Part shown: one piece after another, positions 1-64,000 of the stretch | How the letters are laid out: each line of letters starts with the position of its first letter | Numbering within the stretch: position 1 is the stretch's first letter | Origin: Bacteroidota bacterium | GTDB lineage: Bacteria > Bacteroidota > Ignavibacteria > Kryptoniales > JAKASW01 | Length of the DNA stretch: 64,000 bases | Direction of reading: 5' to 3' | Assembly (NCBI GenBank): GCA_021825585.1 | Contig: JAKAGT010000018.1 | Span: forward strand, 5,106 to 69,105 | Made by a program: the position numbers and the translations under genes | Notes under the pieces: model-generated | The model's input: only the letters and a program-made list of their open reading frames with translations | Databases searched by the model: none | Told to the model about the DNA's origin: nothing

Positions 1-226
1 GTACGTGACTCTCCCGAAGGGATCCCTCATATGCCGGTACGGCACATGAGGGAGAACACGCAAGTCGCTGTCGAAATGGCTAAGGTCAGTTGATTGAGAA
101 TAAGGGAATGTGCGCCGTACGTGACTCTCCCGAAGGGATCCCTCATATGCCGGTACGGCACATGAGGGAGAACACGCAAGTCGCTGTCGAAATGGCTAAG
201 GTCAGTTGATTGAGAATAAGGGAATG

Positions 227-243
<17 letters not shown>
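1..243. repeat. 116-bp tandem repeat containing the 3' end of tRNA-Arg
   Basis: Bases 1-127 recur exactly at 117-243, so a 116-bp unit is present twice plus an 11-base third start. The third start runs into the 3' end of the minus-strand tRNA-Arg: the stretch GCGCCGTACGTGACTC is at 112-127 and again at 228-243, inside the tRNA. Each full unit holds a hairpin (23-53 and 139-169) with stem CCCTCATATGCCG against CGGCACATGAGGG, one mismatch and a 3-base loop. There is no T-run after the hairpin, so it does not look like an ordinary terminator. The array may continue left of the window. Duplication of a tRNA 3' end resembles integration scars, but no integrase is visible here. Confidence 0.9.
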
Positions 244-296
<53 letters not shown>

Positions 297-300
<4 letters not shown>

Positions 301-346
301 GTTGCATGTAAAAGATAATCAAAAATGGGGGGTAAATGCAACGCGC
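297..346. repeat. Inverted repeat overlapping the 5' end of tRNA-Arg
   Basis: The 11-base arm GCGCGTTGCAT (297-307) includes the first bases of tRNA-Arg. Its exact reverse complement ATGCAACGCGC lies at 336-346, followed by four T on the plus strand. The 28-base loop contains the likely tRNA promoter elements. Whether it is a weak plus-strand terminator or a regulatory hairpin cannot be told. Confidence 0.5.
312..341 (-). promoter_or_regulatory. Possible promoter of tRNA-Arg
   Basis: On the minus strand TTGCAT (336-341) and TATCTT (312-317) are separated by 18 bases. They lie 12 bases upstream of the mature tRNA 5' end. The match to a sigma70-type promoter is moderate, and it overlaps the inverted repeat described at 297-346. 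Confidence 0.35.
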
Positions 347-420
347 TTTTATCCGGGATATGGGTCGTCAATGGCTAAATTGATTATTGTCCGTCCGGTT
401 GATATATTTTTTGCACACAA

Positions 421-1737
421 ATGCAGAAAAACAACCGGACACGCAAACGCACCTCCGCTGTAAGCCTCAAAGTTCATACACCGAGTTTGAGCGAGCCTTT
501 CCGACAAAAACTGTCGAACGGCATTACCGTAATCGGTGAGAACATTCCGGCGGTCGAGAGCGTCGCGATCGGTGTCTGGGTCAACTTCGGCTCTCGCGAC
601 GAGCGAAAAGAGGAAAACGGTCTCACACACCTCATCGAACACATGGTGTTCAAGGGGACCGAACATTTCACGGCGGACGAAATAGTCGGAACAATCGAGG
701 ACCGCGGCGGTTACATAAACGCCTTCACGACGAAAGAATTTTCCTGCTATTATGCGAAGGTCTTCAAGGAGGACCTCGAAGAGACCGTCCACGTCCTTTC
801 GGACCTGGTACTTTACCCGAAGTTCGATGAACACGACCTGCGCAGCGAGCGAAAAGTCGTCCTTACCGAACTTCAGGAGGTCTATGACGACCCTGAAGAT
901 TGGGGAATGGATTACATCGAGGAGAAAATGTTCGGAGGAAATTCTCTTTCGATGCCGATCATCGGCAGGGCCTCAGGGCTGCGACGCTTTACCTCCCGTG
1001 ACCTGAAGAGCCTGCATTCGAAGAAGTTCACGGCAGACAGGATCGTCATAAGCGTCGCGGGAAACTTCAACAGACAAAAACTGATGGCGATTTCGGAGGA
1101 TTATTTCTCCGCGATGCCGGTTTCCTCCAGGGTTTACATTAGGAAGCGCCCCGTCGTAAGCGCACCGAAAAAATATGTCGTCCGCCGCGAACTCGGCAAA
1201 CAGGCCCATATCATTATGGGCGCCGCGATGCCCGGCGCGAATGACCCGGACAGATATGCCGCGTCAACGCTTGGAGTGATCCTCGGAGACGGGTCAAGCT
1301 CCAGGCTTTACAAGAGCGTAAGGGAAAAGGACGGTCTCGCCTATTCGATCTACTCGTACGGTTCCGGCTATGCCGACACGGGAGTGATGGGAGTCTATGC
1401 CTGCACGGCGGTAGAGGACATTGATATAGCGGAAAACAAGATATTGTCGACGATCGGGGAGTTTGTAAAGAACGGTCCGACAGAGAAGGAAGTAGTCAGA
1501 GCCAAAGCTCAGTTGAAAGCGGGGATTATATTCTCGCTCGAAAATTTGTGGGACAGGGCTTCACTCTTTGCGAGAGATGAGCTCTATTACAGGGAGAAAT
1601 CTAGAGTGTCCGAATCTCTTGATTCGATAGAACGAATCACCGATGAGGAAATTGCTGGCGCCGCCGAAAGGTATCTTGGAAAAGGCGGCTTTACAACATT
1701 GAAAATATTACCCCAATCAAAGGAGAAACTTAAATGA
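421..1737 (+). CDS. M16 (insulinase/pitrilysin) family zinc peptidase
   Basis: The 438-residue protein has the inverted zinc motif HxxEH at residues 70-74 (HLIEH) within the typical FGSRDE...G(L)THLIEHM context. The third ligand Glu is near residue 150 (ERKVVLTEL), 76 residues later as in the family. The N-terminal catalytic and C-terminal inactive M16 halves are both present. These enzymes (PqqL/YmxG/mitochondrial processing peptidase type) degrade or process peptides. No signal peptide is visible and the N-terminus is basic. The stop overlaps the start of the alanine dehydrogenase gene by four bases (ATGA), so the two are translationally coupled. Confidence 0.92.
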   Translation: MQKNNRTRKRTSAVSLKVHTPSLSEPFRQKLSNGITVIGENIPAVESVAIGVWVNFGSRDERKEENGLTHLIEHMVFKGTEHFTADEIVGTIEDRGGYINAFTTKEFSCYYAKVFKEDLEETVHVLSDLVLYPKFDEHDLRSERKVVLTELQEVYDDPEDWGMDYIEEKMFGGNSLSMPIIGRASGLRRFTSRDLKSLHSKKFTADRIVISVAGNFNRQKLMAISEDYFSAMPVSSRVYIRKRPVVSAPKKYVVRRELGKQAHIIMGAAMPGANDPDRYAASTLGVILGDGSSSRLYKSVREKDGLAYSIYSYGSGYADTGVMGVYACTAVEDIDIAENKILSTIGEFVKNGPTEKEVVRAKAQLKAGIIFSLENLWDRASLFARDELYYREKSRVSESLDSIERITDEEIAGAAERYLGKGGFTTLKILPQSKEKLK

Positions 1738-2849
1738 TTGTTGGACTACTGAAGGAAATAAAACCCAGCGAGAACAGGGTTGCATTGCTGCCCGCAGGAG
1801 TCGAGTTGTTCGTCGCTCACGGACACAAGGTCGTCGTCGAGAAGAACGCAGGGCTTGGAAGCGGATTTCCCGATGAAATGTACAGGAAAGCCGGAGCGAA
1901 GATCATCTCTACGGCGGCGGAAGTTTACCGTACCTCCGATATGATCATGAAGGTGAAGGAACCGATCAAGCAGGAATACAGGCTTATCAGGGAAGGACAA
2001 ATCGTATTTACATATTTCCATTTTGCCGCGAGCAAAGAGCTGACGGAAGCTATGATGAAGTCGAAGGCAATCTGCATAGCGTATGAGACCGTGCAGAAGA
2101 TGGACGGTTCTCTTCCGCTTCTCATCCCGATGAGCGAAGTTGCCGGAAGAATGGCCCCGCAGGAAGGCGCGAAGTACATCGAGAAGACGATGGGCGGACG
2201 TGGTATCCTCCTCGGCGGCGTCGCCGGGGTAGAACCTGCCGACGTGGTCGTCATCGGAGGCGGAGTGGTAGGCCAGAACGCGGCCAGAATAGCGGCCGGA
2301 TTCGGTGCGAAGGTAACAATCCTCGACAGCAACCTCCAGAAGCTCCGTTACCTGGACGATGTAATGCCGAAGAACGTCATGACTCTTGCGTCAAATCCCT
2401 ACAATATCCGCAAGTCGATCGCCCGTGCGGATGTGCTCATCGGCGCGGTGTTGATCCCCGGCGCGAAGGCTCCGAAACTCGTGACAAGAGGGATGCTTAA
2501 AGATATGAAGGAAGGTTCCGTGATAGTGGATGTTTCTGTCGATCAGGGCGGATGCATCGAGACCTGTCATCCGACGACGCATCAGAACCCGACTTACGTC
2601 ATCGACGGGGTCGTTCACTACTGCGTGGCGAATATGCCCGGAGCGGTTCCTTTCACGTCCACTCTCGCACTCACGAACGCGACGCTTCCTTATGCAATCG
2701 AGATTTCGACGAGCGGCTGGGAGGGCGCTGTGAAGAAGAATAACGAGATAAAGCTCGGACTCAACATGGCGTACGGAAAGATAACCTACAAGCATGTAGC
2801 CGAGGCGTTCAATTTCAAATATACTCCGGTTGAAGAAGTATTGAATTGA
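1734..2849 (+). CDS. ald: Alanine dehydrogenase
   Basis: This 371-residue protein catalyses reversible NAD-dependent deamination of L-alanine to pyruvate and ammonia. The N-terminus (MIVGLLKEIK, ENRVALLPAGV) is the family signature. Lys73-Glu (MKVKEP) lines the substrate pocket, and the Rossmann motif VVIGGGVVGQNAA is near residues 171-185. Length is exactly that of known Ald proteins. It starts inside the last codons of the M16 peptidase gene. A 12-bp-stem hairpin (2850-2861 with 2879-2890) starts at its stop codon and may end the message. Confidence 0.95.
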   Translation: MIVGLLKEIKPSENRVALLPAGVELFVAHGHKVVVEKNAGLGSGFPDEMYRKAGAKIISTAAEVYRTSDMIMKVKEPIKQEYRLIREGQIVFTYFHFAASKELTEAMMKSKAICIAYETVQKMDGSLPLLIPMSEVAGRMAPQEGAKYIEKTMGGRGILLGGVAGVEPADVVVIGGGVVGQNAARIAAGFGAKVTILDSNLQKLRYLDDVMPKNVMTLASNPYNIRKSIARADVLIGAVLIPGAKAPKLVTRGMLKDMKEGSVIVDVSVDQGGCIETCHPTTHQNPTYVIDGVVHYCVANMPGAVPFTSTLALTNATLPYAIEISTSGWEGAVKKNNEIKLGLNMAYGKITYKHVAEAFNFKYTPVEEVLN

Positions 2850-3000
2850 GGCGCGATAGTCTTGTCAGAATTTATTCCGACTATCACGCCATGTGTGCCC
2901 GCGGCTTCGAGATGAGAGGGAAGACTCACCCGATCGCCAAAGGGCACAGAACTTTGCAAAGGTCGGGGCACTTGTCGGACCTTCGCCTTTGCAAGGTTCC
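2850..3000 (+). repeat. Two hairpins between ald and nuoG
   Basis: The first pairs GGCGCGATAGTC (2850-2861) with GACTATCACGCC (2879-2890), one mismatch. The second pairs AACTTTGCAAAGG (about 2950-2962) with CCTTTGCAAGGTT (about 2986-2998), one mismatch, with an inner GGTC/GACC pair. Neither has a strong T-run. They may stabilise 3' ends or structure the 5' leader of the nuoG message. No gene is visible in this gap. Confidence 0.45.
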
Positions 3001-3119
3001 TGTAATTTTCTTGCCGAATCGGCTATCCCGCTGGTAAGAGATTACAAAAATGCCATCAGACTATTGTTTGGAAACAGGTTCATTTATTAGTTTGTTGTTA
3101 TTAGAAACGGCAGGACGAA

Positions 3120-4832
3120 ATGGCTAAGGTAACTATAGTCGAAGATCCCGTAAGCGGGAAAGGAAAGACGGTTGAAGTTGAAAACGGCACGACTATAATT
3201 CGTGCGGCTGCGCAGGCAGGAGTCGAGATCCCTCATTTCTGCTGGCATCCGGGTCTGTCCATCGCAGGCAACTGCAGGATGTGTCTCGTTGAAATAGAGA
3301 AGATGCCGAAGCTTGCAATAGCTTGCGCGACACAGGTTGCAGACGGCATGGTGGTGCATGTAAATTCCGAGAAGGCTGTGGAGGCTCGCAAGGCGGTCCT
3401 CGAATTCATTCTGATAAATCATCCTCTCGATTGTCCGATTTGCGACGAGGCCGGTGAGTGCAACCTGCAGGACTATACCTACAGCCACGGTCCCGGACAC
3501 AGCGCGCTCGAAGAGGCGAAGAACAAGAAACCGAAACGCGTCCCGCTCGGCCCGAACGTCGTTTACGATGCCGAACGCTGCATCATGTGCTCCCGATGCA
3601 TCAGGTTCATGGACGAGATCGCGAAGGAGCCGACCCTGACGTTTGTCGAACGCGGCGACAGAGTGTACATAGACACGTTCCCCGGGAAGGAGCTTAACAA
3701 TCCTTACTCCATGAACGTGATCGACCTCTGCCCGGTGGGTGCGCTGACGAACCGCGACTACCGGTTCAAGGCAAGAGTCTGGGAAACATCTTCCACCGAA
3801 GGCATCTGCACCGGCTGTTCGCGCGGCTGCAACACCAACATCTGGGTGAGGAACAACGAGATACTTCGTCTTACCCCGAGGCTCAATTCCGAAGTGAATA
3901 ACTACTGGATCTGCGATAACGGGCGCCTGAATTCGTTCGGGCACGTCAATTCCGAAAAACGGCTGAACTCCCCTCTTGTCCGCAAGGACGGAGCCCTTCA
4001 GGAGGCCGGCTGGGATGAGGCCCTCGCAAGCGCAGCCGATGCGCTGAAGCCTTTCTCCAGAGACGAAGTCGCCGTAATCGGATCCCCGTATTCTTCGGTC
4101 GAAGACAATTACGTCTTGCAGAAGTTCGCAAAACAGGTGCTGGGGACCACGAATATCGATTTCCTGCAGCATTCGATCAACGGAGACGAAGACACCTTCC
4201 TGATCCGCGCCGACAAGACCCCAAATACTTATGGTGCACGCGAGGTCGGCGTCTCCTCTTCGAAAGGCACCGACGTCAAGAAGATATTTGAACTGATAGG
4301 TTCGGGAAAGATAAAGGCACTCTACGTTATGGACGACGACATAGCGACTTCCAAGGAAACGGAGGAACTCCTGGCCAGGCTGGATGTGCTTATAGTCAAC
4401 CACTGGGTTGAATCGAAGACAACTCAGCTCGCGGACATCGTCTTCCCGAGTGCGACGTTTGCCGAGAAGTACGGCACGTATGTGAATTTCCTCGGCCGAG
4501 TTCAGTTGTCGAGGCCGGCGGTTTCCACGCTGGAACAGGAGCGTGTCCCCGGGCGGTTCAACATGAGCCGGCTGGACAACTTCGGCAGCGCGTTTGACAA
4601 GTGGAACAAGGGACAGCGCAGGAACGTCCGTTCCTCATGGGAAATCATATCCGCCGTTGCCAACCTGCTTGGCGGCAAGATACGCTTTCAGTCCGCCCAG
4701 AAAGTATTCGATGAGGTCGCGCAGACGAATCCGAGTTTTAAAGGGCTGTCGTACGCGAAAATAGGTGCCAAAGGGGCACCGCTCTCCAAAGGACCCGTCG
4801 GGAAAAAATCTAAAGAGGAAACACTGGTCTGA
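3120..4832 (+). CDS. nuoG: NADH-quinone oxidoreductase subunit G (NuoG)
   Basis: Complex I electron-input subunit, 570 residues, which is short for the family. The N-terminal 2Fe-2S ferredoxin domain has Cys at about 41, 53, 56 and 69 (HFCWHPG, GNCRMC, IACATQ). Then come the His/Cys cluster ligands (LDCPICDEAGECNLQDY), a 4Fe-4S ligand set (ERCIMCSRCIRF ... LCPVGAL) and a third cluster (CTGCSRGCNTN). A shortened molybdopterin-oxidoreductase-like domain follows. It lies in the cytoplasmic arm and passes electrons from NADH toward quinone. The stop is two bases before the nuoH start. Confidence 0.93.
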   Translation: MAKVTIVEDPVSGKGKTVEVENGTTIIRAAAQAGVEIPHFCWHPGLSIAGNCRMCLVEIEKMPKLAIACATQVADGMVVHVNSEKAVEARKAVLEFILINHPLDCPICDEAGECNLQDYTYSHGPGHSALEEAKNKKPKRVPLGPNVVYDAERCIMCSRCIRFMDEIAKEPTLTFVERGDRVYIDTFPGKELNNPYSMNVIDLCPVGALTNRDYRFKARVWETSSTEGICTGCSRGCNTNIWVRNNEILRLTPRLNSEVNNYWICDNGRLNSFGHVNSEKRLNSPLVRKDGALQEAGWDEALASAADALKPFSRDEVAVIGSPYSSVEDNYVLQKFAKQVLGTTNIDFLQHSINGDEDTFLIRADKTPNTYGAREVGVSSSKGTDVKKIFELIGSGKIKALYVMDDDIATSKETEELLARLDVLIVNHWVESKTTQLADIVFPSATFAEKYGTYVNFLGRVQLSRPAVSTLEQERVPGRFNMSRLDNFGSAFDKWNKGQRRNVRSSWEIISAVANLLGGKIRFQSAQKVFDEVAQTNPSFKGLSYAKIGAKGAPLSKGPVGKKSKEETLV

Positions 4833-4834
4833 TA

Positions 4835-5851
4835 ATGATAGCACTCATAGCCTTAATCAAAGTCATCGTTCTGGTCCTCGTGATACTCGGGACCGTAGCT
4901 TATCTCGTCCTGCTGGAACGCAAGGTAAGCGCCTACATGCAGGACAGAATCGGACCCAACCGGGTCGGTCCCAAGGGTTTATTCCAGCCCTTTGCGGATA
5001 TTCTGAAACTCGTGCTGAAGGAAATGATCGTGCCTGAGAATGCGAACGGGTTCATACACGCTCTGGCGCCCGTAATTTCAATCACGGTTGCCCTCGCGGC
5101 CCTCGCAGTAATCCCATTCGGAAATTACATAGTGATCGGCGGCCAGAAGATCAGCCTGATGATTGCGCATGTGAACATCGGTGTGCTTTACATACTCGCG
5201 ATGTCATCGCTGGGCGTTTACGGAATTACTCTCAGCGGCTGGGCCTCGAACAACAAGTACTCGCTCCTCGGCGGTCTTCGCTCTTCTGCCCAGATGATCA
5301 GCTACGAACTATCGCTCGGACTGAGCATCATCGGTGTGCTGATGATTGATGGAACCCTGCAGCTCGACAGGATAGTTCAGTCACAGAGCGCGTGGCTCTG
5401 GAACATCGTCTTCCAGCCGATCGGTTTCCTCGTGTTTGTTACGGCCGCTTTTGCGGAGACGAACCGGCTTCCGTTCGATTTGCCCGAAGCCGAGCCTGAG
5501 CTCGTTGGAGGTTATCACACCGAATACAGCGGAATGCGCTGGGGACTTTTCTTCCTCTCGGAATATACGAATATGATTGTGTCGAGCGCGCTCATCGTCA
5601 CGCTTTATTTCGGCGGATGGTCCCTTCCATATGTGAACTATGCCGCGATGATGCCGAACCTGGCGGCGCTGCTGCAGGTGGTCACATTCCTTGCAAAAAC
5701 CGGAATCGTGATATTCGTCTTCATGTGGGTGAGATGGACCCTGCCGCGGTTCAGGTACGACCAGCTCATGAACGTAGGCTGGAAGATAATGCTTCCCCTT
5801 GCCATACTGAATTTGCTCGGCACGGGCGCCGTGATGTTAGCTCTCAAGTAA
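4835..5851 (+). CDS. nuoH: NADH-quinone oxidoreductase subunit H (NuoH)
   Basis: Membrane subunit of complex I forming part of the quinone-binding channel, 338 residues with about eight hydrophobic segments. Family signatures are visible: LLERKVSAYMQDRIGPNRVGP near the N-terminus (in pieces at residues 27-47) and AETNRLPFDLPEAEPELVGG near residue 210. It sits between nuoG and nuoI with almost no spacing, so the three are co-transcribed. Confidence 0.96.
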   Translation: MIALIALIKVIVLVLVILGTVAYLVLLERKVSAYMQDRIGPNRVGPKGLFQPFADILKLVLKEMIVPENANGFIHALAPVISITVALAALAVIPFGNYIVIGGQKISLMIAHVNIGVLYILAMSSLGVYGITLSGWASNNKYSLLGGLRSSAQMISYELSLGLSIIGVLMIDGTLQLDRIVQSQSAWLWNIVFQPIGFLVFVTAAFAETNRLPFDLPEAEPELVGGYHTEYSGMRWGLFFLSEYTNMIVSSALIVTLYFGGWSLPYVNYAAMMPNLAALLQVVTFLAKTGIVIFVFMWVRWTLPRFRYDQLMNVGWKIMLPLAILNLLGTGAVMLALK

Positions 5852-5864
5852 AGTGAGGTTAGAG

Positions 5865-6371
5865 ATGGGAAACAATGGCAATGAAAATAGAACAAAGGAA
5901 ATGAATCTCTGGGAGAAACTCTATTTCCCCGAGATACTTCATGGGATGGGCATTACTCTTCGCGCCTTCTTCAGGCCGAAGTTCACGCGTCAGTATCCGG
6001 AAGAACGCTGGGTCCCGCCGCCGGTATTTCGCGGCCGCCCGGTCCTCGTCGTCGAAGATGAAACGGGAGTAGAACGATGCGTCGCCTGCGGACTCTGCGC
6101 ACGCGTCTGCCCGTCACTGGCGATACAGGTGCAGGCTGCAGAGACCGAGCTCGACAAGGAAAGATATCCTGAGCTCTTCGAAATTAACATGCTGAGATGC
6201 ATTTTTTGCGGTTTCTGCGAGGAAGTGTGTCCCGAAGAGGCGATCATTATGAGCAAGGACTATGAGCTCAACTTCAGCGACCCGAAGGACGCAATTTACG
6301 GAAAAAACCGGCTGTTGACCCCCGCTTCCCAATTGAGCGACAGGCTGGCATTCCTGAAGCAATATCGGTGA
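5865..6371 (+). CDS. nuoI: NADH-quinone oxidoreductase subunit I (NuoI)
   Basis: Complex I ferredoxin-like subunit carrying the two 4Fe-4S clusters N6a and N6b. The motifs are CVACGLCARVCP and CIFCGFCEEVCP. ATG at 5865 is chosen over the upstream in-frame GTG at 5853 because GAGGT (5855-5859) lies five bases before it. This gives 168 residues. No nuoJ follows; a strong terminator does, so the rest of complex I is encoded elsewhere. Confidence 0.94.
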   Translation: MGNNGNENRTKEMNLWEKLYFPEILHGMGITLRAFFRPKFTRQYPEERWVPPPVFRGRPVLVVEDETGVERCVACGLCARVCPSLAIQVQAAETELDKERYPELFEINMLRCIFCGFCEEVCPEEAIIMSKDYELNFSDPKDAIYGKNRLLTPASQLSDRLAFLKQYR

Positions 6372-6395
6372 TCAGAAGGACATTAAGATTGACTT

Positions 6396-6428
6396 AAGGG
6401 CAGGCTGGATTCACCGCTTGCCCTTTTT
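6396..6428 (+). terminator. Rho-independent terminator after nuoI
   Basis: A 10-bp stem AAGGGCAGGC / GCTTGCCCTT (one G-T pair) with a 10-base loop is followed by a run of five T beginning inside the stem at 6424. It lies 25 bases beyond the nuoI stop and closes the nuoGHI unit. Confidence 0.8.
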
Positions 6429-6729
6429 ATTTGGGATCTACTACCCGGCCTTTGCGAGTAGTCCGTTGCGCAGAAGACATGACGCGCTCGTGAATGTATC
6501 CGCAGTGCTATCCGACCCGCGAGTAGACGCGGCGGTTTCCGTCCTCCGTCGCAATGCGAAAAAAGCCTCATTAGGATTAGCGTAAACGGCAGAAAGAACT
6601 TAAATTTAATCGCTCAGTCGAGCGGTAAAGAGATCCCGGCAGAGAACGGCGGCTTTTGTATGTCGCCAGGTAGTCTGATTCTGTGATTACGGTTCCCAGA
6701 AGATAAATGAATTCCGAGATGAGGCCGAA
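6429..6729. other. Non-coding gap before yjbQ
   Basis: About 300 bases with no supportable ORF on either strand. It presumably holds the yjbQ promoter and leader; I see no clear promoter or structured RNA. Confidence 0.5.
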
Positions 6730-7143
6730 ATGAAATCTTACACCGAGTACTTGTGGTTCAACACCAAGGGAAGAAAAGAACTCGTGAACATCACGGGTGA
6801 TGTCGAAAAGCATGTAAAGACGAGCGGGATACAGGAAGGGCTTTGTCTCGTGAGTGCAATGCACATAACCAGCGGAATTTGGGTCAACGACGAAGAATCG
6901 GGATTGAAGCAGGATTTGATGGATATGCTTGAAGGACTTGCTCCCTTCAAGCCGGAATACCGGCACCACAGAACCGGCGAAGACAATGCGGACGCCCATC
7001 TCAAACGGACACTGATCCACCATCAGGTTGTCCTCCCCGTGACAAAGGGGAGAATCGATCTCGGACCATGGGAGCAAGTTTTCTACGCCGAGTTCGACGG
7101 ACAAAGAAGAAAGAGAGTGGTCGTCAAAATAATCGGCGAGTAA
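6730..7143 (+). CDS. yjbQ: YjbQ/UPF0047 family protein
   Basis: A 137-residue protein with the whole YjbQ fold and signature: [15 protein letters not shown] near residue 43 and [14 protein letters not shown] near residue 78. The latter carries conserved His, Asp and Glu residues. Some family members act as secondary thiamine-phosphate synthases in vitro, but the true role is not settled. GAGG five bases before the ATG supports the start. It appears monocistronic. Confidence 0.9.
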
Positions 7144-7674
7144 GCCGGCGTCCGTTCGGCTGCATCTTCCTGGAGGCAGGCGTGCCGGTTCCTGGTCCAC
7201 ACACTTCAAATCATCTAATCGGACGTCCGCCCGGTTTATGAGAATTTGGCGTTTGCTGCCGGTGTTCAACTAGCGAAACCCAGTCCAGGCACTGTTCCAG
7301 ATTCCCGCCCCGGCTTCCATTATTCCTCGACTTCGACGGACCACCGAGGTTGGAATGTGACTAATGTGGCGCGTTTTCATGTGGAAGCCTTGAATTAAAA
7401 AGCCGAATATAATGTTGATAGAAAGAGGCACCGAAGCGGGCTTAACAGTTCGCCGGGGCCGTCCAGAACCTTGAAGTTGACTGAATTAGGAAAGTGATGC
7501 CTGGAAAGAACCTGACAAGTGAGAACCCGCCGTTGAGGTTGTCGGCGAATATTCCACGCGGGATATCCCGGCACAATGTGATCGAATTACCATCTCATGC
7601 CTAACGCTTCCAATGCGACTTATCGCTGCGCCTAATCCGAAGAAGCGTTGTGAACTAACGGAGGTTTGAACTTA
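7144..7674. other. Non-coding gap between yjbQ and lgt
   Basis: About 530 bases with no convincing ORF, tRNA, repeat or terminator on either strand. The last bases hold the lgt ribosome site (GGAGG at 7660-7664). Confidence 0.5.
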
Positions 7675-8547
7675 ATGTTGAGCAAGTTGTTAAGTGACAC
7701 CGTAGTGCCGGTTCTTTTCAGGATCGGCCCGCTGAAAGTATATAGTTACGGATTGATGGTCGGAATCGGATTCCTCACGGCTAATTACGTTGCCATCAAA
7801 GAATTCACGAGAAAAGGGCTTGGGGCCGATTTTGCGAATGAGGTTACAATCCTGGCGGTGATATTCGGACTGGCAGGCTCCAGGATTCTCTCGCTCATCG
7901 AAAACTGGGGAGATTTCATCAAAGACCCCATCGGAATGGCTTTCGCCTCGGGAGGCCTTACATGGTATGGTGGATTCTTCCTCGCTGCAGTTATGATAAC
8001 GTGGGTGGCGAAACGCAAGGGGTTTAAGTTCTTTAGAGTGGCGGACGCGCTCGCACCGGCACTGATGCTCGGTTACGGCGTTGCAAGGCTTGCCTGCCAC
8101 TTCTCCGGTGACGGAGACTACGGCATGCCTACGAACCTGCCGTGGGGTGTGGACTATGCAAAAGGTGTGGTGCCTCCGTCGGTGGCTTTCAGCATTTTTC
8201 CGAAAATTGAAGCGAAATACCCGGGGGGAATTGTCCCGAACAATACTCTCCTTCATCCGACTCCGATATATGAGTTTCTGGCCTGCCTGCTGCTCTTTTA
8301 CGTGCTCTGGCGGATCAGGAAGAACGCGATGCCGGAAGGCGAGTTGTTCATGATATACCTCATACTTGCCGGCACGGAGCGTCTTCTCGTCGAATTCATT
8401 AGATTAAACCCCCGGCTCCTTTTCGGACTGAGCGAGGCGCAGCTCGTTTCCATCCCTCTGATAATCATCGGGATCGTTGGGTTCGTCTACTTCAGCCGGA
8501 AGGGGAGAGATGACAAAGCCGGGTCCAATTCAGCTGAAGTTGTGTGA
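7675..8547 (+). CDS. lgt: Prolipoprotein diacylglyceryl transferase
   Basis: Integral inner-membrane enzyme that transfers diacylglycerol from phosphatidylglycerol to the lipobox cysteine of prolipoproteins. About 290 residues with seven hydrophobic segments. Family features include the GLMVGIGF stretch, the Lgt signature region ARLACHFSGDGDYGMPT (about residues 140-156) followed by LPWGV, and the C-terminal ERLLVEFIRLNPR. The variant HFSGDGD is of the kind found in Bacteroidota. ATG at 7675 is preferred over TTG at 7666 because GGAGG at 7660-7664 is too close to the latter. Confidence 0.93.
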   Translation: MLSKLLSDTVVPVLFRIGPLKVYSYGLMVGIGFLTANYVAIKEFTRKGLGADFANEVTILAVIFGLAGSRILSLIENWGDFIKDPIGMAFASGGLTWYGGFFLAAVMITWVAKRKGFKFFRVADALAPALMLGYGVARLACHFSGDGDYGMPTNLPWGVDYAKGVVPPSVAFSIFPKIEAKYPGGIVPNNTLLHPTPIYEFLACLLLFYVLWRIRKNAMPEGELFMIYLILAGTERLLVEFIRLNPRLLFGLSEAQLVSIPLIIIGIVGFVYFSRKGRDDKAGSNSAEVV

Positions 8548-8763
8548 GAGACGACTTGCACACCGCATCCTCTGTAATCGTTTCAATGTGGTGCAACAAA
8601 TTCTTCCATGCGTTAAGTTTAGTCTGCTGCCGGTGAACAATCGGCCGAGATTGTGTGCGCTCCCTGCTGGTTATGTTCCTACGCCGTGAGACGCAAACGT
8701 CGTCAATCATTTAGGTGGCCAAGGGTGCTCCCGCGGCTTTATTTTCAAACTGGAGATTTCGAA

Positions 8764-9318
8764 TTGAACCGAGAAAATGGCAAGAGAATTCTCAGCTTTT
8801 CACTCAGGCATGAAAAGGTGTTTGCCTCAATTCTGCTTGTTCTTATATTGCCGCTTATCACCTCTTTTTCATATTCCGGTTTAAGCCCGCAGCAACAATC
8901 GGTCGGTGAATCAAACGGAGAGTACGGTCCCAGATTCAAGAACGAGGGTCAGCTCGTCTTCCTTGAGCACGGCACCGACCGGACAATAAAGGTGATAAAC
9001 ATTGAAATCGCCGATAACGACCAGGAGCGGGCTCAGGGGCTGATGTGGAGACGATCGATGGCTGAAAACGACGGTATGTTGTTCATCTTCGACAAGGAGC
9101 AGACGCTTACGTTCTGGATGAAGAACACGTATATCCCGCTGGATATGGTTTTTGCGGACAAGTCGGGGAGAATCGTGACGATATTTCAGAACGCTACTCC
9201 GCTGAGCGAAGCCTCGATCGAATCGGATCAGCCGGCCAAGTATGTTGTGGAGGTGAACGGCGGGTTTTGTGCGAGGTACGGAATTAGGGACGGAGACGTT
9301 ATAAGCTTCATGAGGTGA
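8764..9318 (+). CDS. DUF192 family exported or anchored protein
   Basis: From a TTG start at 8764 (GGAG ten bases upstream) the protein has 184 residues. An N-terminal hydrophobic segment (FASILLVLILPLITSFSYSG) suggests a signal peptide or anchor. A C-terminal DUF192 domain follows, with the family landmarks RAQGLMWRRSM, GMLFIFD and FWMKNTYIPLDMVF. The function of DUF192 is unknown. It is convergent with the ZIP transporter gene. The open frame extends further upstream without a better start. Confidence 0.85.
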   Translation: MNRENGKRILSFSLRHEKVFASILLVLILPLITSFSYSGLSPQQQSVGESNGEYGPRFKNEGQLVFLEHGTDRTIKVINIEIADNDQERAQGLMWRRSMAENDGMLFIFDKEQTLTFWMKNTYIPLDMVFADKSGRIVTIFQNATPLSEASIESDQPAKYVVEVNGGFCARYGIRDGDVISFMR

Positions 9319-9423
9319 TTTCCCCCGGAAACCGGCTGAAGCCGGCGCCATCTGTGCAATGTCGGGGAGGGCAGAGTAGCGCCCGGTTTGAAGGGCAACT
9401 GCTGTGCCTAGACCGGTTTACGA

Positions 9424-10146
9424 TTACCCTTTTGCAATCTGTATTGCCACGAAGAGCACTACAACGCCGAGCAACGTCATCACGGTTGTGAGCACTCTCG
9501 GATGTGCGTGGTAACTCTCGGGGAGCAGCTCACTCGCGCCTATGTAAATGAAGAATCCGCAGAAAATTGCGAGGACGTCGCCGAGTGCATCCTCCGGAAG
9601 TATGAAGAAACGGGTAAGGAACACTCCCAGCACCGGAGCCAGGGCATCGGCAATCAGCCAGAGGGAAGCCTTCCTTCTGTTGCCGTCGTCTTTCAGAATC
9701 AGGCTCACAGTATTGATGCCGTCGGAGAAATCATGAGTGAGAACTGCCGCGCTAACTATCGCCCCCACTGCGGAGGACAACTGAAAGGCAAAACCGATTA
9801 CGGCCCCGTCCAGGAAGCTGTGCATTGTAAGGCCCGCGGCGCCCAGTGTGCCGCGATGCTGCAAGACTCCGTGCTCTTCATCCCCGTTTGAAAGAAGTAT
9901 GACAGCTCTATCAAGGATCAGGTACGCAATGAACCCGGCCCCGATCATCAATGACACAGTTGAGGCGCGGTGCGAGGCGTTAGCCAGGTCCATGGCTTCC
10001 GGCAGGAGATCAAAAAATGCGACTCCTATCACTGCCCCGGCACTGAAGCCTAAAATCAGGTGAAGCTTGTCCCTGTGTCTCAGCGCGAATGCTCCTCCCA
10101 GCAGGGTAGATACAAACGTCGCCAATCCTATGATCACTACAGTCAT
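9424..10146 (-). CDS. ZIP family metal transporter
   Basis: Inner-membrane uptake carrier for divalent metals such as zinc or iron, 240 residues, with about eight membrane segments. Metal-site motifs are visible in the fourth and fifth segments: HSFLDGAVIGF and HDFSDGINTVSL. The start is set at ATG 10146, preceded on the minus strand by AAAGGACG, rather than the upstream in-frame codon at 10200. It is divergent from the Nramp gene, so the 200-base gap between them is a candidate metal-responsive control region. I see no clear Fur or MntR palindrome there. Confidence 0.9.
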   Translation of the reverse strand: MTVVIIGLATFVSTLLGGAFALRHRDKLHLILGFSAGAVIGVAFFDLLPEAMDLANASHRASTVSLMIGAGFIAYLILDRAVILLSNGDEEHGVLQHRGTLGAAGLTMHSFLDGAVIGFAFQLSSAVGAIVSAAVLTHDFSDGINTVSLILKDDGNRRKASLWLIADALAPVLGVFLTRFFILPEDALGDVLAIFCGFFIYIGASELLPESYHAHPRVLTTVMTLLGVVVLFVAIQIAKG

Positions 10147-10346
10147 CTGTTCTCGTCCTTTGCAGGTCGTTGAAAGTTCGAGGATGGTACAATGTAACAA
10201 ATTGAGACGTTATTTTTTCGGATCGATTGGAGCGAAAGACGGGAAGACTATGGAATCGAATTCCCATCGGTGGAAATATTACGGTTTGGACTTAAATTAT
10301 GGCTGGATGGTTGACAGAAGGAGGAGATAAGGTCGACGGGAAGAAG

Positions 10347-11660
10347 ATGAATCAGGCAGTGAAGAATCAACTGGTTTCTGCGTTTAAGGAGACTGACGTC
10401 AGGACCAGAGACTCTGCGGACGCGGCTCTGTCAGGGACCTCCCCAAAAGGGGTGATCTCGAGGGCAATGCCTTTTCTTGGACCGGCGTTCATAGCGAGCG
10501 TCGCCTATGTCGATCCCGGCAACTTCGCGACAAACATACAAGGGGGCTCTGCACTAGGATACACTCTTCTCTGGGTCATAGTGGCGAGTAATTTGATGGC
10601 CATGCTGATACAGACGCTTTCGGCGAAGCTCGGGATAGCAACCGGCCATAATCTCGCCGAGCACTGCCGCAACAATTTCAGCAAGCCGGTCGTTTACGGC
10701 ATGTGGGTACTGATGGAGCTTGTCGCAATGGCCACCGACCTCGCGGAGTTTATCGGCGCATCGATCGGATTCAATCTCCTCTTCGGAGTGCCTCTGATAA
10801 TCGGCGGAGTGCTGACGGCCATCTGCACTTTCTTAATACTGGCACTGGAGCGATACGGTTTCCGGCCGCTCGAAATTGTAATCACGGTGATGGTCGGTGT
10901 CATAGCCGTGAGTTACCTCGTGGAATCGATCCTGTCCAGGCCTGCAATCGGGGTTCTGCTTTACCACAGTGTAGTGCCGCAGTTTGCCGGTTCTGAGAGC
11001 GTTATTCTCGCGGCAGGCATCCTCGGCGCTACTGTGATGCCGCACGCTATTTTTCTCCATTCGTCTCTTACCCAGCAGAGAATTATAGTCAGAGAACCGG
11101 GGAAACTCCGCAGGCTCTTCAGATACGAGATTCTGGACGTGACTATCGCAATGGGAATTGCCAGCCTGGTGAATATGGCGATGCTTGTTATGGCTGCCGC
11201 TACCTTTTACAAACAGGGCTTCACGCACGTCGCCACGATTGAAGAGGCTTATGCGACACTTGAGCCTTTGCTTGGAAAGGCAGCCGGATGGATCTTTGCC
11301 GTCTCTCTTCTCGCGTCGGGTTTATCTTCGTCTACTGTCGGAACGAGTGCGGGGCAGGTCATCATGCAGGGCTTCCTGCGGCGTCACATCCCCGTCTGGC
11401 TGAGGCGTCTTATTACGATCGTTCCTTCCATGTTTGTCATAGGCATCGGCCTTGACCCGACACGCACTCTTGTCATCAGCCAGGTCATCCTGAGCTTCGG
11501 GCTACCGTTTACGATTATTCCACTGATAATTTTTACGAAAAAAAAGTCAATCATGGGGGTCCTGGTAAACAGGAAGACGACTACCATGATTGCCTGGGTA
11601 ATAGCTGCTTTGATAATATGTCTGAATATTTACTTGATATATCAGGTGATTCTTGGATAA
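10347..11660 (+). CDS. Nramp (MntH-type) divalent metal transporter
   Basis: Proton-coupled Mn(II)/Fe(II) importer, about 437 residues and 11 membrane segments. The metal-binding motifs are DPGN in segment 1 (YVDPGNFATN) and MPH in segment 6 (VMPHAIFLHSS). The start is uncertain. ATG 10347 has only a weak GGGAAG site, while a good AAGGAGG at 10318-10324 is not followed by a usable in-frame codon at normal distance. An upstream ATG is at 10299. It ends inside the start of the downstream Usp gene, so the two form one unit. Confidence 0.92.
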   Translation: MNQAVKNQLVSAFKETDVRTRDSADAALSGTSPKGVISRAMPFLGPAFIASVAYVDPGNFATNIQGGSALGYTLLWVIVASNLMAMLIQTLSAKLGIATGHNLAEHCRNNFSKPVVYGMWVLMELVAMATDLAEFIGASIGFNLLFGVPLIIGGVLTAICTFLILALERYGFRPLEIVITVMVGVIAVSYLVESILSRPAIGVLLYHSVVPQFAGSESVILAAGILGATVMPHAIFLHSSLTQQRIIVREPGKLRRLFRYEILDVTIAMGIASLVNMAMLVMAAATFYKQGFTHVATIEEAYATLEPLLGKAAGWIFAVSLLASGLSSSTVGTSAGQVIMQGFLRRHIPVWLRRLITIVPSMFVIGIGLDPTRTLVISQVILSFGLPFTIIPLIIFTKKKSIMGVLVNRKTTTMIAWVIAALIICLNIYLIYQVILG

Positions 11661-12585
11661 TAGTCGAATAAAGGAAATCCTGGTTCCGCTCGATGGTTCG
11701 GCATTAGCCGAGTCGGTGCTTCCGGCGGTCGCACGGTTATCGAAGAAGATCGGCGGACACGTCACATTCATGCATGTGATTGAACAGAACCCGCCCGAAA
11801 AGGTGCATGGCCAGAGGCATCTCACAAGAATAGACCAGGCCGAAAAGTATCTTGACTCCGTCGCTTCGCTGCCTTTGTTTGAAGGCATTCCTGTGAATAT
11901 TCACGTTCACGAAACCGGTGTCAGGGATGTATCACAGAGTATTTCGGATCATTCCGAAGAGTTGGGCCAGGATGTGATCGTAATGTGTACGCATGGAAAC
12001 AGCGGGCTGCATGATTTGCTGGTCGGCTCCATAGCCCAGCAGGTAATTTCCTTAAGCGCCACTCCTGTCATGCTTGTAAATCCATCCGCGGAGAGGGCCA
12101 GGACGAAGCCCAATTTCGAGAATTTTCTCGTCCCTCTCGATGGCGACCCCGAACATGAACACGCCCTCAAATTCGCAACGAACCTGGCCAGGCTCTGTTC
12201 TGCGCAGATTCATCTCACGATTGCCGTGCCCAGATTCGGAACAATGTCGGGAGAGTTGACAGCGGCGAACCGTTTCCTTCCCGGTACGACGAGAAGAATG
12301 ATGGATATGATAGTTCCCGATGCGAAAGAGTATCTGGTCAAGGTTCAAACGGAAATTGCAAAAGGCGGGTTGGAAGTGACGACGAGCACCTCAAGAGGCG
12401 ACCCGGCAAGGGCGGTAACCAGGAGCTCGAGGAGCGTCAAAGCCGACTTGATTGTGATTGCCACGCACGGAAAGAAAGGGGCCCGCCCGTTCTGGGAAGG
12501 GAGCGTCACACCGAAAATAATCAGGTCCAGCAAAATTCCCGTTCTCCTTATACCCGTCAGGGAACACGAAGACGAGGCCGCCTGA
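11653..12585 (+). CDS. Tandem-domain universal stress protein
   Basis: 310 residues made of two Usp domains. The first starts ILVPLDGSALAES and ends with the nucleotide-loop pattern CTHGNSGLHDLLVGS. The second starts FLVPLDGDPEHEH and ends ATHGKKGARPFWEGS followed by PVLLIP. The second loop departs from the usual GxxGxxG(S/T) spacing, so ATP binding there is unsure. It starts at TTG 11653 (AGGTGA five bases upstream) and overlaps the Nramp stop by eight bases. Nramp-Usp pairs suggest a link between metal uptake and stress, which is inference. Confidence 0.9.
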   Translation: MDNSRIKEILVPLDGSALAESVLPAVARLSKKIGGHVTFMHVIEQNPPEKVHGQRHLTRIDQAEKYLDSVASLPLFEGIPVNIHVHETGVRDVSQSISDHSEELGQDVIVMCTHGNSGLHDLLVGSIAQQVISLSATPVMLVNPSAERARTKPNFENFLVPLDGDPEHEHALKFATNLARLCSAQIHLTIAVPRFGTMSGELTAANRFLPGTTRRMMDMIVPDAKEYLVKVQTEIAKGGLEVTTSTSRGDPARAVTRSSRSVKADLIVIATHGKKGARPFWEGSVTPKIIRSSKIPVLLIPVREHEDEAA

Positions 12586-12623
12586 AAAGACGACCCCGGC
12601 CGGCTTGCTGAACAACGTCAGGT

Positions 12624-13490
12624 CTATTTTCCCAGGAACATCGAAAGCGTAAACGTGCCGAGGATGAAGCAGTAGATCCCGAGGGGCCAGAGCTTCTTCG
12701 TCTCGAAGTACTTCAACAGGAACTTGACGGACACCCATGAAGAAAGTCCCGCCACCACCGCGCCGATGAGGACGACGTCCACCGGAATCGCTGACGAATG
12801 TCTAAGCGCCAGTTCCGGAAGTTTCAAGGCCGAGGCAGCGCCGATTATTGGGGTAGCAAGTAGGAATGAGAACCGGGCGGCATCGCCGTATGAAAGTCCC
12901 GTGAGTAAGCCGCCGGTCATTGTCGACCCCGTACGCGAGAAGCCGGGAACGAGAGCAAGGACTTGAGACAGCCCCACTTTCAAACTCTGTCCCCAGCTTA
13001 GTTTCGCCAAGCGCAGGTCACTTGCCTCGCCGGAAAAGTCGGTGATTTTTTCCTTCCGTTTTCTCAGCAGGTCGGCGGCTATAAGCATGATGCCATTTAG
13101 AGCGAGCATCCCGGCCACAAGCTCGGGCGCGGCAAAGAGTCTTCTGAAAAACTTCTCGAAAAGCAGGCCGACCAATCCGGCCGGTATGGTCCCAACCACC
13201 AGAAGCCAACCCAGTTTCCCGTAGACGTTGTCGGGATCGATCGTCCTTTTCTTTAGCGAGACCCATAATCCGGAGAAGATTTTCATCCAGTCCTTCCAGA
13301 AGATTATGAAAAAGACGAGTGCCGTAGCCGTGTGAGTTGCGACAAGAAAGACCAGAAAGAGCGGATCCTTCTCATGCACGTGCCATCCGACCAGTGTCGG
13401 CAGAATAACGCTGTGTCCCAGGCTCGATATCGGAAAAGGTTCCGTTACCCCCTGGAGAATTCCGAACCATATCGCTTGAAGGTATGTCAT
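12624..13490 (-). CDS. uppP: Undecaprenyl-diphosphatase, divergent UppP/BacA type
   Basis: Membrane enzyme that recycles the undecaprenyl carrier for cell-wall synthesis by removing one phosphate. 288 residues, about eight hydrophobic segments. The first active-site motif reads QGVTEPFPISSLGH near residues 14-27 instead of QGxTEFLPxSSxGH, keeping the Glu and Ser. The second, PGFSRTGST, is intact near residues 177-185. This divergent branch is known from other bacteria, so the enzyme is probably functional. It is convergent with the Usp gene. Confidence 0.9.
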   Translation of the reverse strand: MTYLQAIWFGILQGVTEPFPISSLGHSVILPTLVGWHVHEKDPLFLVFLVATHTATALVFFIIFWKDWMKIFSGLWVSLKKRTIDPDNVYGKLGWLLVVGTIPAGLVGLLFEKFFRRLFAAPELVAGMLALNGIMLIAADLLRKRKEKITDFSGEASDLRLAKLSWGQSLKVGLSQVLALVPGFSRTGSTMTGGLLTGLSYGDAARFSFLLATPIIGAASALKLPELALRHSSAIPVDVVLIGAVVAGLSSWVSVKFLLKYFETKKLWPLGIYCFILGTFTLSMFLGK

Positions 13491-13848
13491 GTTCTCAATT
13501 TAGCATTTAGGTGGATTGTTATGAACGATTTTCTTTTTGACCGGATCGAGAGTTGAAAGAGTCTCCGTCTTCCTTTACCGGGGCCATCTGCCGTTTTCGA
13601 ATTGGTCACAGCCATGGTCTGCTCCCCTGACGATCAAATGTCTCGATTCCGCAGTTTATGCCGAACGGATAACCTACTGTCTCTTTATACAACAAATCGT
13701 GCGACATCTCGTTCCCGCTTCACTTTACGAAAACGAAGGCACTGCAATTTAGAAGTGTATCACGGGGTCCATCGCATGTCACGCTATGGTCACTTCATGG
13801 GCGGTAACCTTGCTTATTTTCGCCGCTGGGGCTATTTTTTTAGCAGAT
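13491..13848. other. Non-coding gap between uppP and fni
   Basis: About 360 bases between divergent genes. Short frames here have no recognisable content. It must hold both promoters, but I could not pick them with confidence. Confidence 0.45.
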
Positions 13849-14919
13849 ATGTTGAGCGGTAAGCGAGTTCCCGGACCCACGGGAGTGGATCAGACGGCGA
13901 AGCGGAAATCAAGCCATGTCGATATAGTCCTGAACCAAAATGTGGACTATCTCAAATCGACAGGGTTTGAGAAGTATGAATTCGTCCACAATGCCCTTCC
14001 CGAAATCGACTTTGATAAGATCGACACGAGCGTCGGGCTGTTCTCGCATAAGTTCAGTGCACCCATTATTGTCTCTTCGATGACGGGCGGGTTCAAGCGT
14101 GCAGGCCAGATAAATGCAGCCTTGGCGGAGTTCTGCAGTGAGAAGAGTATCGGGATGGGAGTTGGAAGTCAGCGCCAGGCTCTCTCGAATGAAGACTACA
14201 TCGATACCTTCAAGGTGGTAAGACGCGTAGCCAAAGACATATTCGTAATGGGTAATATCGGGGCTGCACAGGTAGTAAGCGGGTTTGCGCTTGAGAACGC
14301 GCGCAGGATTGTGGATATGGTCGAGGCCGACGCGCTGGCCGTGCATCTGAATGCGCTGCAGGAGTTGATTCAGCCGGAGGGAGACCGAAATTTCCGCGGC
14401 GTATTGGCGGGAATTTCGCGATTGGTCAGGGCGATAAAAATACCGGTGATCATAAAGGAGACGGGTGCCGGCATCGGTGCGGACGCTGCCAGGAAGCTTA
14501 TCGACGCCGGTGTATCTGCGATCGATGTTTCCGGCGCAGGCGGCACAAGCTGGGCGGCTATTGAAATGCTTCGCCGTGAAGAGGACGGCCGGAGAGTCGG
14601 GAGGAAGTTCTGGAATTGGGGAATCCCCACTGCGGAGGCACTCGTCAGGGTAAACGCGATTCCGACGCGGAAGAAGATCAAGCTCATATCGTCCGGGGGA
14701 ATCAGGGACGGCATCGATGTCGCGAAATCCATAGCGTTAGGAGCGGACCTCTGCGCCGCTGCACAGCCTTTTTTGAAGGCGCTTGACGAGGACGGAGTGA
14801 ACGGTCTGGTGAGAGAATTCGATGCATGGATGGAGGAGTTGAAGGGAGTCATGTTCCTAACAGGGAGCAGGGACTTAAAACAACTAAGAAAGGCTAAATT
14901 GGAGAAAGTCGCCGCTTGA
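13849..14919 (+). CDS. fni: Type 2 isopentenyl-diphosphate delta-isomerase
   Basis: FMN- and NAD(P)H-dependent enzyme that interconverts IPP and DMAPP for isoprenoid synthesis. Landmarks are RKSSHVDIVL near the N-terminus, the SSMTGG and GMGVGSQR FMN loops, HLNALQELIQPEGDRNF, and ETGAGIG with DVSGAGGTSWA. ATG 13849 gives 356 residues, the family length. An in-frame ATG at 13786 would add a hydrophobic stretch not expected for this soluble enzyme; neither has a strong ribosome site. The stop overlaps the TTG start of the polyprenyl synthase gene, a natural partner. Confidence 0.93.
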   Translation: MLSGKRVPGPTGVDQTAKRKSSHVDIVLNQNVDYLKSTGFEKYEFVHNALPEIDFDKIDTSVGLFSHKFSAPIIVSSMTGGFKRAGQINAALAEFCSEKSIGMGVGSQRQALSNEDYIDTFKVVRRVAKDIFVMGNIGAAQVVSGFALENARRIVDMVEADALAVHLNALQELIQPEGDRNFRGVLAGISRLVRAIKIPVIIKETGAGIGADAARKLIDAGVSAIDVSGAGGTSWAAIEMLRREEDGRRVGRKFWNWGIPTAEALVRVNAIPTRKKIKLISSGGIRDGIDVAKSIALGADLCAAAQPFLKALDEDGVNGLVREFDAWMEELKGVMFLTGSRDLKQLRKAKLEKVAA

Positions 14920-15896
14920 AGAATTTTACCGATTATTATGAGAAACGCCGGTCGGAGGTGGAGAAGGAGCTGAGAAACTCGCTGGTGCTCGTGTCGAATT
15001 CGCCTCTGAAGGACAATATAGAATACGTCTTTTCCATGGGAGGGAAGAGGGTTCGCCCTCTTCTGACTATCTTCGCCGCCGAGGCGGTCGGTGAATGCAG
15101 CGACGATGCTATGCGCGCTGCAGTAGCCATCGAGATACTGCACAATTTTACGCTGGTACATGACGACATAATGGATAACGCCGACACGCGGCGCGGAAAG
15201 TCTACCGTACATATAACCAGCGGAGTGAATACCGCCATTCTGGTAGGCGACCTGATGATAGCGCTTGCTTATGACTGCGTCGAGAAATGCGACACGAAGA
15301 ACCTGCAGGGCATAATGAGAATATTCAACGAGGGTGTAAAGGAAGTGTGCAACGGACAGGCCCTCGACGAAAGCCTCAGTAAGTGTACGGGCGGCTCGAT
15401 GCCGCAATACATGGAAATGATATCGAAGAAGACGGGTGCGCTGTTGATGACTGCCGGGAAACTGGGCGCTCTACTAGGAGGCGGATCCGAGGCGGAAATC
15501 GCCCTGCTCGGTGACTTCGGGTTGAATATCGGCATCGCTTTTCAGATTTTAGATGATATGCTCGACCTTGAAGGAGACAACGACAGATTCGGGAAACCGC
15601 GCGGCCTGGACATAATCGAGAGGAAGAAAAGTTACTTGTTCCTGAAAGCTCAACAATTGATGGATAACAACGAATTCAAGGTTGTCAGTGATGCCTATAA
15701 TAAGACATCCGTGGCTGAGATAGATGTATTAGCGGTGAGAGATGCATACCAGAAGAGTGGCACATTCGACGCTGCGAAGAGGGAAGTCGCTGAATATACG
15801 GCGCGTGCTCTGTCAAGTTTGAATATGCTGAAGGAATCTGACGGTAAAGATGCTCTTGTTGAGTTGGCAAATTCACTTGTACAGAGAAGGTTTTGA
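14916..15896 (+). CDS. Polyprenyl diphosphate synthase (trans-type)
   Basis: Elongates FPP-type primers with IPP to make the side chain of menaquinone or a related quinone. 326 residues with the two Asp-rich motifs: DDIMD near residue 88 (VHDDIMDNADTRRG) and DDMLD near residue 212. GGKRVRP near residue 42 binds diphosphate. Chain length cannot be read with certainty. Starts at TTG overlapping the fni stop and ends overlapping the HPr gene, so fni, this gene, HPr and enzyme I form one tightly packed operon. Confidence 0.93.
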   Translation: MKNFTDYYEKRRSEVEKELRNSLVLVSNSPLKDNIEYVFSMGGKRVRPLLTIFAAEAVGECSDDAMRAAVAIEILHNFTLVHDDIMDNADTRRGKSTVHITSGVNTAILVGDLMIALAYDCVEKCDTKNLQGIMRIFNEGVKEVCNGQALDESLSKCTGGSMPQYMEMISKKTGALLMTAGKLGALLGGGSEAEIALLGDFGLNIGIAFQILDDMLDLEGDNDRFGKPRGLDIIERKKSYLFLKAQQLMDNNEFKVVSDAYNKTSVAEIDVLAVRDAYQKSGTFDAAKREVAEYTARALSSLNMLKESDGKDALVELANSLVQRRF

Positions 15897-16162
15897 TGGT
15901 CCAACAGGAAGTAGTGGTGAAGAATCGGCTCGGACTTCACACGCGTCCGGCGGCGTCGCTGGTCAAACTGGCCGCAAAATACAAATCGGAACTCTTTCTC
16001 GAAAGGGATGGATACCGCGTCAACGGGAAGAGCATTATCGGTGTGATGACTCTTGCTGCGGAACAGGGAGCACGCATCCTGCTGATGGTCGAAGGGGATG
16101 ACGAGCAGGCGGCCCTCGCCGCCCTTGTGGATTTTTTTGACAGAGGATTTGATGAGCTCTGA
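15896..16162 (+). CDS. ptsH: HPr family phosphocarrier protein
   Basis: An 88-residue protein with the phosphorylated His15 in the signature RLGLHTRPAASL. A Ser-46-like site is also present (GKSIIGVMTLAA), which in other bacteria is the target of HPr kinase. It accepts phosphate from enzyme I encoded directly downstream. AGAAGG lies just upstream of the start, and ATG 15896 overlaps the previous stop. No sugar-specific EII gene is in the window. Confidence 0.93.
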   Translation: MVQQEVVVKNRLGLHTRPAASLVKLAAKYKSELFLERDGYRVNGKSIIGVMTLAAEQGARILLMVEGDDEQAALAALVDFFDRGFDEL

Positions 16163-17951
16163 AGTGTCTGAACAACTTGAATCCGTGGAAGAAATTGTCC
16201 TTCATGGCGTGGCGGCTTCGCCCGGCATAGCCATAGGAAAAGTTCTCCTCATCAAGAAAGACGGAATCGTCGTCGAGAAGAAATCGGTCGAGGACGCTTC
16301 CGCGGAATTGGACAGGCTTCAGAGGTCCATAGACCGCTCGACATATGAACTCGACAAGGTCTATCATACCGCGTTCGAGAAGATCGGCGTCGACAAGGCG
16401 AAGATATTCGAGGCGCAGCTCCTGATGGTCTCCGACCCGATTTTTTTCGAGGCGATAAAGGGAAGGATTGTCAGGGAGAAGAAGAACGCGGATTTTGTCG
16501 TGGATGACGAATTCTCCAGGCAGATCGAGCAGCTCAGGCACAGCGGAAACGAAATCTTCCGTCAACGCGCCCTGGAAATCGAGGATGTGAAAAACAGGAT
16601 TCTCAGGAATCTTGCGGAAGCGAAGCTGAAGTCGAAATTCGAAGGCACCCCCATCATAGTAACGAGCGAGCTGACTCCCGCCGATGCGGTCCTCCTCAGC
16701 CGAAACGCCGTTCTAGGTTACGTGAGCGATTACGGCGGGGCACGCTCTCACGCGTCCATACTCTCCCGTTCCCTCGGAATTCCGGCCGTCGTCGGTTTGA
16801 AGGAGGCAACGAAGCACGTCCAGGACGGGATGGATATGATAATCGACGGCTACCGGGGCGTAGTAGTCATTCAGCCATCCGAAGGATCGATCAAGAAATA
16901 CAGCGACCGAAAGAGGTGGTGCGAGCAGTTAGACAGCGAGCTTCTCTCGGAAGCGAGCGAGCCCGCTCTCACAACCGACGGCAGGAGAGTATCCATCGAG
17001 GCAAACATAGAGCTTCTCGAGGAGCTCCCGCTGCTCAAGCCTCACGGCGCCGACGGCATAGGACTATTCAGGACCGAGGCGCTGATAATAGACGCCGACT
17101 CAATTCCCGACGAGGAAGCCCAGTATCAAACGTTCAAAAAGGCCGTGGAAGAGGCTAAGCCGAATGCCGTCATCTTCAGGACGTTCGATATCGGAGGTGA
17201 CAAGATATTCGTCGAGGATCATTCGGAGCAGAATCCTTTCCTCGGCTGGAGAGGAATTCGCATGATGCTCGACCGGCCCGAACTGCTGAAGGATCAGTTC
17301 AAGGCCATTCTCAGGGCGAGCGTCCACGGGAAATGCAAGATAATGTATCCGATGGTCGCGTCGGTGGAAGAAGTCGTCCGGGCAAACGAGATACTGGAAG
17401 AGGCCAGGAAATCTCTCACGGCAGAGAATATCCCGTTCGACAAAGATATCGAAGTCGGTGTCATGATTGAGATCCCTTCTGCCGCGCTCATGAGCGAGGA
17501 GATTGCAAGACATGTTGCTTTTCTAAGCATCGGTACGAATGATTTGACGCAGTACCTGCTGGCGGTCGACAGGACAAATGAGCTTGTCGCCAACGTATTC
17601 GATGAGTTTCATCCTGCGGTGATCAGGACGATCAAGCTGATAATAGATTCGGGCCATAGTGCGGGGATAAAAGTTGCGATGTGCGGAGAAATGGCGGGGA
17701 ACCCGCTGGCGACCGTCATGCTACTTGGAATGGGTCTGGATGAATTCAGCGCGGTCAGCTCCGTTCTCCCTGTCTTGAAGAAGATAATCAGAGGGACCAA
17801 TTACAAGAGTGCGCGCAAGTTTGCCAGGCAGTTATTGAAGATGGATTCGCCCGAAGAAATCAAGAAAGTCCTGGCCGAGTATTTGAAAAACCGATTCGAG
17901 CGAATTTATTACACGACGATCAGCGAAGAGAGTCTCGATTACCAGATCTGA
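16152..17951 (+). CDS. ptsI: Phosphoenolpyruvate-protein phosphotransferase (enzyme I)
   Basis: Transfers phosphate from PEP to HPr. 599 residues from ATG 16152, which overlaps the HPr stop. The active His is residue 200 (GGARSHASIL). The PEP-binding TIM barrel shows GIGLFRTE, MYPMVAS, MIEIPSAAL, SIGTNDLTQY and the catalytic MCGEMAGNP. The protein is complete and of normal length. With no EII nearby it may drive a regulatory rather than a transport PTS. Confidence 0.95.
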   Translation: MSSEVSEQLESVEEIVLHGVAASPGIAIGKVLLIKKDGIVVEKKSVEDASAELDRLQRSIDRSTYELDKVYHTAFEKIGVDKAKIFEAQLLMVSDPIFFEAIKGRIVREKKNADFVVDDEFSRQIEQLRHSGNEIFRQRALEIEDVKNRILRNLAEAKLKSKFEGTPIIVTSELTPADAVLLSRNAVLGYVSDYGGARSHASILSRSLGIPAVVGLKEATKHVQDGMDMIIDGYRGVVVIQPSEGSIKKYSDRKRWCEQLDSELLSEASEPALTTDGRRVSIEANIELLEELPLLKPHGADGIGLFRTEALIIDADSIPDEEAQYQTFKKAVEEAKPNAVIFRTFDIGGDKIFVEDHSEQNPFLGWRGIRMMLDRPELLKDQFKAILRASVHGKCKIMYPMVASVEEVVRANEILEEARKSLTAENIPFDKDIEVGVMIEIPSAALMSEEIARHVAFLSIGTNDLTQYLLAVDRTNELVANVFDEFHPAVIRTIKLIIDSGHSAGIKVAMCGEMAGNPLATVMLLGMGLDEFSAVSSVLPVLKKIIRGTNYKSARKFARQLLKMDSPEEIKKVLAEYLKNRFERIYYTTISEESLDYQI

Positions 17952-18092
17952 GACAACCGCGATCCAACAACTCTGACTCCTGTCAGGGGACAACTTTCCG
18001 CCAAAAGTCCCCCAAAACGGGCTGTTTTCGGCTGAATGATTATCAAGGTGGTATTGCGGAAGTTGTAGTGTTTTCTCATCTTTAGATTACCA

Positions 18093-20912
18093 GTGATAAA
18101 GTCCGTCCTACTCATACTGCCTTTCCTACTAATCGTATCCGGCGCCCAGGCCCAATTCTATTACTTCGGACAAAACAAGGTGCAGTACACGAAATTCCAC
18201 TGGAAAATTCTCAAGACCGAGCATTTCGATATCTACTATTACCCTCAGATGAGTGAGCTTGCAAATCAAGGTGCAAGGATCGCAGAGAGCGGATATCGGT
18301 ATCTTGAAAACCTGTTCGATTTCAATATCGTACATCGCATCCCACTCATACTCTACTCGTCGCATCTGTATTTCGAGCAAACCAACACGATGCCTGGTTT
18401 CATTCCCGTGGGTGTCGGAGGTTTCTTTGAATTTATGAAGGGGCGCGTCGTCATTCCTTACGACGGGTCGATGTACCAGCTGAAACACGTCATCAGACAT
18501 GAGCTGACCCATGTCTTCATGTTCACGAAGATCGCCACGATGCTCCACGAGCACAGAATGTCGACTGACCGCGTTCCGCCGCTCTGGTTTTCCGAGGGGC
18601 TTGCCGAGTTCCTTTCTACAAAGTGGGATGATCAGGCGGAGATGGTGATCCGCGACGCTGTCTTGAGCGGATACCTCGTTCCGCTCTCGGATATGGACCG
18701 AATCAACGGGACATTCCTGATGTACAAAGAGGGGGAGAACATACTGAAATTCATTTCGGAGCATTACGGCGAGGATAAGGTCTTTCTTCTCATAGATAAT
18801 TTCTGGAAGTCGGCCTCCTTCGATCAGGATATGAAGATGACGCTCGGGATGAACTACGCCGAGTTCGACAAGAGGTGGATTTACAGCCTGCAGAAGAAGT
18901 ACTATCCGATTCTCTCCACCCATGACATGCCTTCCCGTGTCACGCGCGACGTCTACTCGGAAGGGTTCAACGATTCTCCGGTATATTACAAAACTCCCGC
19001 AGGGAAAAAGTATGTCTACTATATAGGCAACCATGACGGGTATACCGACATTTATGAACAGCAGCTCGGAGAGGAATCCAAGCCGAGAATAATCGTGAGA
19101 GGCGAACGGACAAGTGAGTTCGAGGCTTTCCATCTCCCTTCAGACAGGATGGCGATCTCGCGCAACGGGGTGCTGGCATTCGTTTCGAAGAGCGGCGAGA
19201 CCGATGTGCTCCACCTCTTCGACGTAAACAAGAAGAAGATAATTGAGAACAAACGCTTCGAAGACATCTCAAGGATCGGGTCGGTTTGCTTCTCTTCAAA
19301 CGGAGAGGCAATTGCATTCTCCGGCGCATCCATGAAAGGGTACTACAATATCTACATCTACGACATGCGAACCGGCCAACTCCGGCATCTGACGCACGGA
19401 TACTTTGACGACCGGGATCCCGCCTGGTCACCTGACGGGAAGTGGATGGTCTTTTCCTCCGACAGGACTATTTACGGCAACGACGGTTTCTTCAACCTGT
19501 TTCTGATGAACCTTGAGACGGGCAGGATAATGTACCTTACGAAGGGACCGGAAGCGGATTTCCAGCCTGTGTGGTCGCCCGACGGAAGTGAGATTGCCTA
19601 TGTCGGGAACGAGAACGGCGGACAAAACATCTTCGTAATGCCCTTGAATCTCTCCATCCTGCCCGACTCGGTGACGGCGTACAGGATTACAAGTTTCGTC
19701 ACCGCCGCTTTCAATCCCGACTTTGTCGGGACCGATTCGCTGGGTCTCATATTCAGCGCGTTTGAACACTACACATTCCAAATAAGGATGATCGACAGTC
19801 TCAAAAGCAGGATAGAAGACCCCAAAGGAAAATCTACCTTCGCACTTACGGATTTCGATTCTACCTGGGAAGCGCCGGGATACGAGGCAAGAGGTGAAAT
19901 CGCGTCCGTTCCCTACATCCCAAAATACAGCATAGACATAGCGGAGAGTCAGATATCGACAGACCCTGTCTTCGGAACCGCCGGGGGCGCCGCGATGGCC
20001 CTCAGCGACATGCTTGGGAACGATCAATACTATTTTCTCCTTTTCAATACTGCGCAGTCGCAGGATGAAATCCTCAAGAGCTTCAACCTCGCAATATCGA
20101 AAATCTCCCTCACGCACCGGATGAACTATGCGTACGGCGTCTTCAGCTTTGCTGGTCCGCAATACGATTTATCGGATCCGGACATATACTTCTACGAACG
20201 GTCGTATGGCGGCTACTTCACACTGAGTTATCCACTCTCCCGGTTCAGGCGCATCGAGGCGACTACCAGCATGTCGAGCACATATAAGGACCTTTACTAC
20301 GGTATAGGGGAACAGACTTCGCTCCTCTTCTCGAACTCCGTTGCTTACATCGAAGACAATTCACTTTGGGGCCCGACCGGTCCCCTTGACGGTCACAGAA
20401 TGCTTGCCAGCATCGCTTACACATCGGACATCAAGTACGGAACGGTTAACTACCTCACATTGATGTTGGATTACAGGCGGTACTTCAGGATAAGCCAAAC
20501 TGTCGCATTTGCCACGCGCGAAGCGATACTCATGAACCAGGGAATTCAGAGCAGAAGATTCTTCATGGGCGGGAGCTGGGACTTGCGGGGTTGGCCCTTG
20601 TGGAGCATACGGGGCAAAAAAATGTGGATAGCGAGCGAGGAGCTGAGATTCCCCGTGATCAACGAGCTTAACATAGATTTCCCGTTCGGAGGCATGCTCT
20701 TCACGGCAATCCGCGGGGCCGCTTACTTCGATGCCGGTGCTGCCTGGGACAACGTCTATACTTCGACTCTGGGTGACTTCGGCGTCGGACTGCGGATGAA
20801 TCTTGGAGGCGTTGTAGTGCTCAGATGGGATATGGGGAAGCGGATCGAGGATAATTTTCATCGGCTCGAACACGGGCTCTTTTCCCAGTTCTTCTTCGGC
20901 TGGGATTTCTGA
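18093..20912 (+). CDS. Outer-membrane fusion: gluzincin-like protease, TolB-type propeller, Omp85-like barrel
   Basis: 939 residues. A signal peptide ends about residue 20 (SGAQA). Residues 35-290 form a peptidase-MA-like domain with H136-E-L-T-H140 and a downstream Glu in WFSEGLAE (residue 168), the gluzincin zinc pattern. Residues about 300-540 carry TolB/PD40-type beta-propeller repeats (DPAWSPDGKWMVFSSD, QPVWSPDGSEIAYVG). Residues about 600-939 look like a surface-antigen/BamA-type barrel (GGSWDLRGWP) ending in Phe. Substrate is unknown. It starts at GTG with a poor ribosome site. It stands alone between ptsI and the Crp gene. Confidence 0.85.
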   Translation: MIKSVLLILPFLLIVSGAQAQFYYFGQNKVQYTKFHWKILKTEHFDIYYYPQMSELANQGARIAESGYRYLENLFDFNIVHRIPLILYSSHLYFEQTNTMPGFIPVGVGGFFEFMKGRVVIPYDGSMYQLKHVIRHELTHVFMFTKIATMLHEHRMSTDRVPPLWFSEGLAEFLSTKWDDQAEMVIRDAVLSGYLVPLSDMDRINGTFLMYKEGENILKFISEHYGEDKVFLLIDNFWKSASFDQDMKMTLGMNYAEFDKRWIYSLQKKYYPILSTHDMPSRVTRDVYSEGFNDSPVYYKTPAGKKYVYYIGNHDGYTDIYEQQLGEESKPRIIVRGERTSEFEAFHLPSDRMAISRNGVLAFVSKSGETDVLHLFDVNKKKIIENKRFEDISRIGSVCFSSNGEAIAFSGASMKGYYNIYIYDMRTGQLRHLTHGYFDDRDPAWSPDGKWMVFSSDRTIYGNDGFFNLFLMNLETGRIMYLTKGPEADFQPVWSPDGSEIAYVGNENGGQNIFVMPLNLSILPDSVTAYRITSFVTAAFNPDFVGTDSLGLIFSAFEHYTFQIRMIDSLKSRIEDPKGKSTFALTDFDSTWEAPGYEARGEIASVPYIPKYSIDIAESQISTDPVFGTAGGAAMALSDMLGNDQYYFLLFNTAQSQDEILKSFNLAISKISLTHRMNYAYGVFSFAGPQYDLSDPDIYFYERSYGGYFTLSYPLSRFRRIEATTSMSSTYKDLYYGIGEQTSLLFSNSVAYIEDNSLWGPTGPLDGHRMLASIAYTSDIKYGTVNYLTLMLDYRRYFRISQTVAFATREAILMNQGIQSRRFFMGGSWDLRGWPLWSIRGKKMWIASEELRFPVINELNIDFPFGGMLFTAIRGAAYFDAGAAWDNVYTSTLGDFGVGLRMNLGGVVVLRWDMGKRIEDNFHRLEHGLFSQFFFGWDF

Positions 20913-21076
20913 TTGCTTAATAATCTGCAGCACTTTATCTTCATGATCGAGGTCCCACGGGTAACCTGGAATTCCGCCTCGGGATTTGAAACATGTATCG
21001 CTCACCCCATACGCTTCGCGGACCCTGAATTTTCTTGATTCTCTCAGTCAGTTCGATCTAGTGCCGGCATAACAAA

Positions 21077-21766
21077 ATGGTGATGAAACAGAGCCACAGT
21101 CTGCATGACGTATCTATTTTCAGGAAGTTGTCTCCTTCCGGGCTGAAACTGGTTACGGAAGTCTCAAAGACCAAACGTTACAAAAAGAACCAAATCATCT
21201 TTCTGGAGGGAGAACCATTCGGGGGCTTCTACATCGTACTGACGGGACAGGTGAAGGTATACAAACTTGACGGAAACGACGAAGTGACTTCGCTCGACAT
21301 GATAGAGCCTTTCAGCTGCTTCGCGGAGTCCGTACTATTTTCAAAGTCAAATTTCCACTCCTCATGTGCCCAGGCGGTCGAGGATTCGACGGTCCTGTTT
21401 GTCCCGGTGGAGGATTTCATGTCGCTGATGAGTCACAACCTTGCATTTGCGATAAGAATATCGGAAGCACTCGGTGTTCAGCTTGCCAGGTTGGACCGGA
21501 AGATCGGATCGCTCTCTTCGAGCGTCGACAGAAGAGTAGCGAAGTATCTGCTGAATGAAGTTCAGCTAAATAACTCCATCAGGCTTCCCGAACCGTTCTT
21601 TTCTCTGTCAGTCCACAAGAAAGATCTGGCTGCTCACCTTGGAGTCGCGAGCGAGACTCTCTCCCGTATTCTCAAGCTGCTGAAAGAAGAGAAGGTAATC
21701 CGTGAGGTTTCCAAGAAGATATTCGTGACTAATCTGAAAAAGCTTCGCAAGATCGCCGAGGACTAG
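21077..21766 (+). CDS. Crp/Fnr family transcriptional regulator
   Basis: 229 residues: an N-terminal cyclic-nucleotide-type beta barrel (IIFLEGEPFGGFYIVLTGQVK) and a C-terminal winged helix with recognition helix VASETLSRILKLL. The N-terminal cysteines of an FNR oxygen sensor are missing, so it is not a classical FNR. It could be of the HcpR, Dnr or an unnamed group; ligand and targets cannot be read. It is 12.5 kb from the sulfur genes, so control of them is only a possibility. Confidence 0.88.
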   Translation: MVMKQSHSLHDVSIFRKLSPSGLKLVTEVSKTKRYKKNQIIFLEGEPFGGFYIVLTGQVKVYKLDGNDEVTSLDMIEPFSCFAESVLFSKSNFHSSCAQAVEDSTVLFVPVEDFMSLMSHNLAFAIRISEALGVQLARLDRKIGSLSSSVDRRVAKYLLNEVQLNNSIRLPEPFFSLSVHKKDLAAHLGVASETLSRILKLLKEEKVIREVSKKIFVTNLKKLRKIAED

Positions 21767-21840
21767 AAGCGCGATTGTTCCTTATCGCATCGGAGTCGCG
21801 TGCATCCTCTACTCCCGGCTGCTGCATCCCGGCTTCTTTT

Positions 21841-23286
21841 CTAAAACGGGACCTTCTCATCCGGCTCGGAGGATTGGCCGGTCTGGCCCGAGGGGTATTT
21901 CGATAGGTCTTCGAAACGAGCGTACTGTTTCACGAATGCCAGTCTGACGTCTCCAGTCGGGCCATTTCTCTGCTTGCTTATCATGACCTCTGCAACACCG
22001 GCGGTCGATTCACCGTCCGGGTAGCTCTCCAGGCCGTACAGCTCAGGCCGGTGGATGAAGATCACGACGTCAGCATCCTGTTCGAGAGCGCCCGACTCTC
22101 TCAGATCCGACAGTATCGGCTTCTTGTCGCCCCGCTCTTCGACCGAGCGGCGCAGCTGGGAAAGCGCGACTACCGGGATGTCGAGCTCTTTTGCGAGTAC
22201 CTTCAGGCTTCTGGAGATCATCGAAATTTCTCTCTCGCGGCTCTCCGCTCTCGCGGGGCCCTGCATCAGCTGCAAGTAGTCCACCATGATCAGGCCGATG
22301 TCGTGTTCCGTCTTCAGCCTTCTCGCGCGTGCGCGCAGCTCCAAAACCGAAAGCGCCGGTGTGTCATCGATGAAAATCGGTGCGGGGGCCAGCCTGTGAA
22401 TTCGCGTAGAGATCTGTGCCCACTTGTCCTCGGGCAGAGTGCCGGTACGAAGGGCATGCGCATCGACTCGAGCCTCCGCCGCCAGAAGACGGATGAGGAG
22501 CTGCTGCTGCGACATTTCCAGGCTGTATACCGCAGTCGGTACTCCTGTCTTGACGGCCGCGTTTCTTGCAATCGAGAGTGCAAAAGCGGTCTTCCCGACG
22601 CTGGGCCTGGCGGCTATTATTATCAGGTCCGACCTCTGGAAACCGCCCGTCATCGAGTCCAGATCTTTGAATCCCGTGGAAACTCCCGTTACGCCGCCCT
22701 TGGAACCGTGTATCCTTTCCAGTACCTCCATCGTCTTGACGAGCGCCTGCTGCAGGGGAACAACGGCCTTCTTGAGTCTCGCCTCGGAAACTTTGAATAT
22801 ATCCCTCTCGACTTCATCTATGAGCCCGAACGTGTCTTCCCGGTTGTCATAACACTTCTGGATGTTCTGGGACATCGTCGCAATGAGGCTCCGCAGCATG
22901 TATTTCTCTGCGACAATCTGCGAGTGGGCCTCGACGTTTGCTGAAGAGACTACCGACGAGACTAATTCGTTCAGGTAGGCGGATCCGCCGACCGTTTCCA
23001 GGTGGCCCGTTCTTCTGAGCTCCTCGCGAATTGTTATAACGTCTATCTCCTGGTTGCGGGTATACAGCTCCAGCATCGCCCCGAAGATTCTTTCGTTTGC
23101 AGTCGAATAGAAATATTCCGGCTGCAGAAGCTCGATCGCCGGGGGGACGGCATGCCTGTCGAGCAGCATCGCCCCGAGGACAGCTTTCTCCGCTTCCGTA
23201 TCCTGAGGCGGAATCCTGCCGCCGGTCAGGTTATCGGTACCCTGCGTAAAATCCCTTGTTTTCCTTTGTTCGAAATCGGTTGCCAT
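21841..23286 (-). CDS. dnaB: Replicative DNA helicase DnaB
   Basis: Hexameric replication-fork helicase, 481 residues. N-terminal DnaB_N domain (PPQDTEAEKAVLGAMLLD), Walker A ARPSVGKTAFAL near residue 232, Walker B region LIMVDYLQLM, and the arginine-finger region near SDLRESGALEQDADVVIF. The C-terminus is complete and no intein is present. It is the last gene of a minus-strand run hemN - histidine kinase - UDG - dnaB, 47 bases after UDG. Confidence 0.97.
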   Translation of the reverse strand: MATDFEQRKTRDFTQGTDNLTGGRIPPQDTEAEKAVLGAMLLDRHAVPPAIELLQPEYFYSTANERIFGAMLELYTRNQEIDVITIREELRRTGHLETVGGSAYLNELVSSVVSSANVEAHSQIVAEKYMLRSLIATMSQNIQKCYDNREDTFGLIDEVERDIFKVSEARLKKAVVPLQQALVKTMEVLERIHGSKGGVTGVSTGFKDLDSMTGGFQRSDLIIIAARPSVGKTAFALSIARNAAVKTGVPTAVYSLEMSQQQLLIRLLAAEARVDAHALRTGTLPEDKWAQISTRIHRLAPAPIFIDDTPALSVLELRARARRLKTEHDIGLIMVDYLQLMQGPARAESREREISMISRSLKVLAKELDIPVVALSQLRRSVEERGDKKPILSDLRESGALEQDADVVIFIHRPELYGLESYPDGESTAGVAEVMISKQRNGPTGDVRLAFVKQYARFEDLSKYPSGQTGQSSEPDEKVPF

Positions 23287-23333
23287 CAGTCTCTAATCTT
23301 AAATCCTATTGTTTTGAAATCCCGGGTCTGAAC

Positions 23334-24197
23334 TCAAAGCTCGTCGTAGAGTTTCCTCATCTTCTGCACGTCTTCCCATGCGGGCCTTTTCCAGTTGGGG
23401 TTTCTCAGCAAGGCTGCAGGGTGAAAAGTAACCATGACTTTTATTCCCTCGTACAAGTAGATATTGTTGCGCAGTTCTGTCAGGGTAACGTTGGTTTTCA
23501 GGAGAGTTTGTCCGGCTATCCTGCCGAGGCAGAGAATCAGTTTCGGCTTGATTATCTCAAGCTGTTTCTTCAGGAAAGGCTCACACGCCTCGACTTCATC
23601 GGGAATGGGATCGCGGTTATTCGGCGGTCTGCATTTCAGGATATTACATATATAAACATCTTCGCGGCGTAGCTGAACTGCCGCGAGTATCTTGTTAAGC
23701 AGCTGCCCTGCGCGACCGACAAACGGCTCGCCCTTTTCGTCTTCGTCGGCGCCGGGGGCCTCACCGATCAGGACCAGCTTTGAGTTCGGATTGCCGACGC
23801 CGAAGACGAAATTCTTTCGCGTGCTGCCGAGTTGACACTTTTTGCAACCGGAAACCCGCGAATCTAACGTCGCCAGAGAGTCGCTTTCGTACCAGTGAGG
23901 ATCGATCATCCATTGAGGATTCAATACTTTCCCTTCAAACAGCTCACGATCTTCCGCTACTCTTATGGTCTTTGACTTCTGTTTCAAATCCGGCTCGCTT
24001 TTCCCGGGGTGGCTCTCGCCTTTGATCTCATCGGATTGAAGCGGCCGAGTTTCAACGGTAGCTGCGGTTCCATCCTCGGATTCTCCTCCCTTAGCCGCAG
24101 CGGGGAGGAAAGTCTCGTCACCGAAGAGTTCGGCCTGCTGTCTAAGGAAGAGTTCAACATCCTTTAAGACCTTTTCCGGTTGATTTTCATTTCCCAT
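23334..24197 (-). CDS. Uracil-DNA glycosylase, family 4 (4Fe-4S)
   Basis: Base-excision repair enzyme, 287 residues. The first hundred residues are a low-complexity, variable extension. The catalytic domain has the cluster cysteines ([26 protein letters not shown]), motif [21 protein letters not shown] and motif [10 protein letters not shown]. Family 4 enzymes carry a 4Fe-4S cluster and are common in anaerobes and thermophiles. It lies between the sensor kinase and dnaB. Confidence 0.93.
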
Positions 24198-24296
24198 TGA
24201 TTAACAAATTTATTTGTGGCCTGCCTGAAATCCAAGTCGCGGGGAATCCGTGCGGTCAGCTGTTTTTTGCGCTCTCAAAGTCCGCAATGGATGTAT

Positions 24297-26084
24297 TTAG
24301 TCATCCTTCTTCTTTGCCCGTGTCTGAAAGGCATCGAAGCGCATCGTTACGGTCGTACCTTTTCCCACTTCGCTGGCTATCTCTATCTCGCCGCCATGCT
24401 CCTCCACGATTCGCCGGCTTACTGCGAGTCCCAGGCCGGTGCCTTTGCCTGGTTCCTTTGTGGTGAAGAACGGTGTGAATACTCTCTCCAGATTGCCGGC
24501 TTGAATTCCTTCACCGGTGTCCTCGATCGTCACAACGACGCGCTCTCTCCCCTGTTCCTTTCCGTTTACGCCGGTTCTTACCGCCAATTCTCCCCCCATT
24601 TTCATCGCCTGGAACGAGTTGACGACGATGTTCAGGAAGACTTGATACAGCAGGGCAGGGTCGCCGTAGACCTTCGGAATGTCCTGACCGAGCATCTGCG
24701 TGGTGTTGATGGATCCCATCTTGAACTGGAGCTGGACAAAACTCAGCACGTCGCGAATTACGCCGTTTATGTCGACCGCTTGGAGCGACAGCATCTTGGG
24801 CCTTGCGAAGTCAAGGAGCTGGCGCATTAACTGGGATATCCGCTTCGCCTGTTCTATGATCATGGACAGCTCCTGGTAGCCTTTGTCGGTCTTCTTCATA
24901 TCAAGAAGCATGAACTCTGCGTTGCCTGATATGATATTCAGCGGCGTTCCTATCTCGTGAGCTATGCCCGCGGCCAGCTGGCCGGTGGTCGCAAGCTTTT
25001 CGGTCTGTATGATCTGCTGCTCGAGACTCTTTCTCTCGCTAATGTCCGATTCGATTCCCATATAACCGATCTTGGTTCCGTCGAGGTAAATGGGAGCTAT
25101 GCTCAGCCAAACGGGTATTTCGATCCCGTCCTTCCGCCTGTTTATTATTTCACCCTTCCAGTTGTCGTATCTCTGAAGCGAGTCCCACATCTGCGCGTAA
25201 AATTCCTGCGTCGAGTGTCTGGACTGGACGAGTGAAGTCGATTTCCCGATCGCCTCCCCGTGCGAATAGCCGTAAATCTTCGTGAAGGCATCGTTCACGT
25301 CGACGATCTTTCCGTCTACAGTCGTAATTATGATAGCATCCGTGGAATGTTCGAAGGCGCTGCGGAAGAGCTCGAGGCGCCTTTGAAGGAGCTTCTCGGA
25401 GGTGATGTCTTTGTTGAGGCCTATCACTCCGGTAAACCTGCCGTCGGGATCGAGCAGGGGATACCACGATTTGAGGAGGTAGACAATTTCTCCGTTCGGC
25501 TTTACGATGCGGTGCAATGAGTTCTCAACGGCGGCATGGTTCGAGAAAATAGCCCCGAATTCCTCCTCGATCCGCTTCTTGTCTTCTCCGTGAACTATGT
25601 CGAGAGGGTGGAGTTTCCCGCTCAGAAAGTCGTCCCGTGAATATCCGGTAATCTTCTCCACGTTTCCGCTGACGTAGTAGACCTTCCCTTCCTTGTCGAA
25701 TTGAAATATGAGGTCGTTCCCGGCGCGAACCATCTGCGCCAGCTGCGGAATCGATCGTATTGTCCTTTCGGTGAAATCCTGGAAAACGATCCCGAGGACG
25801 TTGTCTTGCCTTATGGAAGAGATAATTTTGCCGTAGACCTGTCTGCCGGAATGTGCGAGGGTTAACTCGGTCTCTTCTCCGCTTTCCAGGGAAGTGAGAG
25901 CCGGTGAGTTAAGGAAGATTTCGTTCAAATCCTTGTCGGAGCGGCCGTCTCCGCTGATTTCGATGAACCTTTGCGTTGAGCCGACAATTCTCCCGCTCGC
26001 GTCCGCGAACACCCCGCATATGCCCGCGTACGACATAATTTCTACAACACCCCTGAAGCGGGGATTTTCTTTCTCTGAGTCCAT
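24297..26084 (-). CDS. Cytoplasmic multi-PAS sensor histidine kinase
   Basis: 595 residues with no membrane segment. An N-terminal PAS-like region is followed by at least two clear PAS/PAC domains (VSGNVEKITGYSRDDFLSG; VDVNDAFTKIYGYSHGEAIG). A HisKA dimerisation domain with the phospho-His (AAGIAHEIGTPLNII) and an HATPase domain follow (N box VVNSFQAM, G boxes EDTGEGIQ and GKGTGLGLAV). The signal is unknown. No response regulator is next to it. It sits 55 bases after hemN. Confidence 0.93.
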   Translation of the reverse strand: MDSEKENPRFRGVVEIMSYAGICGVFADASGRIVGSTQRFIEISGDGRSDKDLNEIFLNSPALTSLESGEETELTLAHSGRQVYGKIISSIRQDNVLGIVFQDFTERTIRSIPQLAQMVRAGNDLIFQFDKEGKVYYVSGNVEKITGYSRDDFLSGKLHPLDIVHGEDKKRIEEEFGAIFSNHAAVENSLHRIVKPNGEIVYLLKSWYPLLDPDGRFTGVIGLNKDITSEKLLQRRLELFRSAFEHSTDAIIITTVDGKIVDVNDAFTKIYGYSHGEAIGKSTSLVQSRHSTQEFYAQMWDSLQRYDNWKGEIINRRKDGIEIPVWLSIAPIYLDGTKIGYMGIESDISERKSLEQQIIQTEKLATTGQLAAGIAHEIGTPLNIISGNAEFMLLDMKKTDKGYQELSMIIEQAKRISQLMRQLLDFARPKMLSLQAVDINGVIRDVLSFVQLQFKMGSINTTQMLGQDIPKVYGDPALLYQVFLNIVVNSFQAMKMGGELAVRTGVNGKEQGRERVVVTIEDTGEGIQAGNLERVFTPFFTTKEPGKGTGLGLAVSRRIVEEHGGEIEIASEVGKGTTVTMRFDAFQTRAKKKDD

Positions 26085-26139
26085 CTGCTGTTTTAAGCCG
26101 CCCTGCTCTGTGAATACCAGCGAGAACTTATCGGAGCAT

Positions 26140-27528
26140 CTACACGGTGCGAGAGAAGATCGGCTTTTCCTTCATCATCCTTTCAAGGTAAGCATCGAAG
26201 ACCATCGCGATGTTTCTGACGACGAGTCTTCCCATATCTGTAATAATTATCTTATCGTTCGTCAACTTCAGTAGATTGTCCTGAATGAATTCATCGAGTT
26301 TCGGAAGGGCAGCGGCGAAGTATTCGTCGAAGTTGATCCCTGCCTTTCTCTCGACGTCGCGCTTGTTCAGCTCCATATCACACATCAGGCGCATTATCAC
26401 ATGCTGCCGGATTATATCGTCTTCCGTCATCTTGTAGCCGAGGACTACGGGGAATCGTCGCGACTCAATCGCATCGTAATAGTCCTTGAGTGACTTATAG
26501 TTCTGGGAATATACGTGATTGAACTGACTGATCGCCGAATTTCCAAACGCGTACAAATCGGCGCCGGAATGCGTGGAGTATCCCTGAAAATTCCGGTAGA
26601 GTGTCTTTTCCTTCTGGGCAACGGCGAGTTCGTCGTCTGGCCTGGCAAAGTGGTCCATCCCTATGTAGATGTAACCCGAGCTTGTCAGGAGTTCTATCGT
26701 CATCTTCAGAATTTCCAGTTTCATCTCGGGCGGCGGGAGGGTGTTCTTGTCTATCAGCTTCTGGTGGGACTTCAGCCATGGCACATGCGCGAAATTGAAA
26801 ACCGCGATTCTTTCAGGAGAAATTGCCACCACCTTGCGCAGGCTATCCTCGAAAGACGCCAGAGTTTGGTAGGGAAGGCCGTAAATCATATCGAGATTGA
26901 CGCTCTTGAACCCGAGCTTGCGGCTCCAGTCTACCGCATCACGGGTAATCTCTTCGGGCTGGATCCTGTTTACCGCCTCCTGAACCTTAGGATTGAAATC
27001 CTGTACACCCATGCTAACCCTGTTAAAACCGTACTCGCGGAAAGCCTGCATGTGTTCAAACGTGAGCCCGCGAGGGTCGATCTCCACGCCCGCTTCAATG
27101 TCGGGTGAGAACGAGAAATGTTCTTTTATGGAAGCCGCCAGCGACCTGATTTCATCCGGGCTCAGGTAAGAAGGGGTGCCTCCACCCCAATGGAGCTGTC
27201 CTACTCTCCGGTTCCTCTTGAAATAAGGTGCGGAGAGCTCCATTTCCCTCCTGAGGTACTGCAGGTATTCGCTGATTCTCTCCCTGCTGTGGGTTATCAG
27301 CATATTGCAGCCGCAGAAATAGCAGAGAGTGTCGCAGAATGGGATGTGATAGTAAAGCGACATTTCGGCGTCGACTTCGGGAGTGTTGTTGTCCTTCAAC
27401 GACCGGAGGTAATCGTCGGCCGTGAAGCTGGAGCTGAAAGCAGGCGCGGGCGGGTAACTCGTGTAACGCGGCCCGGGTCTGTCGTACTTCTTTATCAGCT
27501 GTATATCAATGTCTTTTATAATACTCAT
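26140..27528 (-). CDS. hemN: Oxygen-independent coproporphyrinogen III oxidase
   Basis: Radical SAM enzyme that decarboxylates coproporphyrinogen III to protoporphyrinogen IX without oxygen. The cluster motif CDTLCYFCGC (CxxxCxxC) marks the SAM site. RNFQGYSTHSGADLYAFGNSAIS and the N-terminal DRPGPRYTSYPPAP identify true HemN rather than HemW. ATG 27528 gives 462 residues, the usual length; the longer frame from 27621 lacks homology. Its presence fits haem synthesis under anoxia, needed for the many cytochromes encoded downstream. Confidence 0.95.
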   Translation of the reverse strand: MSIIKDIDIQLIKKYDRPGPRYTSYPPAPAFSSSFTADDYLRSLKDNNTPEVDAEMSLYYHIPFCDTLCYFCGCNMLITHSRERISEYLQYLRREMELSAPYFKRNRRVGQLHWGGGTPSYLSPDEIRSLAASIKEHFSFSPDIEAGVEIDPRGLTFEHMQAFREYGFNRVSMGVQDFNPKVQEAVNRIQPEEITRDAVDWSRKLGFKSVNLDMIYGLPYQTLASFEDSLRKVVAISPERIAVFNFAHVPWLKSHQKLIDKNTLPPPEMKLEILKMTIELLTSSGYIYIGMDHFARPDDELAVAQKEKTLYRNFQGYSTHSGADLYAFGNSAISQFNHVYSQNYKSLKDYYDAIESRRFPVVLGYKMTEDDIIRQHVIMRLMCDMELNKRDVERKAGINFDEYFAAALPKLDEFIQDNLLKLTNDKIIITDMGRLVVRNIAMVFDAYLERMMKEKPIFSRTV

Positions 27529-27728
27529 CTCAATTCTTTCCGAAAAATGGTTCGTTGAGTCTGCAAATCCATCGACTTCACCGCCAATTTTACCGGTTCG
27601 CAAAAAATTTAACCGTCGCAAGCCCCAAGTTCAAGCTACCCGCAACACCGTCCCTCTTTTCATTTTGCTGCTTTTTCAATATCTTACATGTGTGGCGGAG
27701 CTACAGCCCCCGCACTTTGGAGGATTAA

Positions 27729-27986
27729 ATGCATTACCATCCGGCAAGGGTCTTGAACAGCGGCAGGATTTTGATGATGACGGCTGTCTACCTGGTGATA
27801 GGGTCGCTGTGGATTACCTTTGGACTCGTGCTCGAACCTGCTTTGGTTCGGAACCACCCGGAAATCGGGATTATAATGGCGGTCGCGTCGATAGTGTGGG
27901 CCGCCATAAGTCTGATATTCGCGGTCTATTTCATACATAAATTGAGAGTTGAAATTAGAAGAGTAAGGCATGAAGGAAAAGCTTGA
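27729..27986 (+). CDS. Small two-helix membrane protein
   Basis: 85 residues with two hydrophobic stretches ([16 protein letters not shown] and [16 protein letters not shown]) and a basic C-terminal tail. GGAGG five bases before the ATG is a strong ribosome site. The reading frame overlaps the prfA start by 17 bases, so the two are co-expressed. I do not recognise the family. Confidence 0.75.
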
Positions 27987-29040
27987 GAAGATAAAAGCAC
28001 GATATGAGGAAGTTACGAATCTTCTTTCAGATCCTTCCGTGATTTCGAATCAGGCCAGATTCAAGGAATTGAGCAAGGAGCACAACGAGCTCGCGGCGGT
28101 TGTGAAGGCGTATGACGAACTTGCAGGCATGGAGCGGAGCCTTCATGAGACGAGAGAGCTGGCGGGGGCCGCCGACGATTTAGAGCTGCGACAACTCGCG
28201 AAACAGGAAGTCCTCGAACTCGAAGGAAGGATAGGCGAGAAAGAGGAAAGCCTTAAGTCCATGCTCATCCAGAAGGATCCAAACGACGGAAAGGACATCA
28301 TACTGGAAATACGATCTGGCACAGGTGGCGAAGAGGCGGCGCTGTTTGCTGCGGACTTGTATCGGATGTATACCAGGCTTGCCGACAAGCGCAATTGGAA
28401 GGTCGAGATGCTCGATTATAATGAGACGGGGATCGGCGGGTTCAAGGAAATCATCCTTGGAGTGAGCGGCAGCGACGTGTACGGCAGCCTCAAGTATGAG
28501 AGCGGAGTTCACAGAGTGCAGAGAGTACCCCAGACAGAAGCGAGCGGCAGAATTCACACATCAGCCGCTAGCGTGGCTGTCATGCCTGAAGCCGAAGAGG
28601 TCGAGGTGGAAGTGAGCCCCGACGACCTGAGAATAGACGTTTATCGTGCCGGAGGACATGGCGGACAGAACGTCAACAAAGTGGAGACCGCAATCAGAAT
28701 AACCCATATCCCTACCGGAATTGTGGTCCAGTGCCAGGACGAGAGAAGCCAGTTCAAAAACAAGCAGAAGGCTATGAAGATACTTCGGGCCCGATTGTAC
28801 GACGTGATGATACAAAAGAGGGATTCGGAAATAGCGGCAAGGCGGAAGACGATGGTGCGGAGCGGTGATAGAAGCGAGAAGATCCGGACTTATAACTTTC
28901 CTCAGAACAGGGTTACCGATCACCGTATCAATTATACGATTTACGATCTTCATTCGGTGCTCGACGGTAATCTGGACGAATTGCTCGATCGGCTGAAAAT
29001 GGCCGAGCGAGGAGAGCAATTCGAGGTTTCACAGAAGTAA
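27970..29040 (+). CDS. prfA: Peptide chain release factor 1
   Basis: Reads UAA and UAG and triggers peptide release. 356 residues. The catalytic GGQ is in [15 protein letters not shown]. The codon-reading tripeptide is PQT ([10 protein letters not shown]), matching the RF1 PxT pattern and not the SPF of RF2, so this is RF1. Length is normal and there is no sign of a programmed frameshift. Confidence 0.97.
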
Positions 29041-29052
29041 GGAAGCCGTCAG

Positions 29053-29412
29053 ATGAAGTTTTTTGGAGCTGCCGGTGCCTTAGGACTTCTTATCGGCGTC
29101 CTGCTCGGTGCTTTTGCGGCGCACATACTTGCGGGGTGGATATCACATGAAATGTTGAACGTATTTGAAACTGGTGTCAGATATGAGATGTATCATTCCC
29201 TGGCATTGCTTGCCGTTGCCTTCCTTTCCAGTAAGGGAAAGTTGTTTCGGTACGCGGGAGCAATGTACATCGCCGGAATTGTCCTTTTTTCGTTCAGCCT
29301 CTATGTCCTGGCCATTACCGGAGATCCGTCGTTCGGTATTATTACCCCGATCGGCGGCACGGCGTTCATAGCGGGCGATTTGTTTCTGCTGGCCGGTTTT
29401 CTGAAGATCTGA
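29053..29412 (+). CDS. DUF423 family membrane protein
   Basis: 119 residues with four hydrophobic helices. Family features are GAFAAHILAGWIS near the N-terminus, the YEMYHSLALLAVAF stretch and the PIGGTAFIAGDLFLLAG end. Function is unknown across the family. It is 12 bases after prfA and probably in the same transcript. Confidence 0.88.
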   Translation: MKFFGAAGALGLLIGVLLGAFAAHILAGWISHEMLNVFETGVRYEMYHSLALLAVAFLSSKGKLFRYAGAMYIAGIVLFSFSLYVLAITGDPSFGIITPIGGTAFIAGDLFLLAGFLKI

Positions 29413-29518
29413 GTCAGTTCGACTCGCCCCGGTTCTCACCGTTTTCACTATCCAAAGAGCATTTTTTGAGCGGCAGCAACAAAGCATTAGGATTACAATA
29501 TGGAGAGGTAATTCAACT

Positions 29519-30439
29519 ATGAATAAATTCGTTCTCTTCTTCTTTTGCCTGACAATATCAGGGTACGGCATGAACTTGCACCCCGCCGGCAGGATTGCGG
29601 GAGTGGATACCTTCAAGGTGCCTTATCCGACGGAAATATCAAAAGCCGACACATTGAAGAAGGATTCCGCCAGGGTGTGGATCCCATCGATGGTGACCGG
29701 AGTAAGCATAAGCCAAATCGCGTTCAGCAACTGGACTCAGGGCGGATTGAATGCACTCACATGGACGGCGACGGCCAACATAGGCCTGGATTACAGAAAT
29801 GACGGATGGGTCCTGAGGAACAATGGGAAGCTCGCGTACGGCCGGACGAAACTTGGCGGGCAGGGATACACCACAAATGACAATGAACTGTTTTTCGAGA
29901 ATGTGCTGTCGTATAATATCGGCTGGGAAACGGACCCTTTCTTCAGCAATACGATTATAACTACTCTGACGAGGGGCTATGATTATAAATCCAATCCACC
30001 GGTATTGATAGCTGACTTCTTCGATCCCGGTTACGTCACCCAGAGCCTCGGTTTCAGCTACACGAGACTGAAGATTGCCACCACGCGGCTGGGGCTTGCC
30101 ACGCAAGAGGTGTTTGCAAACAAGTACCGTCAGTATACAGATAATCCGAGCACCCCGCAAAAAGTCGAGGCGTTCAAGTTAGAGTCCGGGTTCGAGTCGG
30201 TAAGTCAAGCCAAACTTCAGATTGCCGACAATATGCTTCTCACGACGGGGCTGAGGCTCTTCACGAGATTCGAACACCTGAGCGTGTGGGATGTGCGATG
30301 GAACAATGTGATAGCAGCGAAGGTGAATTCTTTCGTCAATGTGAATTTCAATTTCCTTCTTGTGTACCAGCGGGATCAGTCCTTGACGACGCAGATGAAG
30401 GAGGGGCTCCAGGTCGGAGTGGTCTACACAATATTGTGA
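29519..30439 (+). CDS. DUF3078 outer-membrane protein
   Basis: 306 residues with a short signal peptide (FVLFFFCLTISGYG). The DUF3078 pattern is present: GVSISQIAFSNWTQGG near residue 60, then alternating aromatic/polar strands expected of a small beta barrel. This family is concentrated in Bacteroidota and relatives and is a hint to the lineage. Function unknown. Confidence 0.85.
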   Translation: MNKFVLFFFCLTISGYGMNLHPAGRIAGVDTFKVPYPTEISKADTLKKDSARVWIPSMVTGVSISQIAFSNWTQGGLNALTWTATANIGLDYRNDGWVLRNNGKLAYGRTKLGGQGYTTNDNELFFENVLSYNIGWETDPFFSNTIITTLTRGYDYKSNPPVLIADFFDPGYVTQSLGFSYTRLKIATTRLGLATQEVFANKYRQYTDNPSTPQKVEAFKLESGFESVSQAKLQIADNMLLTTGLRLFTRFEHLSVWDVRWNNVIAAKVNSFVNVNFNFLLVYQRDQSLTTQMKEGLQVGVVYTIL

Positions 30440-30469
30440 GGAAATTGCATCAGAATTTGGAAATGCCCT

Positions 30470-30498
30470 TTGATTTTCTCGTTTTCAGCAGATATATT
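30470..30498 (+). promoter_or_regulatory. Promoter of tRNA-Asn
   Basis: TTGATT (30470-30475) and TATATT (30493-30498) are 17 bases apart, a good sigma70-type match, 23 bases upstream of the tRNA. Confidence 0.6.
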
Positions 30499-30521
30499 AT
30501 GACGTAAAATTGAGATAATAT

Positions 30522-30594
30522 TCCTCGGTAGCTCAATTGGCAGAGCAATCGGCTGTTAACCGATGGGTTGCAGGTTCGAGTCCTGCCCGAGGAG
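30522..30594 (+). tRNA. tRNA-Asn (anticodon GTT)
   Basis: 73 bases folding as a cloverleaf: acceptor TCCTCGG/CCGAGGA with discriminator G, D stem GCTC/GAGC, anticodon stem ATCGG/CCGAT with loop CTGTTAA, and T arm GCAGG-TTCGAGT-CCTGC. CCA is not encoded. A clear terminator follows. Confidence 0.96.
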
Positions 30595-30598
30595 CGTG

Positions 30599-30622
30599 AA
30601 GCCGACGAAGGTCGGCTTTTTT
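30599..30622 (+). terminator. Rho-independent terminator of tRNA-Asn
   Basis: An 8-bp stem AAGCCGAC/GTCGGCTT around a GAAG tetraloop ends in a run of T up to 30622, five bases after the tRNA. Confidence 0.9.
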
Positions 30623-30857
30623 GTTGCCGTGCCACCTTATTGTCTTTCTCCGCATCCGTATTATTTGTTATCTTTGCACCGTCAAGAAGCTCATACAAAA
30701 CCACCGATTTGTCCAGTCGACTTCGAAGACATACAGTGCCGGAGCGCCTGTTGAAACAAATTGATAATTGTCCGTTAATGTCCGGGATATTACATATAGA
30801 ACACCGAGATAGTTCAGATAACCTGAACAGAATCTCACTGATGACTATATTAAAGTA

Positions 30858-32660
30858 ATGAATAGAAGGACATTACATACTTTCCATATACCTGTGCTGG
30901 GGCTGGCATTCTCAATCGACACTCCGCTGAAAGTGGCGAGGTTCGGTATCTCATCAGTCATTTCGGTTGTAGACGATGTGCTGATTGAGCAAATGCGGAA
31001 ATACCATTCTCAGCTCAACGGAGAATCATATGTACCAATCTCGGTTCGCGAGGATGATTACCGCGCGCGGCGAATCACCGCTTACCTGAATATGGTCGGT
31101 CGCCTTGTCGAGCGGCAGACAACCGCGCTGAGATTGCAGCCTTTTGAGGACGGGAGCGAAATAGTCAGGTTCTTTGAGATGCTTCCCGACCACTCACCCG
31201 CAAAGTCTCTCTACAGCAAGATGCTCAATACGTCAGATGGCAATGTACGCTCCTCGATCGAAAGCGAGCTGCGGTCGCTAATTGTTGCCGGTGACATCGA
31301 TGTGAATATCATGACCAAGGTAGATAGGTTACGCACCGGAAGGCAAGGTGGGGCGATTCCATCTGATTCATCGGACGCCGTTGCGGCAATGCGCGGTTTT
31401 GTCAGAAGCGATCTCAACTCATCTGTCGTCTTGTCTGCCGGGTTGAACCCGCGGCTGTTCGCATACATGGAGCAATGCCCGGAATTCTTACCGGGCACAG
31501 ACGGTGTCCCCCAGAAGAAAGTCATTTTGAAGGTAAGCGACTACCGCTCGGCCCGAATACAAGGGAAAATTCTCGCAAAGAAGGGCATATGGTGCTCTGA
31601 ATTTCGAGTGGAGTCAGGATTGAATTGCGGCGGCCACGCGTTTGCCACCGACGGATATCTCCTGGGTCCCATTCTCGAAGAATTCAATTCGAATCGAGCC
31701 TCCCTCGCCGCGGAGCTTCTTGATGATTACTCGGCGGCATTGCGCCGAAGAGGGGCCTGGCTGCGTGAGACTCCAATGGACTTTCTCTTGACAGTCCAGG
31801 GCGGGATCGGCACGTCTGCAGAAGATACCTTCCTTCGCGAATACTATAAGGTCGACGGAACCGGATGGGGATCCCCTTTTCTACTCGTGCCGGAGGTTAC
31901 AAACGTGGATGCGGAGACTCGCAACTTGCTTGCAGAGTCGCCGAGGGAGGCATATTACCTGAGCAACGCGTCCCCGCTCGGAGTTCTGTTCAACAATATC
32001 AGAAACACGACGAGTGAGAAAGAGTTGCGCCGCAGAGCCGATGAAGGCAAGCCAGGCTCCCCGTGTACAAAAAAATACCTTGCCACCAATACCGAGTTTA
32101 CTGAAGAACCAATTTGCACGGCATCCAACAGATACCAGGCGCTGAAGATCTCGGAGCTGAAGAAGCTTAAGCCGCCGTCCCAGGAACTGGACGAGGAAAT
32201 CGACAAAATAATCGAGAAGGCTTGCCTCTGTGAGGGATTATCATCGACCGCACCTCTCGGTGGAAACAAAGCGGCGAAAAACCGAAAACGCGCGGTCGCC
32301 ATATGCCCCGGGCCGAATCTCGCCTATTTCTCCCGGATTGCATCTCTGGAAGAGATGGTCGGACATATATACGGAAGGATGCAATTGCTGACAAACGCTC
32401 ATCGGCCCAACATGTTCATACAGGAACTCCGGTTGTATGTGGATTACTTGAAGAATGAGATCCGGAAGCGAATTGACTCGCCAAAGCAGAATGATCTCAA
32501 GTATCTCCAGAATTTCAAGGCGACGCTGCAGGAAGGGATCGAGTATTACAAGTCAATCATCCCGAGTGTGATTGAGGAAGTGGGTCACTACAGAGAAACC
32601 ATGCTGGAAGAGCTCCTTAAATGTCAGGAGGAATTGGCCGGCGTCCTCGTCACGATCTGA
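30858..32660 (+). CDS. Uncharacterised 600-residue protein with flavoprotein TIM-barrel features
   Basis: I do not know the family by name. The N-terminus (IPVLGLAFSIDTPLKVARFG) and the stretches VESGLNCGGHAF, TVQGGIGTSAED and DGTGWGSPFLLVPE resemble the FMN-binding barrel of nitronate-monooxygenase/2-nitropropane-dioxygenase enzymes. The C-terminal half carries spaced cysteines (GSPCTKKYL, EPICTASNRYQ, KACLCEGL, AICPGPNLAYF) that could bind a metal or cluster. It ends in helical segments. It stands alone between tRNA-Asn and HU, and no ribosome site is obvious. Enzymatic activity is inference. Confidence 0.7.
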   Translation: MNRRTLHTFHIPVLGLAFSIDTPLKVARFGISSVISVVDDVLIEQMRKYHSQLNGESYVPISVREDDYRARRITAYLNMVGRLVERQTTALRLQPFEDGSEIVRFFEMLPDHSPAKSLYSKMLNTSDGNVRSSIESELRSLIVAGDIDVNIMTKVDRLRTGRQGGAIPSDSSDAVAAMRGFVRSDLNSSVVLSAGLNPRLFAYMEQCPEFLPGTDGVPQKKVILKVSDYRSARIQGKILAKKGIWCSEFRVESGLNCGGHAFATDGYLLGPILEEFNSNRASLAAELLDDYSAALRRRGAWLRETPMDFLLTVQGGIGTSAEDTFLREYYKVDGTGWGSPFLLVPEVTNVDAETRNLLAESPREAYYLSNASPLGVLFNNIRNTTSEKELRRRADEGKPGSPCTKKYLATNTEFTEEPICTASNRYQALKISELKKLKPPSQELDEEIDKIIEKACLCEGLSSTAPLGGNKAAKNRKRAVAICPGPNLAYFSRIASLEEMVGHIYGRMQLLTNAHRPNMFIQELRLYVDYLKNEIRKRIDSPKQNDLKYLQNFKATLQEGIEYYKSIIPSVIEEVGHYRETMLEELLKCQEELAGVLVTI

Positions 32661-33026
32661 CTTCATTGTCTATTTCGATGACACCCCCTTGGCAGTCTTC
32701 AGGGAGGATGTCACGATTATGAATGTCAGTCAGTTCGAGTCTTCGTTCTGATAGGTGAGCTTGGCCCGCTGGAGATGGGCTTTCATGCTGCCCCATCTCT
32801 TGATGGTATTTCATTCCTATTTCACTACATTATGCAGGTGCTACACCGGGCAGGGCGGACGCAGTTGCGGCTCAAACGCCCATGGTCGATTTCAATCGAT
32901 GCCTCGCAGAAGCCACCGGTTTTGCCGGTGGTAGGTCGCTCGTCGTGGCGTCATGGCCGGGGATTAGAACAGGCGAGGCAATACAGTCGCGACCGGTCAA
33001 ATCCCAACAAAATATGCAGGAGAGGG
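32661..33026. other. Non-coding gap upstream of HU
   Basis: No supportable ORF. A hairpin GAGATGGG (32772-32779) with CCCATCTC (32792-32799) lies about 110 bases past the previous gene, without a T-run. Confidence 0.45.
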
Positions 33027-33055
33027 TTGAATCATCGTTTTGTTATCTTGATATT
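33027..33055 (+). promoter_or_regulatory. Possible promoter of the HU gene
   Basis: TTGAAT (33027-33032) and GATATT (33050-33055) are separated by 17 bases and lie 33 bases before the HU start codon. Confidence 0.35.
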
Positions 33056-33088
33056 ATTCACTAAACCTACAAAACAATAGGAGTAAAT

Positions 33089-33376
33089 ATGGGAAAAGCG
33101 ATGTCGAAGTCCCAAGTGGCAGATTATATGGCCAAGAAGTTCGAGCTGAAGAAGAAGACTGCCGCCTCAATCTTAGATGAACTCGCAGGTCTGGCTTACC
33201 GAGAAGCCAAAAACTCGTTTACCATTCCGGGAATTGGAAAACTTGTGCTCGTAAAAAGGAATGCCCGTCTCGGAAGAAACCCAGCGACAGGCGAGCAAAT
33301 CCAAATTCCCGCCAAGACCGTCGTCAAATTTCGAGTGGCAAAAGCCTGCAAAGACGCGGTGTTGGGTAAGAAATAA
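33089..33376 (+). CDS. HU family DNA-binding protein
   Basis: 95-residue nucleoid protein. The N-terminal helices (MSKSQVADYMAKKFELKKKTAASIL) are split from the beta arm, whose tip GRNPATGEQIQIPAKTVVKF is the HU/IHF signature. The site AGGAG seven bases before the ATG is strong. Monocistronic, with its own terminator. Confidence 0.95.
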   Translation: MGKAMSKSQVADYMAKKFELKKKTAASILDELAGLAYREAKNSFTIPGIGKLVLVKRNARLGRNPATGEQIQIPAKTVVKFRVAKACKDAVLGKK

Positions 33377-33400
33377 GAATCGGTTCCTGAATGAAATGAT

Positions 33401-33437
33401 ATCCCACCAAGCAAATGCGTTTGGTGGGATTTCCTTT
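33401..33437 (+). terminator. Rho-independent terminator after HU
   Basis: A perfect 10-bp stem ATCCCACCAA/TTGGTGGGAT with a 10-base loop is followed by TTCCTTTTA. It begins 25 bases after the HU stop. Confidence 0.85.
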
Positions 33438-33470
33438 TATGATCTCCACGAGGATAGTGGAAGTCCGACA

Positions 33471-33530
33471 CATCTTGGATACAGCATTCGGTCTGTCTTT
33501 GTTTCTATCCGAGCGCTCATCTAATTTTTC
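33471..33530 (+). promoter_or_regulatory. Promoter-like direct repeat, copy 1
   Basis: Three blocks, CATCTTGGATACA, TCTTTGTTTCT and TCTAATTT, separated by variable 10-base spacers, recur with the same order and spacing (within one base) at 34161-34220. Bases GGAAG also precede both. TTG followed about 20 bases later by TTTG resembles the -33/-7 arrangement of Bacteroidota promoters. This copy lies 180 bases before the weak ORF at 33708. Confidence 0.5.
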
Positions 33531-33707
33531 GAGTTGAAACGTGCGTGGCACGGATCGGAGCCGGCATTCGGGGATATGCTTGCAACATTCCTCGAAGTGC
33601 AGGCATTCATTATATAGAATAGAGCCAGCTGAAGCGTGGAGCCGGGTGATTCGCCGCCGTTATTAATTTCCTGATGCGGATGCCGGCCTTTTGAAAGGGA
33701 AAACGAT

Positions 33708-34079
33708 ATGAAATCGATAAGATTCCTTAGATTTAGGTCCGCCCAGCTTTGTCTAATAAAGAGTACTCCTGCCCGGAGAAAGCCGGCGGTCAAACTGAGC
33801 AGGGGCGCACCTGCCGTCGCTATCGTATTATTTGCCCACAAGGCTGCAGTTGCAGCTCTCAACAATCTATCCGACAAGACTACAGCCAATCCTACCCCCA
33901 ATCATCTGCCTGACTCGCCGCTCGTGGATATTATTGGAATCGTCTTATTCCTCTCTCTTATCGTTACTCATTTTTGTTTGTGTCGAAAGGGTGTTTTCCC
34001 TGAGTCATCCTGTCTGTGTGAACCGCCCAGGTGGCTGAAGAAGATGTGGGTCAGAGCAAATCACAGGACGGACAGCTGA
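33708..34079 (+). CDS. Weakly supported hypothetical protein
   Basis: A 123-residue frame with AAAGGG before the ATG, a basic N-terminus and one hydrophobic stretch (LVDIIGIVLFLSLIVTHFCL) near the C-terminus. I see no family and composition is unremarkable. A competing frame lies on the other strand. It is the only candidate gene in a 980-base gap at the left edge of the sulfur island. Confidence 0.22.
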   Translation: MKSIRFLRFRSAQLCLIKSTPARRKPAVKLSRGAPAVAIVLFAHKAAVAALNNLSDKTTANPTPNHLPDSPLVDIIGIVLFLSLIVTHFCLCRKGVFPESSCLCEPPRWLKKMWVRANHRTDS

Positions 34080-34160
34080 CTCGTAAGTTGTAGCTCGAGA
34101 CAACACCCACCGGTGCGGATTGAGGGGGTTGATCTGTACCGTAATCATCCCGGGAAGCCA

Positions 34161-34220
34161 CATCTTGGATACAACAAATCATGCCTTCTTTGTTTCTGTT
34201 TCACTCCGGTTCTAATTTCT
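34161..34220 (+). promoter_or_regulatory. Promoter-like direct repeat, copy 2, upstream of the Hmc-like operon
   Basis: Second copy of the three-block element found at 33471-33530 (CATCTTGGATACA, TCTTTGTTTCT, TCTAATTT). It lies 139 bases before the first gene of the redox-complex operon and is the best candidate for its promoter or operator. Confidence 0.5.
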
Positions 34221-34358
34221 TGCGGACATACATTTACGCACGAGTGAAAAGTGAATGTCGCGGCAGTGAAGATCGAGAATCGCTCATCAATTTTAGATAT
34301 GATCATCCGGGGAAACCCAGTCTTAGAAATGGTTCTACCTCCATTGGACAGGGAATAA

Positions 34359-35867
34359 ATGAAGACTACGACCATAACTCCCGAGGAACGCAAGAAAGCT
34401 CTGGCCTCGACTAAGAAACCGGAAGTCGTGGAAAGACAGAAATTGAACGTTCGTTACCACATCGAAGACATGGATGTAAACGATCGTCCGCGCCGTTTCC
34501 TTGAGGCATTCGCTGCAATACTCAAGCACTCCAATTACAGAATGGTCCTCGATTATTTCATCCGCATGACTGCAAGATGTTCGAGATGCGCGGTAGCCTG
34601 TCATATCTACCAGGCAACCGGCGATCCGAAGGACATCCCGTGTTACCGGTCCGGACTGCTTCTCGACGTGTACCGCCGCCACTTTACTCTTGGAGGCATG
34701 ATCAGGGGACGGATCACCGGAAACGGATACCTGACGGATGAGAAGATAGAAGAGATGGCTGATAGCTTCTACAACTGCACCGCGTGCAGGAGATGCGCTC
34801 TGGAGTGTCCACTCGGATTGGACCACGGCCTTATCACCCATCTTGGCCGTTACATACTGAGTGAAATAGGTATTGCCCCGAAAGCCCTGGTTGTGAGCGT
34901 GCGGGCACAGTTAGAAGGCCCGTACCACAACACTTCCGCAGTGCCGGTTCCGGCGTTGAAAGATACACTCGAATTTCTCGAAGACGACATGTTCGAGGAA
35001 AAATCGGTGAAAATAACATTTCCGACGGACGTTGAAGGGAGCGATTATGTCTTCTTCGCCCCTGTCAGCGATTACCTGATGGAGGCGGATACTCTTATGG
35101 GCATCGCGTCGGTCTTTGCCGCGACCGGGGATTCATGGACCATCGGGACAGAAGATTTCGACGCTATTAACTACGGCCTTTTCTATAATGACAGGATCAT
35201 GGAGAGGGTCATCAAGAAGCTCGACAGCGAAACGAGGAGACTTAACGGAAAGCAGGTCCTGATTGGTGAGTGCGGCCACGCTTCACGGACGGCGAAGAAC
35301 TTCCTCCCCACGTTTTGCGGAGGCAGCGAAGCGTTACCGGTAGTGAACATCCTCGAGTATACTCACAGAGTGTGGAAGGAAGGGAAACTGAAGCTTAACC
35401 CGGACATCGTTACCGAGAAGGTTGCGTACCACGATCCGTGTAACCTCGCCAGGAACCGGTGGATCGTTGATCAGCCGCGCGAAGTGTTGAAGTCGTTCTG
35501 CAGGAATTACGTGGAGATGACGCCGAAAGGTGAAGATAACATTTGCTGTGGCGGCGGAGGCGGGACGGTCTCAATCGATGAGATACGGCCCTATAGGACG
35601 ACAATCGGTGGAAAACTGAAGGCCGAGCAAATCAGGAAATCCGGATGCGAAATCCTTGTGGCGCCTTGCGCGAACTGCAAGAAGCAGCTCAGGGAACTTG
35701 TCGAAGACCAGAGGCTGAATTGCCGCGTCGTTGGGTTCCACGACCTGATCTACAAAGCGATCGAATTCGATGATTCACTCAAAGTGAAACAGGAAGAGGG
35801 AGTAAATGTCGATCATGGCAAGGACGGCCCGGTGCCCGGCGGGTCTTCGGACGGGAAGGGGAAGTAG
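34359..35867 (+). CDS. HdrD/DsrK/HmcF-like iron-sulfur protein
   Basis: 502 residues. Two 4Fe-4S sites near the N-terminus: C74xxC77xxxC81 with C95, and C140xxC143xxC146xxxC150. Two CCG domains follow (GECGHASR near residue 306 and ICCGGGGG ... CANCKKQL near residues 395-447), which hold the noncubane catalytic cluster in HdrB/HdrD. It is a paralogue of the DsrK encoded downstream; both share the segment following the first cluster (GDPKxxP). Expected on the cytoplasmic side, joined to the cytochrome b encoded two bases later. In Hmc and Tmc complexes this subunit links the membrane to cytoplasmic thiol/disulfide or sulfite reduction. No signal peptide. Confidence 0.9.
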   Translation: MKTTTITPEERKKALASTKKPEVVERQKLNVRYHIEDMDVNDRPRRFLEAFAAILKHSNYRMVLDYFIRMTARCSRCAVACHIYQATGDPKDIPCYRSGLLLDVYRRHFTLGGMIRGRITGNGYLTDEKIEEMADSFYNCTACRRCALECPLGLDHGLITHLGRYILSEIGIAPKALVVSVRAQLEGPYHNTSAVPVPALKDTLEFLEDDMFEEKSVKITFPTDVEGSDYVFFAPVSDYLMEADTLMGIASVFAATGDSWTIGTEDFDAINYGLFYNDRIMERVIKKLDSETRRLNGKQVLIGECGHASRTAKNFLPTFCGGSEALPVVNILEYTHRVWKEGKLKLNPDIVTEKVAYHDPCNLARNRWIVDQPREVLKSFCRNYVEMTPKGEDNICCGGGGGTVSIDEIRPYRTTIGGKLKAEQIRKSGCEILVAPCANCKKQLRELVEDQRLNCRVVGFHDLIYKAIEFDDSLKVKQEEGVNVDHGKDGPVPGGSSDGKGK

Positions 35868-35869
35868 GC

Positions 35870-36565
35870 ATGGAGTCTTTATTGAGTTTTGCCCGCGGTC
35901 CTCTCTTTCGTCTCTGTTTCATGATAATGCTCCTGGGACTTGCACGTTTATTGTTTCTGGATTTATGGGAGGCATATAGGGCCTATCGAAAAGCCGGCGA
36001 CAAGAAGATGCCGTGGAGATTGATTGTGCGCCGCAGCCTTGAATGGGCTGTCCCCGTGAAGAGAGTCTCGCGTAACCCGCAGCTCTATTACATCGTCTCC
36101 ATATTGTTTCATATCGGGTTGATAGTTGTGCCGGTGTTTCTGTTTGCCCATATCAATCTCTGGAAAAGTTCGATTGGTATCTCATGGCCCGCGCTTCCGT
36201 TCCAGTGGGCCCTTTGGCTGACCATAAGCACGATTGTCTTTGCTGCCGTCTTGCTGATCGAGCGCTTGTCTGTAAAAGCGATACATTTACTGAGCCGCGG
36301 CCAGGACTATTTCTGGCTTATCCTCCTTCTCTTTCCTTTCGTAACGGGATTCGTCTGCGCGAACATAAGAATCAGTGCCGGATTGTACGAGTTCCTGATG
36401 GCTGTACACGTGCTGTCGGGTGATTTGATATTTCTCCTGATACCGTTCACGAAAATAGCGCACTGTGTGCTCGCACCGTTTTCCCAGGTCATCGATGCGC
36501 TGGCGTGGAAATTTCCCCCGGCGACGGACCAGGACATTTTGGAAACTCTAGACAGATTCAAATGA
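35870..36565 (+). CDS. NarI-like membrane cytochrome b subunit (HmcE/TmcC type)
   Basis: 231 residues with about five to six membrane helices. Several His lie in helices (LFHIGLIV, MAVHVLSGDL, KIAHCVLAP) as expected for haem b ligands of the nitrate-reductase-gamma/DsrM family. It would carry electrons between quinone and the HdrD-like subunit encoded just upstream. Together the two resemble HdrDE, and QmoC, which is an HdrC-HdrE fusion, has the same membrane part. Confidence 0.85.
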   Translation: MESLLSFARGPLFRLCFMIMLLGLARLLFLDLWEAYRAYRKAGDKKMPWRLIVRRSLEWAVPVKRVSRNPQLYYIVSILFHIGLIVVPVFLFAHINLWKSSIGISWPALPFQWALWLTISTIVFAAVLLIERLSVKAIHLLSRGQDYFWLILLLFPFVTGFVCANIRISAGLYEFLMAVHVLSGDLIFLLIPFTKIAHCVLAPFSQVIDALAWKFPPATDQDILETLDRFK

Positions 36566-36655
36566 GAAAGTGTGCGAGATGGAGAGATATAAAAAGACGT
36601 TATTGGTGGTGACTGGTAGTCATTGGTTCTCACTAAGAAACATGAGGTGAACAGA

Positions 36656-37030
36656 ATGCCGAAGAAACTGGACGATTTGCAAGTGTATCAGCTTGCCATG
36701 GACATGGGAGAAAGGAACTGGGATGTGGTGGCGAGCTGGACCTATTTTGAAAAGGATACTATTGGCAAGCAGCTTACCAGAGCAGCGGATTCTGTGGCCG
36801 CAAACATAAGCGAAGGGTTCGGAAGATATTTTTGTAAGGAAAACGAGCAATTCTGTTATTACTCGAGAGGTTCGCTGTCGGAGACGAAGACCTGGCTGAA
36901 GAAATCATTCGACAGAAAGTTGATAGAAGAAAAAGCCTACCTGACTCTTGCAGATGACCTGAAACCCCTGGGTGTAAAACTAAACAATTACATAAAGTCC
37001 ATCGGCAAAACCACGAATCCCCACGAATGA
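36656..37030 (+). CDS. Four-helix-bundle protein (23S rRNA intervening-sequence type)
   Basis: 124 residues from ATG 36656 (AGGTGA upstream). It matches the small family first seen inside 23S rRNA insertions: DLQVYQLAMDMG, QLTRAADSVAANISEGFGR, FCYYSRGSLSETKTWL. Function unknown. These genes are often found alone at odd places. Here it interrupts the redox operon between the cytochrome b and the ferredoxin genes, flanked by short repetitive sequence, so it looks like an intruder and not a subunit. Confidence 0.88.
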   Translation: MPKKLDDLQVYQLAMDMGERNWDVVASWTYFEKDTIGKQLTRAADSVAANISEGFGRYFCKENEQFCYYSRGSLSETKTWLKKSFDRKLIEEKAYLTLADDLKPLGVKLNNYIKSIGKTTNPHE

Positions 37031-37144
37031 CAACCGATGACAACGAATGACTATTTCCCATTACAGGCATGTCAATGAGTATCACTACTACAAAACTGTT
37101 TCGTTCTCCATTGAATTCGTGGCGTACGAAAACGGGAGGCCACT

Positions 37145-37915
37145 TTGAGCAAAGCAATCTTGACCGATGTCACTAAATGTATCGGCTGCCTGAAATGCGT
37201 AGAGGCATGCAAAGAGGTGAATCACCTGGAAGCGGACGTGCCGAGAGTCTGGGACAAGAACGACGGATTGTCCGCCGAAAACTGGACCTCGGTGATCCGC
37301 AAGCCCGGCGATCATTACGTCCGCAAACAATGTCGTCACTGTCTTGAACCGGCATGTGCGTCTGTGTGCCCGGTCGGCGCATTGCATAAAACTGAAATAG
37401 GCGCAGTAGTCTACGACAGCACCAAATGTCTCGGATGCCGATACTGCATGATGGCGTGTCCGTTCGGAATCCCGCGTTATGACTGGGACAAGGCCGTCCC
37501 GCACGTAGAAAAATGCATCCTGTGCTATGACAGGACTAAAATAGGAAAGCAGCCTGCTTGCACGGAGGCCTGTCCGGAGGGAGCGACAATATTCGGTGAT
37601 CGCGACGAGCTCCTCAAAGTGGCTCATAAGAGAATCAAAGAGAATCCGGGAAAATATATAGACAGGGTGTGGGGCGAGCATGAAGTCGGAGGGACTTCCG
37701 TTCTTTATCTCTCCGATATCGACCTCGATTTTCTCACATACCCGACGATACCCGGGGACAAGCCACTTCCAAAAGAAACTGTTGCTGCCATGGAATCGGT
37801 GCCGTTTGCGTTTGTCGGGATAGGCGGAGCGATGCTCGGACTAAACTGGATAATTCGTCGAAGGATGAAAATGGGCAAGGAACAGGCGAACAAGAAGGAA
37901 TCCGCCGATGAGTAG
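37145..37915 (+). CDS. Four-cluster ferredoxin-like subunit with C-terminal membrane anchor (HmcB-like)
   Basis: 256 residues. Four 4Fe-4S sites: CIGCLKCVEAC, CRHCLEPACASVC, CLGCRYCMMAC, and CILCYD with CTEAC. This is the HybA/HmcB/DsrO layout. A hydrophobic segment near residues 223-240 (VPFAFVGIGGAMLGLNWII) anchors the C-terminus. Unlike DsrO it has no Tat signal, so the side of the membrane is uncertain. Starts at TTG with GGGAGG five bases before it. It overlaps the NrfD gene by eight bases, its partner in the complex. Confidence 0.9.
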   Translation: MSKAILTDVTKCIGCLKCVEACKEVNHLEADVPRVWDKNDGLSAENWTSVIRKPGDHYVRKQCRHCLEPACASVCPVGALHKTEIGAVVYDSTKCLGCRYCMMACPFGIPRYDWDKAVPHVEKCILCYDRTKIGKQPACTEACPEGATIFGDRDELLKVAHKRIKENPGKYIDRVWGEHEVGGTSVLYLSDIDLDFLTYPTIPGDKPLPKETVAAMESVPFAFVGIGGAMLGLNWIIRRRMKMGKEQANKKESADE

Positions 37916-39779
37916 GGTTCAAAACACAAAACTGATACTGTGGCTTCTTACCGGTTTCGCAGCAGCTGTCGCGCTCAATAGGTACGTCTTCGGGTTGGGT
38001 GTCACGACCAATTTGAGTGACAAGACGCCGTGGGGCTTCTGGATAGGATTCGATGTGATGGCGGGAGTTGCTCTCGCTGCAGGCGGTTTCGTGACCACCG
38101 CGATCTTCTATATAATGAAGCGGGAAGAATTTCACCCGCTGGTGAAACCCGCGGTCCTGACGGCTTTCCTCGGCTACCTTGCAGTGGTGGCAGGTTTGTT
38201 GGTCGATCTCGGACTCCCATGGAATATCTGGCACATGATAATCTATTGGAATCCTCACTCGCCGCTGTTCGAAGTGGGTTGGTGCGTCATGCTTTACACG
38301 ACAGTGCTGCTCCTTGAGTTCAGTCCTGTTCCGTTGGAGAAGTCCAGCCGTTATGCGAAGATCAGAGATTTCCTCATGAAGTTTCGCTTCCCGCTTGTGT
38401 TGCTCGGCATCATGCTCTCCACATTGCACCAGTCGTCGCTCGGGACGCTGTTTCTGATAATGCGCTACAGGTTATATCCGTTGTGGTATTCGCATATTCT
38501 CCCGATCGAATTCTTCATTTCGGCTGTCGCGCTCGGCCTGATGATGGTTGCCTTCGAAAGCCTTGCATCGCACTGGCTGTACCGCCGTGAACCGGAGACG
38601 AGCCTCGTGTCCAGGCTTTGCGCAGCGGCGGCATGGGTTCTTGTTATATACTTTGTCGCTAAGATGACTGACATAATCGCATCGGGGAAGCTCGGCTTGA
38701 TATTCAACGGGAAATGGCAGAGCGACCTATTCATAGTGGAAGTTCTGGTGTCGACGATTATCCCTGCGGCGTTGTTCTTCGTCCCGAAATACCGGGGCAA
38801 CACCAGGGTTCAATGGATCGGTTCGTCGATGGTGGTGGTTGGAATGGTGCTCAACAGGATCGACGTCGGCGGTCTGGCGATGCTCGACTCTACAGCTTCC
38901 TACACGCCGTCCTGGATGGAAATTGCCATAAGTTTCGGAGTCGTCTCCGCAGCCGTACTGGTCTTTTTGTTTGCGATTGAGAACTTCCATATCTGGGAAA
39001 TACGCCCGGAGGATCCTGAGTCGTTGACGTATACACCGCCGTCATTTGATTACTCATCGCGTACATGGCTCGGTGTTCCCAGCATGGCGTCTCTGACGAA
39101 ACATACGCTGGCGTTCGTATTAAGCTTTGCTGTCGGTATGGCGCTTATGTCGGGAAAGCGATTACATGCGGAAGGAATCGACCAAATCACCGTGAGACCT
39201 GCGACTGCCGCCGATTCACTTTGCGATACGCTGTGCATAAACGGCAACCGGGACGATCAGTTCGTCGACTTCTCTCATGCTGGCCACATATCCAGAATCG
39301 GCAAGGACAGCTGCTGGGTCTGCCATCACCTGAGCCTTCCCGGTGAGAAGTTGAGCAGTTGCTGGGAGTGCCATACAAGCATGTACAGAGAAGCGGATTT
39401 CTTCAAACACGATTGGCACGCTTCCAGCGCCGGAGCTAATCTCAAGTGCGATGACTGCCACACACCTGGCGTAACGAGGACTGCGCAATCGGCGAAGAAA
39501 TGTACTGCCTGCCATCCGGCCTACAAGTTCGCTTCAGATGAAAAGGATGTGGCTCAGGAATACGACATACCTTCGTACGTGGATGCCATGCACAAGCTCT
39601 GCGTTTCCTGTCACACGGTTGAAGCCAGGCAAATGAAAGATAAGCCGAATCTTGCTCAATGCCCGACGTGCCACAGGGTCGGAACTCCTCCAGATCTACG
39701 GGCGGATATGAAGTGGGATGTCAGGTTGCCGCATTTCGACAACCTGATACTGCCGGACGTACGGCGAAACGGGAAGTGA
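37908..39779 (+). CDS. NrfD/HmcC-like quinone-interacting membrane protein fused to a hexahaem cytochrome c domain
   Basis: 623 residues. Residues 1-360 are an NrfD/HybB-type protein with about ten helices. An extra helix at 399-415 carries the chain across the membrane again. Residues 440-623 hold six CxxCH haem sites, at Cys 469, 485, 514, 532, 565 and 585, with further His for axial ligation. The domain should lie in the periplasm. In known Hmc, Nhc and Ohc complexes the cytochrome is a separate protein, so this fusion replaces HmcA. No frameshift is needed to read it. It ends the operon; a GTGATCG/CGATCAC hairpin (39776-39798) overlaps its stop. Confidence 0.93.
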   Translation: MSRVQNTKLILWLLTGFAAAVALNRYVFGLGVTTNLSDKTPWGFWIGFDVMAGVALAAGGFVTTAIFYIMKREEFHPLVKPAVLTAFLGYLAVVAGLLVDLGLPWNIWHMIIYWNPHSPLFEVGWCVMLYTTVLLLEFSPVPLEKSSRYAKIRDFLMKFRFPLVLLGIMLSTLHQSSLGTLFLIMRYRLYPLWYSHILPIEFFISAVALGLMMVAFESLASHWLYRREPETSLVSRLCAAAAWVLVIYFVAKMTDIIASGKLGLIFNGKWQSDLFIVEVLVSTIIPAALFFVPKYRGNTRVQWIGSSMVVVGMVLNRIDVGGLAMLDSTASYTPSWMEIAISFGVVSAAVLVFLFAIENFHIWEIRPEDPESLTYTPPSFDYSSRTWLGVPSMASLTKHTLAFVLSFAVGMALMSGKRLHAEGIDQITVRPATAADSLCDTLCINGNRDDQFVDFSHAGHISRIGKDSCWVCHHLSLPGEKLSSCWECHTSMYREADFFKHDWHASSAGANLKCDDCHTPGVTRTAQSAKKCTACHPAYKFASDEKDVAQEYDIPSYVDAMHKLCVSCHTVEARQMKDKPNLAQCPTCHRVGTPPDLRADMKWDVRLPHFDNLILPDVRRNGK

Positions 39780-39798
39780 TCGTCCGCCGGTCGATCAC

Positions 39799-40323
39799 GT
39801 TCATTTGATTCAAACGTTTCGACAATTTCGCTTCTTCTGCGCCGTGTCCTCCTGGCCCAAAGTTGCGATGAAGTGCCCCATCTTGCCTCACAGCATCCGA
39901 AGTTCAGGCCTTTCACTCGATGGTCTCTTCATCATTCCCGGCAGGTGTTCATTTCATTTTGGCATGGTATTCACTCCCGAGTCTCTCTTTCATGGTACGC
40001 TGTGCAATGTACCCCCACTTGTTGTAGAGATAATTTACAAACCACAGTTACGGCTGTTGTGTTGTTGAACGTTATCTGTTTTGCGATGAGAGAATACGAA
40101 TCCGAACATCATGGTTACAGCTTGCGGCATAGAGATTGAATCACAGTCGGATAGTCAATAAGAGAGAACCGGAAAATGGCGAACAACGCGGTACAGTCAA
40201 ATCGACTTGATCCCCTGCGGCATGATACGGGAGTTTTGCCACATGATTGAACGCGCTTATTATCTGCGTCGCGGGGTTGTTCGGGGCAAGTTAACCCAAT
40301 TCGTGAAAGACAGGTAAGAACCT
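39799..40323. other. Non-coding gap before the transposase-like gene
   Basis: About 520 bases between the Hmc-like operon and the transposase-like gene. I find no ORF with family features and no terminal inverted repeat. AGG lies just before the ATG at 40324. Confidence 0.45.
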
Positions 40324-41454
40324 ATGACGCTACAAGTGTCCATCGCCTCACGGGAAGTACGAACCGAACTGGTCTGTCCCTTCTGTCACAGTTCAAAGGT
40401 AGTAAGGCACGGAAAGACATCCGCTAATCACCTTCGCTACAGGTGTATATGCTGCAAGAGGACTTGGGTGAAGGACGCTCCGAATAAGGAACTCCCCGAT
40501 TTCGGAAAGCTTGCCGAATCGTATCTCGATGGATGTACATGCCGGGATCTCCGTGCCGTTTACCGCAGTTCTCCCATCAGGATCAATCAAAAAATCAGGG
40601 AATACCTCCTCGGATGCAGTTCATGGGAAGAGTATCTGGATGCCTGCACTCCGAAGCATGAATCACGCCTGATTCATCTCGTCGGAAAGAAATTCAAGGC
40701 CAGCGGAGGAAGCAGCGAAGGGCATTCGATGTATCTTGCTCTTGCGATAGATGCTCTCTCCACCGTTGTGCTCGGTTTCGAGATCGGTGAATGTGAATCG
40801 GAGAACTTATGGCTGACTTTGTTGGATAGAATGAACTGCAGGGGCTTCGTGTGTCCCACTTTTATGTCTTATGGGTATAAAGTGGTGGAAGATGCACTGA
40901 AGGTGGTTTTCCCTTATTCAGAGACTCTTCACAATTTCACCAGGACATGTTACGACAAGCATTTGAAAGATGAGCTTATTCGGTCGGTCGACACGAGAAA
41001 GCTGGTTCTGGAAGCAATAACTGCTCACATGAACGACGGTTCATGCAAGCTTGAAGACTATCTCGTTATATTCAAAGACAAGAGAATGAAACAGATCGTT
41101 CTCGATTCAAGAGAGTCGTTCATGAGACGGCTCCAGGAAAGAATCAGTCAGAGGTCGTGTATAAGGTTCGAAGGTTTGCTGGGGGCTTTTGAGAAGAGGT
41201 TCCAGAAATTCCATATGATAAAATACGATCCATATCCCATAATCAACGGATGGATTGCGTGGTGGATGCTCGAGCCGCTTCCGATCGGGTTCAGCAGGCT
41301 CGCCCTTTATCTCCAGCGCCCGTATGAAACTCACTTCAAAAACTTCAATTGCGGTACGCTGCCGAAGCCTTTAGATCTCTCCCTCGACAGTCCCGAAATG
41401 AAAACGTTCATCGTCGAACTTGCTGTGAGGTCGTTGCAGCTTCCTATAAAGTAA
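40324..41454 (+). CDS. Transposase-like zinc-ribbon protein, probably domesticated
   Basis: 376 residues. Residues 18-44 form a zinc ribbon (CPFC ... CICC) like those at the start of many transposases. The middle (MYLALAIDALSTVVLGFEIG ... ESENLWLTLLDRMNCRG) follows the RNase H-type fold of DDE transposases. The expected catalytic Asp residues appear replaced: HLVGKKFKA where lDGkxfk is usual, and MSYGYKVV where sDGxkxl is usual. No inverted repeats flank it. An intact frame without a catalytic triad suggests a DNA-binding protein kept for another use. The alignment is by eye. Confidence 0.7.
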   Translation: MTLQVSIASREVRTELVCPFCHSSKVVRHGKTSANHLRYRCICCKRTWVKDAPNKELPDFGKLAESYLDGCTCRDLRAVYRSSPIRINQKIREYLLGCSSWEEYLDACTPKHESRLIHLVGKKFKASGGSSEGHSMYLALAIDALSTVVLGFEIGECESENLWLTLLDRMNCRGFVCPTFMSYGYKVVEDALKVVFPYSETLHNFTRTCYDKHLKDELIRSVDTRKLVLEAITAHMNDGSCKLEDYLVIFKDKRMKQIVLDSRESFMRRLQERISQRSCIRFEGLLGAFEKRFQKFHMIKYDPYPIINGWIAWWMLEPLPIGFSRLALYLQRPYETHFKNFNCGTLPKPLDLSLDSPEMKTFIVELAVRSLQLPIK

Positions 41455-41705
41455 TATCCTCCCGCCTTTCTGTCAGTATGAAGGAGGGCATCTGAGCATC
41501 TCCGTTTCCCGAAGGATAAGTCACAACCAGGATTGCTATCCATACTGCCGTTCCATGATTACTCCGAGAGTCTCTGAGCCGCGATGTCTGTGAACTGACA
41601 CTGGCCGAATCTCAACACGCAGAATACAGAAAACCCGCTGTTTCTTGTTTCCGCGTCGACTCAGGTTTATGTTTTCATCGTGATCAGCCAAACAAAGGAG
41701 CAAAG

Positions 41706-42914
41706 ATGCCTGAGAAAAAAAGGAAGACCCCGAAACTGGACGAGCTCGAAAAGGGCGCGTGGCCCAGTTTTGTCAAGGAGATAAAAACGGCGGCGGAGAA
41801 GAATGCCATGGCCGAGGATCTACTCGGTCAGCTCGAACGTTCATACGAGGAGAAGATCGGGCACTGGAAACATGGCGGCATAGTGGGAGTGCTAGGGTAT
41901 GGCGGCGGTGTGATCGGCAGATACTCCGATCTACCTGAGGAGTTTCCGAATGTCTCCCATTTCCACACGATGCGCATCAATCAACCCGCAGGTTGGTTCT
42001 ATACCTCCGACGTGCTGAGAAAGCTGTGCGATATCTGGGAGAAACACGGCTCTGGACTGACCAACGTGCACGGCTCGACTGGGGATCTGGTTTTTCTCGG
42101 GACAAGGACCGAAGAGCTTGAACCCACTTTCAAGGAATTGACCGATCTCGGTTTCGACCTCGGCGGTTCCGGTTCAGACGTGAGAACACCGAGCTGCTGC
42201 TGCGGCATGGCTCGATGCGAGTGGGCATGCTACGATACGATGGCTCTCACTTATTTCCTGACGATGCACTACCAGGATGAACTCCACAGGCCGGCTTTCC
42301 CGTACAAGTGGAAATTTAAAATGTCTGGCTGTCCTAACGATTGTGTCGCGGCCATTGCCCGCTCCGACATGTCAATTATCGGGACATGGAGAGACGACAT
42401 ACGGGTAGACAATGCCGCCGTGACGGAATACGCTAAGTCAGGCATGAACATCGAGCGGGACGTCGTCGGCAATTGTCCGGCCAAGTGCATGGAGTGGGAC
42501 GGGAAAGAAATCAAGATTGACAACAAAGCGTGCGTGAAATGCATGCATTGTATAAACGCCATGCCTAAGGCCTTGGCTCCCGGCAAGGACCGCGGAGCTT
42601 GCATCCTGATCGGTGCGAAAGCACCAATAGTCGAAGGCGCGCTCCTTTCTTCCGTCCTGATACCTTTCATCAAGCTTGAGCCGCCGTACGCCGAGCTGAT
42701 CGACCTGGTCGACAGAATTCACGAAGTTTGGTCCGAGAACGGAAAGAATCGCGAAAGAGTGGGAGAATTCATCCAGAGAGTCGGGATGGGAAATTTCCTG
42801 GAAGCGATCGGTGTGGAACCGATTCCTGAAATGGTGGCGCATCCGAGAGAAAATCCTTACGTGTTCTACGAAGAGTTCTTCGAAGAAGAATCTGAAGAAA
42901 ATCCTAAACCCTAA
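41706..42914 (+). CDS. dsrA: Dissimilatory sulfite reductase subunit alpha
   Basis: Catalytic half of the cytoplasmic DsrAB that reduces sulfite with DsrC. 402 residues. The sirohaem-4Fe-4S ligands are C165xxxxxC171 and C209xxxC213 ([10 protein letters not shown]). A ferredoxin domain has C257, C276, C279 and C282. AAAGGAG precedes the ATG. The last three residues (PKP) and the stop come from the inverted-repeat element that fills the dsrA-dsrB gap, so the C-terminus may have been trimmed slightly. Separation of dsrA and dsrB by 137 bases is wider than usual. Confidence 0.97.
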
Positions 42915-43039
42915 ACTCTAAATACTAAACAAATTCAAATGACTAAGGCGCAAAATACGAAACTTCTCTGCTCGGTTTGGAAATTTTGGCTTCGAGTTTC
43001 GTATTTGTTTCTAGTTTAAAATTTAGAGTTTCGAATTTT
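42903..43039. repeat. AT-rich inverted-repeat element, copy 1 (dsrA/dsrB)
   Basis: Left arm 42903-42943 is built of CCTAAACTCTAAATACTAAA-type units followed by CAAATTCAAATG. The right arm, about 42995-43039, is the approximate reverse complement (TTTGTTTCTAGTTT, ATTTAGAGTTTCG). It would form a long imperfect hairpin in the message. Related copies lie at 44398, 52128 and 60641. Confidence 0.75.
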
Positions 43040-43051
43040 TAAGGAGTTGAC

Positions 43052-44140
43052 ATGCCGGAAGTTCAACCGAAACAGCAAAGAAAAACAGACATCGGTCCAC
43101 CGCATTACGAAAAATTCTTGCCGCCGATTATAAAAGAAAACTATGGCAGGTGGAAATATCACGAAATACTGAAACCCGGAGTTATGGTCACTGTCTCGGA
43201 GAGCGGTGCAAGGCTTTACACTGTCAGGGCGGCTTCACCGAGGCTTCTGGCCATCGACAAGATACGGGCCTACGCGGATTTGGCCGACAAGTATTCCAAC
43301 GGATACCTGAGATTTACCAGCCGGAACAATGTGGAGTTCTTGTTGTCCGATGAGTCTAAGGTAGATCCGTTGATAGCCGAGCTTGGGGCGCTCGGCCACC
43401 CGGTCGGCGGAATGGCTAACTCGATTTCGAGTATAGTCCATACTCAGGGTTGGGTGCACTGCCATTCGGCAGCCACGGATGCGTCCGGGGTCGTGAAATC
43501 GGTGATGGATGAACTGGTCGATTACTTCACCGAGATGAAGCTCCCCGGCAAGCTGAGGATAGCGCTCGCATGCTGTCTGAACATGTGCGGTGCGGTGCAC
43601 TGTTCCGACATAGCGATACTCGGAATTCACAGGCGCCCGCCGAGAGTCGAAAGGGATAAACTGAAAGCGATGTGTGAAATTCCATCGGTGGTGTCGGCAT
43701 GTCCGACCGCCGCAGTCAGGCCGGCTACAATCGACGGTGTCCCTTCAGTAGAGGTAATCGAAGAGCGGTGCATGTTCTGCGCGAACTGCTATACGGTCTG
43801 CCCGGCGATGAAGTTGAATGATCCGTTGAATGACGGGGTATCGATCTGGGTCGGCGGCAAAGTGTCCAACGCGAGAACCGAACCGATGTTTTCCAAGTTG
43901 GCTATACCGTTCCTTCCGAATAACCCGCCGAGGTGGCCGGAAGTTACGGAGGCGGTGAGGAACCTCGTCGAGGTGTGGGCGAAGAACGCGAGGAAGTATG
44001 AGAGGATGGGTGAATGGATCAACCGCATCGGCTGGCCGAGATTCTTCGAACTGACGGGAATCCCGTTCCAGAAGGAACATATCGATGACTTCAAGCACGC
44101 GGGATTGACGTTCAAACGATCTGTGCATTTGACACATTAA
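43052..44140 (+). CDS. dsrB: Dissimilatory sulfite reductase subunit beta
   Basis: Beta half of DsrAB, 362 residues, carrying the catalytically active sirohaem site in the known enzyme. Typical stretches are [28 protein letters not shown] and the ferredoxin cysteines in [19 protein letters not shown] eight bases before the ATG sits just outside the repeat element. dsrD follows after 11 bases. Confidence 0.97.
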
Positions 44141-44151
44141 AGGAGACTGTC

Positions 44152-44400
44152 ATGGCTGAGCAAGCAAGCGTTCAAGAAGTCGCTGACGCAATGTATAAGA
44201 TGATCAAGGACAGCATGGGTCAGAAGAAGTGGAAAGCCACCGATCTGACTAAGGCGGTGAACGAGTTGTTCGGCGAAAGATGCGACAAGAACATCGCAAA
44301 GTCTGCAATCAGGGACCTGATTGAAAGCGGAAAGTGCGTCTACACTTATTTCGGCGGAAGTTTCATTGAGATTCCGCACAAAGAAGGCGCCGAAAACTAA
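44152..44400 (+). CDS. dsrD: DsrD, winged-helix activator of DsrAB
   Basis: 82 residues with the DsrD pattern (MIKDSMGQKKWKATDLTKAV, CDKNIAKSAIRDLI, TYFGGSFIEIP). DsrD is found mainly in organisms that reduce sulfite and is reported to stimulate DsrAB. Its presence is the main sign here for the reductive direction. AAGGAG precedes the ATG. The stop codon touches the second inverted-repeat element. Confidence 0.93.
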   Translation: MAEQASVQEVADAMYKMIKDSMGQKKWKATDLTKAVNELFGERCDKNIAKSAIRDLIESGKCVYTYFGGSFIEIPHKEGAEN

Positions 44401-44565
44401 ATTCGAAACCCTAAATCCGAAACTCTAAACAATCTGAAATGCAGCAAAGTCGAAGTTCTGAACTGGAAGCCAATAATGAAAGCGATTTAGCTATTAAGGC
44501 AGGAACAAGGCGGAGATTGGAATTTGGATTTGTTTAGGATTTCGGAATTCGAATTTAGGATTTCT
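44398..44565. repeat. AT-rich inverted-repeat element, copy 2 (dsrD/dsrN)
   Basis: Left arm 44398-44440 (TAAATTCGAAACCC, then TAAATCCGAAACTC) and right arm 44521-44565 (GGATTTGTTTAGGATTTCGG, then AATTCGAATTTAGG) are approximate reverse complements. Same family as the elements at 42903, 52128 and 60641. Confidence 0.75.
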
Positions 44566-44608
44566 CATTACTCGCAGCAGGTGTTCTTTAAGATCAGGTT
44601 GGTAGTGT

Positions 44609-46063
44609 ATGCTTCACGGTAATTACCCGCGAGTGGTCGTTGCAGGTTTGGCCGGTGACTCCGGGAAAACGCTTGTGTCTTGTGGACTTCTGAAGTGTTT
44701 CAGGGACAGGGGCATCGAAGTGTCCGCGTTCAAGAAAGGCCCGGACTACATCGATCCCGCATGGCTTGGCCTGGCTTCGGGGAGACCTGCCAGGAATCTC
44801 GACACGTATCTAATGGGATTTGCTGAGACAAGAAATTCATTCCTCAAATATGCCGGCCCTGACGAGATCAGCGTTATCGAAGGGAACAGGGGACTGTTCG
44901 ATGGGGTAGATCGCAGCGGGACTCACAGCACGGCAGAGCTCGCGAAATTACTGCAGGCTCCCGTCATAATTGTACTGAACATCTCCAAGGTTACACGTAC
45001 CGCCGCTGCGATGGTACTCGGTTGCATGAGACTTGATCCGGAGTTGAAAGTTGAAGGCGTCATCCTGAATCATGCGGCCAATTCAAGACACGCACATGTG
45101 GCGAAAGATGCGATCGAATCCGCAACCGGCGTTCCGGTGATTGGAGCCATCCCTAAATTGACGGGAGGATCGGTTTTGCCCTCTCGACATCTCGGGTTGG
45201 TCATGCCGGGCGAGTTTCAAAGGAGCCTGCAGTTCCTCGAAGTTGCAAAGAACATCATTGGAGACAACGTCGACACCGCCGCAATCGTCGAATTAGCCGG
45301 GAAAGCCCCATCCCTAGATTTTGTCACAACGCCAGTGGATGACAGGTTGTCTCAGGAACAAGCGGGAGAACGAGGCAAGCTGCGAATTGCCTATTTCAAG
45401 GATGAGTCGTTCTCGTTCTACTATCCTGAGAACCTCGAGATGCTCGAGGCGGCGGGCGCGGAGCTTATCCCGATTTCTCCAAGCCGGGGAAAATTGAGCG
45501 ATGATGTGGATGCACTCTATATCGGCGGCGGTTTCCCGGAAATGAATCTGACGAGCCTGGTCATGAACAGGGAGATGATTTCGCGGGTCAAAGAACTCGC
45601 CGAAAACGGTTTGCCGATCTATGCCGAATGCGGTGGGTTGATGTATCTGGCGGAGAGCATCGAATGGAAGGACCAAGAGTATCGAATGTCAGGGGTTCTT
45701 CCGATCTCGGTCCGGATGAATGAGAAGCCGCAGGGGCACGGCTATTGTGAGGCTGCCGTTGACGGTAAGAATCCGTTTTTCGGACCGGGTACTACAATCA
45801 AGGGACATGAATTTCATTACTCGCAGATCATCGACTATGATCAAGATGTTCACACCGCACTTTCTGTTTCCCGTGGAGTCGGATGCTTCGGTAGGAGAGA
45901 TGGGGTGACATACAAGAACGTGTTTGCGAGCTACTTGCATCTGCATGCGACTTCGTGTCCCGAATGGGCGAGTGGAATGGTCTCCTGTGCAAGAAAATTC
46001 AGGGATTCGAAAGAGGCGAAGCGCTTACTTGCTGTACCAGAGGTAGAGTTCGGGATGAAATGA
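44609..46063 (+). CDS. dsrN: DsrN, cobyrinate a,c-diamide synthase-like sirohaem amidase
   Basis: 484 residues. N-terminal P-loop ATPase (AGLAGDSGKTLVSCG) and C-terminal class I glutamine amidotransferase domain with the nucleophile Cys (YAECGGLMYL) and the HEFHYS motif. CbiA-family members in dsr operons are thought to amidate sirohaem to the sirohaem-amide of DsrAB. The position between dsrD and dsrL supports that over a cobalamin role, and no other cob genes are nearby. Confidence 0.92.
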   Translation: MLHGNYPRVVVAGLAGDSGKTLVSCGLLKCFRDRGIEVSAFKKGPDYIDPAWLGLASGRPARNLDTYLMGFAETRNSFLKYAGPDEISVIEGNRGLFDGVDRSGTHSTAELAKLLQAPVIIVLNISKVTRTAAAMVLGCMRLDPELKVEGVILNHAANSRHAHVAKDAIESATGVPVIGAIPKLTGGSVLPSRHLGLVMPGEFQRSLQFLEVAKNIIGDNVDTAAIVELAGKAPSLDFVTTPVDDRLSQEQAGERGKLRIAYFKDESFSFYYPENLEMLEAAGAELIPISPSRGKLSDDVDALYIGGGFPEMNLTSLVMNREMISRVKELAENGLPIYAECGGLMYLAESIEWKDQEYRMSGVLPISVRMNEKPQGHGYCEAAVDGKNPFFGPGTTIKGHEFHYSQIIDYDQDVHTALSVSRGVGCFGRRDGVTYKNVFASYLHLHATSCPEWASGMVSCARKFRDSKEAKRLLAVPEVEFGMK

Positions 46064-46166
46064 ATCCTGAAGCGTCAAGAACACGATGCCGCGGCGGCGC
46101 TCGCGGTCATGACCCTACAATCGTACTGCAGCGTGCTTTTTGGAAAAAGCTGAACTGAGAGATTAA

Positions 46167-47852
46167 ATGGCAAAAATAGTAAAGAAAGTATCGAAGCCCT
46201 TAGGAAGTCTGAGATCGCAATCGGCTGGCGGCTCATCTCTTGAGACTTCGTCCTTGCGTCCGGTGCAGGTCCTTAAGACTCCTCCATGCTCTAACGGCTG
46301 TCCGAATGGAACAAACATAAGAGAGTTTCTGACAGTCATAAGTCAGTCGGAAGAATCCGGACTGACCTATCCGGAAGCGTTCCAGAAGGCGTGGGAAATC
46401 CTCACGGAGAAGAATCCGCTTCCGGCTGTATGCGGAAGAGTTTGCCCGCATCCCTGTGAGGACGAGTGTAACAGAGGTCACAAGGATGGTGCGGTCAGCG
46501 TCAACAGCCTCGAACGATTTATCGGCGATTATGCGCTCGAAAATGGCTTCAAGCTTCATCGGACTTCTGAAGCTGCCTACCCGCAGAAGGTAGCCGTAAT
46601 AGGAGCGGGTCCGGCGGGTTTATCTTGCGCTTACCAACTCGCGAGAAGAGGTTACGAAGTAACCATCTACGAGGCGTTCAGTAAGCCCGGTGGGATGCTG
46701 AGGTACGGGATACCTGACTACAGGCTCCCTGCCAGCGTGCTTGACAAGGAGATCAAGAGGATCGAAGACCTTGGAGTCAACATCAAATGCAATCAGAGCG
46801 TGGGACGTGACATACCCTATGATGAATTGCGGAAGAATTACGACGCAATATTTGTAGGGATAGGAGCGCACAAGGGGAGGTTACTCGGCGTTCCAAACGA
46901 GGAGGCCGGGAACGTCTTCACGGGAACTGAATTCCTGAATAGGGTGAACTCAGGCGAGGCTGTAGACGTAGGAAACAAAGTCCTAGTGGTCGGGGCGGGT
47001 GACACTGCAATTGATGCAGCGCGCGTGTCGCGGCGTTTGGGTGCCGATGTGACCATAGTTTACCGGCGGACGAGAAATGAAATGCCTGCGATCAAGGAAG
47101 AGATTGCAGGTGCGGAGGAAGAAGGTGTCAGGCTGGAATTCCTGGCCGCTCCCGTGGATTTCGACAGAAGCGGCGACAGGGTGACAAGGATGAAATGCCA
47201 GAGGATGGAACTCGGTGAACCCGACGAATCGGGCAGAAGAAAACCTGTTCCAATACCGGATTCGTATTTCTTCCTCGACTGCAGTACGGTTATCGCCGCG
47301 ATAAGCCAGGAGCCGGATTTTACGGGCCTCGATATTCTCCATGAAGGGAAGGACTGGATCAAAGCGGACAATAGCGGCACGACAAGGATTCCCGACACTT
47401 ATGCCGGTGGTGATGACCTGGAACTCGGACTTGTCACGATAGCAATATTCAACGGGAGAAGAGCGGCGGAGACGATCCATAACAGGTTTCAGAACATTCC
47501 GGCGGGACCTGAACAGAAGCCGCCGGTTATCACGCACGACAAAATCATGCTGAGTTACTACGAGAGCAAGCTGAGAAATGAGCCGTTCAGTCTCCCGGCG
47601 GAAGAACGGCTGAAAGACCTGGACCGCGAGATCACCTCCACGCTGACACAAGAGCAGGCAATCGACGAGGCAAAGAGATGCATGAGCTGCGGCTCCTGTT
47701 TCGACTGCGGGACATGCTGGAGTTATTGTCAGGATCAGGTGATAGTCAAGCCGCTCGCAAGGCACGGTACATACAAATTCAAGCTGGACTTCTGCATCGG
47801 TTGCAAGAAATGCGCGGAAAACTGTCCGTGCGGATACATCGAGATGAAATAG
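46167..47852 (+). CDS. dsrL: DsrL, NAD(P)H:acceptor iron-sulfur flavoprotein
   Basis: 561 residues related to the small subunit of glutamate synthase. N-terminal cluster domain (PPCSNGCPNG, CGRVCPHPCEDECNRG), FAD motif VIGAGPAGLSCAYQLA near residue 142, NAD(P)H motif VVGAGDTAIDAARVSRRLG near 272, and a C-terminal extension with cysteine clusters (CMSCGSCFDCGTCWSYC; CIGCKKCAENCPCG). The ferredoxin-like tail matches the longer DsrL forms. It likely connects NAD(P)H with DsrAB. In sulfur oxidisers it works the other way. Confidence 0.93.
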   Translation: MAKIVKKVSKPLGSLRSQSAGGSSLETSSLRPVQVLKTPPCSNGCPNGTNIREFLTVISQSEESGLTYPEAFQKAWEILTEKNPLPAVCGRVCPHPCEDECNRGHKDGAVSVNSLERFIGDYALENGFKLHRTSEAAYPQKVAVIGAGPAGLSCAYQLARRGYEVTIYEAFSKPGGMLRYGIPDYRLPASVLDKEIKRIEDLGVNIKCNQSVGRDIPYDELRKNYDAIFVGIGAHKGRLLGVPNEEAGNVFTGTEFLNRVNSGEAVDVGNKVLVVGAGDTAIDAARVSRRLGADVTIVYRRTRNEMPAIKEEIAGAEEEGVRLEFLAAPVDFDRSGDRVTRMKCQRMELGEPDESGRRKPVPIPDSYFFLDCSTVIAAISQEPDFTGLDILHEGKDWIKADNSGTTRIPDTYAGGDDLELGLVTIAIFNGRRAAETIHNRFQNIPAGPEQKPPVITHDKIMLSYYESKLRNEPFSLPAEERLKDLDREITSTLTQEQAIDEAKRCMSCGSCFDCGTCWSYCQDQVIVKPLARHGTYKFKLDFCIGCKKCAENCPCGYIEMK

Positions 47853-48023
47853 GAAAGAAGGAAGTCAGGAATTGTGAAGGAAGGGATTATCGGAACAATG
47901 AAACCTCAGACGACAGCCGTTCTGATATTCCATCATTCCGGCGATCCAACTTGCTATAAATGGGAATTGGTCTAGAATGAAGATTTTAGTGTACGCAATC
48001 ACAACTCAGAAAGGAACGAGTCA

Positions 48024-48341
48024 ATGCCGACATTTGAATATGAAAACGTGAAGATCGAAGTCGACGAAGACGGCTTCATGGAGAAGCCGGAAGAATGGAG
48101 CGAAGACGTAGCGAAGGCACTCGCCATGACCGAAGATGTTAAAGAGATGACCGATGCACACTGGAAGATCGTCTACTATCTGCGCGACTATTACAAGAAA
48201 TACGGAATCGCTCCAATGATCCGGAAGGTCTGCAAGGAAACGGGCTTCTCGCTGAAGGAGATCTACGACCTGTATCCCTCGGGTCCTGCAAAGGGAGCCT
48301 GCAAAGTGGCGGGTCTCGCAAAGCCGACCGGTTGCGTATAG
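48024..48341 (+). CDS. dsrC: DsrC, sulfur-carrier co-substrate of sulfite reductase
   Basis: 105 residues. Both functional cysteines of true DsrC are in the C-terminal arm: C93 (KGACKVAG) and penultimate C104 (PTGCV). They carry the sulfite-derived sulfur as a trisulfide. TusE-like relatives lack C93. The trisulfide is then reduced by DsrMKJOP encoded downstream. AAGGAACGAG precedes the ATG. Confidence 0.96.
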   Translation: MPTFEYENVKIEVDEDGFMEKPEEWSEDVAKALAMTEDVKEMTDAHWKIVYYLRDYYKKYGIAPMIRKVCKETGFSLKEIYDLYPSGPAKGACKVAGLAKPTGCV

Positions 48342-48497
48342 GAAGTCGCGAATTTCTCTTTTCCGGCCCTTCAGTCAATTCCCGTAAAGGCAGATACAGT
48401 ATGTCTATTCTGCCGGAAGGCGGAAAGAAGGGCACGACAACGATTCAAAAGGGAACTAATTGGCACGAAGCCTGAAATCCCTAAACGAACCCTGGCA

Positions 48498-49037
48498 ATG
48501 TCTGTGACCGCTATGCTGCAAGAATTACTGATACGAAAGAAATCGGCGATTGTCGATAAGTGGGTTAAAATATTCCTTGGCTACTATCCGGCAGAGAGCC
48601 TGAAATTCCTGGCTTCGCAGAAAGACCGGTTTGCAAACCCGGTCGGTTACACGATATCAAGCAGTGCAGGAGCAATATTCGACGAGCTGATCGGGGACAG
48701 CGAATCCAGTATGACGGAGGCCCTTTTGAAAGATGTGGTAAGGATCAGGGCCGTTCAGGAATTTTCGCCATCACAGGCGGTGAGATTCGTCTTCGACTTG
48801 AAAGGAGTCATCCGCAACGAAATCAGGAAGGAGATCGACTGGATTGATTGCCGCGATGAACTTGAAGTGCTTGAATCCAGGATCGACAATCTGGCATTGA
48901 TTGCCTTTGACTCGTATATGGAATCCAGAGAAAGACTCTTCAGGATCCGGATCGACGAGGTTAAAGCAAGATCGTCAGAGGCGGCGGCTGAAAACGGCGG
49001 TGTGCAAAATGACAGCCATGTGAAGCGCAATGGTTAG
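48498..49037 (+). CDS. RsbRD_N-like protein of the dsr locus
   Basis: 179-residue mostly helical, soluble protein. It resembles the N-terminal domain of RsbRD-type regulators (ELLIRKKSAIVDKWVKIFLGYYP at the start, then a four-helix pattern). Genes of this kind are often found just before dsrM in sulfate reducers. Function is unknown; a globin-like sensor fold has been suggested for the family, but no haem ligand is evident to me. Confidence 0.75.
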   Translation: MSVTAMLQELLIRKKSAIVDKWVKIFLGYYPAESLKFLASQKDRFANPVGYTISSSAGAIFDELIGDSESSMTEALLKDVVRIRAVQEFSPSQAVRFVFDLKGVIRNEIRKEIDWIDCRDELEVLESRIDNLALIAFDSYMESRERLFRIRIDEVKARSSEAAAENGGVQNDSHVKRNG

Positions 49038-49115
49038 GCCCGAGAGTCGAAAGCCCGGATTCAACTCATTGCCGTGGGTTTTGCCGCGACTGCATCGCGG
49101 TGAAGGGAAAAAGAA

Positions 49116-50108
49116 ATGAATGTTATTTTCTCGCTCTTTGCAATCCTCATAATAATAGCAGCCGCTTTTCTGGGCGCGAGTGTGCCGCGGCTGGATTTCC
49201 TGTTCGGGGTTGCCATTCCGTATGCGGCCATAACTATCTTCCTGGGCGGCATAATCTATCGAGTCGTCAAATGGTCGACCTCACCGGTACCCTTCCATAT
49301 CCCAACGGTCGCCGGTCAACAGAAATCTCTTCCGTGGATCAAAGACAGCCCGCTGGAGAGCCCTCACAATACATGGGGTGTCATCGGTAGAATGGCGCTC
49401 GAGGTTCTGTTCTTCAGATCGCTGTTCAGGAATACGAAGATGGAAATGAAGAACGGGCCAAAATTGACCTACGGCAGCAGCAAGTATTTGTGGCTTGGTG
49501 CCATCGTATTCCATTGGTCGATGCTGATTATCATTCTGAGGCATCTGCGACTGTTCATGCAGCCTATTCCTGCTTTTGTGCTGGGAGTGGACGGCATTGA
49601 CGGTTTCTTCCAGGTGGGTTTGCCCGGCCTCTACGTCACGGATGTTTTAATCTTGAGCGCGCTGACTTTCTTGATTTTGAGGCGCCTTACTGTTCCCAGG
49701 CTCAGGTACATATCTCTCTCGTCGGATTACTTCCCCCTTTTCCTGATCTTCAGTATAGCTGCCACCGGCATTCTGATGCGGTACTTTTTTAGAATCGACC
49801 TGGTGAACGCGAAGGAGCTTGCGGTCGGGTTGTTCTCGTTTCATCCCGTAGTCCCACAAGGGATCGGGGTCTTGTTTTATGTGCATCTGTTTCTCGTCAG
49901 CACGCTCCTTGTGTATTTCCCGTTCAGCAAGCTGCTACACATGCCGGGGATATTCCTCTCGCCGACGCGAAACCTGGCGAACAACAGCCGCATGAAGAGG
50001 CACGTCAACCCATGGAATCATCCTGTGAGAGTTCACACGTATGAAGAATACGAAGACGAATACAGAGAGAAGATGAAAGAAGCGGGATTACCCTTGGATA
50101 AGGAATGA
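49116..50108 (+). CDS. dsrM: DsrM, membrane cytochrome b of DsrMKJOP
   Basis: 330 residues with about six membrane helices. NarI-like, with helix His (FHWSMLIIILRHLR; FYVHLFLVSTLLVYFPFSKLLHMPG) expected to bind haem b. It takes electrons from menaquinol and hands them to DsrK, whose gene overlaps its stop by four bases. Confidence 0.94.
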   Translation: MNVIFSLFAILIIIAAAFLGASVPRLDFLFGVAIPYAAITIFLGGIIYRVVKWSTSPVPFHIPTVAGQQKSLPWIKDSPLESPHNTWGVIGRMALEVLFFRSLFRNTKMEMKNGPKLTYGSSKYLWLGAIVFHWSMLIIILRHLRLFMQPIPAFVLGVDGIDGFFQVGLPGLYVTDVLILSALTFLILRRLTVPRLRYISLSSDYFPLFLIFSIAATGILMRYFFRIDLVNAKELAVGLFSFHPVVPQGIGVLFYVHLFLVSTLLVYFPFSKLLHMPGIFLSPTRNLANNSRMKRHVNPWNHPVRVHTYEEYEDEYREKMKEAGLPLDKE

Positions 50109-51733
50109 AAATGGCCGGACCAAAATTAAAACCCGAAGAGTTAGCCAGCAAGATCAAGTACAGCCTTCCCCCGAAAGGCTGGATGGATCAGCCTGTGGAA
50201 TTCAAAGAGGGGACATTCAGCTATAGCGGGAATCCGAAGAACATCGAGTATATGGATCTGCCGAATCCAAGAAAGTGGCAGCCGACCGACCCGGACTGGA
50301 AGCTCCCTGAGAACTGGAAGGAAATCATACTTGAAGGACTCAAGGACAGGCTGCACAGGTTCCGTTCTCTGCAGATTTTCATGGACATTTGCGTCCGGTG
50401 CGGAGCATGCGCCGACAAATGTCATTTCTTTATCGGCTCAGGAGATCCGAAGAACATGCCTGTAATGAGAGCCGAGCTCCTTAGGGCGGTATATAGGAAT
50501 GACTTTGCACTTGCCGGCAAGATCTTCGGCAGGTTTGCGGGTGCGCGCGAACTGACGCTCGATGTAGTCAAAGAATGGTTTTATTACTTCTACCAGTGCA
50601 CACAGTGCCGACGCTGTTCGGTGTTCTGCCCATATGGTATAGACACGGCCGAGATAACGTTGCTTGTCCGCGAGCTGCTCAGTCTCGTCGGTGTCAATAT
50701 CGACTGGATCGTCACGCCCGTCGCAAACAGCTTCAGAACCGGTAATCATCTGGGCATTCAACCGCACGGTTTCAAGGACAGCATCGATTTCGCAGTCGAC
50801 GAGCTGGAGTCGATAACGGGTGTCAGAGTCGAGGCTCCAATCAACAAGAAAGGCGCGGAGATTCTCTTCATCACTCCTTCGGCAGATTACTTCGGAAGCC
50901 CTCATTATTATACTCTGCTCGGCTACCTCGCGTTGTTCCACGAAATAGGTTTGGATTACACCTGGAGCACATACGCATCTGAGGGTGGAAATTTCGGCTC
51001 CTTCATCTCGCACGATCTCATGAAGAGTCTAAATGCGAAAATGTATGCCGAGGCCAAGCGGCTCGGCGTCAAATGGATACTGGGCGGCGAATGCGGACAT
51101 ATGTGGAGAGTTGTGCACCAGTATATGAACACGCTGAACGGTCCCGCAGATTTCCTCGAAGAGCCCGTCTCTCCGATTACAGGTACCAGGTTTGAAAATG
51201 CGAGGTCGACCAAGATGGTGCATATATGCGAATTCACCGCCGATCTCATCAAGAACGGGAAGATCAGGCTGGATAAGGGCCGCAACGATAACCGGAGAGT
51301 TACTTTTCATGATTCCTGCAATCCAGCCAGAGCGCTTGGGCTGATCGAGGAGCCCCGTTACCTGATCAGGAACTCCTGCAACTATTTCTTCGAGATGCCT
51401 GAGAACACGATCAGGGAGCAGACATTCTGCTGCGGCAGCGGCGCCGGGCTCGGCACCGACGAGAACCTCGAAATGAGAATGAGAGGTGGTCTGCCCAGGG
51501 CAAATGCTGTTAAGTTCGTCAAGGAGGAGCACGGCGTCAATTTCCTCGGCTGTATTTGTGCGATCGACAAGGCGACACTGCCTCCCCTAATGGAATACTG
51601 GGTCGGCGGCGTGGAGGTCGGCGGCGTTCACGAACTCGTCGGCAATGCTCTGATAATGAATGGCGAAAAGGAAAGGACGACGGACCTTCGCGGAGAACCT
51701 TTTCATATCGAAGGAAACTGGAATGCACGATAG
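50105..51733 (+). CDS. dsrK: DsrK, cytoplasmic HdrD-like catalytic subunit
   Basis: 542 residues. 4Fe-4S sites at C96/C99/C102/C106 and at CTQCRRCSVFC (about residue 166). CCG domains follow (GECGHMWR; FCCGSGAGLG ... GCICAIDK) that bind the noncubane cluster thought to reduce the DsrC trisulfide. The first half of the second CCG motif is intact. It overlaps dsrM by four bases and dsrJ by eleven. Confidence 0.95.
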   Translation: MKMAGPKLKPEELASKIKYSLPPKGWMDQPVEFKEGTFSYSGNPKNIEYMDLPNPRKWQPTDPDWKLPENWKEIILEGLKDRLHRFRSLQIFMDICVRCGACADKCHFFIGSGDPKNMPVMRAELLRAVYRNDFALAGKIFGRFAGARELTLDVVKEWFYYFYQCTQCRRCSVFCPYGIDTAEITLLVRELLSLVGVNIDWIVTPVANSFRTGNHLGIQPHGFKDSIDFAVDELESITGVRVEAPINKKGAEILFITPSADYFGSPHYYTLLGYLALFHEIGLDYTWSTYASEGGNFGSFISHDLMKSLNAKMYAEAKRLGVKWILGGECGHMWRVVHQYMNTLNGPADFLEEPVSPITGTRFENARSTKMVHICEFTADLIKNGKIRLDKGRNDNRRVTFHDSCNPARALGLIEEPRYLIRNSCNYFFEMPENTIREQTFCCGSGAGLGTDENLEMRMRGGLPRANAVKFVKEEHGVNFLGCICAIDKATLPPLMEYWVGGVEVGGVHELVGNALIMNGEKERTTDLRGEPFHIEGNWNAR

Positions 51734-52265
51734 CGGTAAAATTATTGTCGGACTGGTGATTTTCGTAGGGTTGTTCACGGCTCCTTTCTGGTATGACCTC
51801 TCGAGCAGTGAAGCGTTGGAAACACCCAATCCGGTTCTCCCGGCGAAGCCGGATCAGAAGGAATGTGTGGCAAACCTGGAGTTCATGAGACGCAACCACA
51901 TGGCCCTGCTCGACCAATGGAGAACCGAAGTTGTCAGAGATGGGATGACTTACTTCAAGTCGGCTTCCGGAAAAGAATTCGAGATGAGATACACGAAGAC
52001 TTGCCTGGGCTGCCATCCGAACACTTCACAGTTCTGCGATCAGTGCCACAACTACGTCGGTATCAATCCTTATTGTTGGGATTGCCACAATAAACCAGAG
52101 TTAGGTGGGGTACAGTTAGATACGGCACAAATTCTAAATCCCAAGTCCGAAACTCTAAGTGAGCGCCTTGCGCCACCCCGCGCATCCTCTTCAAGTAATA
52201 TTGATCGGGACAGATTCAAATCACGAAGTTCAAATCGTCCAAGCTCTGGCTCAGGAGCTTTTTGA
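51723..52265 (+). CDS. dsrJ: DsrJ, trihaem periplasmic cytochrome c with an abnormal C-terminal tail
   Basis: 180 residues from ATG 51723. An uncleaved signal/anchor (KIIVGLVIFVGLFTAPFWY) leads to three haem sites at Cys 94, 105 and 118 (CLGCH, CDQCH, CWDCH), as in known DsrJ. Normal proteins end soon after the third site. Here about 45 more residues follow, from residue 136, low in complexity and rich in Ser, Arg and Pro. They are encoded by the inverted-repeat element at 52128, so insertion has removed the old stop. Confidence 0.93.
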   Translation: MHDSGKIIVGLVIFVGLFTAPFWYDLSSSEALETPNPVLPAKPDQKECVANLEFMRRNHMALLDQWRTEVVRDGMTYFKSASGKEFEMRYTKTCLGCHPNTSQFCDQCHNYVGINPYCWDCHNKPELGGVQLDTAQILNPKSETLSERLAPPRASSSSNIDRDRFKSRSSNRPSSGSGAF

Positions 52266-52334
52266 TGATTTCGGGCATTTGTCTTTTGGATTTGGGTTTT
52301 GTTTCGAGTTTAGTGTTTAGGATTTAGAGTTTGT
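52128..52334. repeat. AT-rich inverted-repeat element, copy 3 (dsrJ/dsrO)
   Basis: Left arm 52128-52159 (CAAATTCTAAATCCC, then GTCCGAAACTCTAAG) and right arm 52288-52334 (TTTGTTTCGAGTTT, GTTTAGGATTTAGAGTTTG) are approximate reverse complements. The left arm and part of the centre are read as the end of dsrJ. Same family as 42903, 44398 and 60641. Confidence 0.75.
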
Positions 52335-52381
52335 TCTATATTGCGCAAACCATGCTGTTTAAAGTCTAAGATTTCGGAATA

Positions 52382-53188
52382 ATGATGAGTATTAGTCGAA
52401 GGACACTTCTGAAGCTGGCCGGCCTTACGGTACTCGGCGTCACGGCAGAGAAATATGCAAGCGCCCACGCTGGCAGCACCACCGCAAAAGTTCTCGCCAA
52501 AGCCGTGAGCGCCGGGAAGCGGCTGACAAATAACAATGTGCAACAAAAAGTACGCCTGGCGATGGTGGTGGACCTGAGGAAGTGCGTTTCCGAGCAAGGG
52601 TGCACAAAATGTATAGATGCCTGCAACCAGGCTCACAACATACCGGACTTCGGCGACTCGAAGGATGCGATAAAATGGATCTGGGAAGAGCCTTATGAGA
52701 ATGCATTCCTCGACCAGGAAAACTTCTACATGAGGGATGAGTTCAAGAATAAGATGGTCCCTGTGTTCTGCAACAACTGTGACGAGCCGCCGTGCGTGGA
52801 GGTTTGCCCGACGCAGGCGACTTTCAAACGGGACGACGGGATCGTGATGATGGACTGGCACAGGTGCATAGGTTGCAGGTACTGCATGGCGGCCTGCCCG
52901 TATGGCTCGCGGAGTTTTAACTGGAGGGACCCAAGGCCATTCATCAAAAACATCAACCCGGATTATCCGACACGTATGAAAGGGGTTGTCGAGAAATGTA
53001 CCTGGTGCGATGAGAGAGTCGACCAGGGACTCCTCCCGCTTTGTGTGGAGGCTTGCCCGGAAAAAGCGATGGCCTTCGGAAACCTTAATGATCCTGACTC
53101 GGATGTGAGACAATTACTGAAGGACAATTTCTCAGTCAGACGAAAACCCGGTCTCGGAACAAGTCCGGAAATCTACTATCTGGTATAA
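52382..53188 (+). CDS. dsrO: DsrO, Tat-exported four-cluster ferredoxin
   Basis: 268 residues. A twin-arginine signal at residues 5-14 (SRRTLLKLAG) directs it to the periplasm. Cluster motifs: CVSEQGCTKCIDAC, CNNCDEPPCVEVC, CIGCRYCMAAC, CTWC with CVEAC. Works with DsrJ and DsrP on the periplasmic side. The start could be 52382 or the next codon. It is 116 bases after dsrJ because of the repeat element, while other members of the operon are tightly spaced. Confidence 0.95.
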   Translation: MMSISRRTLLKLAGLTVLGVTAEKYASAHAGSTTAKVLAKAVSAGKRLTNNNVQQKVRLAMVVDLRKCVSEQGCTKCIDACNQAHNIPDFGDSKDAIKWIWEEPYENAFLDQENFYMRDEFKNKMVPVFCNNCDEPPCVEVCPTQATFKRDDGIVMMDWHRCIGCRYCMAACPYGSRSFNWRDPRPFIKNINPDYPTRMKGVVEKCTWCDERVDQGLLPLCVEACPEKAMAFGNLNDPDSDVRQLLKDNFSVRRKPGLGTSPEIYYLV

Positions 53189-53198
53189 GGTAAATCAT

Positions 53199-54356
53199 AT
53201 GATAGAACATGCATTTAGAGGGAGCAGGAAGTACTGGAGCTGGCTCCTGTTCCTGGCCCTGGTAATCCTGGCAGGATTCTACTTCTACATGAGGCAATTC
53301 ATCTACGGGCTCGGAGTAACCGGCATGAGCAGAAACGTGAGCTGGGGACTTTATATAGCTCAGTTCACTTTCATAGTCGGGGTGGCCGCGTCGGCGGTTA
53401 TGGTTGTCCTTCCATATTACCTGCACGACTACAAGGCATTCGGGAAGATAACGATTCTCGGTGAGTTCCTCGCCATTTCATCGGTCATTATGTGCATGCT
53501 CTTTGTCTTTGTCGATCTTGGCCAGCCCTTTCGCGTGTTGAACATTTTCCTCTACCCGACATTCCACTCGCTTATGTTCTGGGACGTGGTCGCGTTGAGC
53601 GGCTATCTCGTGTTAAACGTCATTATTACGCGCGTGACACTTGAGGCTGAGCGGAATTCGATATCCCCTCCGAAATGGATCAGGCCCGTAATAATCATTT
53701 CGATTCCCTGGGCGATCAGTATTCATACGGTCACGGCGTTCTTGTTTGCCGGTCTTGCAGGGAGACCGTTCTGGCTGACCGCCGTACTCGCTCCAAGATT
53801 TCTGGCATCCGCATTCTCCGCCGGTCCGGCATTGCTGCTGCTGCTCTGTCTCCTGCTTAAAAAGTTGACACGCTTCGACGCGGGTGAAGAAGCCATTAAG
53901 AAGCTGGGGTTGATAATCACTTACGCGATGTGTGTAAATGTATTTCTCATTCTGATGGAATTCTTCACGACATTTTACAGCCACATTCCGGAGGACGCAG
54001 CGCACTTGCAGTATCTGTATTTCGGCCTTGATGGAAAAGCGAAGCTGGTTCCGTGGATGTGGGCCTCCGCAGCCCTCGCGATTATCTCGCTTGCGGTTCT
54101 TCTTGTTCCGCGAGCCCGCAGGGATCACAGAACACTTATCCTCGCCTGTACTGCCGTATTTCTATCGATATGGATCGACAAGGGACTCGGACTGGTCATA
54201 ACCGGTTTCATCCCGTCGCCATTCGGCAAGGTGATCCAATACTGGCCCACGATACCTGAATCAATGATTGCGCTGGGAATCTGGGCTATCGGAGTCCTCC
54301 TCATAACGATATTTTACAAAATGGCCCTGTCTATAAGGCGCGAGGTGGAGGCGTAA
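53199..54356 (+). CDS. dsrP: DsrP, NrfD-type quinone-interacting membrane subunit
   Basis: 385 residues with about ten membrane helices and the NrfD family stretches (GLGVTGMSRNVSWGLYI, FVDLGQPFRVLNIFLYP). Partner of DsrO, 10 bases downstream of it. It exchanges electrons with the quinone pool. Last gene of dsrMKJOP. Confidence 0.94.
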   Translation: MIEHAFRGSRKYWSWLLFLALVILAGFYFYMRQFIYGLGVTGMSRNVSWGLYIAQFTFIVGVAASAVMVVLPYYLHDYKAFGKITILGEFLAISSVIMCMLFVFVDLGQPFRVLNIFLYPTFHSLMFWDVVALSGYLVLNVIITRVTLEAERNSISPPKWIRPVIIISIPWAISIHTVTAFLFAGLAGRPFWLTAVLAPRFLASAFSAGPALLLLLCLLLKKLTRFDAGEEAIKKLGLIITYAMCVNVFLILMEFFTTFYSHIPEDAAHLQYLYFGLDGKAKLVPWMWASAALAIISLAVLLVPRARRDHRTLILACTAVFLSIWIDKGLGLVITGFIPSPFGKVIQYWPTIPESMIALGIWAIGVLLITIFYKMALSIRREVEA

Positions 54357-54408
54357 CTCGTGAAGACTAGCGTTTGCCGAATTATCATATTCAACCGCCG
54401 AGCTAATT

Positions 54409-54594
54409 ATGACCGAAGACGAAACAGGTAAGATTGTGGCCGACTATGCGTCAAAAGTTCACCCGGCGCTCGGACCCGGACTACCGGAGTCTGCCTGCGG
54501 GTTTTACCCCAGGCACGAGATTACCGAGAGAGTAGCCGATCGTTCCAATGCGGTCTCTTATGTTCGTATGCGAGAGAGGCACGAAAGGTTATGA
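54409..54594 (+). pseudogene. Fragment of a GxxExxY family gene
   Basis: The 61-residue frame (TEDETGKIVADYASKVHPALGPGLPES) matches the first half of GxxExxY proteins, including the ALGPGLxES core. The rest of the family, including its nuclease-like LDLLV...ELK region, is missing; the following 200 bases show no continuation in any frame. It is a decayed remnant at the join between dsrMKJOP and the qmo-sat-apr block. Confidence 0.65.
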
Positions 54595-54796
54595 AGCGGC
54601 AAGGTTGTTTAGGGTGAATGGGCACAGTAACGTCTCGTATTTGGGCGGCGGCAATCTGCTTTACAGCAGAATAGAGAGTCGTATGAAAGCTCGGCGTTCA
54701 GTGCGACGCGCGGTCAGTTAGAAGCGTGAGAAAGAGACTTTCGTTTCTGAAACGTGTGTGTTGTGAAATGAACAAGCTAAGTAAGCGGGAGGCGTT

Positions 54797-55627
54797 ATGT
54801 CAATCATAACTATCTCAAGAGGGTCTTTGAGTGCGTCGGTGATGCTTGCAGAGAAGGTATCGGAAAGACTCAAGTGGGCGGTCGTGACAAGAGAAGATGT
54901 ACTCAGGGCGGCGGAAAAATACGGGATCAAAGAGACGGGGTTAGGTGAACTGTCATTCATTGAAAAGTCGCCGGGCATCCTGGACAAGATGGGAGACCGA
55001 AAGAAGCATTATCTCTTATGTTTTCAAACTGCGCTGTTCGACTTTGCGCTCAAGGGGGACTTTATCTACAACGGTCACCTCGCGCAGTTCCTTCTCACGA
55101 AGATTCCTTCAGTGGTGCGTGTTCTGTTGACTGCCCCCGATGAATTCAGAATCAGCAGTGTGATGAAGGAAAGCGGCAAATCGAGGGGGGAAGCTATTTC
55201 ACACATTAAGCTGACTGACGAGAGGAGACAGAAGTGGTCTCATTTCCTGTACGGAGTAAACTGGAAAGATCCGGCTTTTTACGACCTGGTGTTCAACATT
55301 GAGAGAATAAGCATAGACCTTGCAGCGGATATCCTTGCAGATGTCATATCCAGCGAAGAGTTTAAATCGGGAAAGGAGACCGAGCAGGTCCTCAGAAATT
55401 TGCATCTTGCTTCGCTGGCAAAAGTCAGCCTGCAGCAATCGCCGCGGACAAGGGGAAGCGATGTGGAGATCGAAGCGGACTCGGCAAGCGGATCGTTGAC
55501 GGTGACAGGAAGCTGCCCCAGGGTAGGCGCCGGAATGTGGGAAAACGACATCAGGACTGTACTCTCGAAACTGGAGGGAGTTAAAACAATCAAAGTGGAG
55601 AAATCAGTCGTGGGATATTACGAATGA
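54797..55627 (+). CDS. Cytidylate-kinase-like protein with a C-terminal BON-like domain
   Basis: 276 residues. The first 190 resemble the cytidylate-kinase-like family seen near sulfur genes (IITISR start, REDVLRAAEKYG, FIYNGHLAQFLLTKIPSVVRVLL, DERRQKWSHFLYG). The nucleotide loop is degenerate: after IITISR the expected Gly-rich G(x)GG stretch reads GSLSASV. The last 60 residues (VEIEADSASGSLTVTG ... LEGVKTIKVE) look like a BON domain. Kinase activity is doubtful; a regulatory or ligand-binding role is more likely. Confidence 0.75.
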   Translation: MSIITISRGSLSASVMLAEKVSERLKWAVVTREDVLRAAEKYGIKETGLGELSFIEKSPGILDKMGDRKKHYLLCFQTALFDFALKGDFIYNGHLAQFLLTKIPSVVRVLLTAPDEFRISSVMKESGKSRGEAISHIKLTDERRQKWSHFLYGVNWKDPAFYDLVFNIERISIDLAADILADVISSEEFKSGKETEQVLRNLHLASLAKVSLQQSPRTRGSDVEIEADSASGSLTVTGSCPRVGAGMWENDIRTVLSKLEGVKTIKVEKSVVGYYE

Positions 55628-55645
55628 ACACCGGGAAGCGGATGC

Positions 55646-55771
55646 TCGAGACCGGATACCAGATGCTGAATATGGAATATGAATTGCAAATTCATACAAA
55701 GTGTTGAGAAACAGCACATGGGCAAGAAATGATCCGGTATCTGGTGACCGGAATCCAGTATCCAGTACCAA
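55646..55771. repeat. Second type of inverted repeat between the kinase-like gene and qmoA
   Basis: GACCGGATACCAGATGC (about 55648-55664) and the cluster ATCCGGTATCTGGTGACCGG (about 55730-55749) plus ATCCAGTATCCAGTACC (about 55752-55768) are imperfect inverted copies. The units differ from the four TAAA-rich elements. The gap holds no gene. Confidence 0.5.
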
Positions 55772-55786
55772 GAATGGAATTTCATC

Positions 55787-57043
55787 ATGAATGACAACTC
55801 AATGACATCTGATCTTCTGATAGTAGGCGCCGGCATAGCAGGTATCACCGCGGCAGTAGAAGCTGCCGAGACGGGATTGAAGGTTGTGCTGCTGGAGAAA
55901 AGGGCGTACATCGGCGGGAAAGTAACTCAGTTCAACAAGTACTTCCCGAAATTATGTCCGCCAAGCTGCGGATTGGAAATCAACATCCGCCGGTTGCGTT
56001 CGAACCCGTTTATAAAACTATTCACGCTGGCGGAAGTGAGCGACGTTTCCGGTGAAGCTGGAAAGTATGAGGTCAACATCAAATTGAAGCCGAGGTTTGT
56101 TACCGATAAATGCACTTCCTGCGGAGACTGCGTTCAAGTCTGCCCGGAATCGAGGAACAACGATTTCAATTACGGAATGGACCGGACCACTTCGATTTAT
56201 CTTCCATACGGGAACTCATATCCCGCGAAGTATGTGATCGACCAGGCGACCTGTAAAGGAAGCCTCTGCAACAGGTGCGTGGATGTGTGCAAGTACGGCG
56301 CAATAGATTTATCCGAGCAGGAAACGGCCATCACGGTAAAAGCCCGTTCAATCATTTGGGCAACCGGATGGGAGCCTTATGACGCGAAGAAGCTTGACAT
56401 GCTCGGCTTCGGCAAATTCCCGGACGTCATCACAAACGTAATGATGGAGAGATTGGCTGCCCCCGACGGGCCGACAAAAGGAAAGATCCTGCGGCCTTCA
56501 ACGAACGGAGGAATCAGCAGCGTCGCGTTCGTGCAATGCGCCGGTTCAAGAGACGAAAACCATCTCGAATATTGTTCCTCCGTCTGCTGTATGGCGTCAT
56601 TGAAACATACGAGGTACATACGCGAACAGTACCCGGACGCCGAAATTCACGTCCATTATATCGACGTCAGATCCAGCGGCATCTTCGAAGATTTTTACAG
56701 CGACGTTCAGAAGGATGCTAAGGTACATTTCCTTAGAGGGAAAGTCGCAAAGGTCTCCTTTGATGCGTCCGGCGACAGGCTGGTAGTTGAGGCAGAGGAC
56801 ACGATGACGGGTGCCCGTATAAAGGAGTCCGTGGATCTCGTCATCCTGGCAACCGGAATGCAGCCGGCCGTGAAGGACCTGCCGATTGACCGTTCATTGA
56901 TAGACAGCAACGGCTTCATTATCTCCGACACACCCGGAATGATCGGATGCGGTGTGAATACGAACCCGAAAGATGTGTCATCCGTTGTCCAGGAAGCAAC
57001 GGGTTCGGTATTGAAGGCAATTCAAGCAATCAAAGGGAACTAG
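55787..57043 (+). CDS. qmoA: QmoA, HdrA-like flavoprotein
   Basis: 418 residues. FAD motif IVGAGIAGITAAVEAAE near residue 11, 4Fe-4S site CTSCGDCVQVC near residue 107, and GSLCNRCVDVC. C-terminal flavin-binding region ends ATGMQPAVKDLP ... GCGVNTNPKDV. Qmo passes electrons between menaquinone and APS reductase. qmoB follows after four bases. Confidence 0.94.
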   Translation: MNDNSMTSDLLIVGAGIAGITAAVEAAETGLKVVLLEKRAYIGGKVTQFNKYFPKLCPPSCGLEINIRRLRSNPFIKLFTLAEVSDVSGEAGKYEVNIKLKPRFVTDKCTSCGDCVQVCPESRNNDFNYGMDRTTSIYLPYGNSYPAKYVIDQATCKGSLCNRCVDVCKYGAIDLSEQETAITVKARSIIWATGWEPYDAKKLDMLGFGKFPDVITNVMMERLAAPDGPTKGKILRPSTNGGISSVAFVQCAGSRDENHLEYCSSVCCMASLKHTRYIREQYPDAEIHVHYIDVRSSGIFEDFYSDVQKDAKVHFLRGKVAKVSFDASGDRLVVEAEDTMTGARIKESVDLVILATGMQPAVKDLPIDRSLIDSNGFIISDTPGMIGCGVNTNPKDVSSVVQEATGSVLKAIQAIKGN

Positions 57044-57047
57044 CAAA

Positions 57048-59288
57048 ATGGCTATAGAGGCTAAAGTTGGCGTTTACCTGTGTTCTGGATGCGGGATCGG
57101 GGAATCCCTGAAATGCGAAGAGCTGGCGAAGGTTGCCACCGCGGAAAACAAGGTGCCGGTCTGCAAGATCAAAAGCTGGCTATGCAGTGAAGGGAGTGTT
57201 AGAGAAATAAGTGTAGACATCAAACGCGAGAATTTGAACCGCGTGGTGATCGGAGCCTGTTCGCCGAGGTTTCTCTCCGACGTTTTCCAATTTGATTCCA
57301 GTGTCCTGGTCGACCGCGTCAATCTGAGAGAGAATGTTGCCTGGACTCATAAGCCAAACGACGAAGATACACAAATGCTTGCGGGTGATTACCTTCGAAT
57401 GGGGATTGCGAAGGTAAGGAACAGCGAGCCTCCACAGCCGTTCAGGAATGAAGTCAATGAGACGATCCTTGTCGTTGGCGGAGGCGTCACTGGGTTGACA
57501 TCCGCACTCGCTGCGGCGAAGGCGGGCTTTTCAGTGGTGCTGACCGAGAAAGAAAGTCGGCTTGGTGGGTGGGCGAACAAGCTCTACAAGATTGCCCCTT
57601 ATGAGCGGCCTTACACGGAACCGCAAGACTCGAAGATCGAGTCGTTGATTTACGAAGTTGAAACCAACGTCAGGATAACAGTAGTAACTTCCTGTTTGAT
57701 CGAAAAAATTTCCGGTCAGCCTGGAGATTTCAAGGTAGTGTTGAGGATCGACGGAGGAGCCCGTACAGAACTGATGACCGTAGGCGCCATTGTTCAGGCG
57801 ACGGGTGGAAAGCCTTATGATCCCAACAAGTTGGGCGATCTTGGGTATGGCAAATTTGATAATGTCATAACGGGTGTCCAGCTTGAACAATATTTCAAGG
57901 ATGGAACTGACCATCAGATTTTCAGAGGCGGGTCCGTCAAGAGTGTCGCCTTCATATTATGCGCGGGCTCGAGGGACGAAAAACATCTCCCCTATTGCTC
58001 TTCGGTTTGCTGTTCAGCTTCGCTGAAGCAGGCGTTGTATATCAGGGAGAGATATCCCGACGCGCTCGTGTACTTGATTTACAGAGACATGAGAACGCCC
58101 GCCCGGCACGAACTGTTCTACAAGCGAGTTCAGAATGAAGACAGAGTATTTCTTACGAAAGGCGAAGTCGCCGGTCTCAGCAAATCAGACAACGGTTCAA
58201 TATTCATAGACATAGACAATACGCTTCTGGGTGAAAAAGTCCGTATAGAATCCGATCTGGTGGTGCTTGCGACCGGCATGGTTCCAACGACGCTGGTCGG
58301 CAACGTTGAATCAGGAAACGATGGGCCGACATCAGGAGAGGTAACACTTGACGGGAAAAAAGCGGCTGAGTCTGCCGAAGCCGGTGCGAAGATATTGAAC
58401 CTGGCATACAGGCAGGGTACCGATCTGCCCACCCTGAAATACGGATTTCCCGATTCCCACTATATCTGTTTTCCCTATGAGACGAGGAGAACCGGCATCT
58501 ACGCTGCCGGGTGCGTGCGTTCCCCGATGGATTTTTCCGCAAGCAAGAATGATGCTTACGGCGCCGCGTTGAAGGCGATACAACTCGTGCACTCCGTCAA
58601 AGAAGGAAAGGCGGTCCATCCGAGATCGGGCGACGAATCATTCCCCGAATTCTTCCTCCAGCGATGCACGCAGTGTAAGCGATGCACTGAGGAATGCCCA
58701 TTCGGGACTTTGGATGAAGATGAGAAGGGGACCCCGCTTCTGAACACCAACAGGTGTCGAAGGTGCGGCATCTGTCTTGGAGCATGCCCGGAGAGAATTA
58801 TCTCGTTCAAGGATTACTCTATCGCAATGGTTTCATCAATGATCAAAGCTGTCGAGATACCGGACGAGGATGAGGACAAACCCAGGATACTCGCGTTCAT
58901 GTGTGAGAATGACGCTTATCCTGCGCTGGATACTGTGGGGAAGTGCCATATGGAATACGACTCCAACATCCGCGTGATCCCGGTCCGCTGTCTCGGATCG
59001 GTGAATGTTGTTTGGATCGCGGATGCACTTTCCAAAGGCTTCGACGGCGTTCTCATGCTCGGTTGTAAGTTCGGAGTCGACTACCAGTGTCACTTCATTC
59101 GAGGGAGCGAACTCGCGAACAAGAGAATGGAGAACGTTCAGGAAAAGCTTAAGCAGCTTGTGCTTGAGCCGGAGAGAGTAAAGCTCTTGACGCTTTCGAT
59201 CGATGAGTACGCAAAGCTACCCGGAATTTTCAACGAATTTGTCGAAGAAGTGCGGGAGATTGGCCCCAACCCTTATAAGGGCATGTGA
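57048..59288 (+). CDS. qmoB: QmoB, HdrA-like flavoprotein with MvhD domain
   Basis: 746 residues. N-terminal HdrA-type cysteine domain (YLCSGCGIGESLKC, IGACSPRF), FAD motif VGGGVTGLTSALAAAKAG near residue 142, two 4Fe-4S sites (CTQCKRCTEECP, CRRCGICLGACP) near 545-580, and a C-terminal MvhD domain (RCLGSVNVVWIADALSKGFDGVLMLGC, in parts). This is the standard QmoB architecture. No qmoC follows: the next gene, sat, starts 104 bases later. Confidence 0.95.
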   Translation: MAIEAKVGVYLCSGCGIGESLKCEELAKVATAENKVPVCKIKSWLCSEGSVREISVDIKRENLNRVVIGACSPRFLSDVFQFDSSVLVDRVNLRENVAWTHKPNDEDTQMLAGDYLRMGIAKVRNSEPPQPFRNEVNETILVVGGGVTGLTSALAAAKAGFSVVLTEKESRLGGWANKLYKIAPYERPYTEPQDSKIESLIYEVETNVRITVVTSCLIEKISGQPGDFKVVLRIDGGARTELMTVGAIVQATGGKPYDPNKLGDLGYGKFDNVITGVQLEQYFKDGTDHQIFRGGSVKSVAFILCAGSRDEKHLPYCSSVCCSASLKQALYIRERYPDALVYLIYRDMRTPARHELFYKRVQNEDRVFLTKGEVAGLSKSDNGSIFIDIDNTLLGEKVRIESDLVVLATGMVPTTLVGNVESGNDGPTSGEVTLDGKKAAESAEAGAKILNLAYRQGTDLPTLKYGFPDSHYICFPYETRRTGIYAAGCVRSPMDFSASKNDAYGAALKAIQLVHSVKEGKAVHPRSGDESFPEFFLQRCTQCKRCTEECPFGTLDEDEKGTPLLNTNRCRRCGICLGACPERIISFKDYSIAMVSSMIKAVEIPDEDEDKPRILAFMCENDAYPALDTVGKCHMEYDSNIRVIPVRCLGSVNVVWIADALSKGFDGVLMLGCKFGVDYQCHFIRGSELANKRMENVQEKLKQLVLEPERVKLLTLSIDEYAKLPGIFNEFVEEVREIGPNPYKGM

Positions 59289-59392
59289 CCGAATTCCCAA
59301 CAGAATGATTACAAAACTCCTGCTCTTCGTTGATTCTACCTGTAGTGGCGGGTATGTTTTTGCCGGTAACATTCTTAAATGAGAGGAAAGTT

Positions 59393-60634
59393 ATGGCAGG
59401 ATCTACTTTGATACGGCCGCACGGAAGCGATAAGCTGAAGATCCTTCTTCTGAGCGGCAAAGCAAAAGAAGAAGAACTACAGAAGGCAAAAAGCCTTAAG
59501 AAACTTTGTATGACCAGTCGAGAGACGGGTGACCTGATAATGCTTGGGATTGGAGGGTTCACGCCGCTCGACGGTTTCATGGGCCATGACGACTGGCAGG
59601 GAGTCTGTTCCGACATGAGAATGGCGGACGGCTTGTTCTGGCCTATTCCCATTACGATGTCGGTCTCGGATGACGAGGCAAAATCACTGAAGACAGGTCA
59701 GGAAGTGGCGCTGTACAGTGATGAGACTGATGAATTGATGGGAACTATGCGAGTCACTGAGAAATACCAGATCGACAGGGATTTTGAGTGCAAAGAGGTC
59801 TTCACCACGACGGATCCTGAACATCCCGGCGTGAAGATGGTGATGCAGCAGAAGCCGTGGAACATAGCCGGTCCGGTCAAAGTGCTCTCAGAAAGCTATT
59901 TCCCAACCGAGTTTGCAGGATTGTACCAACGGCCCGAGGAAAGCCGGAAGATATTCGCGGAGAAAGGATGGAGAACGATAGCGGCGCTGCAGCTTCGCAA
60001 TCCGATGCACCGTTCTCACGAGTTCCTCGCGAAGATTGCCCTGGAAGTCAGCGATGGCTTGTATATTCATCAGCTTGTCGGAAAGTTGAAACCGGGCGAC
60101 ATCCCCGCCGAAATCAGGGCAAAATGCATCGATGTACTCGTTGAAAACTACTTCGTCAAAGACACCGCTGTCTGCGGCGGATATCCTCTGGATATGCGAT
60201 ATGCCGGGCCGAGAGAAGCGCTGTTGCACGGTGTATTCAGACAGAATTTCGGCTGCACTCATCTTATAGTGGGACGCGATCATGCCGGAGTGGGAAACTA
60301 TTACGGGCCATTCGACGCTCAGAAGATATTCTACCAGTTACCGGCCGACGCACTGTTGCTGAAGCCGCTTCCGATTGACTGGACGTTCTGGTGCTTCAAA
60401 TGCGGCGGCATGGCATCGATGAAGACCTGCCCGCACAAGAAAGAAGACAGATTATTCCTGAGTGGTACAGCTCTCAGGAAGGCTCTGTCTGAGGGAAGCG
60501 AAGTGCCGCCGGAGTTCAGCAGACCCGAAGTGCTTGCTATCCTACGCGATTACTATTCGAAGCTGGATGAGAAAGTCGAAATAAAGATGCACCAATTTGC
60601 GACCGGGGACGCATCTGAGAAAGCAAAGAAATAA
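59393..60634 (+). CDS. sat: ATP sulfurylase
   Basis: Activates sulfate with ATP to APS. 413 residues from ATG 59393 (GAGAGG upstream); the frame is open from 59330 without family sequence. The nucleotide motif [13 protein letters not shown] is near residue 205 with [12 protein letters not shown] near 298. The Cys set [16 protein letters not shown] near 342 is typical of the dissimilatory zinc-containing form. No pyrophosphatase gene is in the window to pull the reaction. Confidence 0.96.
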
Positions 60635-60640
60635 CAAAGG

Positions 60641-60800
60641 CAAATTCTAGACTCTAAATACTAAACTCTAAACAAATTCGAATGTTCAAAAGTCGATTAA
60701 CAATGCCTTCGGACTCAAGGAAAACTGGTAGGGTGCAAACATCCGCTATTTCGAGATTTGAACGTTGTTTAGAATTTAGGGTTTCGGATTTAGAGTTTAT
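60641..60800. repeat. AT-rich inverted-repeat element, copy 4 (sat/aprB)
   Basis: Left arm 60641-60690 (CAAATTCTAGACTCTAAATA, then CTAAACTCTAAACAAATTCG) pairs with right arm 60757-60800 (GTTTAGAATTTAGGGTTTCG, then GATTTAGAGTTTA). This is the clearest copy of the family also found at 42903, 44398 and 52128. Confidence 0.8.
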
Positions 60801-60860
60801 GACGTTATGGGATTCCTGGAGATTTTATCAATCAAGTGAAACTGTAAAGGAGGTAATTTC

Positions 60861-61304
60861 ATGCCGAGTTATGTGAATCCTGATAAATGCGATGGATGCA
60901 AGGCATTGGACAAGACGGCGTGCCAGTACATCTGTCCGAATGATTTGATGGCGCTGAACAAGGACTCGATGAAAGCTTATAACCGTGAACCGGAGATGTG
61001 CTGGGAATGCTACAATTGTGTCAAGATTTGTCCGACGCAGGCAATCGAAGTTCGGGGTTATGCGGATTTTGTTCCGCTCGGTGCGACTGTGACGCCGATG
61101 AGAAGCACGGATTCGATTATGTGGACCGTGAAGTTCCGCAACGGTACGTTGAAAAGGTTCAAGTTCCCGATTCGGACGACGGAAGAAGGAAAGGCCGTCC
61201 CCGATGGCGGATGGAAATCAAAAGAAGCCGACCTCAAGAGTCCGGTGCTATTCACGGAGCCAGAGTCTTTGGGTCTTCCACAAGTAGTCGCAATAAAGCA
61301 TTAG
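60861..61304 (+). CDS. aprB: APS reductase subunit beta
   Basis: 147-residue ferredoxin subunit with two 4Fe-4S clusters (CDGCKALDKTACQYIC; CWECYNCVKICP) and the C-terminal tail that wraps the alpha subunit. AAGGAGG eight bases before the ATG is the strongest ribosome site in the cluster. aprA follows after 16 bases. Confidence 0.96.
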   Translation: MPSYVNPDKCDGCKALDKTACQYICPNDLMALNKDSMKAYNREPEMCWECYNCVKICPTQAIEVRGYADFVPLGATVTPMRSTDSIMWTVKFRNGTLKRFKFPIRTTEEGKAVPDGGWKSKEADLKSPVLFTEPESLGLPQVVAIKH

Positions 61305-61320
61305 GGAGGTTGGAACAGTT

Positions 61321-63195
61321 ATGGCAAATATGAAGACAGAAGTGGTGGAAACCGATCTGTTGATCGTCGGCGGTGGGATGGCCGCGTGCGGAGCAGCAGT
61401 AGAAGCCGCCTTTTGGGCGAAGCAGCACGGTTTGAAGGTCACACTCGTCGACAAGGCCGCCGTAGACAGAAGCGGCGCGGTTGCAATGGGACTCTCCGCA
61501 ATCAATCAATACGTCGGCATCAAAGACGGAAAGAACACGGTCGAAGATTACGTGAAATATGTTCGCAGCGATCTCATGGGAATAACCCGTGAAGACCTGG
61601 TGTACAACATCGCGCGTCACGTCGATTCCACGGTTCACCTGTTCGAAAAGTGGGGATTGCCGATCTGGAAAGATGCCGAAGGGCACTATGTGCATGAAGG
61701 CAGATGGCAGCTCATGATCAACGGCGAGTCGTACAAGGTCGTCGTTGCTGAAGCAGCAAAGAACGCACTAGGTGCTGAGAACATTTACGAGCGGGTGTTC
61801 ATCGTCGGACCTCTGATGCAGGACGGGGTTTGTGTAGGAGCGGTTGGTTTCAGCGTCCGTGAAGAGAAGTTCTATGTGTTCAAATCAAAGGCGGTTCTGG
61901 TGGCGATGGGTGGAGCGGTACACGTGTTCAAGCCGCGGTCTTCGGGTGAAGGCTTAGGTCGCGCGTGGTATCCGCCGTGGAACTCCGGTTCGAGCGCTTA
62001 CTTCACTCTTAAGGCCGGCGCCGAGATGACCTGCCAGGAAGTGCGCTTTATTCCGGTGAGGTTCAAAGATGCGTACGGTCCGGTTGGCGCCTGGTTCCTG
62101 CTGTTCAAGTCGAGAGCGACTAACGGCATGGGCGGCAACTACATGGAAGAACGCAAGGACGAACTGGAGAAATGGGTCCCGTACGGCAAGGTAAAACCGG
62201 TCCCGGCGAACCTGCGGAACTGGCTAATGATGCTCGACGTCATGGACGGAAAAGGCCCGATTTACATGAGGACCGAAGAGGCAATCACGAAGATTGCATC
62301 GGAATCCGGCGATGAGAAGGCTGCCAAGAAGAAGCTCAAAGAACTCGAAGCCGAAGCGTGGGAAGACTTCCTCGATATGACGATTTCGCAGGCGATCCTA
62401 TGGGCAGGAACCGACACGGCACCTGAGGAGAAACCTTCCGAGATTGCAGCTGCCGAGCCATATTTCATCGGCTCGCATTCCGGCGCATCCGGCGCGTGGG
62501 TCAGCGGACCGAAGGACCTTGCACCGAAAGACTACTACTGGGGTTACCCGAACATGTCAACGGTGGACGGAATCTTCTGCGCCGGCGATGCTTCGGGCGC
62601 CTCGAGCCACAAGTTCTCTTCCGGCTCTCATGCGGAGGGAAGAATAGCGGCAAAAGCGGCGATCGATTATATCGTCGATCACCCCGGCTCGCGCACGTAC
62701 GATCAGGGCCAGATAGAGTCGTTGAAGGCCGAGATTATGAAACCCCTCGACATTTTTGGCCAGTTCAGTAAAACGTCGAGCGATCCTGAGATTAATCCCA
62801 ACTATATCAGGCCGAAGATGTTCATGTTCAGATTGCAGAAGATCATGGACGAGTATGCCGGCGGCGTCTCATCGCAGTTCAAGACGAGCAAGGCGCTACT
62901 TGAAAAGGGTCTTGATCTGCTTCAGTACCTGAAGGTGGATTCGGAAAAACTCGCGGCGGCGGACCTTCACGACCTGATGAGATGCTGGGAAAACGTTCAC
63001 AGGATGTGGCAGGCTGAAGCCCACGTACGGGCGATCCTGTTCAGGGAAGAAACCCGTTGGCCGGGCTATTATTTCCGCTCCGACAAGCCCTCGATGGACG
63101 AGAAGGACTGGAAAGTATTCGTGAACATGAAGTGGCTTCCCAAAGAAAACAAGTGGGAAGTCTTTTCGAGACCGATTATCTCAATAGTCAATTGA
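61321..63195 (+). CDS. aprA: APS reductase subunit alpha
   Basis: FAD enzyme that reduces APS to sulfite and AMP, 624 residues. FAD motif LLIVGGGMAACGAAVEAAF near residue 13, RSGAVAMGLSAINQYVG near 58, and the active-site region EMTCQEVRFIPVRFKDAYGP near 236. C-terminal stretch WPGYYFRSD is typical. Last gene of the island before a strong hairpin. Confidence 0.96.
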   Translation: MANMKTEVVETDLLIVGGGMAACGAAVEAAFWAKQHGLKVTLVDKAAVDRSGAVAMGLSAINQYVGIKDGKNTVEDYVKYVRSDLMGITREDLVYNIARHVDSTVHLFEKWGLPIWKDAEGHYVHEGRWQLMINGESYKVVVAEAAKNALGAENIYERVFIVGPLMQDGVCVGAVGFSVREEKFYVFKSKAVLVAMGGAVHVFKPRSSGEGLGRAWYPPWNSGSSAYFTLKAGAEMTCQEVRFIPVRFKDAYGPVGAWFLLFKSRATNGMGGNYMEERKDELEKWVPYGKVKPVPANLRNWLMMLDVMDGKGPIYMRTEEAITKIASESGDEKAAKKKLKELEAEAWEDFLDMTISQAILWAGTDTAPEEKPSEIAAAEPYFIGSHSGASGAWVSGPKDLAPKDYYWGYPNMSTVDGIFCAGDASGASSHKFSSGSHAEGRIAAKAAIDYIVDHPGSRTYDQGQIESLKAEIMKPLDIFGQFSKTSSDPEINPNYIRPKMFMFRLQKIMDEYAGGVSSQFKTSKALLEKGLDLLQYLKVDSEKLAAADLHDLMRCWENVHRMWQAEAHVRAILFREETRWPGYYFRSDKPSMDEKDWKVFVNMKWLPKENKWEVFSRPIISIVN

Positions 63196-63207
63196 TGATA
63201 TCTCCCT

Positions 63208-63238
63208 ACAGAGGGGGGAATTCTTCGCCCCCCTCTGT
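63208..63238 (+). terminator. Hairpin terminator after aprA
   Basis: A perfect 11-bp stem ACAGAGGGGGG/CCCCCCTCTGT with loop AATTCTTCG begins 13 bases past the stop. There is only a short T-run, but stem strength and position fit transcript end for qmoAB-sat-aprBA. Confidence 0.65.
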
Positions 63239-63481
63239 TCACTGACCGCGACGCAGCGAAGCGACAAGAACGATGGAGACAATTACAAACGCCAATGTCC
63301 AAACAAGGGAAAAGTTACAATTGAGAGAGTACAATTTGCCATTTCGAGGGTTACGGCTTATTCCTTTTGCTGTTGGAGTTTGTACAGGGACTGGTTTTTT
63401 GAAGCTGGACCTTTGCGGGGCTATAAGGCATTAGTTGTGTGATCGGGAAGATGTTGCCGAAGATCGGGAGGATTTAGGAAC

Positions 63482-63742
63482 ATGGAAGAAATTAAAAATT
63501 GTCCGCATTGCGGTTATCCGCTCATGAAGTGGCGTTGCCCGTCCGGGTCTTCCTGGGATGTGGAGTTTCTGCACGTTTGTTTCAACGATGAATGTACTTA
63601 CTTCATTCGCGGCTGGGATTGGATGAGAACAAAATTCAAGCAGAACATTTCATACAGGTACTCGGTTAATCCTGTCAACGGCTCTTCCGGGCCGCTCCCT
63701 GTATGGTCGAAGGACGCGCTAAAGAATTCGATAATTGAATAG
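63482..63742 (+). CDS. Small zinc-ribbon protein next to aprA
   Basis: 86 residues with CPHCGYPLMKWRCP near residue 7 and CFNDECTYFIRGWDWM near 33, a four- or five-cysteine metal site like that of ogr/Delta-type zinc fingers. Small proteins of this look accompany sat-apr genes in sulfate reducers, as far as I recall. Function unknown. Confidence 0.7.
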   Translation: MEEIKNCPHCGYPLMKWRCPSGSSWDVEFLHVCFNDECTYFIRGWDWMRTKFKQNISYRYSVNPVNGSSGPLPVWSKDALKNSIIE

Positions 63743-63763
63743 AACAGCCGGAAGGATTTTATC

Positions 63764-64000
63764 ATGAAAGAGCTTGAGAATCTGAAAGAGGCGGTGTTGA
63801 AAGAGTATCCACGGATGCAAAGGGAAAGCGGGTTCAGGTTCAACTGCCATGAAGGAATCAGCTGCTTCAACAAGTGCTGCGCCGATGTCAACATTTTTCT
63901 GACTCCGTACGACGTCATACGGCTGAAAAACAGGCTGAAAATCTCTTCCCAGGAGTTCCTTGACAAGTACACTTTATTGCCGATCGACGAGAGCCAGAAT
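63764..64000 (+). CDS. YkgJ-type cysteine-cluster protein, cut by window end
   Basis: The first 79 residues are visible. FNCHEGISCFNKCCADVNIFLTPYD holds the Cys cluster (CxxxxxCxxxCC), and RLKNRLKISSQEFLDKYT follows as in the zinc/iron-chelating YkgJ (CxxCxxCC) family. It is 21 bases downstream of the zinc-ribbon gene and likely co-transcribed. The C-terminus is outside the window. Confidence 0.75.
   Translation, partial: MKELENLKEAVLKEYPRMQRESGFRFNCHEGISCFNKCCADVNIFLTPYDVIRLKNRLKISSQEFLDKYTLLPIDESQN

Follow-up and report, generated by a model that had tools for sequence, protein, structure and literature searches.

One reading frame in the 64,000-nucleotide stretch of DNA analyzed here (the window) runs from a membrane protein of the NrfD type directly into a multihaem cytochrome c. 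This raises the questions of whether the fusion is real, to which class of respiratory complex it belongs, and what such a complex would do. The frame (37908-39779, +) starts with ATG, and its 623 codons are uninterrupted, so that the product (623 aa) combines an NrfD/HmcC-like quinone-site protein with a hexahaem cytochrome c.

The NrfD/HmcC-like domain (37908-39005, +; residues 1-366) has ten membrane helices and was delimited with Pfam, NCBIfam, and AlphaFold2. Specifically, Pfam assigns residues 34-318 to NrfD (59.9 bits, cut-off 25.8), and the top NCBIfam match is HmcC (298.5 bits, under the cut-off of 550). An eleventh, signal-peptide-like helix (39078-39146, +; residues 391-413), placed by alignment, AlphaFold2, and charge, leads from the inside to the outside and is followed by the class III-like cytochrome domain (39225-39779, +; residues 440-623), in which residues 499-589 match Cytochrom_CIII (46.8 bits, cut-off 22.9). 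The six CxxCH motifs start at C469, C485, C514, C532, C565, and C585. Their Cys and His are invariant across the homologues described below, save one first Cys at 98%, and six further His outside these motifs (H457, H460, H474, H501, H504, and H562) are 100% invariant. Since there are six extra invariant His beside six CxxCH, six bis-His haems are likely. The layout given in the earlier note (NrfD, an extra helix, and a domain with six CxxCH in a single frame) therefore stands, with its limits revised: the helix lies at about 391-413 rather than 399-415, and the haem domain starts at about residue 440.

The AlphaFold2 model, computed from an alignment of 45 sequences (mean pLDDT 73.5), contains ten long membrane helices, the eleventh at 391-413, a low-confidence linker (418-439), and then the haem domain, which is less confident. 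Its best fold matches in the PDB are the ActC subunits of alternative complex III (E 7e-9), and the solved sequences nearest to the haem domain are 16- and 9-haem Hmc-family cytochromes and cytochromes c3. With a Pfam score over the cut-off and the NrfD/ActC fold, the NrfD domain falls within the NrfD/PsrC family; its residues are conserved, and it may bind quinone and be electrogenic. The inner loops of the fusion hold 16 Lys/Arg and the outer loops 5; this distribution of positive charges favors a topology with the N-terminus inside and the cytochrome C-terminus outside. Together with the ten helices plus one of the model, it bears out the earlier expectation of about 11 helices and a periplasmic C-terminus.

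A missed stop or a frameshift, introduced by assembly or annotation and named in the earlier note as a refutation, could in principle have joined two genes. However, a scan of one genome per species recovered 44 further full-length fusion ORFs in 43 loci (35-90% identity) with identical architecture; all carry six CxxCH apart from a single ORF with five, and the junction helix can be aligned across all 44. Because these ORFs come from separate assemblies and share the join, and because the 45 fused rows form one clade in the NrfD-domain tree (SH-aLRT 99, one change), we give the artefact explanation practically no credence and regard the fusion as real. The fused clade is old and, by the titles of the records, spans about ten phyla (Bacteroidota, Kryptoniota, Ignavibacteriota, Zixiibacteriota, Acidobacteriota, Calditrichota, Myxococcota, Bdellovibrionota, Chloroflexota, and Fibrobacterota). 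One locus (L020) carries, besides a normal fusion, a second, divergent NrfD-hexahaem fusion on a long branch (19816-21735, -; 639 aa, about 35% identity). The cytochromes of related unfused operons (L050, L053, and L060) gave no phmmer match to the hexahaem domain and so point to no donor for it.

The fusion is the last gene of a four-gene operon, and about 30 loci share its gene order (K-like, TmcC-like, HmcB-like, fusion). The first gene (34359-35867, +) encodes a K-like, cytoplasmic subunit of the DsrK/TmcB/HmcF type (502 aa) with two 4Fe-4S motifs and one CCG (noncubane) site. It matches DsrK at 283 bits, TmcB at 206, and HmcF at 205, all under the NCBIfam cut-offs (750 for HmcF). Among 32 sequences, C305, C361, C396, C397, C437, and C440 are invariant, and the last five are the cluster-site cysteines of the DsrK/HdrD noncubane site. 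Given its genomic co-occurrence with DsrC, the K-like protein is predicted to be one that may reduce the DsrC trisulfide. The second gene (35870-36565, +; 231 aa) encodes a TmcC/HmcE-like di-haem cytochrome b of the NarI family (TmcC 123 bits; HmcE 110 bits, below the cut-off of 275) with four candidate haem ligands (H81, H94, H180, and H198); 34 of the 41 sequences compared have the full set. The third (37145-37915, +; 256 aa) encodes an HmcB-like 4x[4Fe-4S] subunit (251 bits, below the cut-off of 420) with a C-terminal tail helix. These matches, together with the HmcC-like NrfD part, agree with the earlier assignment of the complex to the Hmc/Tmc class. Between the second and third genes lies a four-helix protein of the 23S rRNA intervening-sequence type (36623-37030); it is shared only with L015 (91% identity) and, being confined to these two loci, is not part of the complex. 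Upon inspection of the sequences, response regulators and PAS-type sensors recur beside the operon in several phyla (L011, L016, L017, L019, L023, and others), which suggests dedicated two-component control.

The Fe-S subunit bears on where quinone would react. Its 16 cluster Cys are kept at 98-100%, and Tyr100, which stands between two cluster cysteines, is present in 42 of 42 sequences; it corresponds in position to QrcC Tyr113, a residue described as a requirement for menaquinone reduction (PMC13059093). No export or Tat leader was found in about 40 fused-locus homologues, which begin about 10 residues ahead of the first CxxC, and the operon holds no Tat-bearing partner; both observations count against a periplasmic quinone module. 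Many unfused relatives of the subunit are also leaderless, and a case has been described in which a Tat-bearing hydrogenase is thought to carry a leaderless Fe-S subunit (PMC10924467). The DsrO encoded in the window, unlike this subunit, has a twin-arginine leader. We considered a cytoplasmic location, which explains the missing leader, but rejected it since it conflicts with the NrfD topology and with the quinone-site position of Tyr100.

The operon opens a sulfate-reduction island. The fusion is followed by an IS1-type protein, dsrA, dsrB, dsrD, dsrN, a dsrL-like gene, dsrC, dsrT, dsrMKJOP, qmoA, qmoB, sat, aprB, and aprA. Both dsrA (41706-42914, +; 582 bits) and dsrB (43052-44140, +; 507 bits) are over the NCBIfam cut-offs, and dsrC (48024-48341, +; 128 bits) encodes the proposed partner of the K-like subunit, a protein of 105 aa with a C-terminal C-X10-C. 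All five subunits of the canonical dsrMKJOP (49116-54356, +) score over curated cut-offs, and since this full set is also in the island, the fused complex is an addition to a complete DsrMKJOP. Upstream of the island, a 600-aa protein (30858-32660) has no Pfam match. In every one of the 9 dsr-linked loci, the IS1-type, transposase-like protein (40324-41454) separates dsrA from the fusion operon; its 68-81% identity across these loci and its invariant zinc-ribbon cysteines make it look fixed or domesticated rather than mobile. The island holds dsrD (44152-44400) together with the dsrL-like gene (46167-47852), a combination that has been called unusual (PMC6338057). NiFe-hydrogenase-type proteins and other multihaem cytochromes are encoded in the same genome.

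The complex was compared with known systems. Our first idea, a DsrMKJOP in which DsrP is fused to DsrJ, was rejected because the true set lies 10 kb downstream and the NrfD part is not DsrP: the fused operon scores 33 bits against DsrP (cut-off 350) and 103 against DsrO (cut-off 200), with no DsrJ match. The general plan (K, M, J, O, and P) and the presumed DsrC partner are the same, whereas DsrJ has three haems (PMC6303296) and the fused domain six. The complex resembles Hmc (HmcABCDEF) of Desulfovibrio in its multihaem cytochrome, which is of class III type, and in having subunits like HmcB, HmcC, HmcE, and HmcF. However, the 16-haem HmcA is exported as a protein of its own and HmcB is Tat tail-anchored (PMC10924467; compare L086), whereas here six haems are fused to the HmcC-like subunit and the HmcB-like subunit has the tail helix without a leader. 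No HmcD gene was identified for the fused complex, nor does its operon hold a gene for a separate multihaem cytochrome. The TmcB/TmcC-like pair is shared with Tmc (TmcABCD), which has a separate TmcA cytochrome and no NrfD protein, unlike the fused complex; TmcA and TmcD were not found among the operon proteins scanned. Tmc has been predicted to reduce DsrC (PMC10553843). Finally, Qrc (QrcABCD) and alternative complex III share the ten-helix NrfD fold, an Fe-S partner, and a multihaem cytochrome, yet their B subunit is of the molybdopterin type, their cytochrome is a separate protein, and they lack a K/CCG arm. Judged from its sequences, the fused complex lacks defining features of Hmc, Tmc, and DsrMKJOP, yet it would work most like Hmc/Tmc.

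We found that the distribution of the fusion is associated with that of the Dsr genes. Of the 13 genomes in the genus, the 7 with dsrA all carry the fusion and the 6 without dsrA all lack it; this co-occurrence is weak evidence, because the fusion and dsrAB are physically linked and may be hitchhiking. Outside the genus, dsrA is over the cut-off in 21 of 32 fusion genomes and in 0 of 48 relatives, and DsrC is present in 25 of the 32 fusion genomes. For the statistics, one genome (G083) was left out, as its K-like gene adjoins a nine-haem cytochrome in another context. Among the 31 other genomes, 24 encode a true K-like protein, at 56% identity or more, and all of these have DsrC, albeit only as a fragment in G090, whereas DsrC was absent from six of the seven without K (Fisher p 9.5e-6); these six are Myxococcota, and in the seventh, a Bryobacteraceae (L021), both DsrC and dsrA are present. 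Of the two phylogenetically independent K-loss pairs, DsrC differs in only one. Altogether, a fused complex that keeps the K arm nearly always goes with DsrC, the carrier of sulfite reduction.

The loss of K is accompanied by a change in the cytochrome b. K was lost twice, independently, and both times the cytochrome b lost its ligand H198: all 22 scored rows with K retain this residue, and none of the 7 without K does. The seven exceptions to the four-ligand pattern are exactly the K-less loci (V/L/I-H-H-R in six, H-H-H-R in L021). Through a weak match, H180 and H198 align with positions 187 and 205 of NarI, whose outer ligand pair, 56 and 205, binds the haem on the cytoplasmic side. Since H198 aligns with NarI 205, the ligand lost with K would belong to the haem expected to face and feed K. 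With only two K-loss events, a paired sign test gives p 0.5, so the pattern has no significance once relatedness is removed; nevertheless, this joint loss is, at the level of sequence, our best evidence for an electron path through the cytochrome b to K.

On balance, and with somewhat better than even confidence, we take the operon to encode an electron-transfer complex of Hmc/Tmc type that has four subunits, spans the membrane, and is dedicated here to the Dsr pathway, serving DsrC beside DsrMKJOP. For such a complex, we infer redox partners, direction, quinone chemistry, and energy coupling. Helix 11 would place the hexahaem domain in the periplasm, for electron exchange with donors there. 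As in Qrc, menaquinone would react on the periplasmic side, at a site built from the Fe-S subunit and the NrfD domain; in ActC, which has ten helices and both ends inside, the quinol site is at the periplasmic side (PMC8076601). From there, the di-haem cytochrome b would take electrons through the membrane and hand them to the K-like protein; the CCG cluster site of this protein would reduce (or, in reverse, oxidize) cytoplasmic DsrC. The likely path would thus run from a periplasmic donor through the hexahaem domain, the Fe-S/NrfD menaquinone site, the di-haem cytochrome b, and K to DsrC, alongside the canonical DsrMKJOP.

The six Myxococcota that keep the genes for the cytochrome b, the Fe-S subunit, and the fusion without K, DsrC, or dsrA would fit a different account, as would the strong conservation of the NrfD/Fe-S quinone module: the complex may serve, in the way of Qrc or Hmc, as a general periplasmic cytochrome:menaquinone oxidoreductase, for which K and DsrC are optional and the dsr linkage is incidental. 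We consider this unlikely, since K is found in the great majority of loci with invariant active-site cysteines, and since outside the genus about two thirds of the fusion genomes, but none of the relatives, have dsrA over the cut-off. Flow in the opposite direction, in which sulfur oxidation or disproportionation would send electrons from reduced DsrC to cytochromes in the periplasm, seems to us rather improbable. DsrL usually goes with oxidizers (PMC6338057), and the dsrL-like gene is consistent with such a reversal; against it, dsrD, which has been proposed to mark a reductive metabolism (PMC10564751), is directly 3' of dsrB, and sat, aprBA, and qmoAB are present, though oxidizers can carry these too. 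From dsrD and the sulfate-activation genes, the reductive direction would be expected for the preferred path to DsrC.

A further alternative concerns whether the two parts stay covalently linked, and it leaves the DsrC function intact. In several phyla, helix 11 resembles a former signal peptide, and signal peptidase may cut it after insertion to free a separate hexahaem cytochrome; the gene fusion would then be a mere co-translation of two subunits, as in the cytochrome b/c1 precursor FbcH of Bradyrhizobium. Consistent with this, the hydrophobic core of the helix is about 15-18 residues long and is often followed by Pro and small residues (e.g., LLPHSAFAG, LLPASALDG, or LIPERAWTAD), and some related unfused operons (L050, L053, and L060) have an exported cytochrome gene with its own leader directly 3' of NrfD. 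However, no single cleavage motif is conserved, Lys/Arg follow helix 11 in the window's own clade, and all 45 rows of the fused clade encode the NrfD and haem parts in one gene. A simple test for signal-peptidase sites did not discriminate, as internal NrfD helices score as high as helix 11. We lean against cleavage while regarding it as a real possibility. Since a fixed ratio of one cytochrome domain per quinone module requires an uncleaved helix 11, this part of the earlier interpretation is not established, whereas the Hmc/Tmc class and the outside C-terminus hold.

The open-access papers searched, including ones reviewing NrfD proteins and sulfate reducers, contain no description of an NrfD-multihaem fusion. 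Tentatively, and at a little short of even confidence, we propose a single-origin family of respiratory complexes, found in about ten phyla, in which a periplasmic hexahaem cytochrome would be covalently part of the quinone-reactive NrfD subunit and would feed DsrC, and which twice lost the K arm with the facing haem-b ligand to become a periplasm-side quinone module. The fused layout opens the cytochrome and the quinone site to joint study in one protein, and the natural loss of K together with one haem-b ligand makes it possible to dissect the path of the electrons by evolutionary comparison. For sulfate reducers outside Desulfobacterota, little is known of the route by which electrons from the periplasm arrive at DsrC, and the fused complex is a concrete candidate; if the proposal is true, sulfite reduction outside that phylum would have in it a major point of electron entry.
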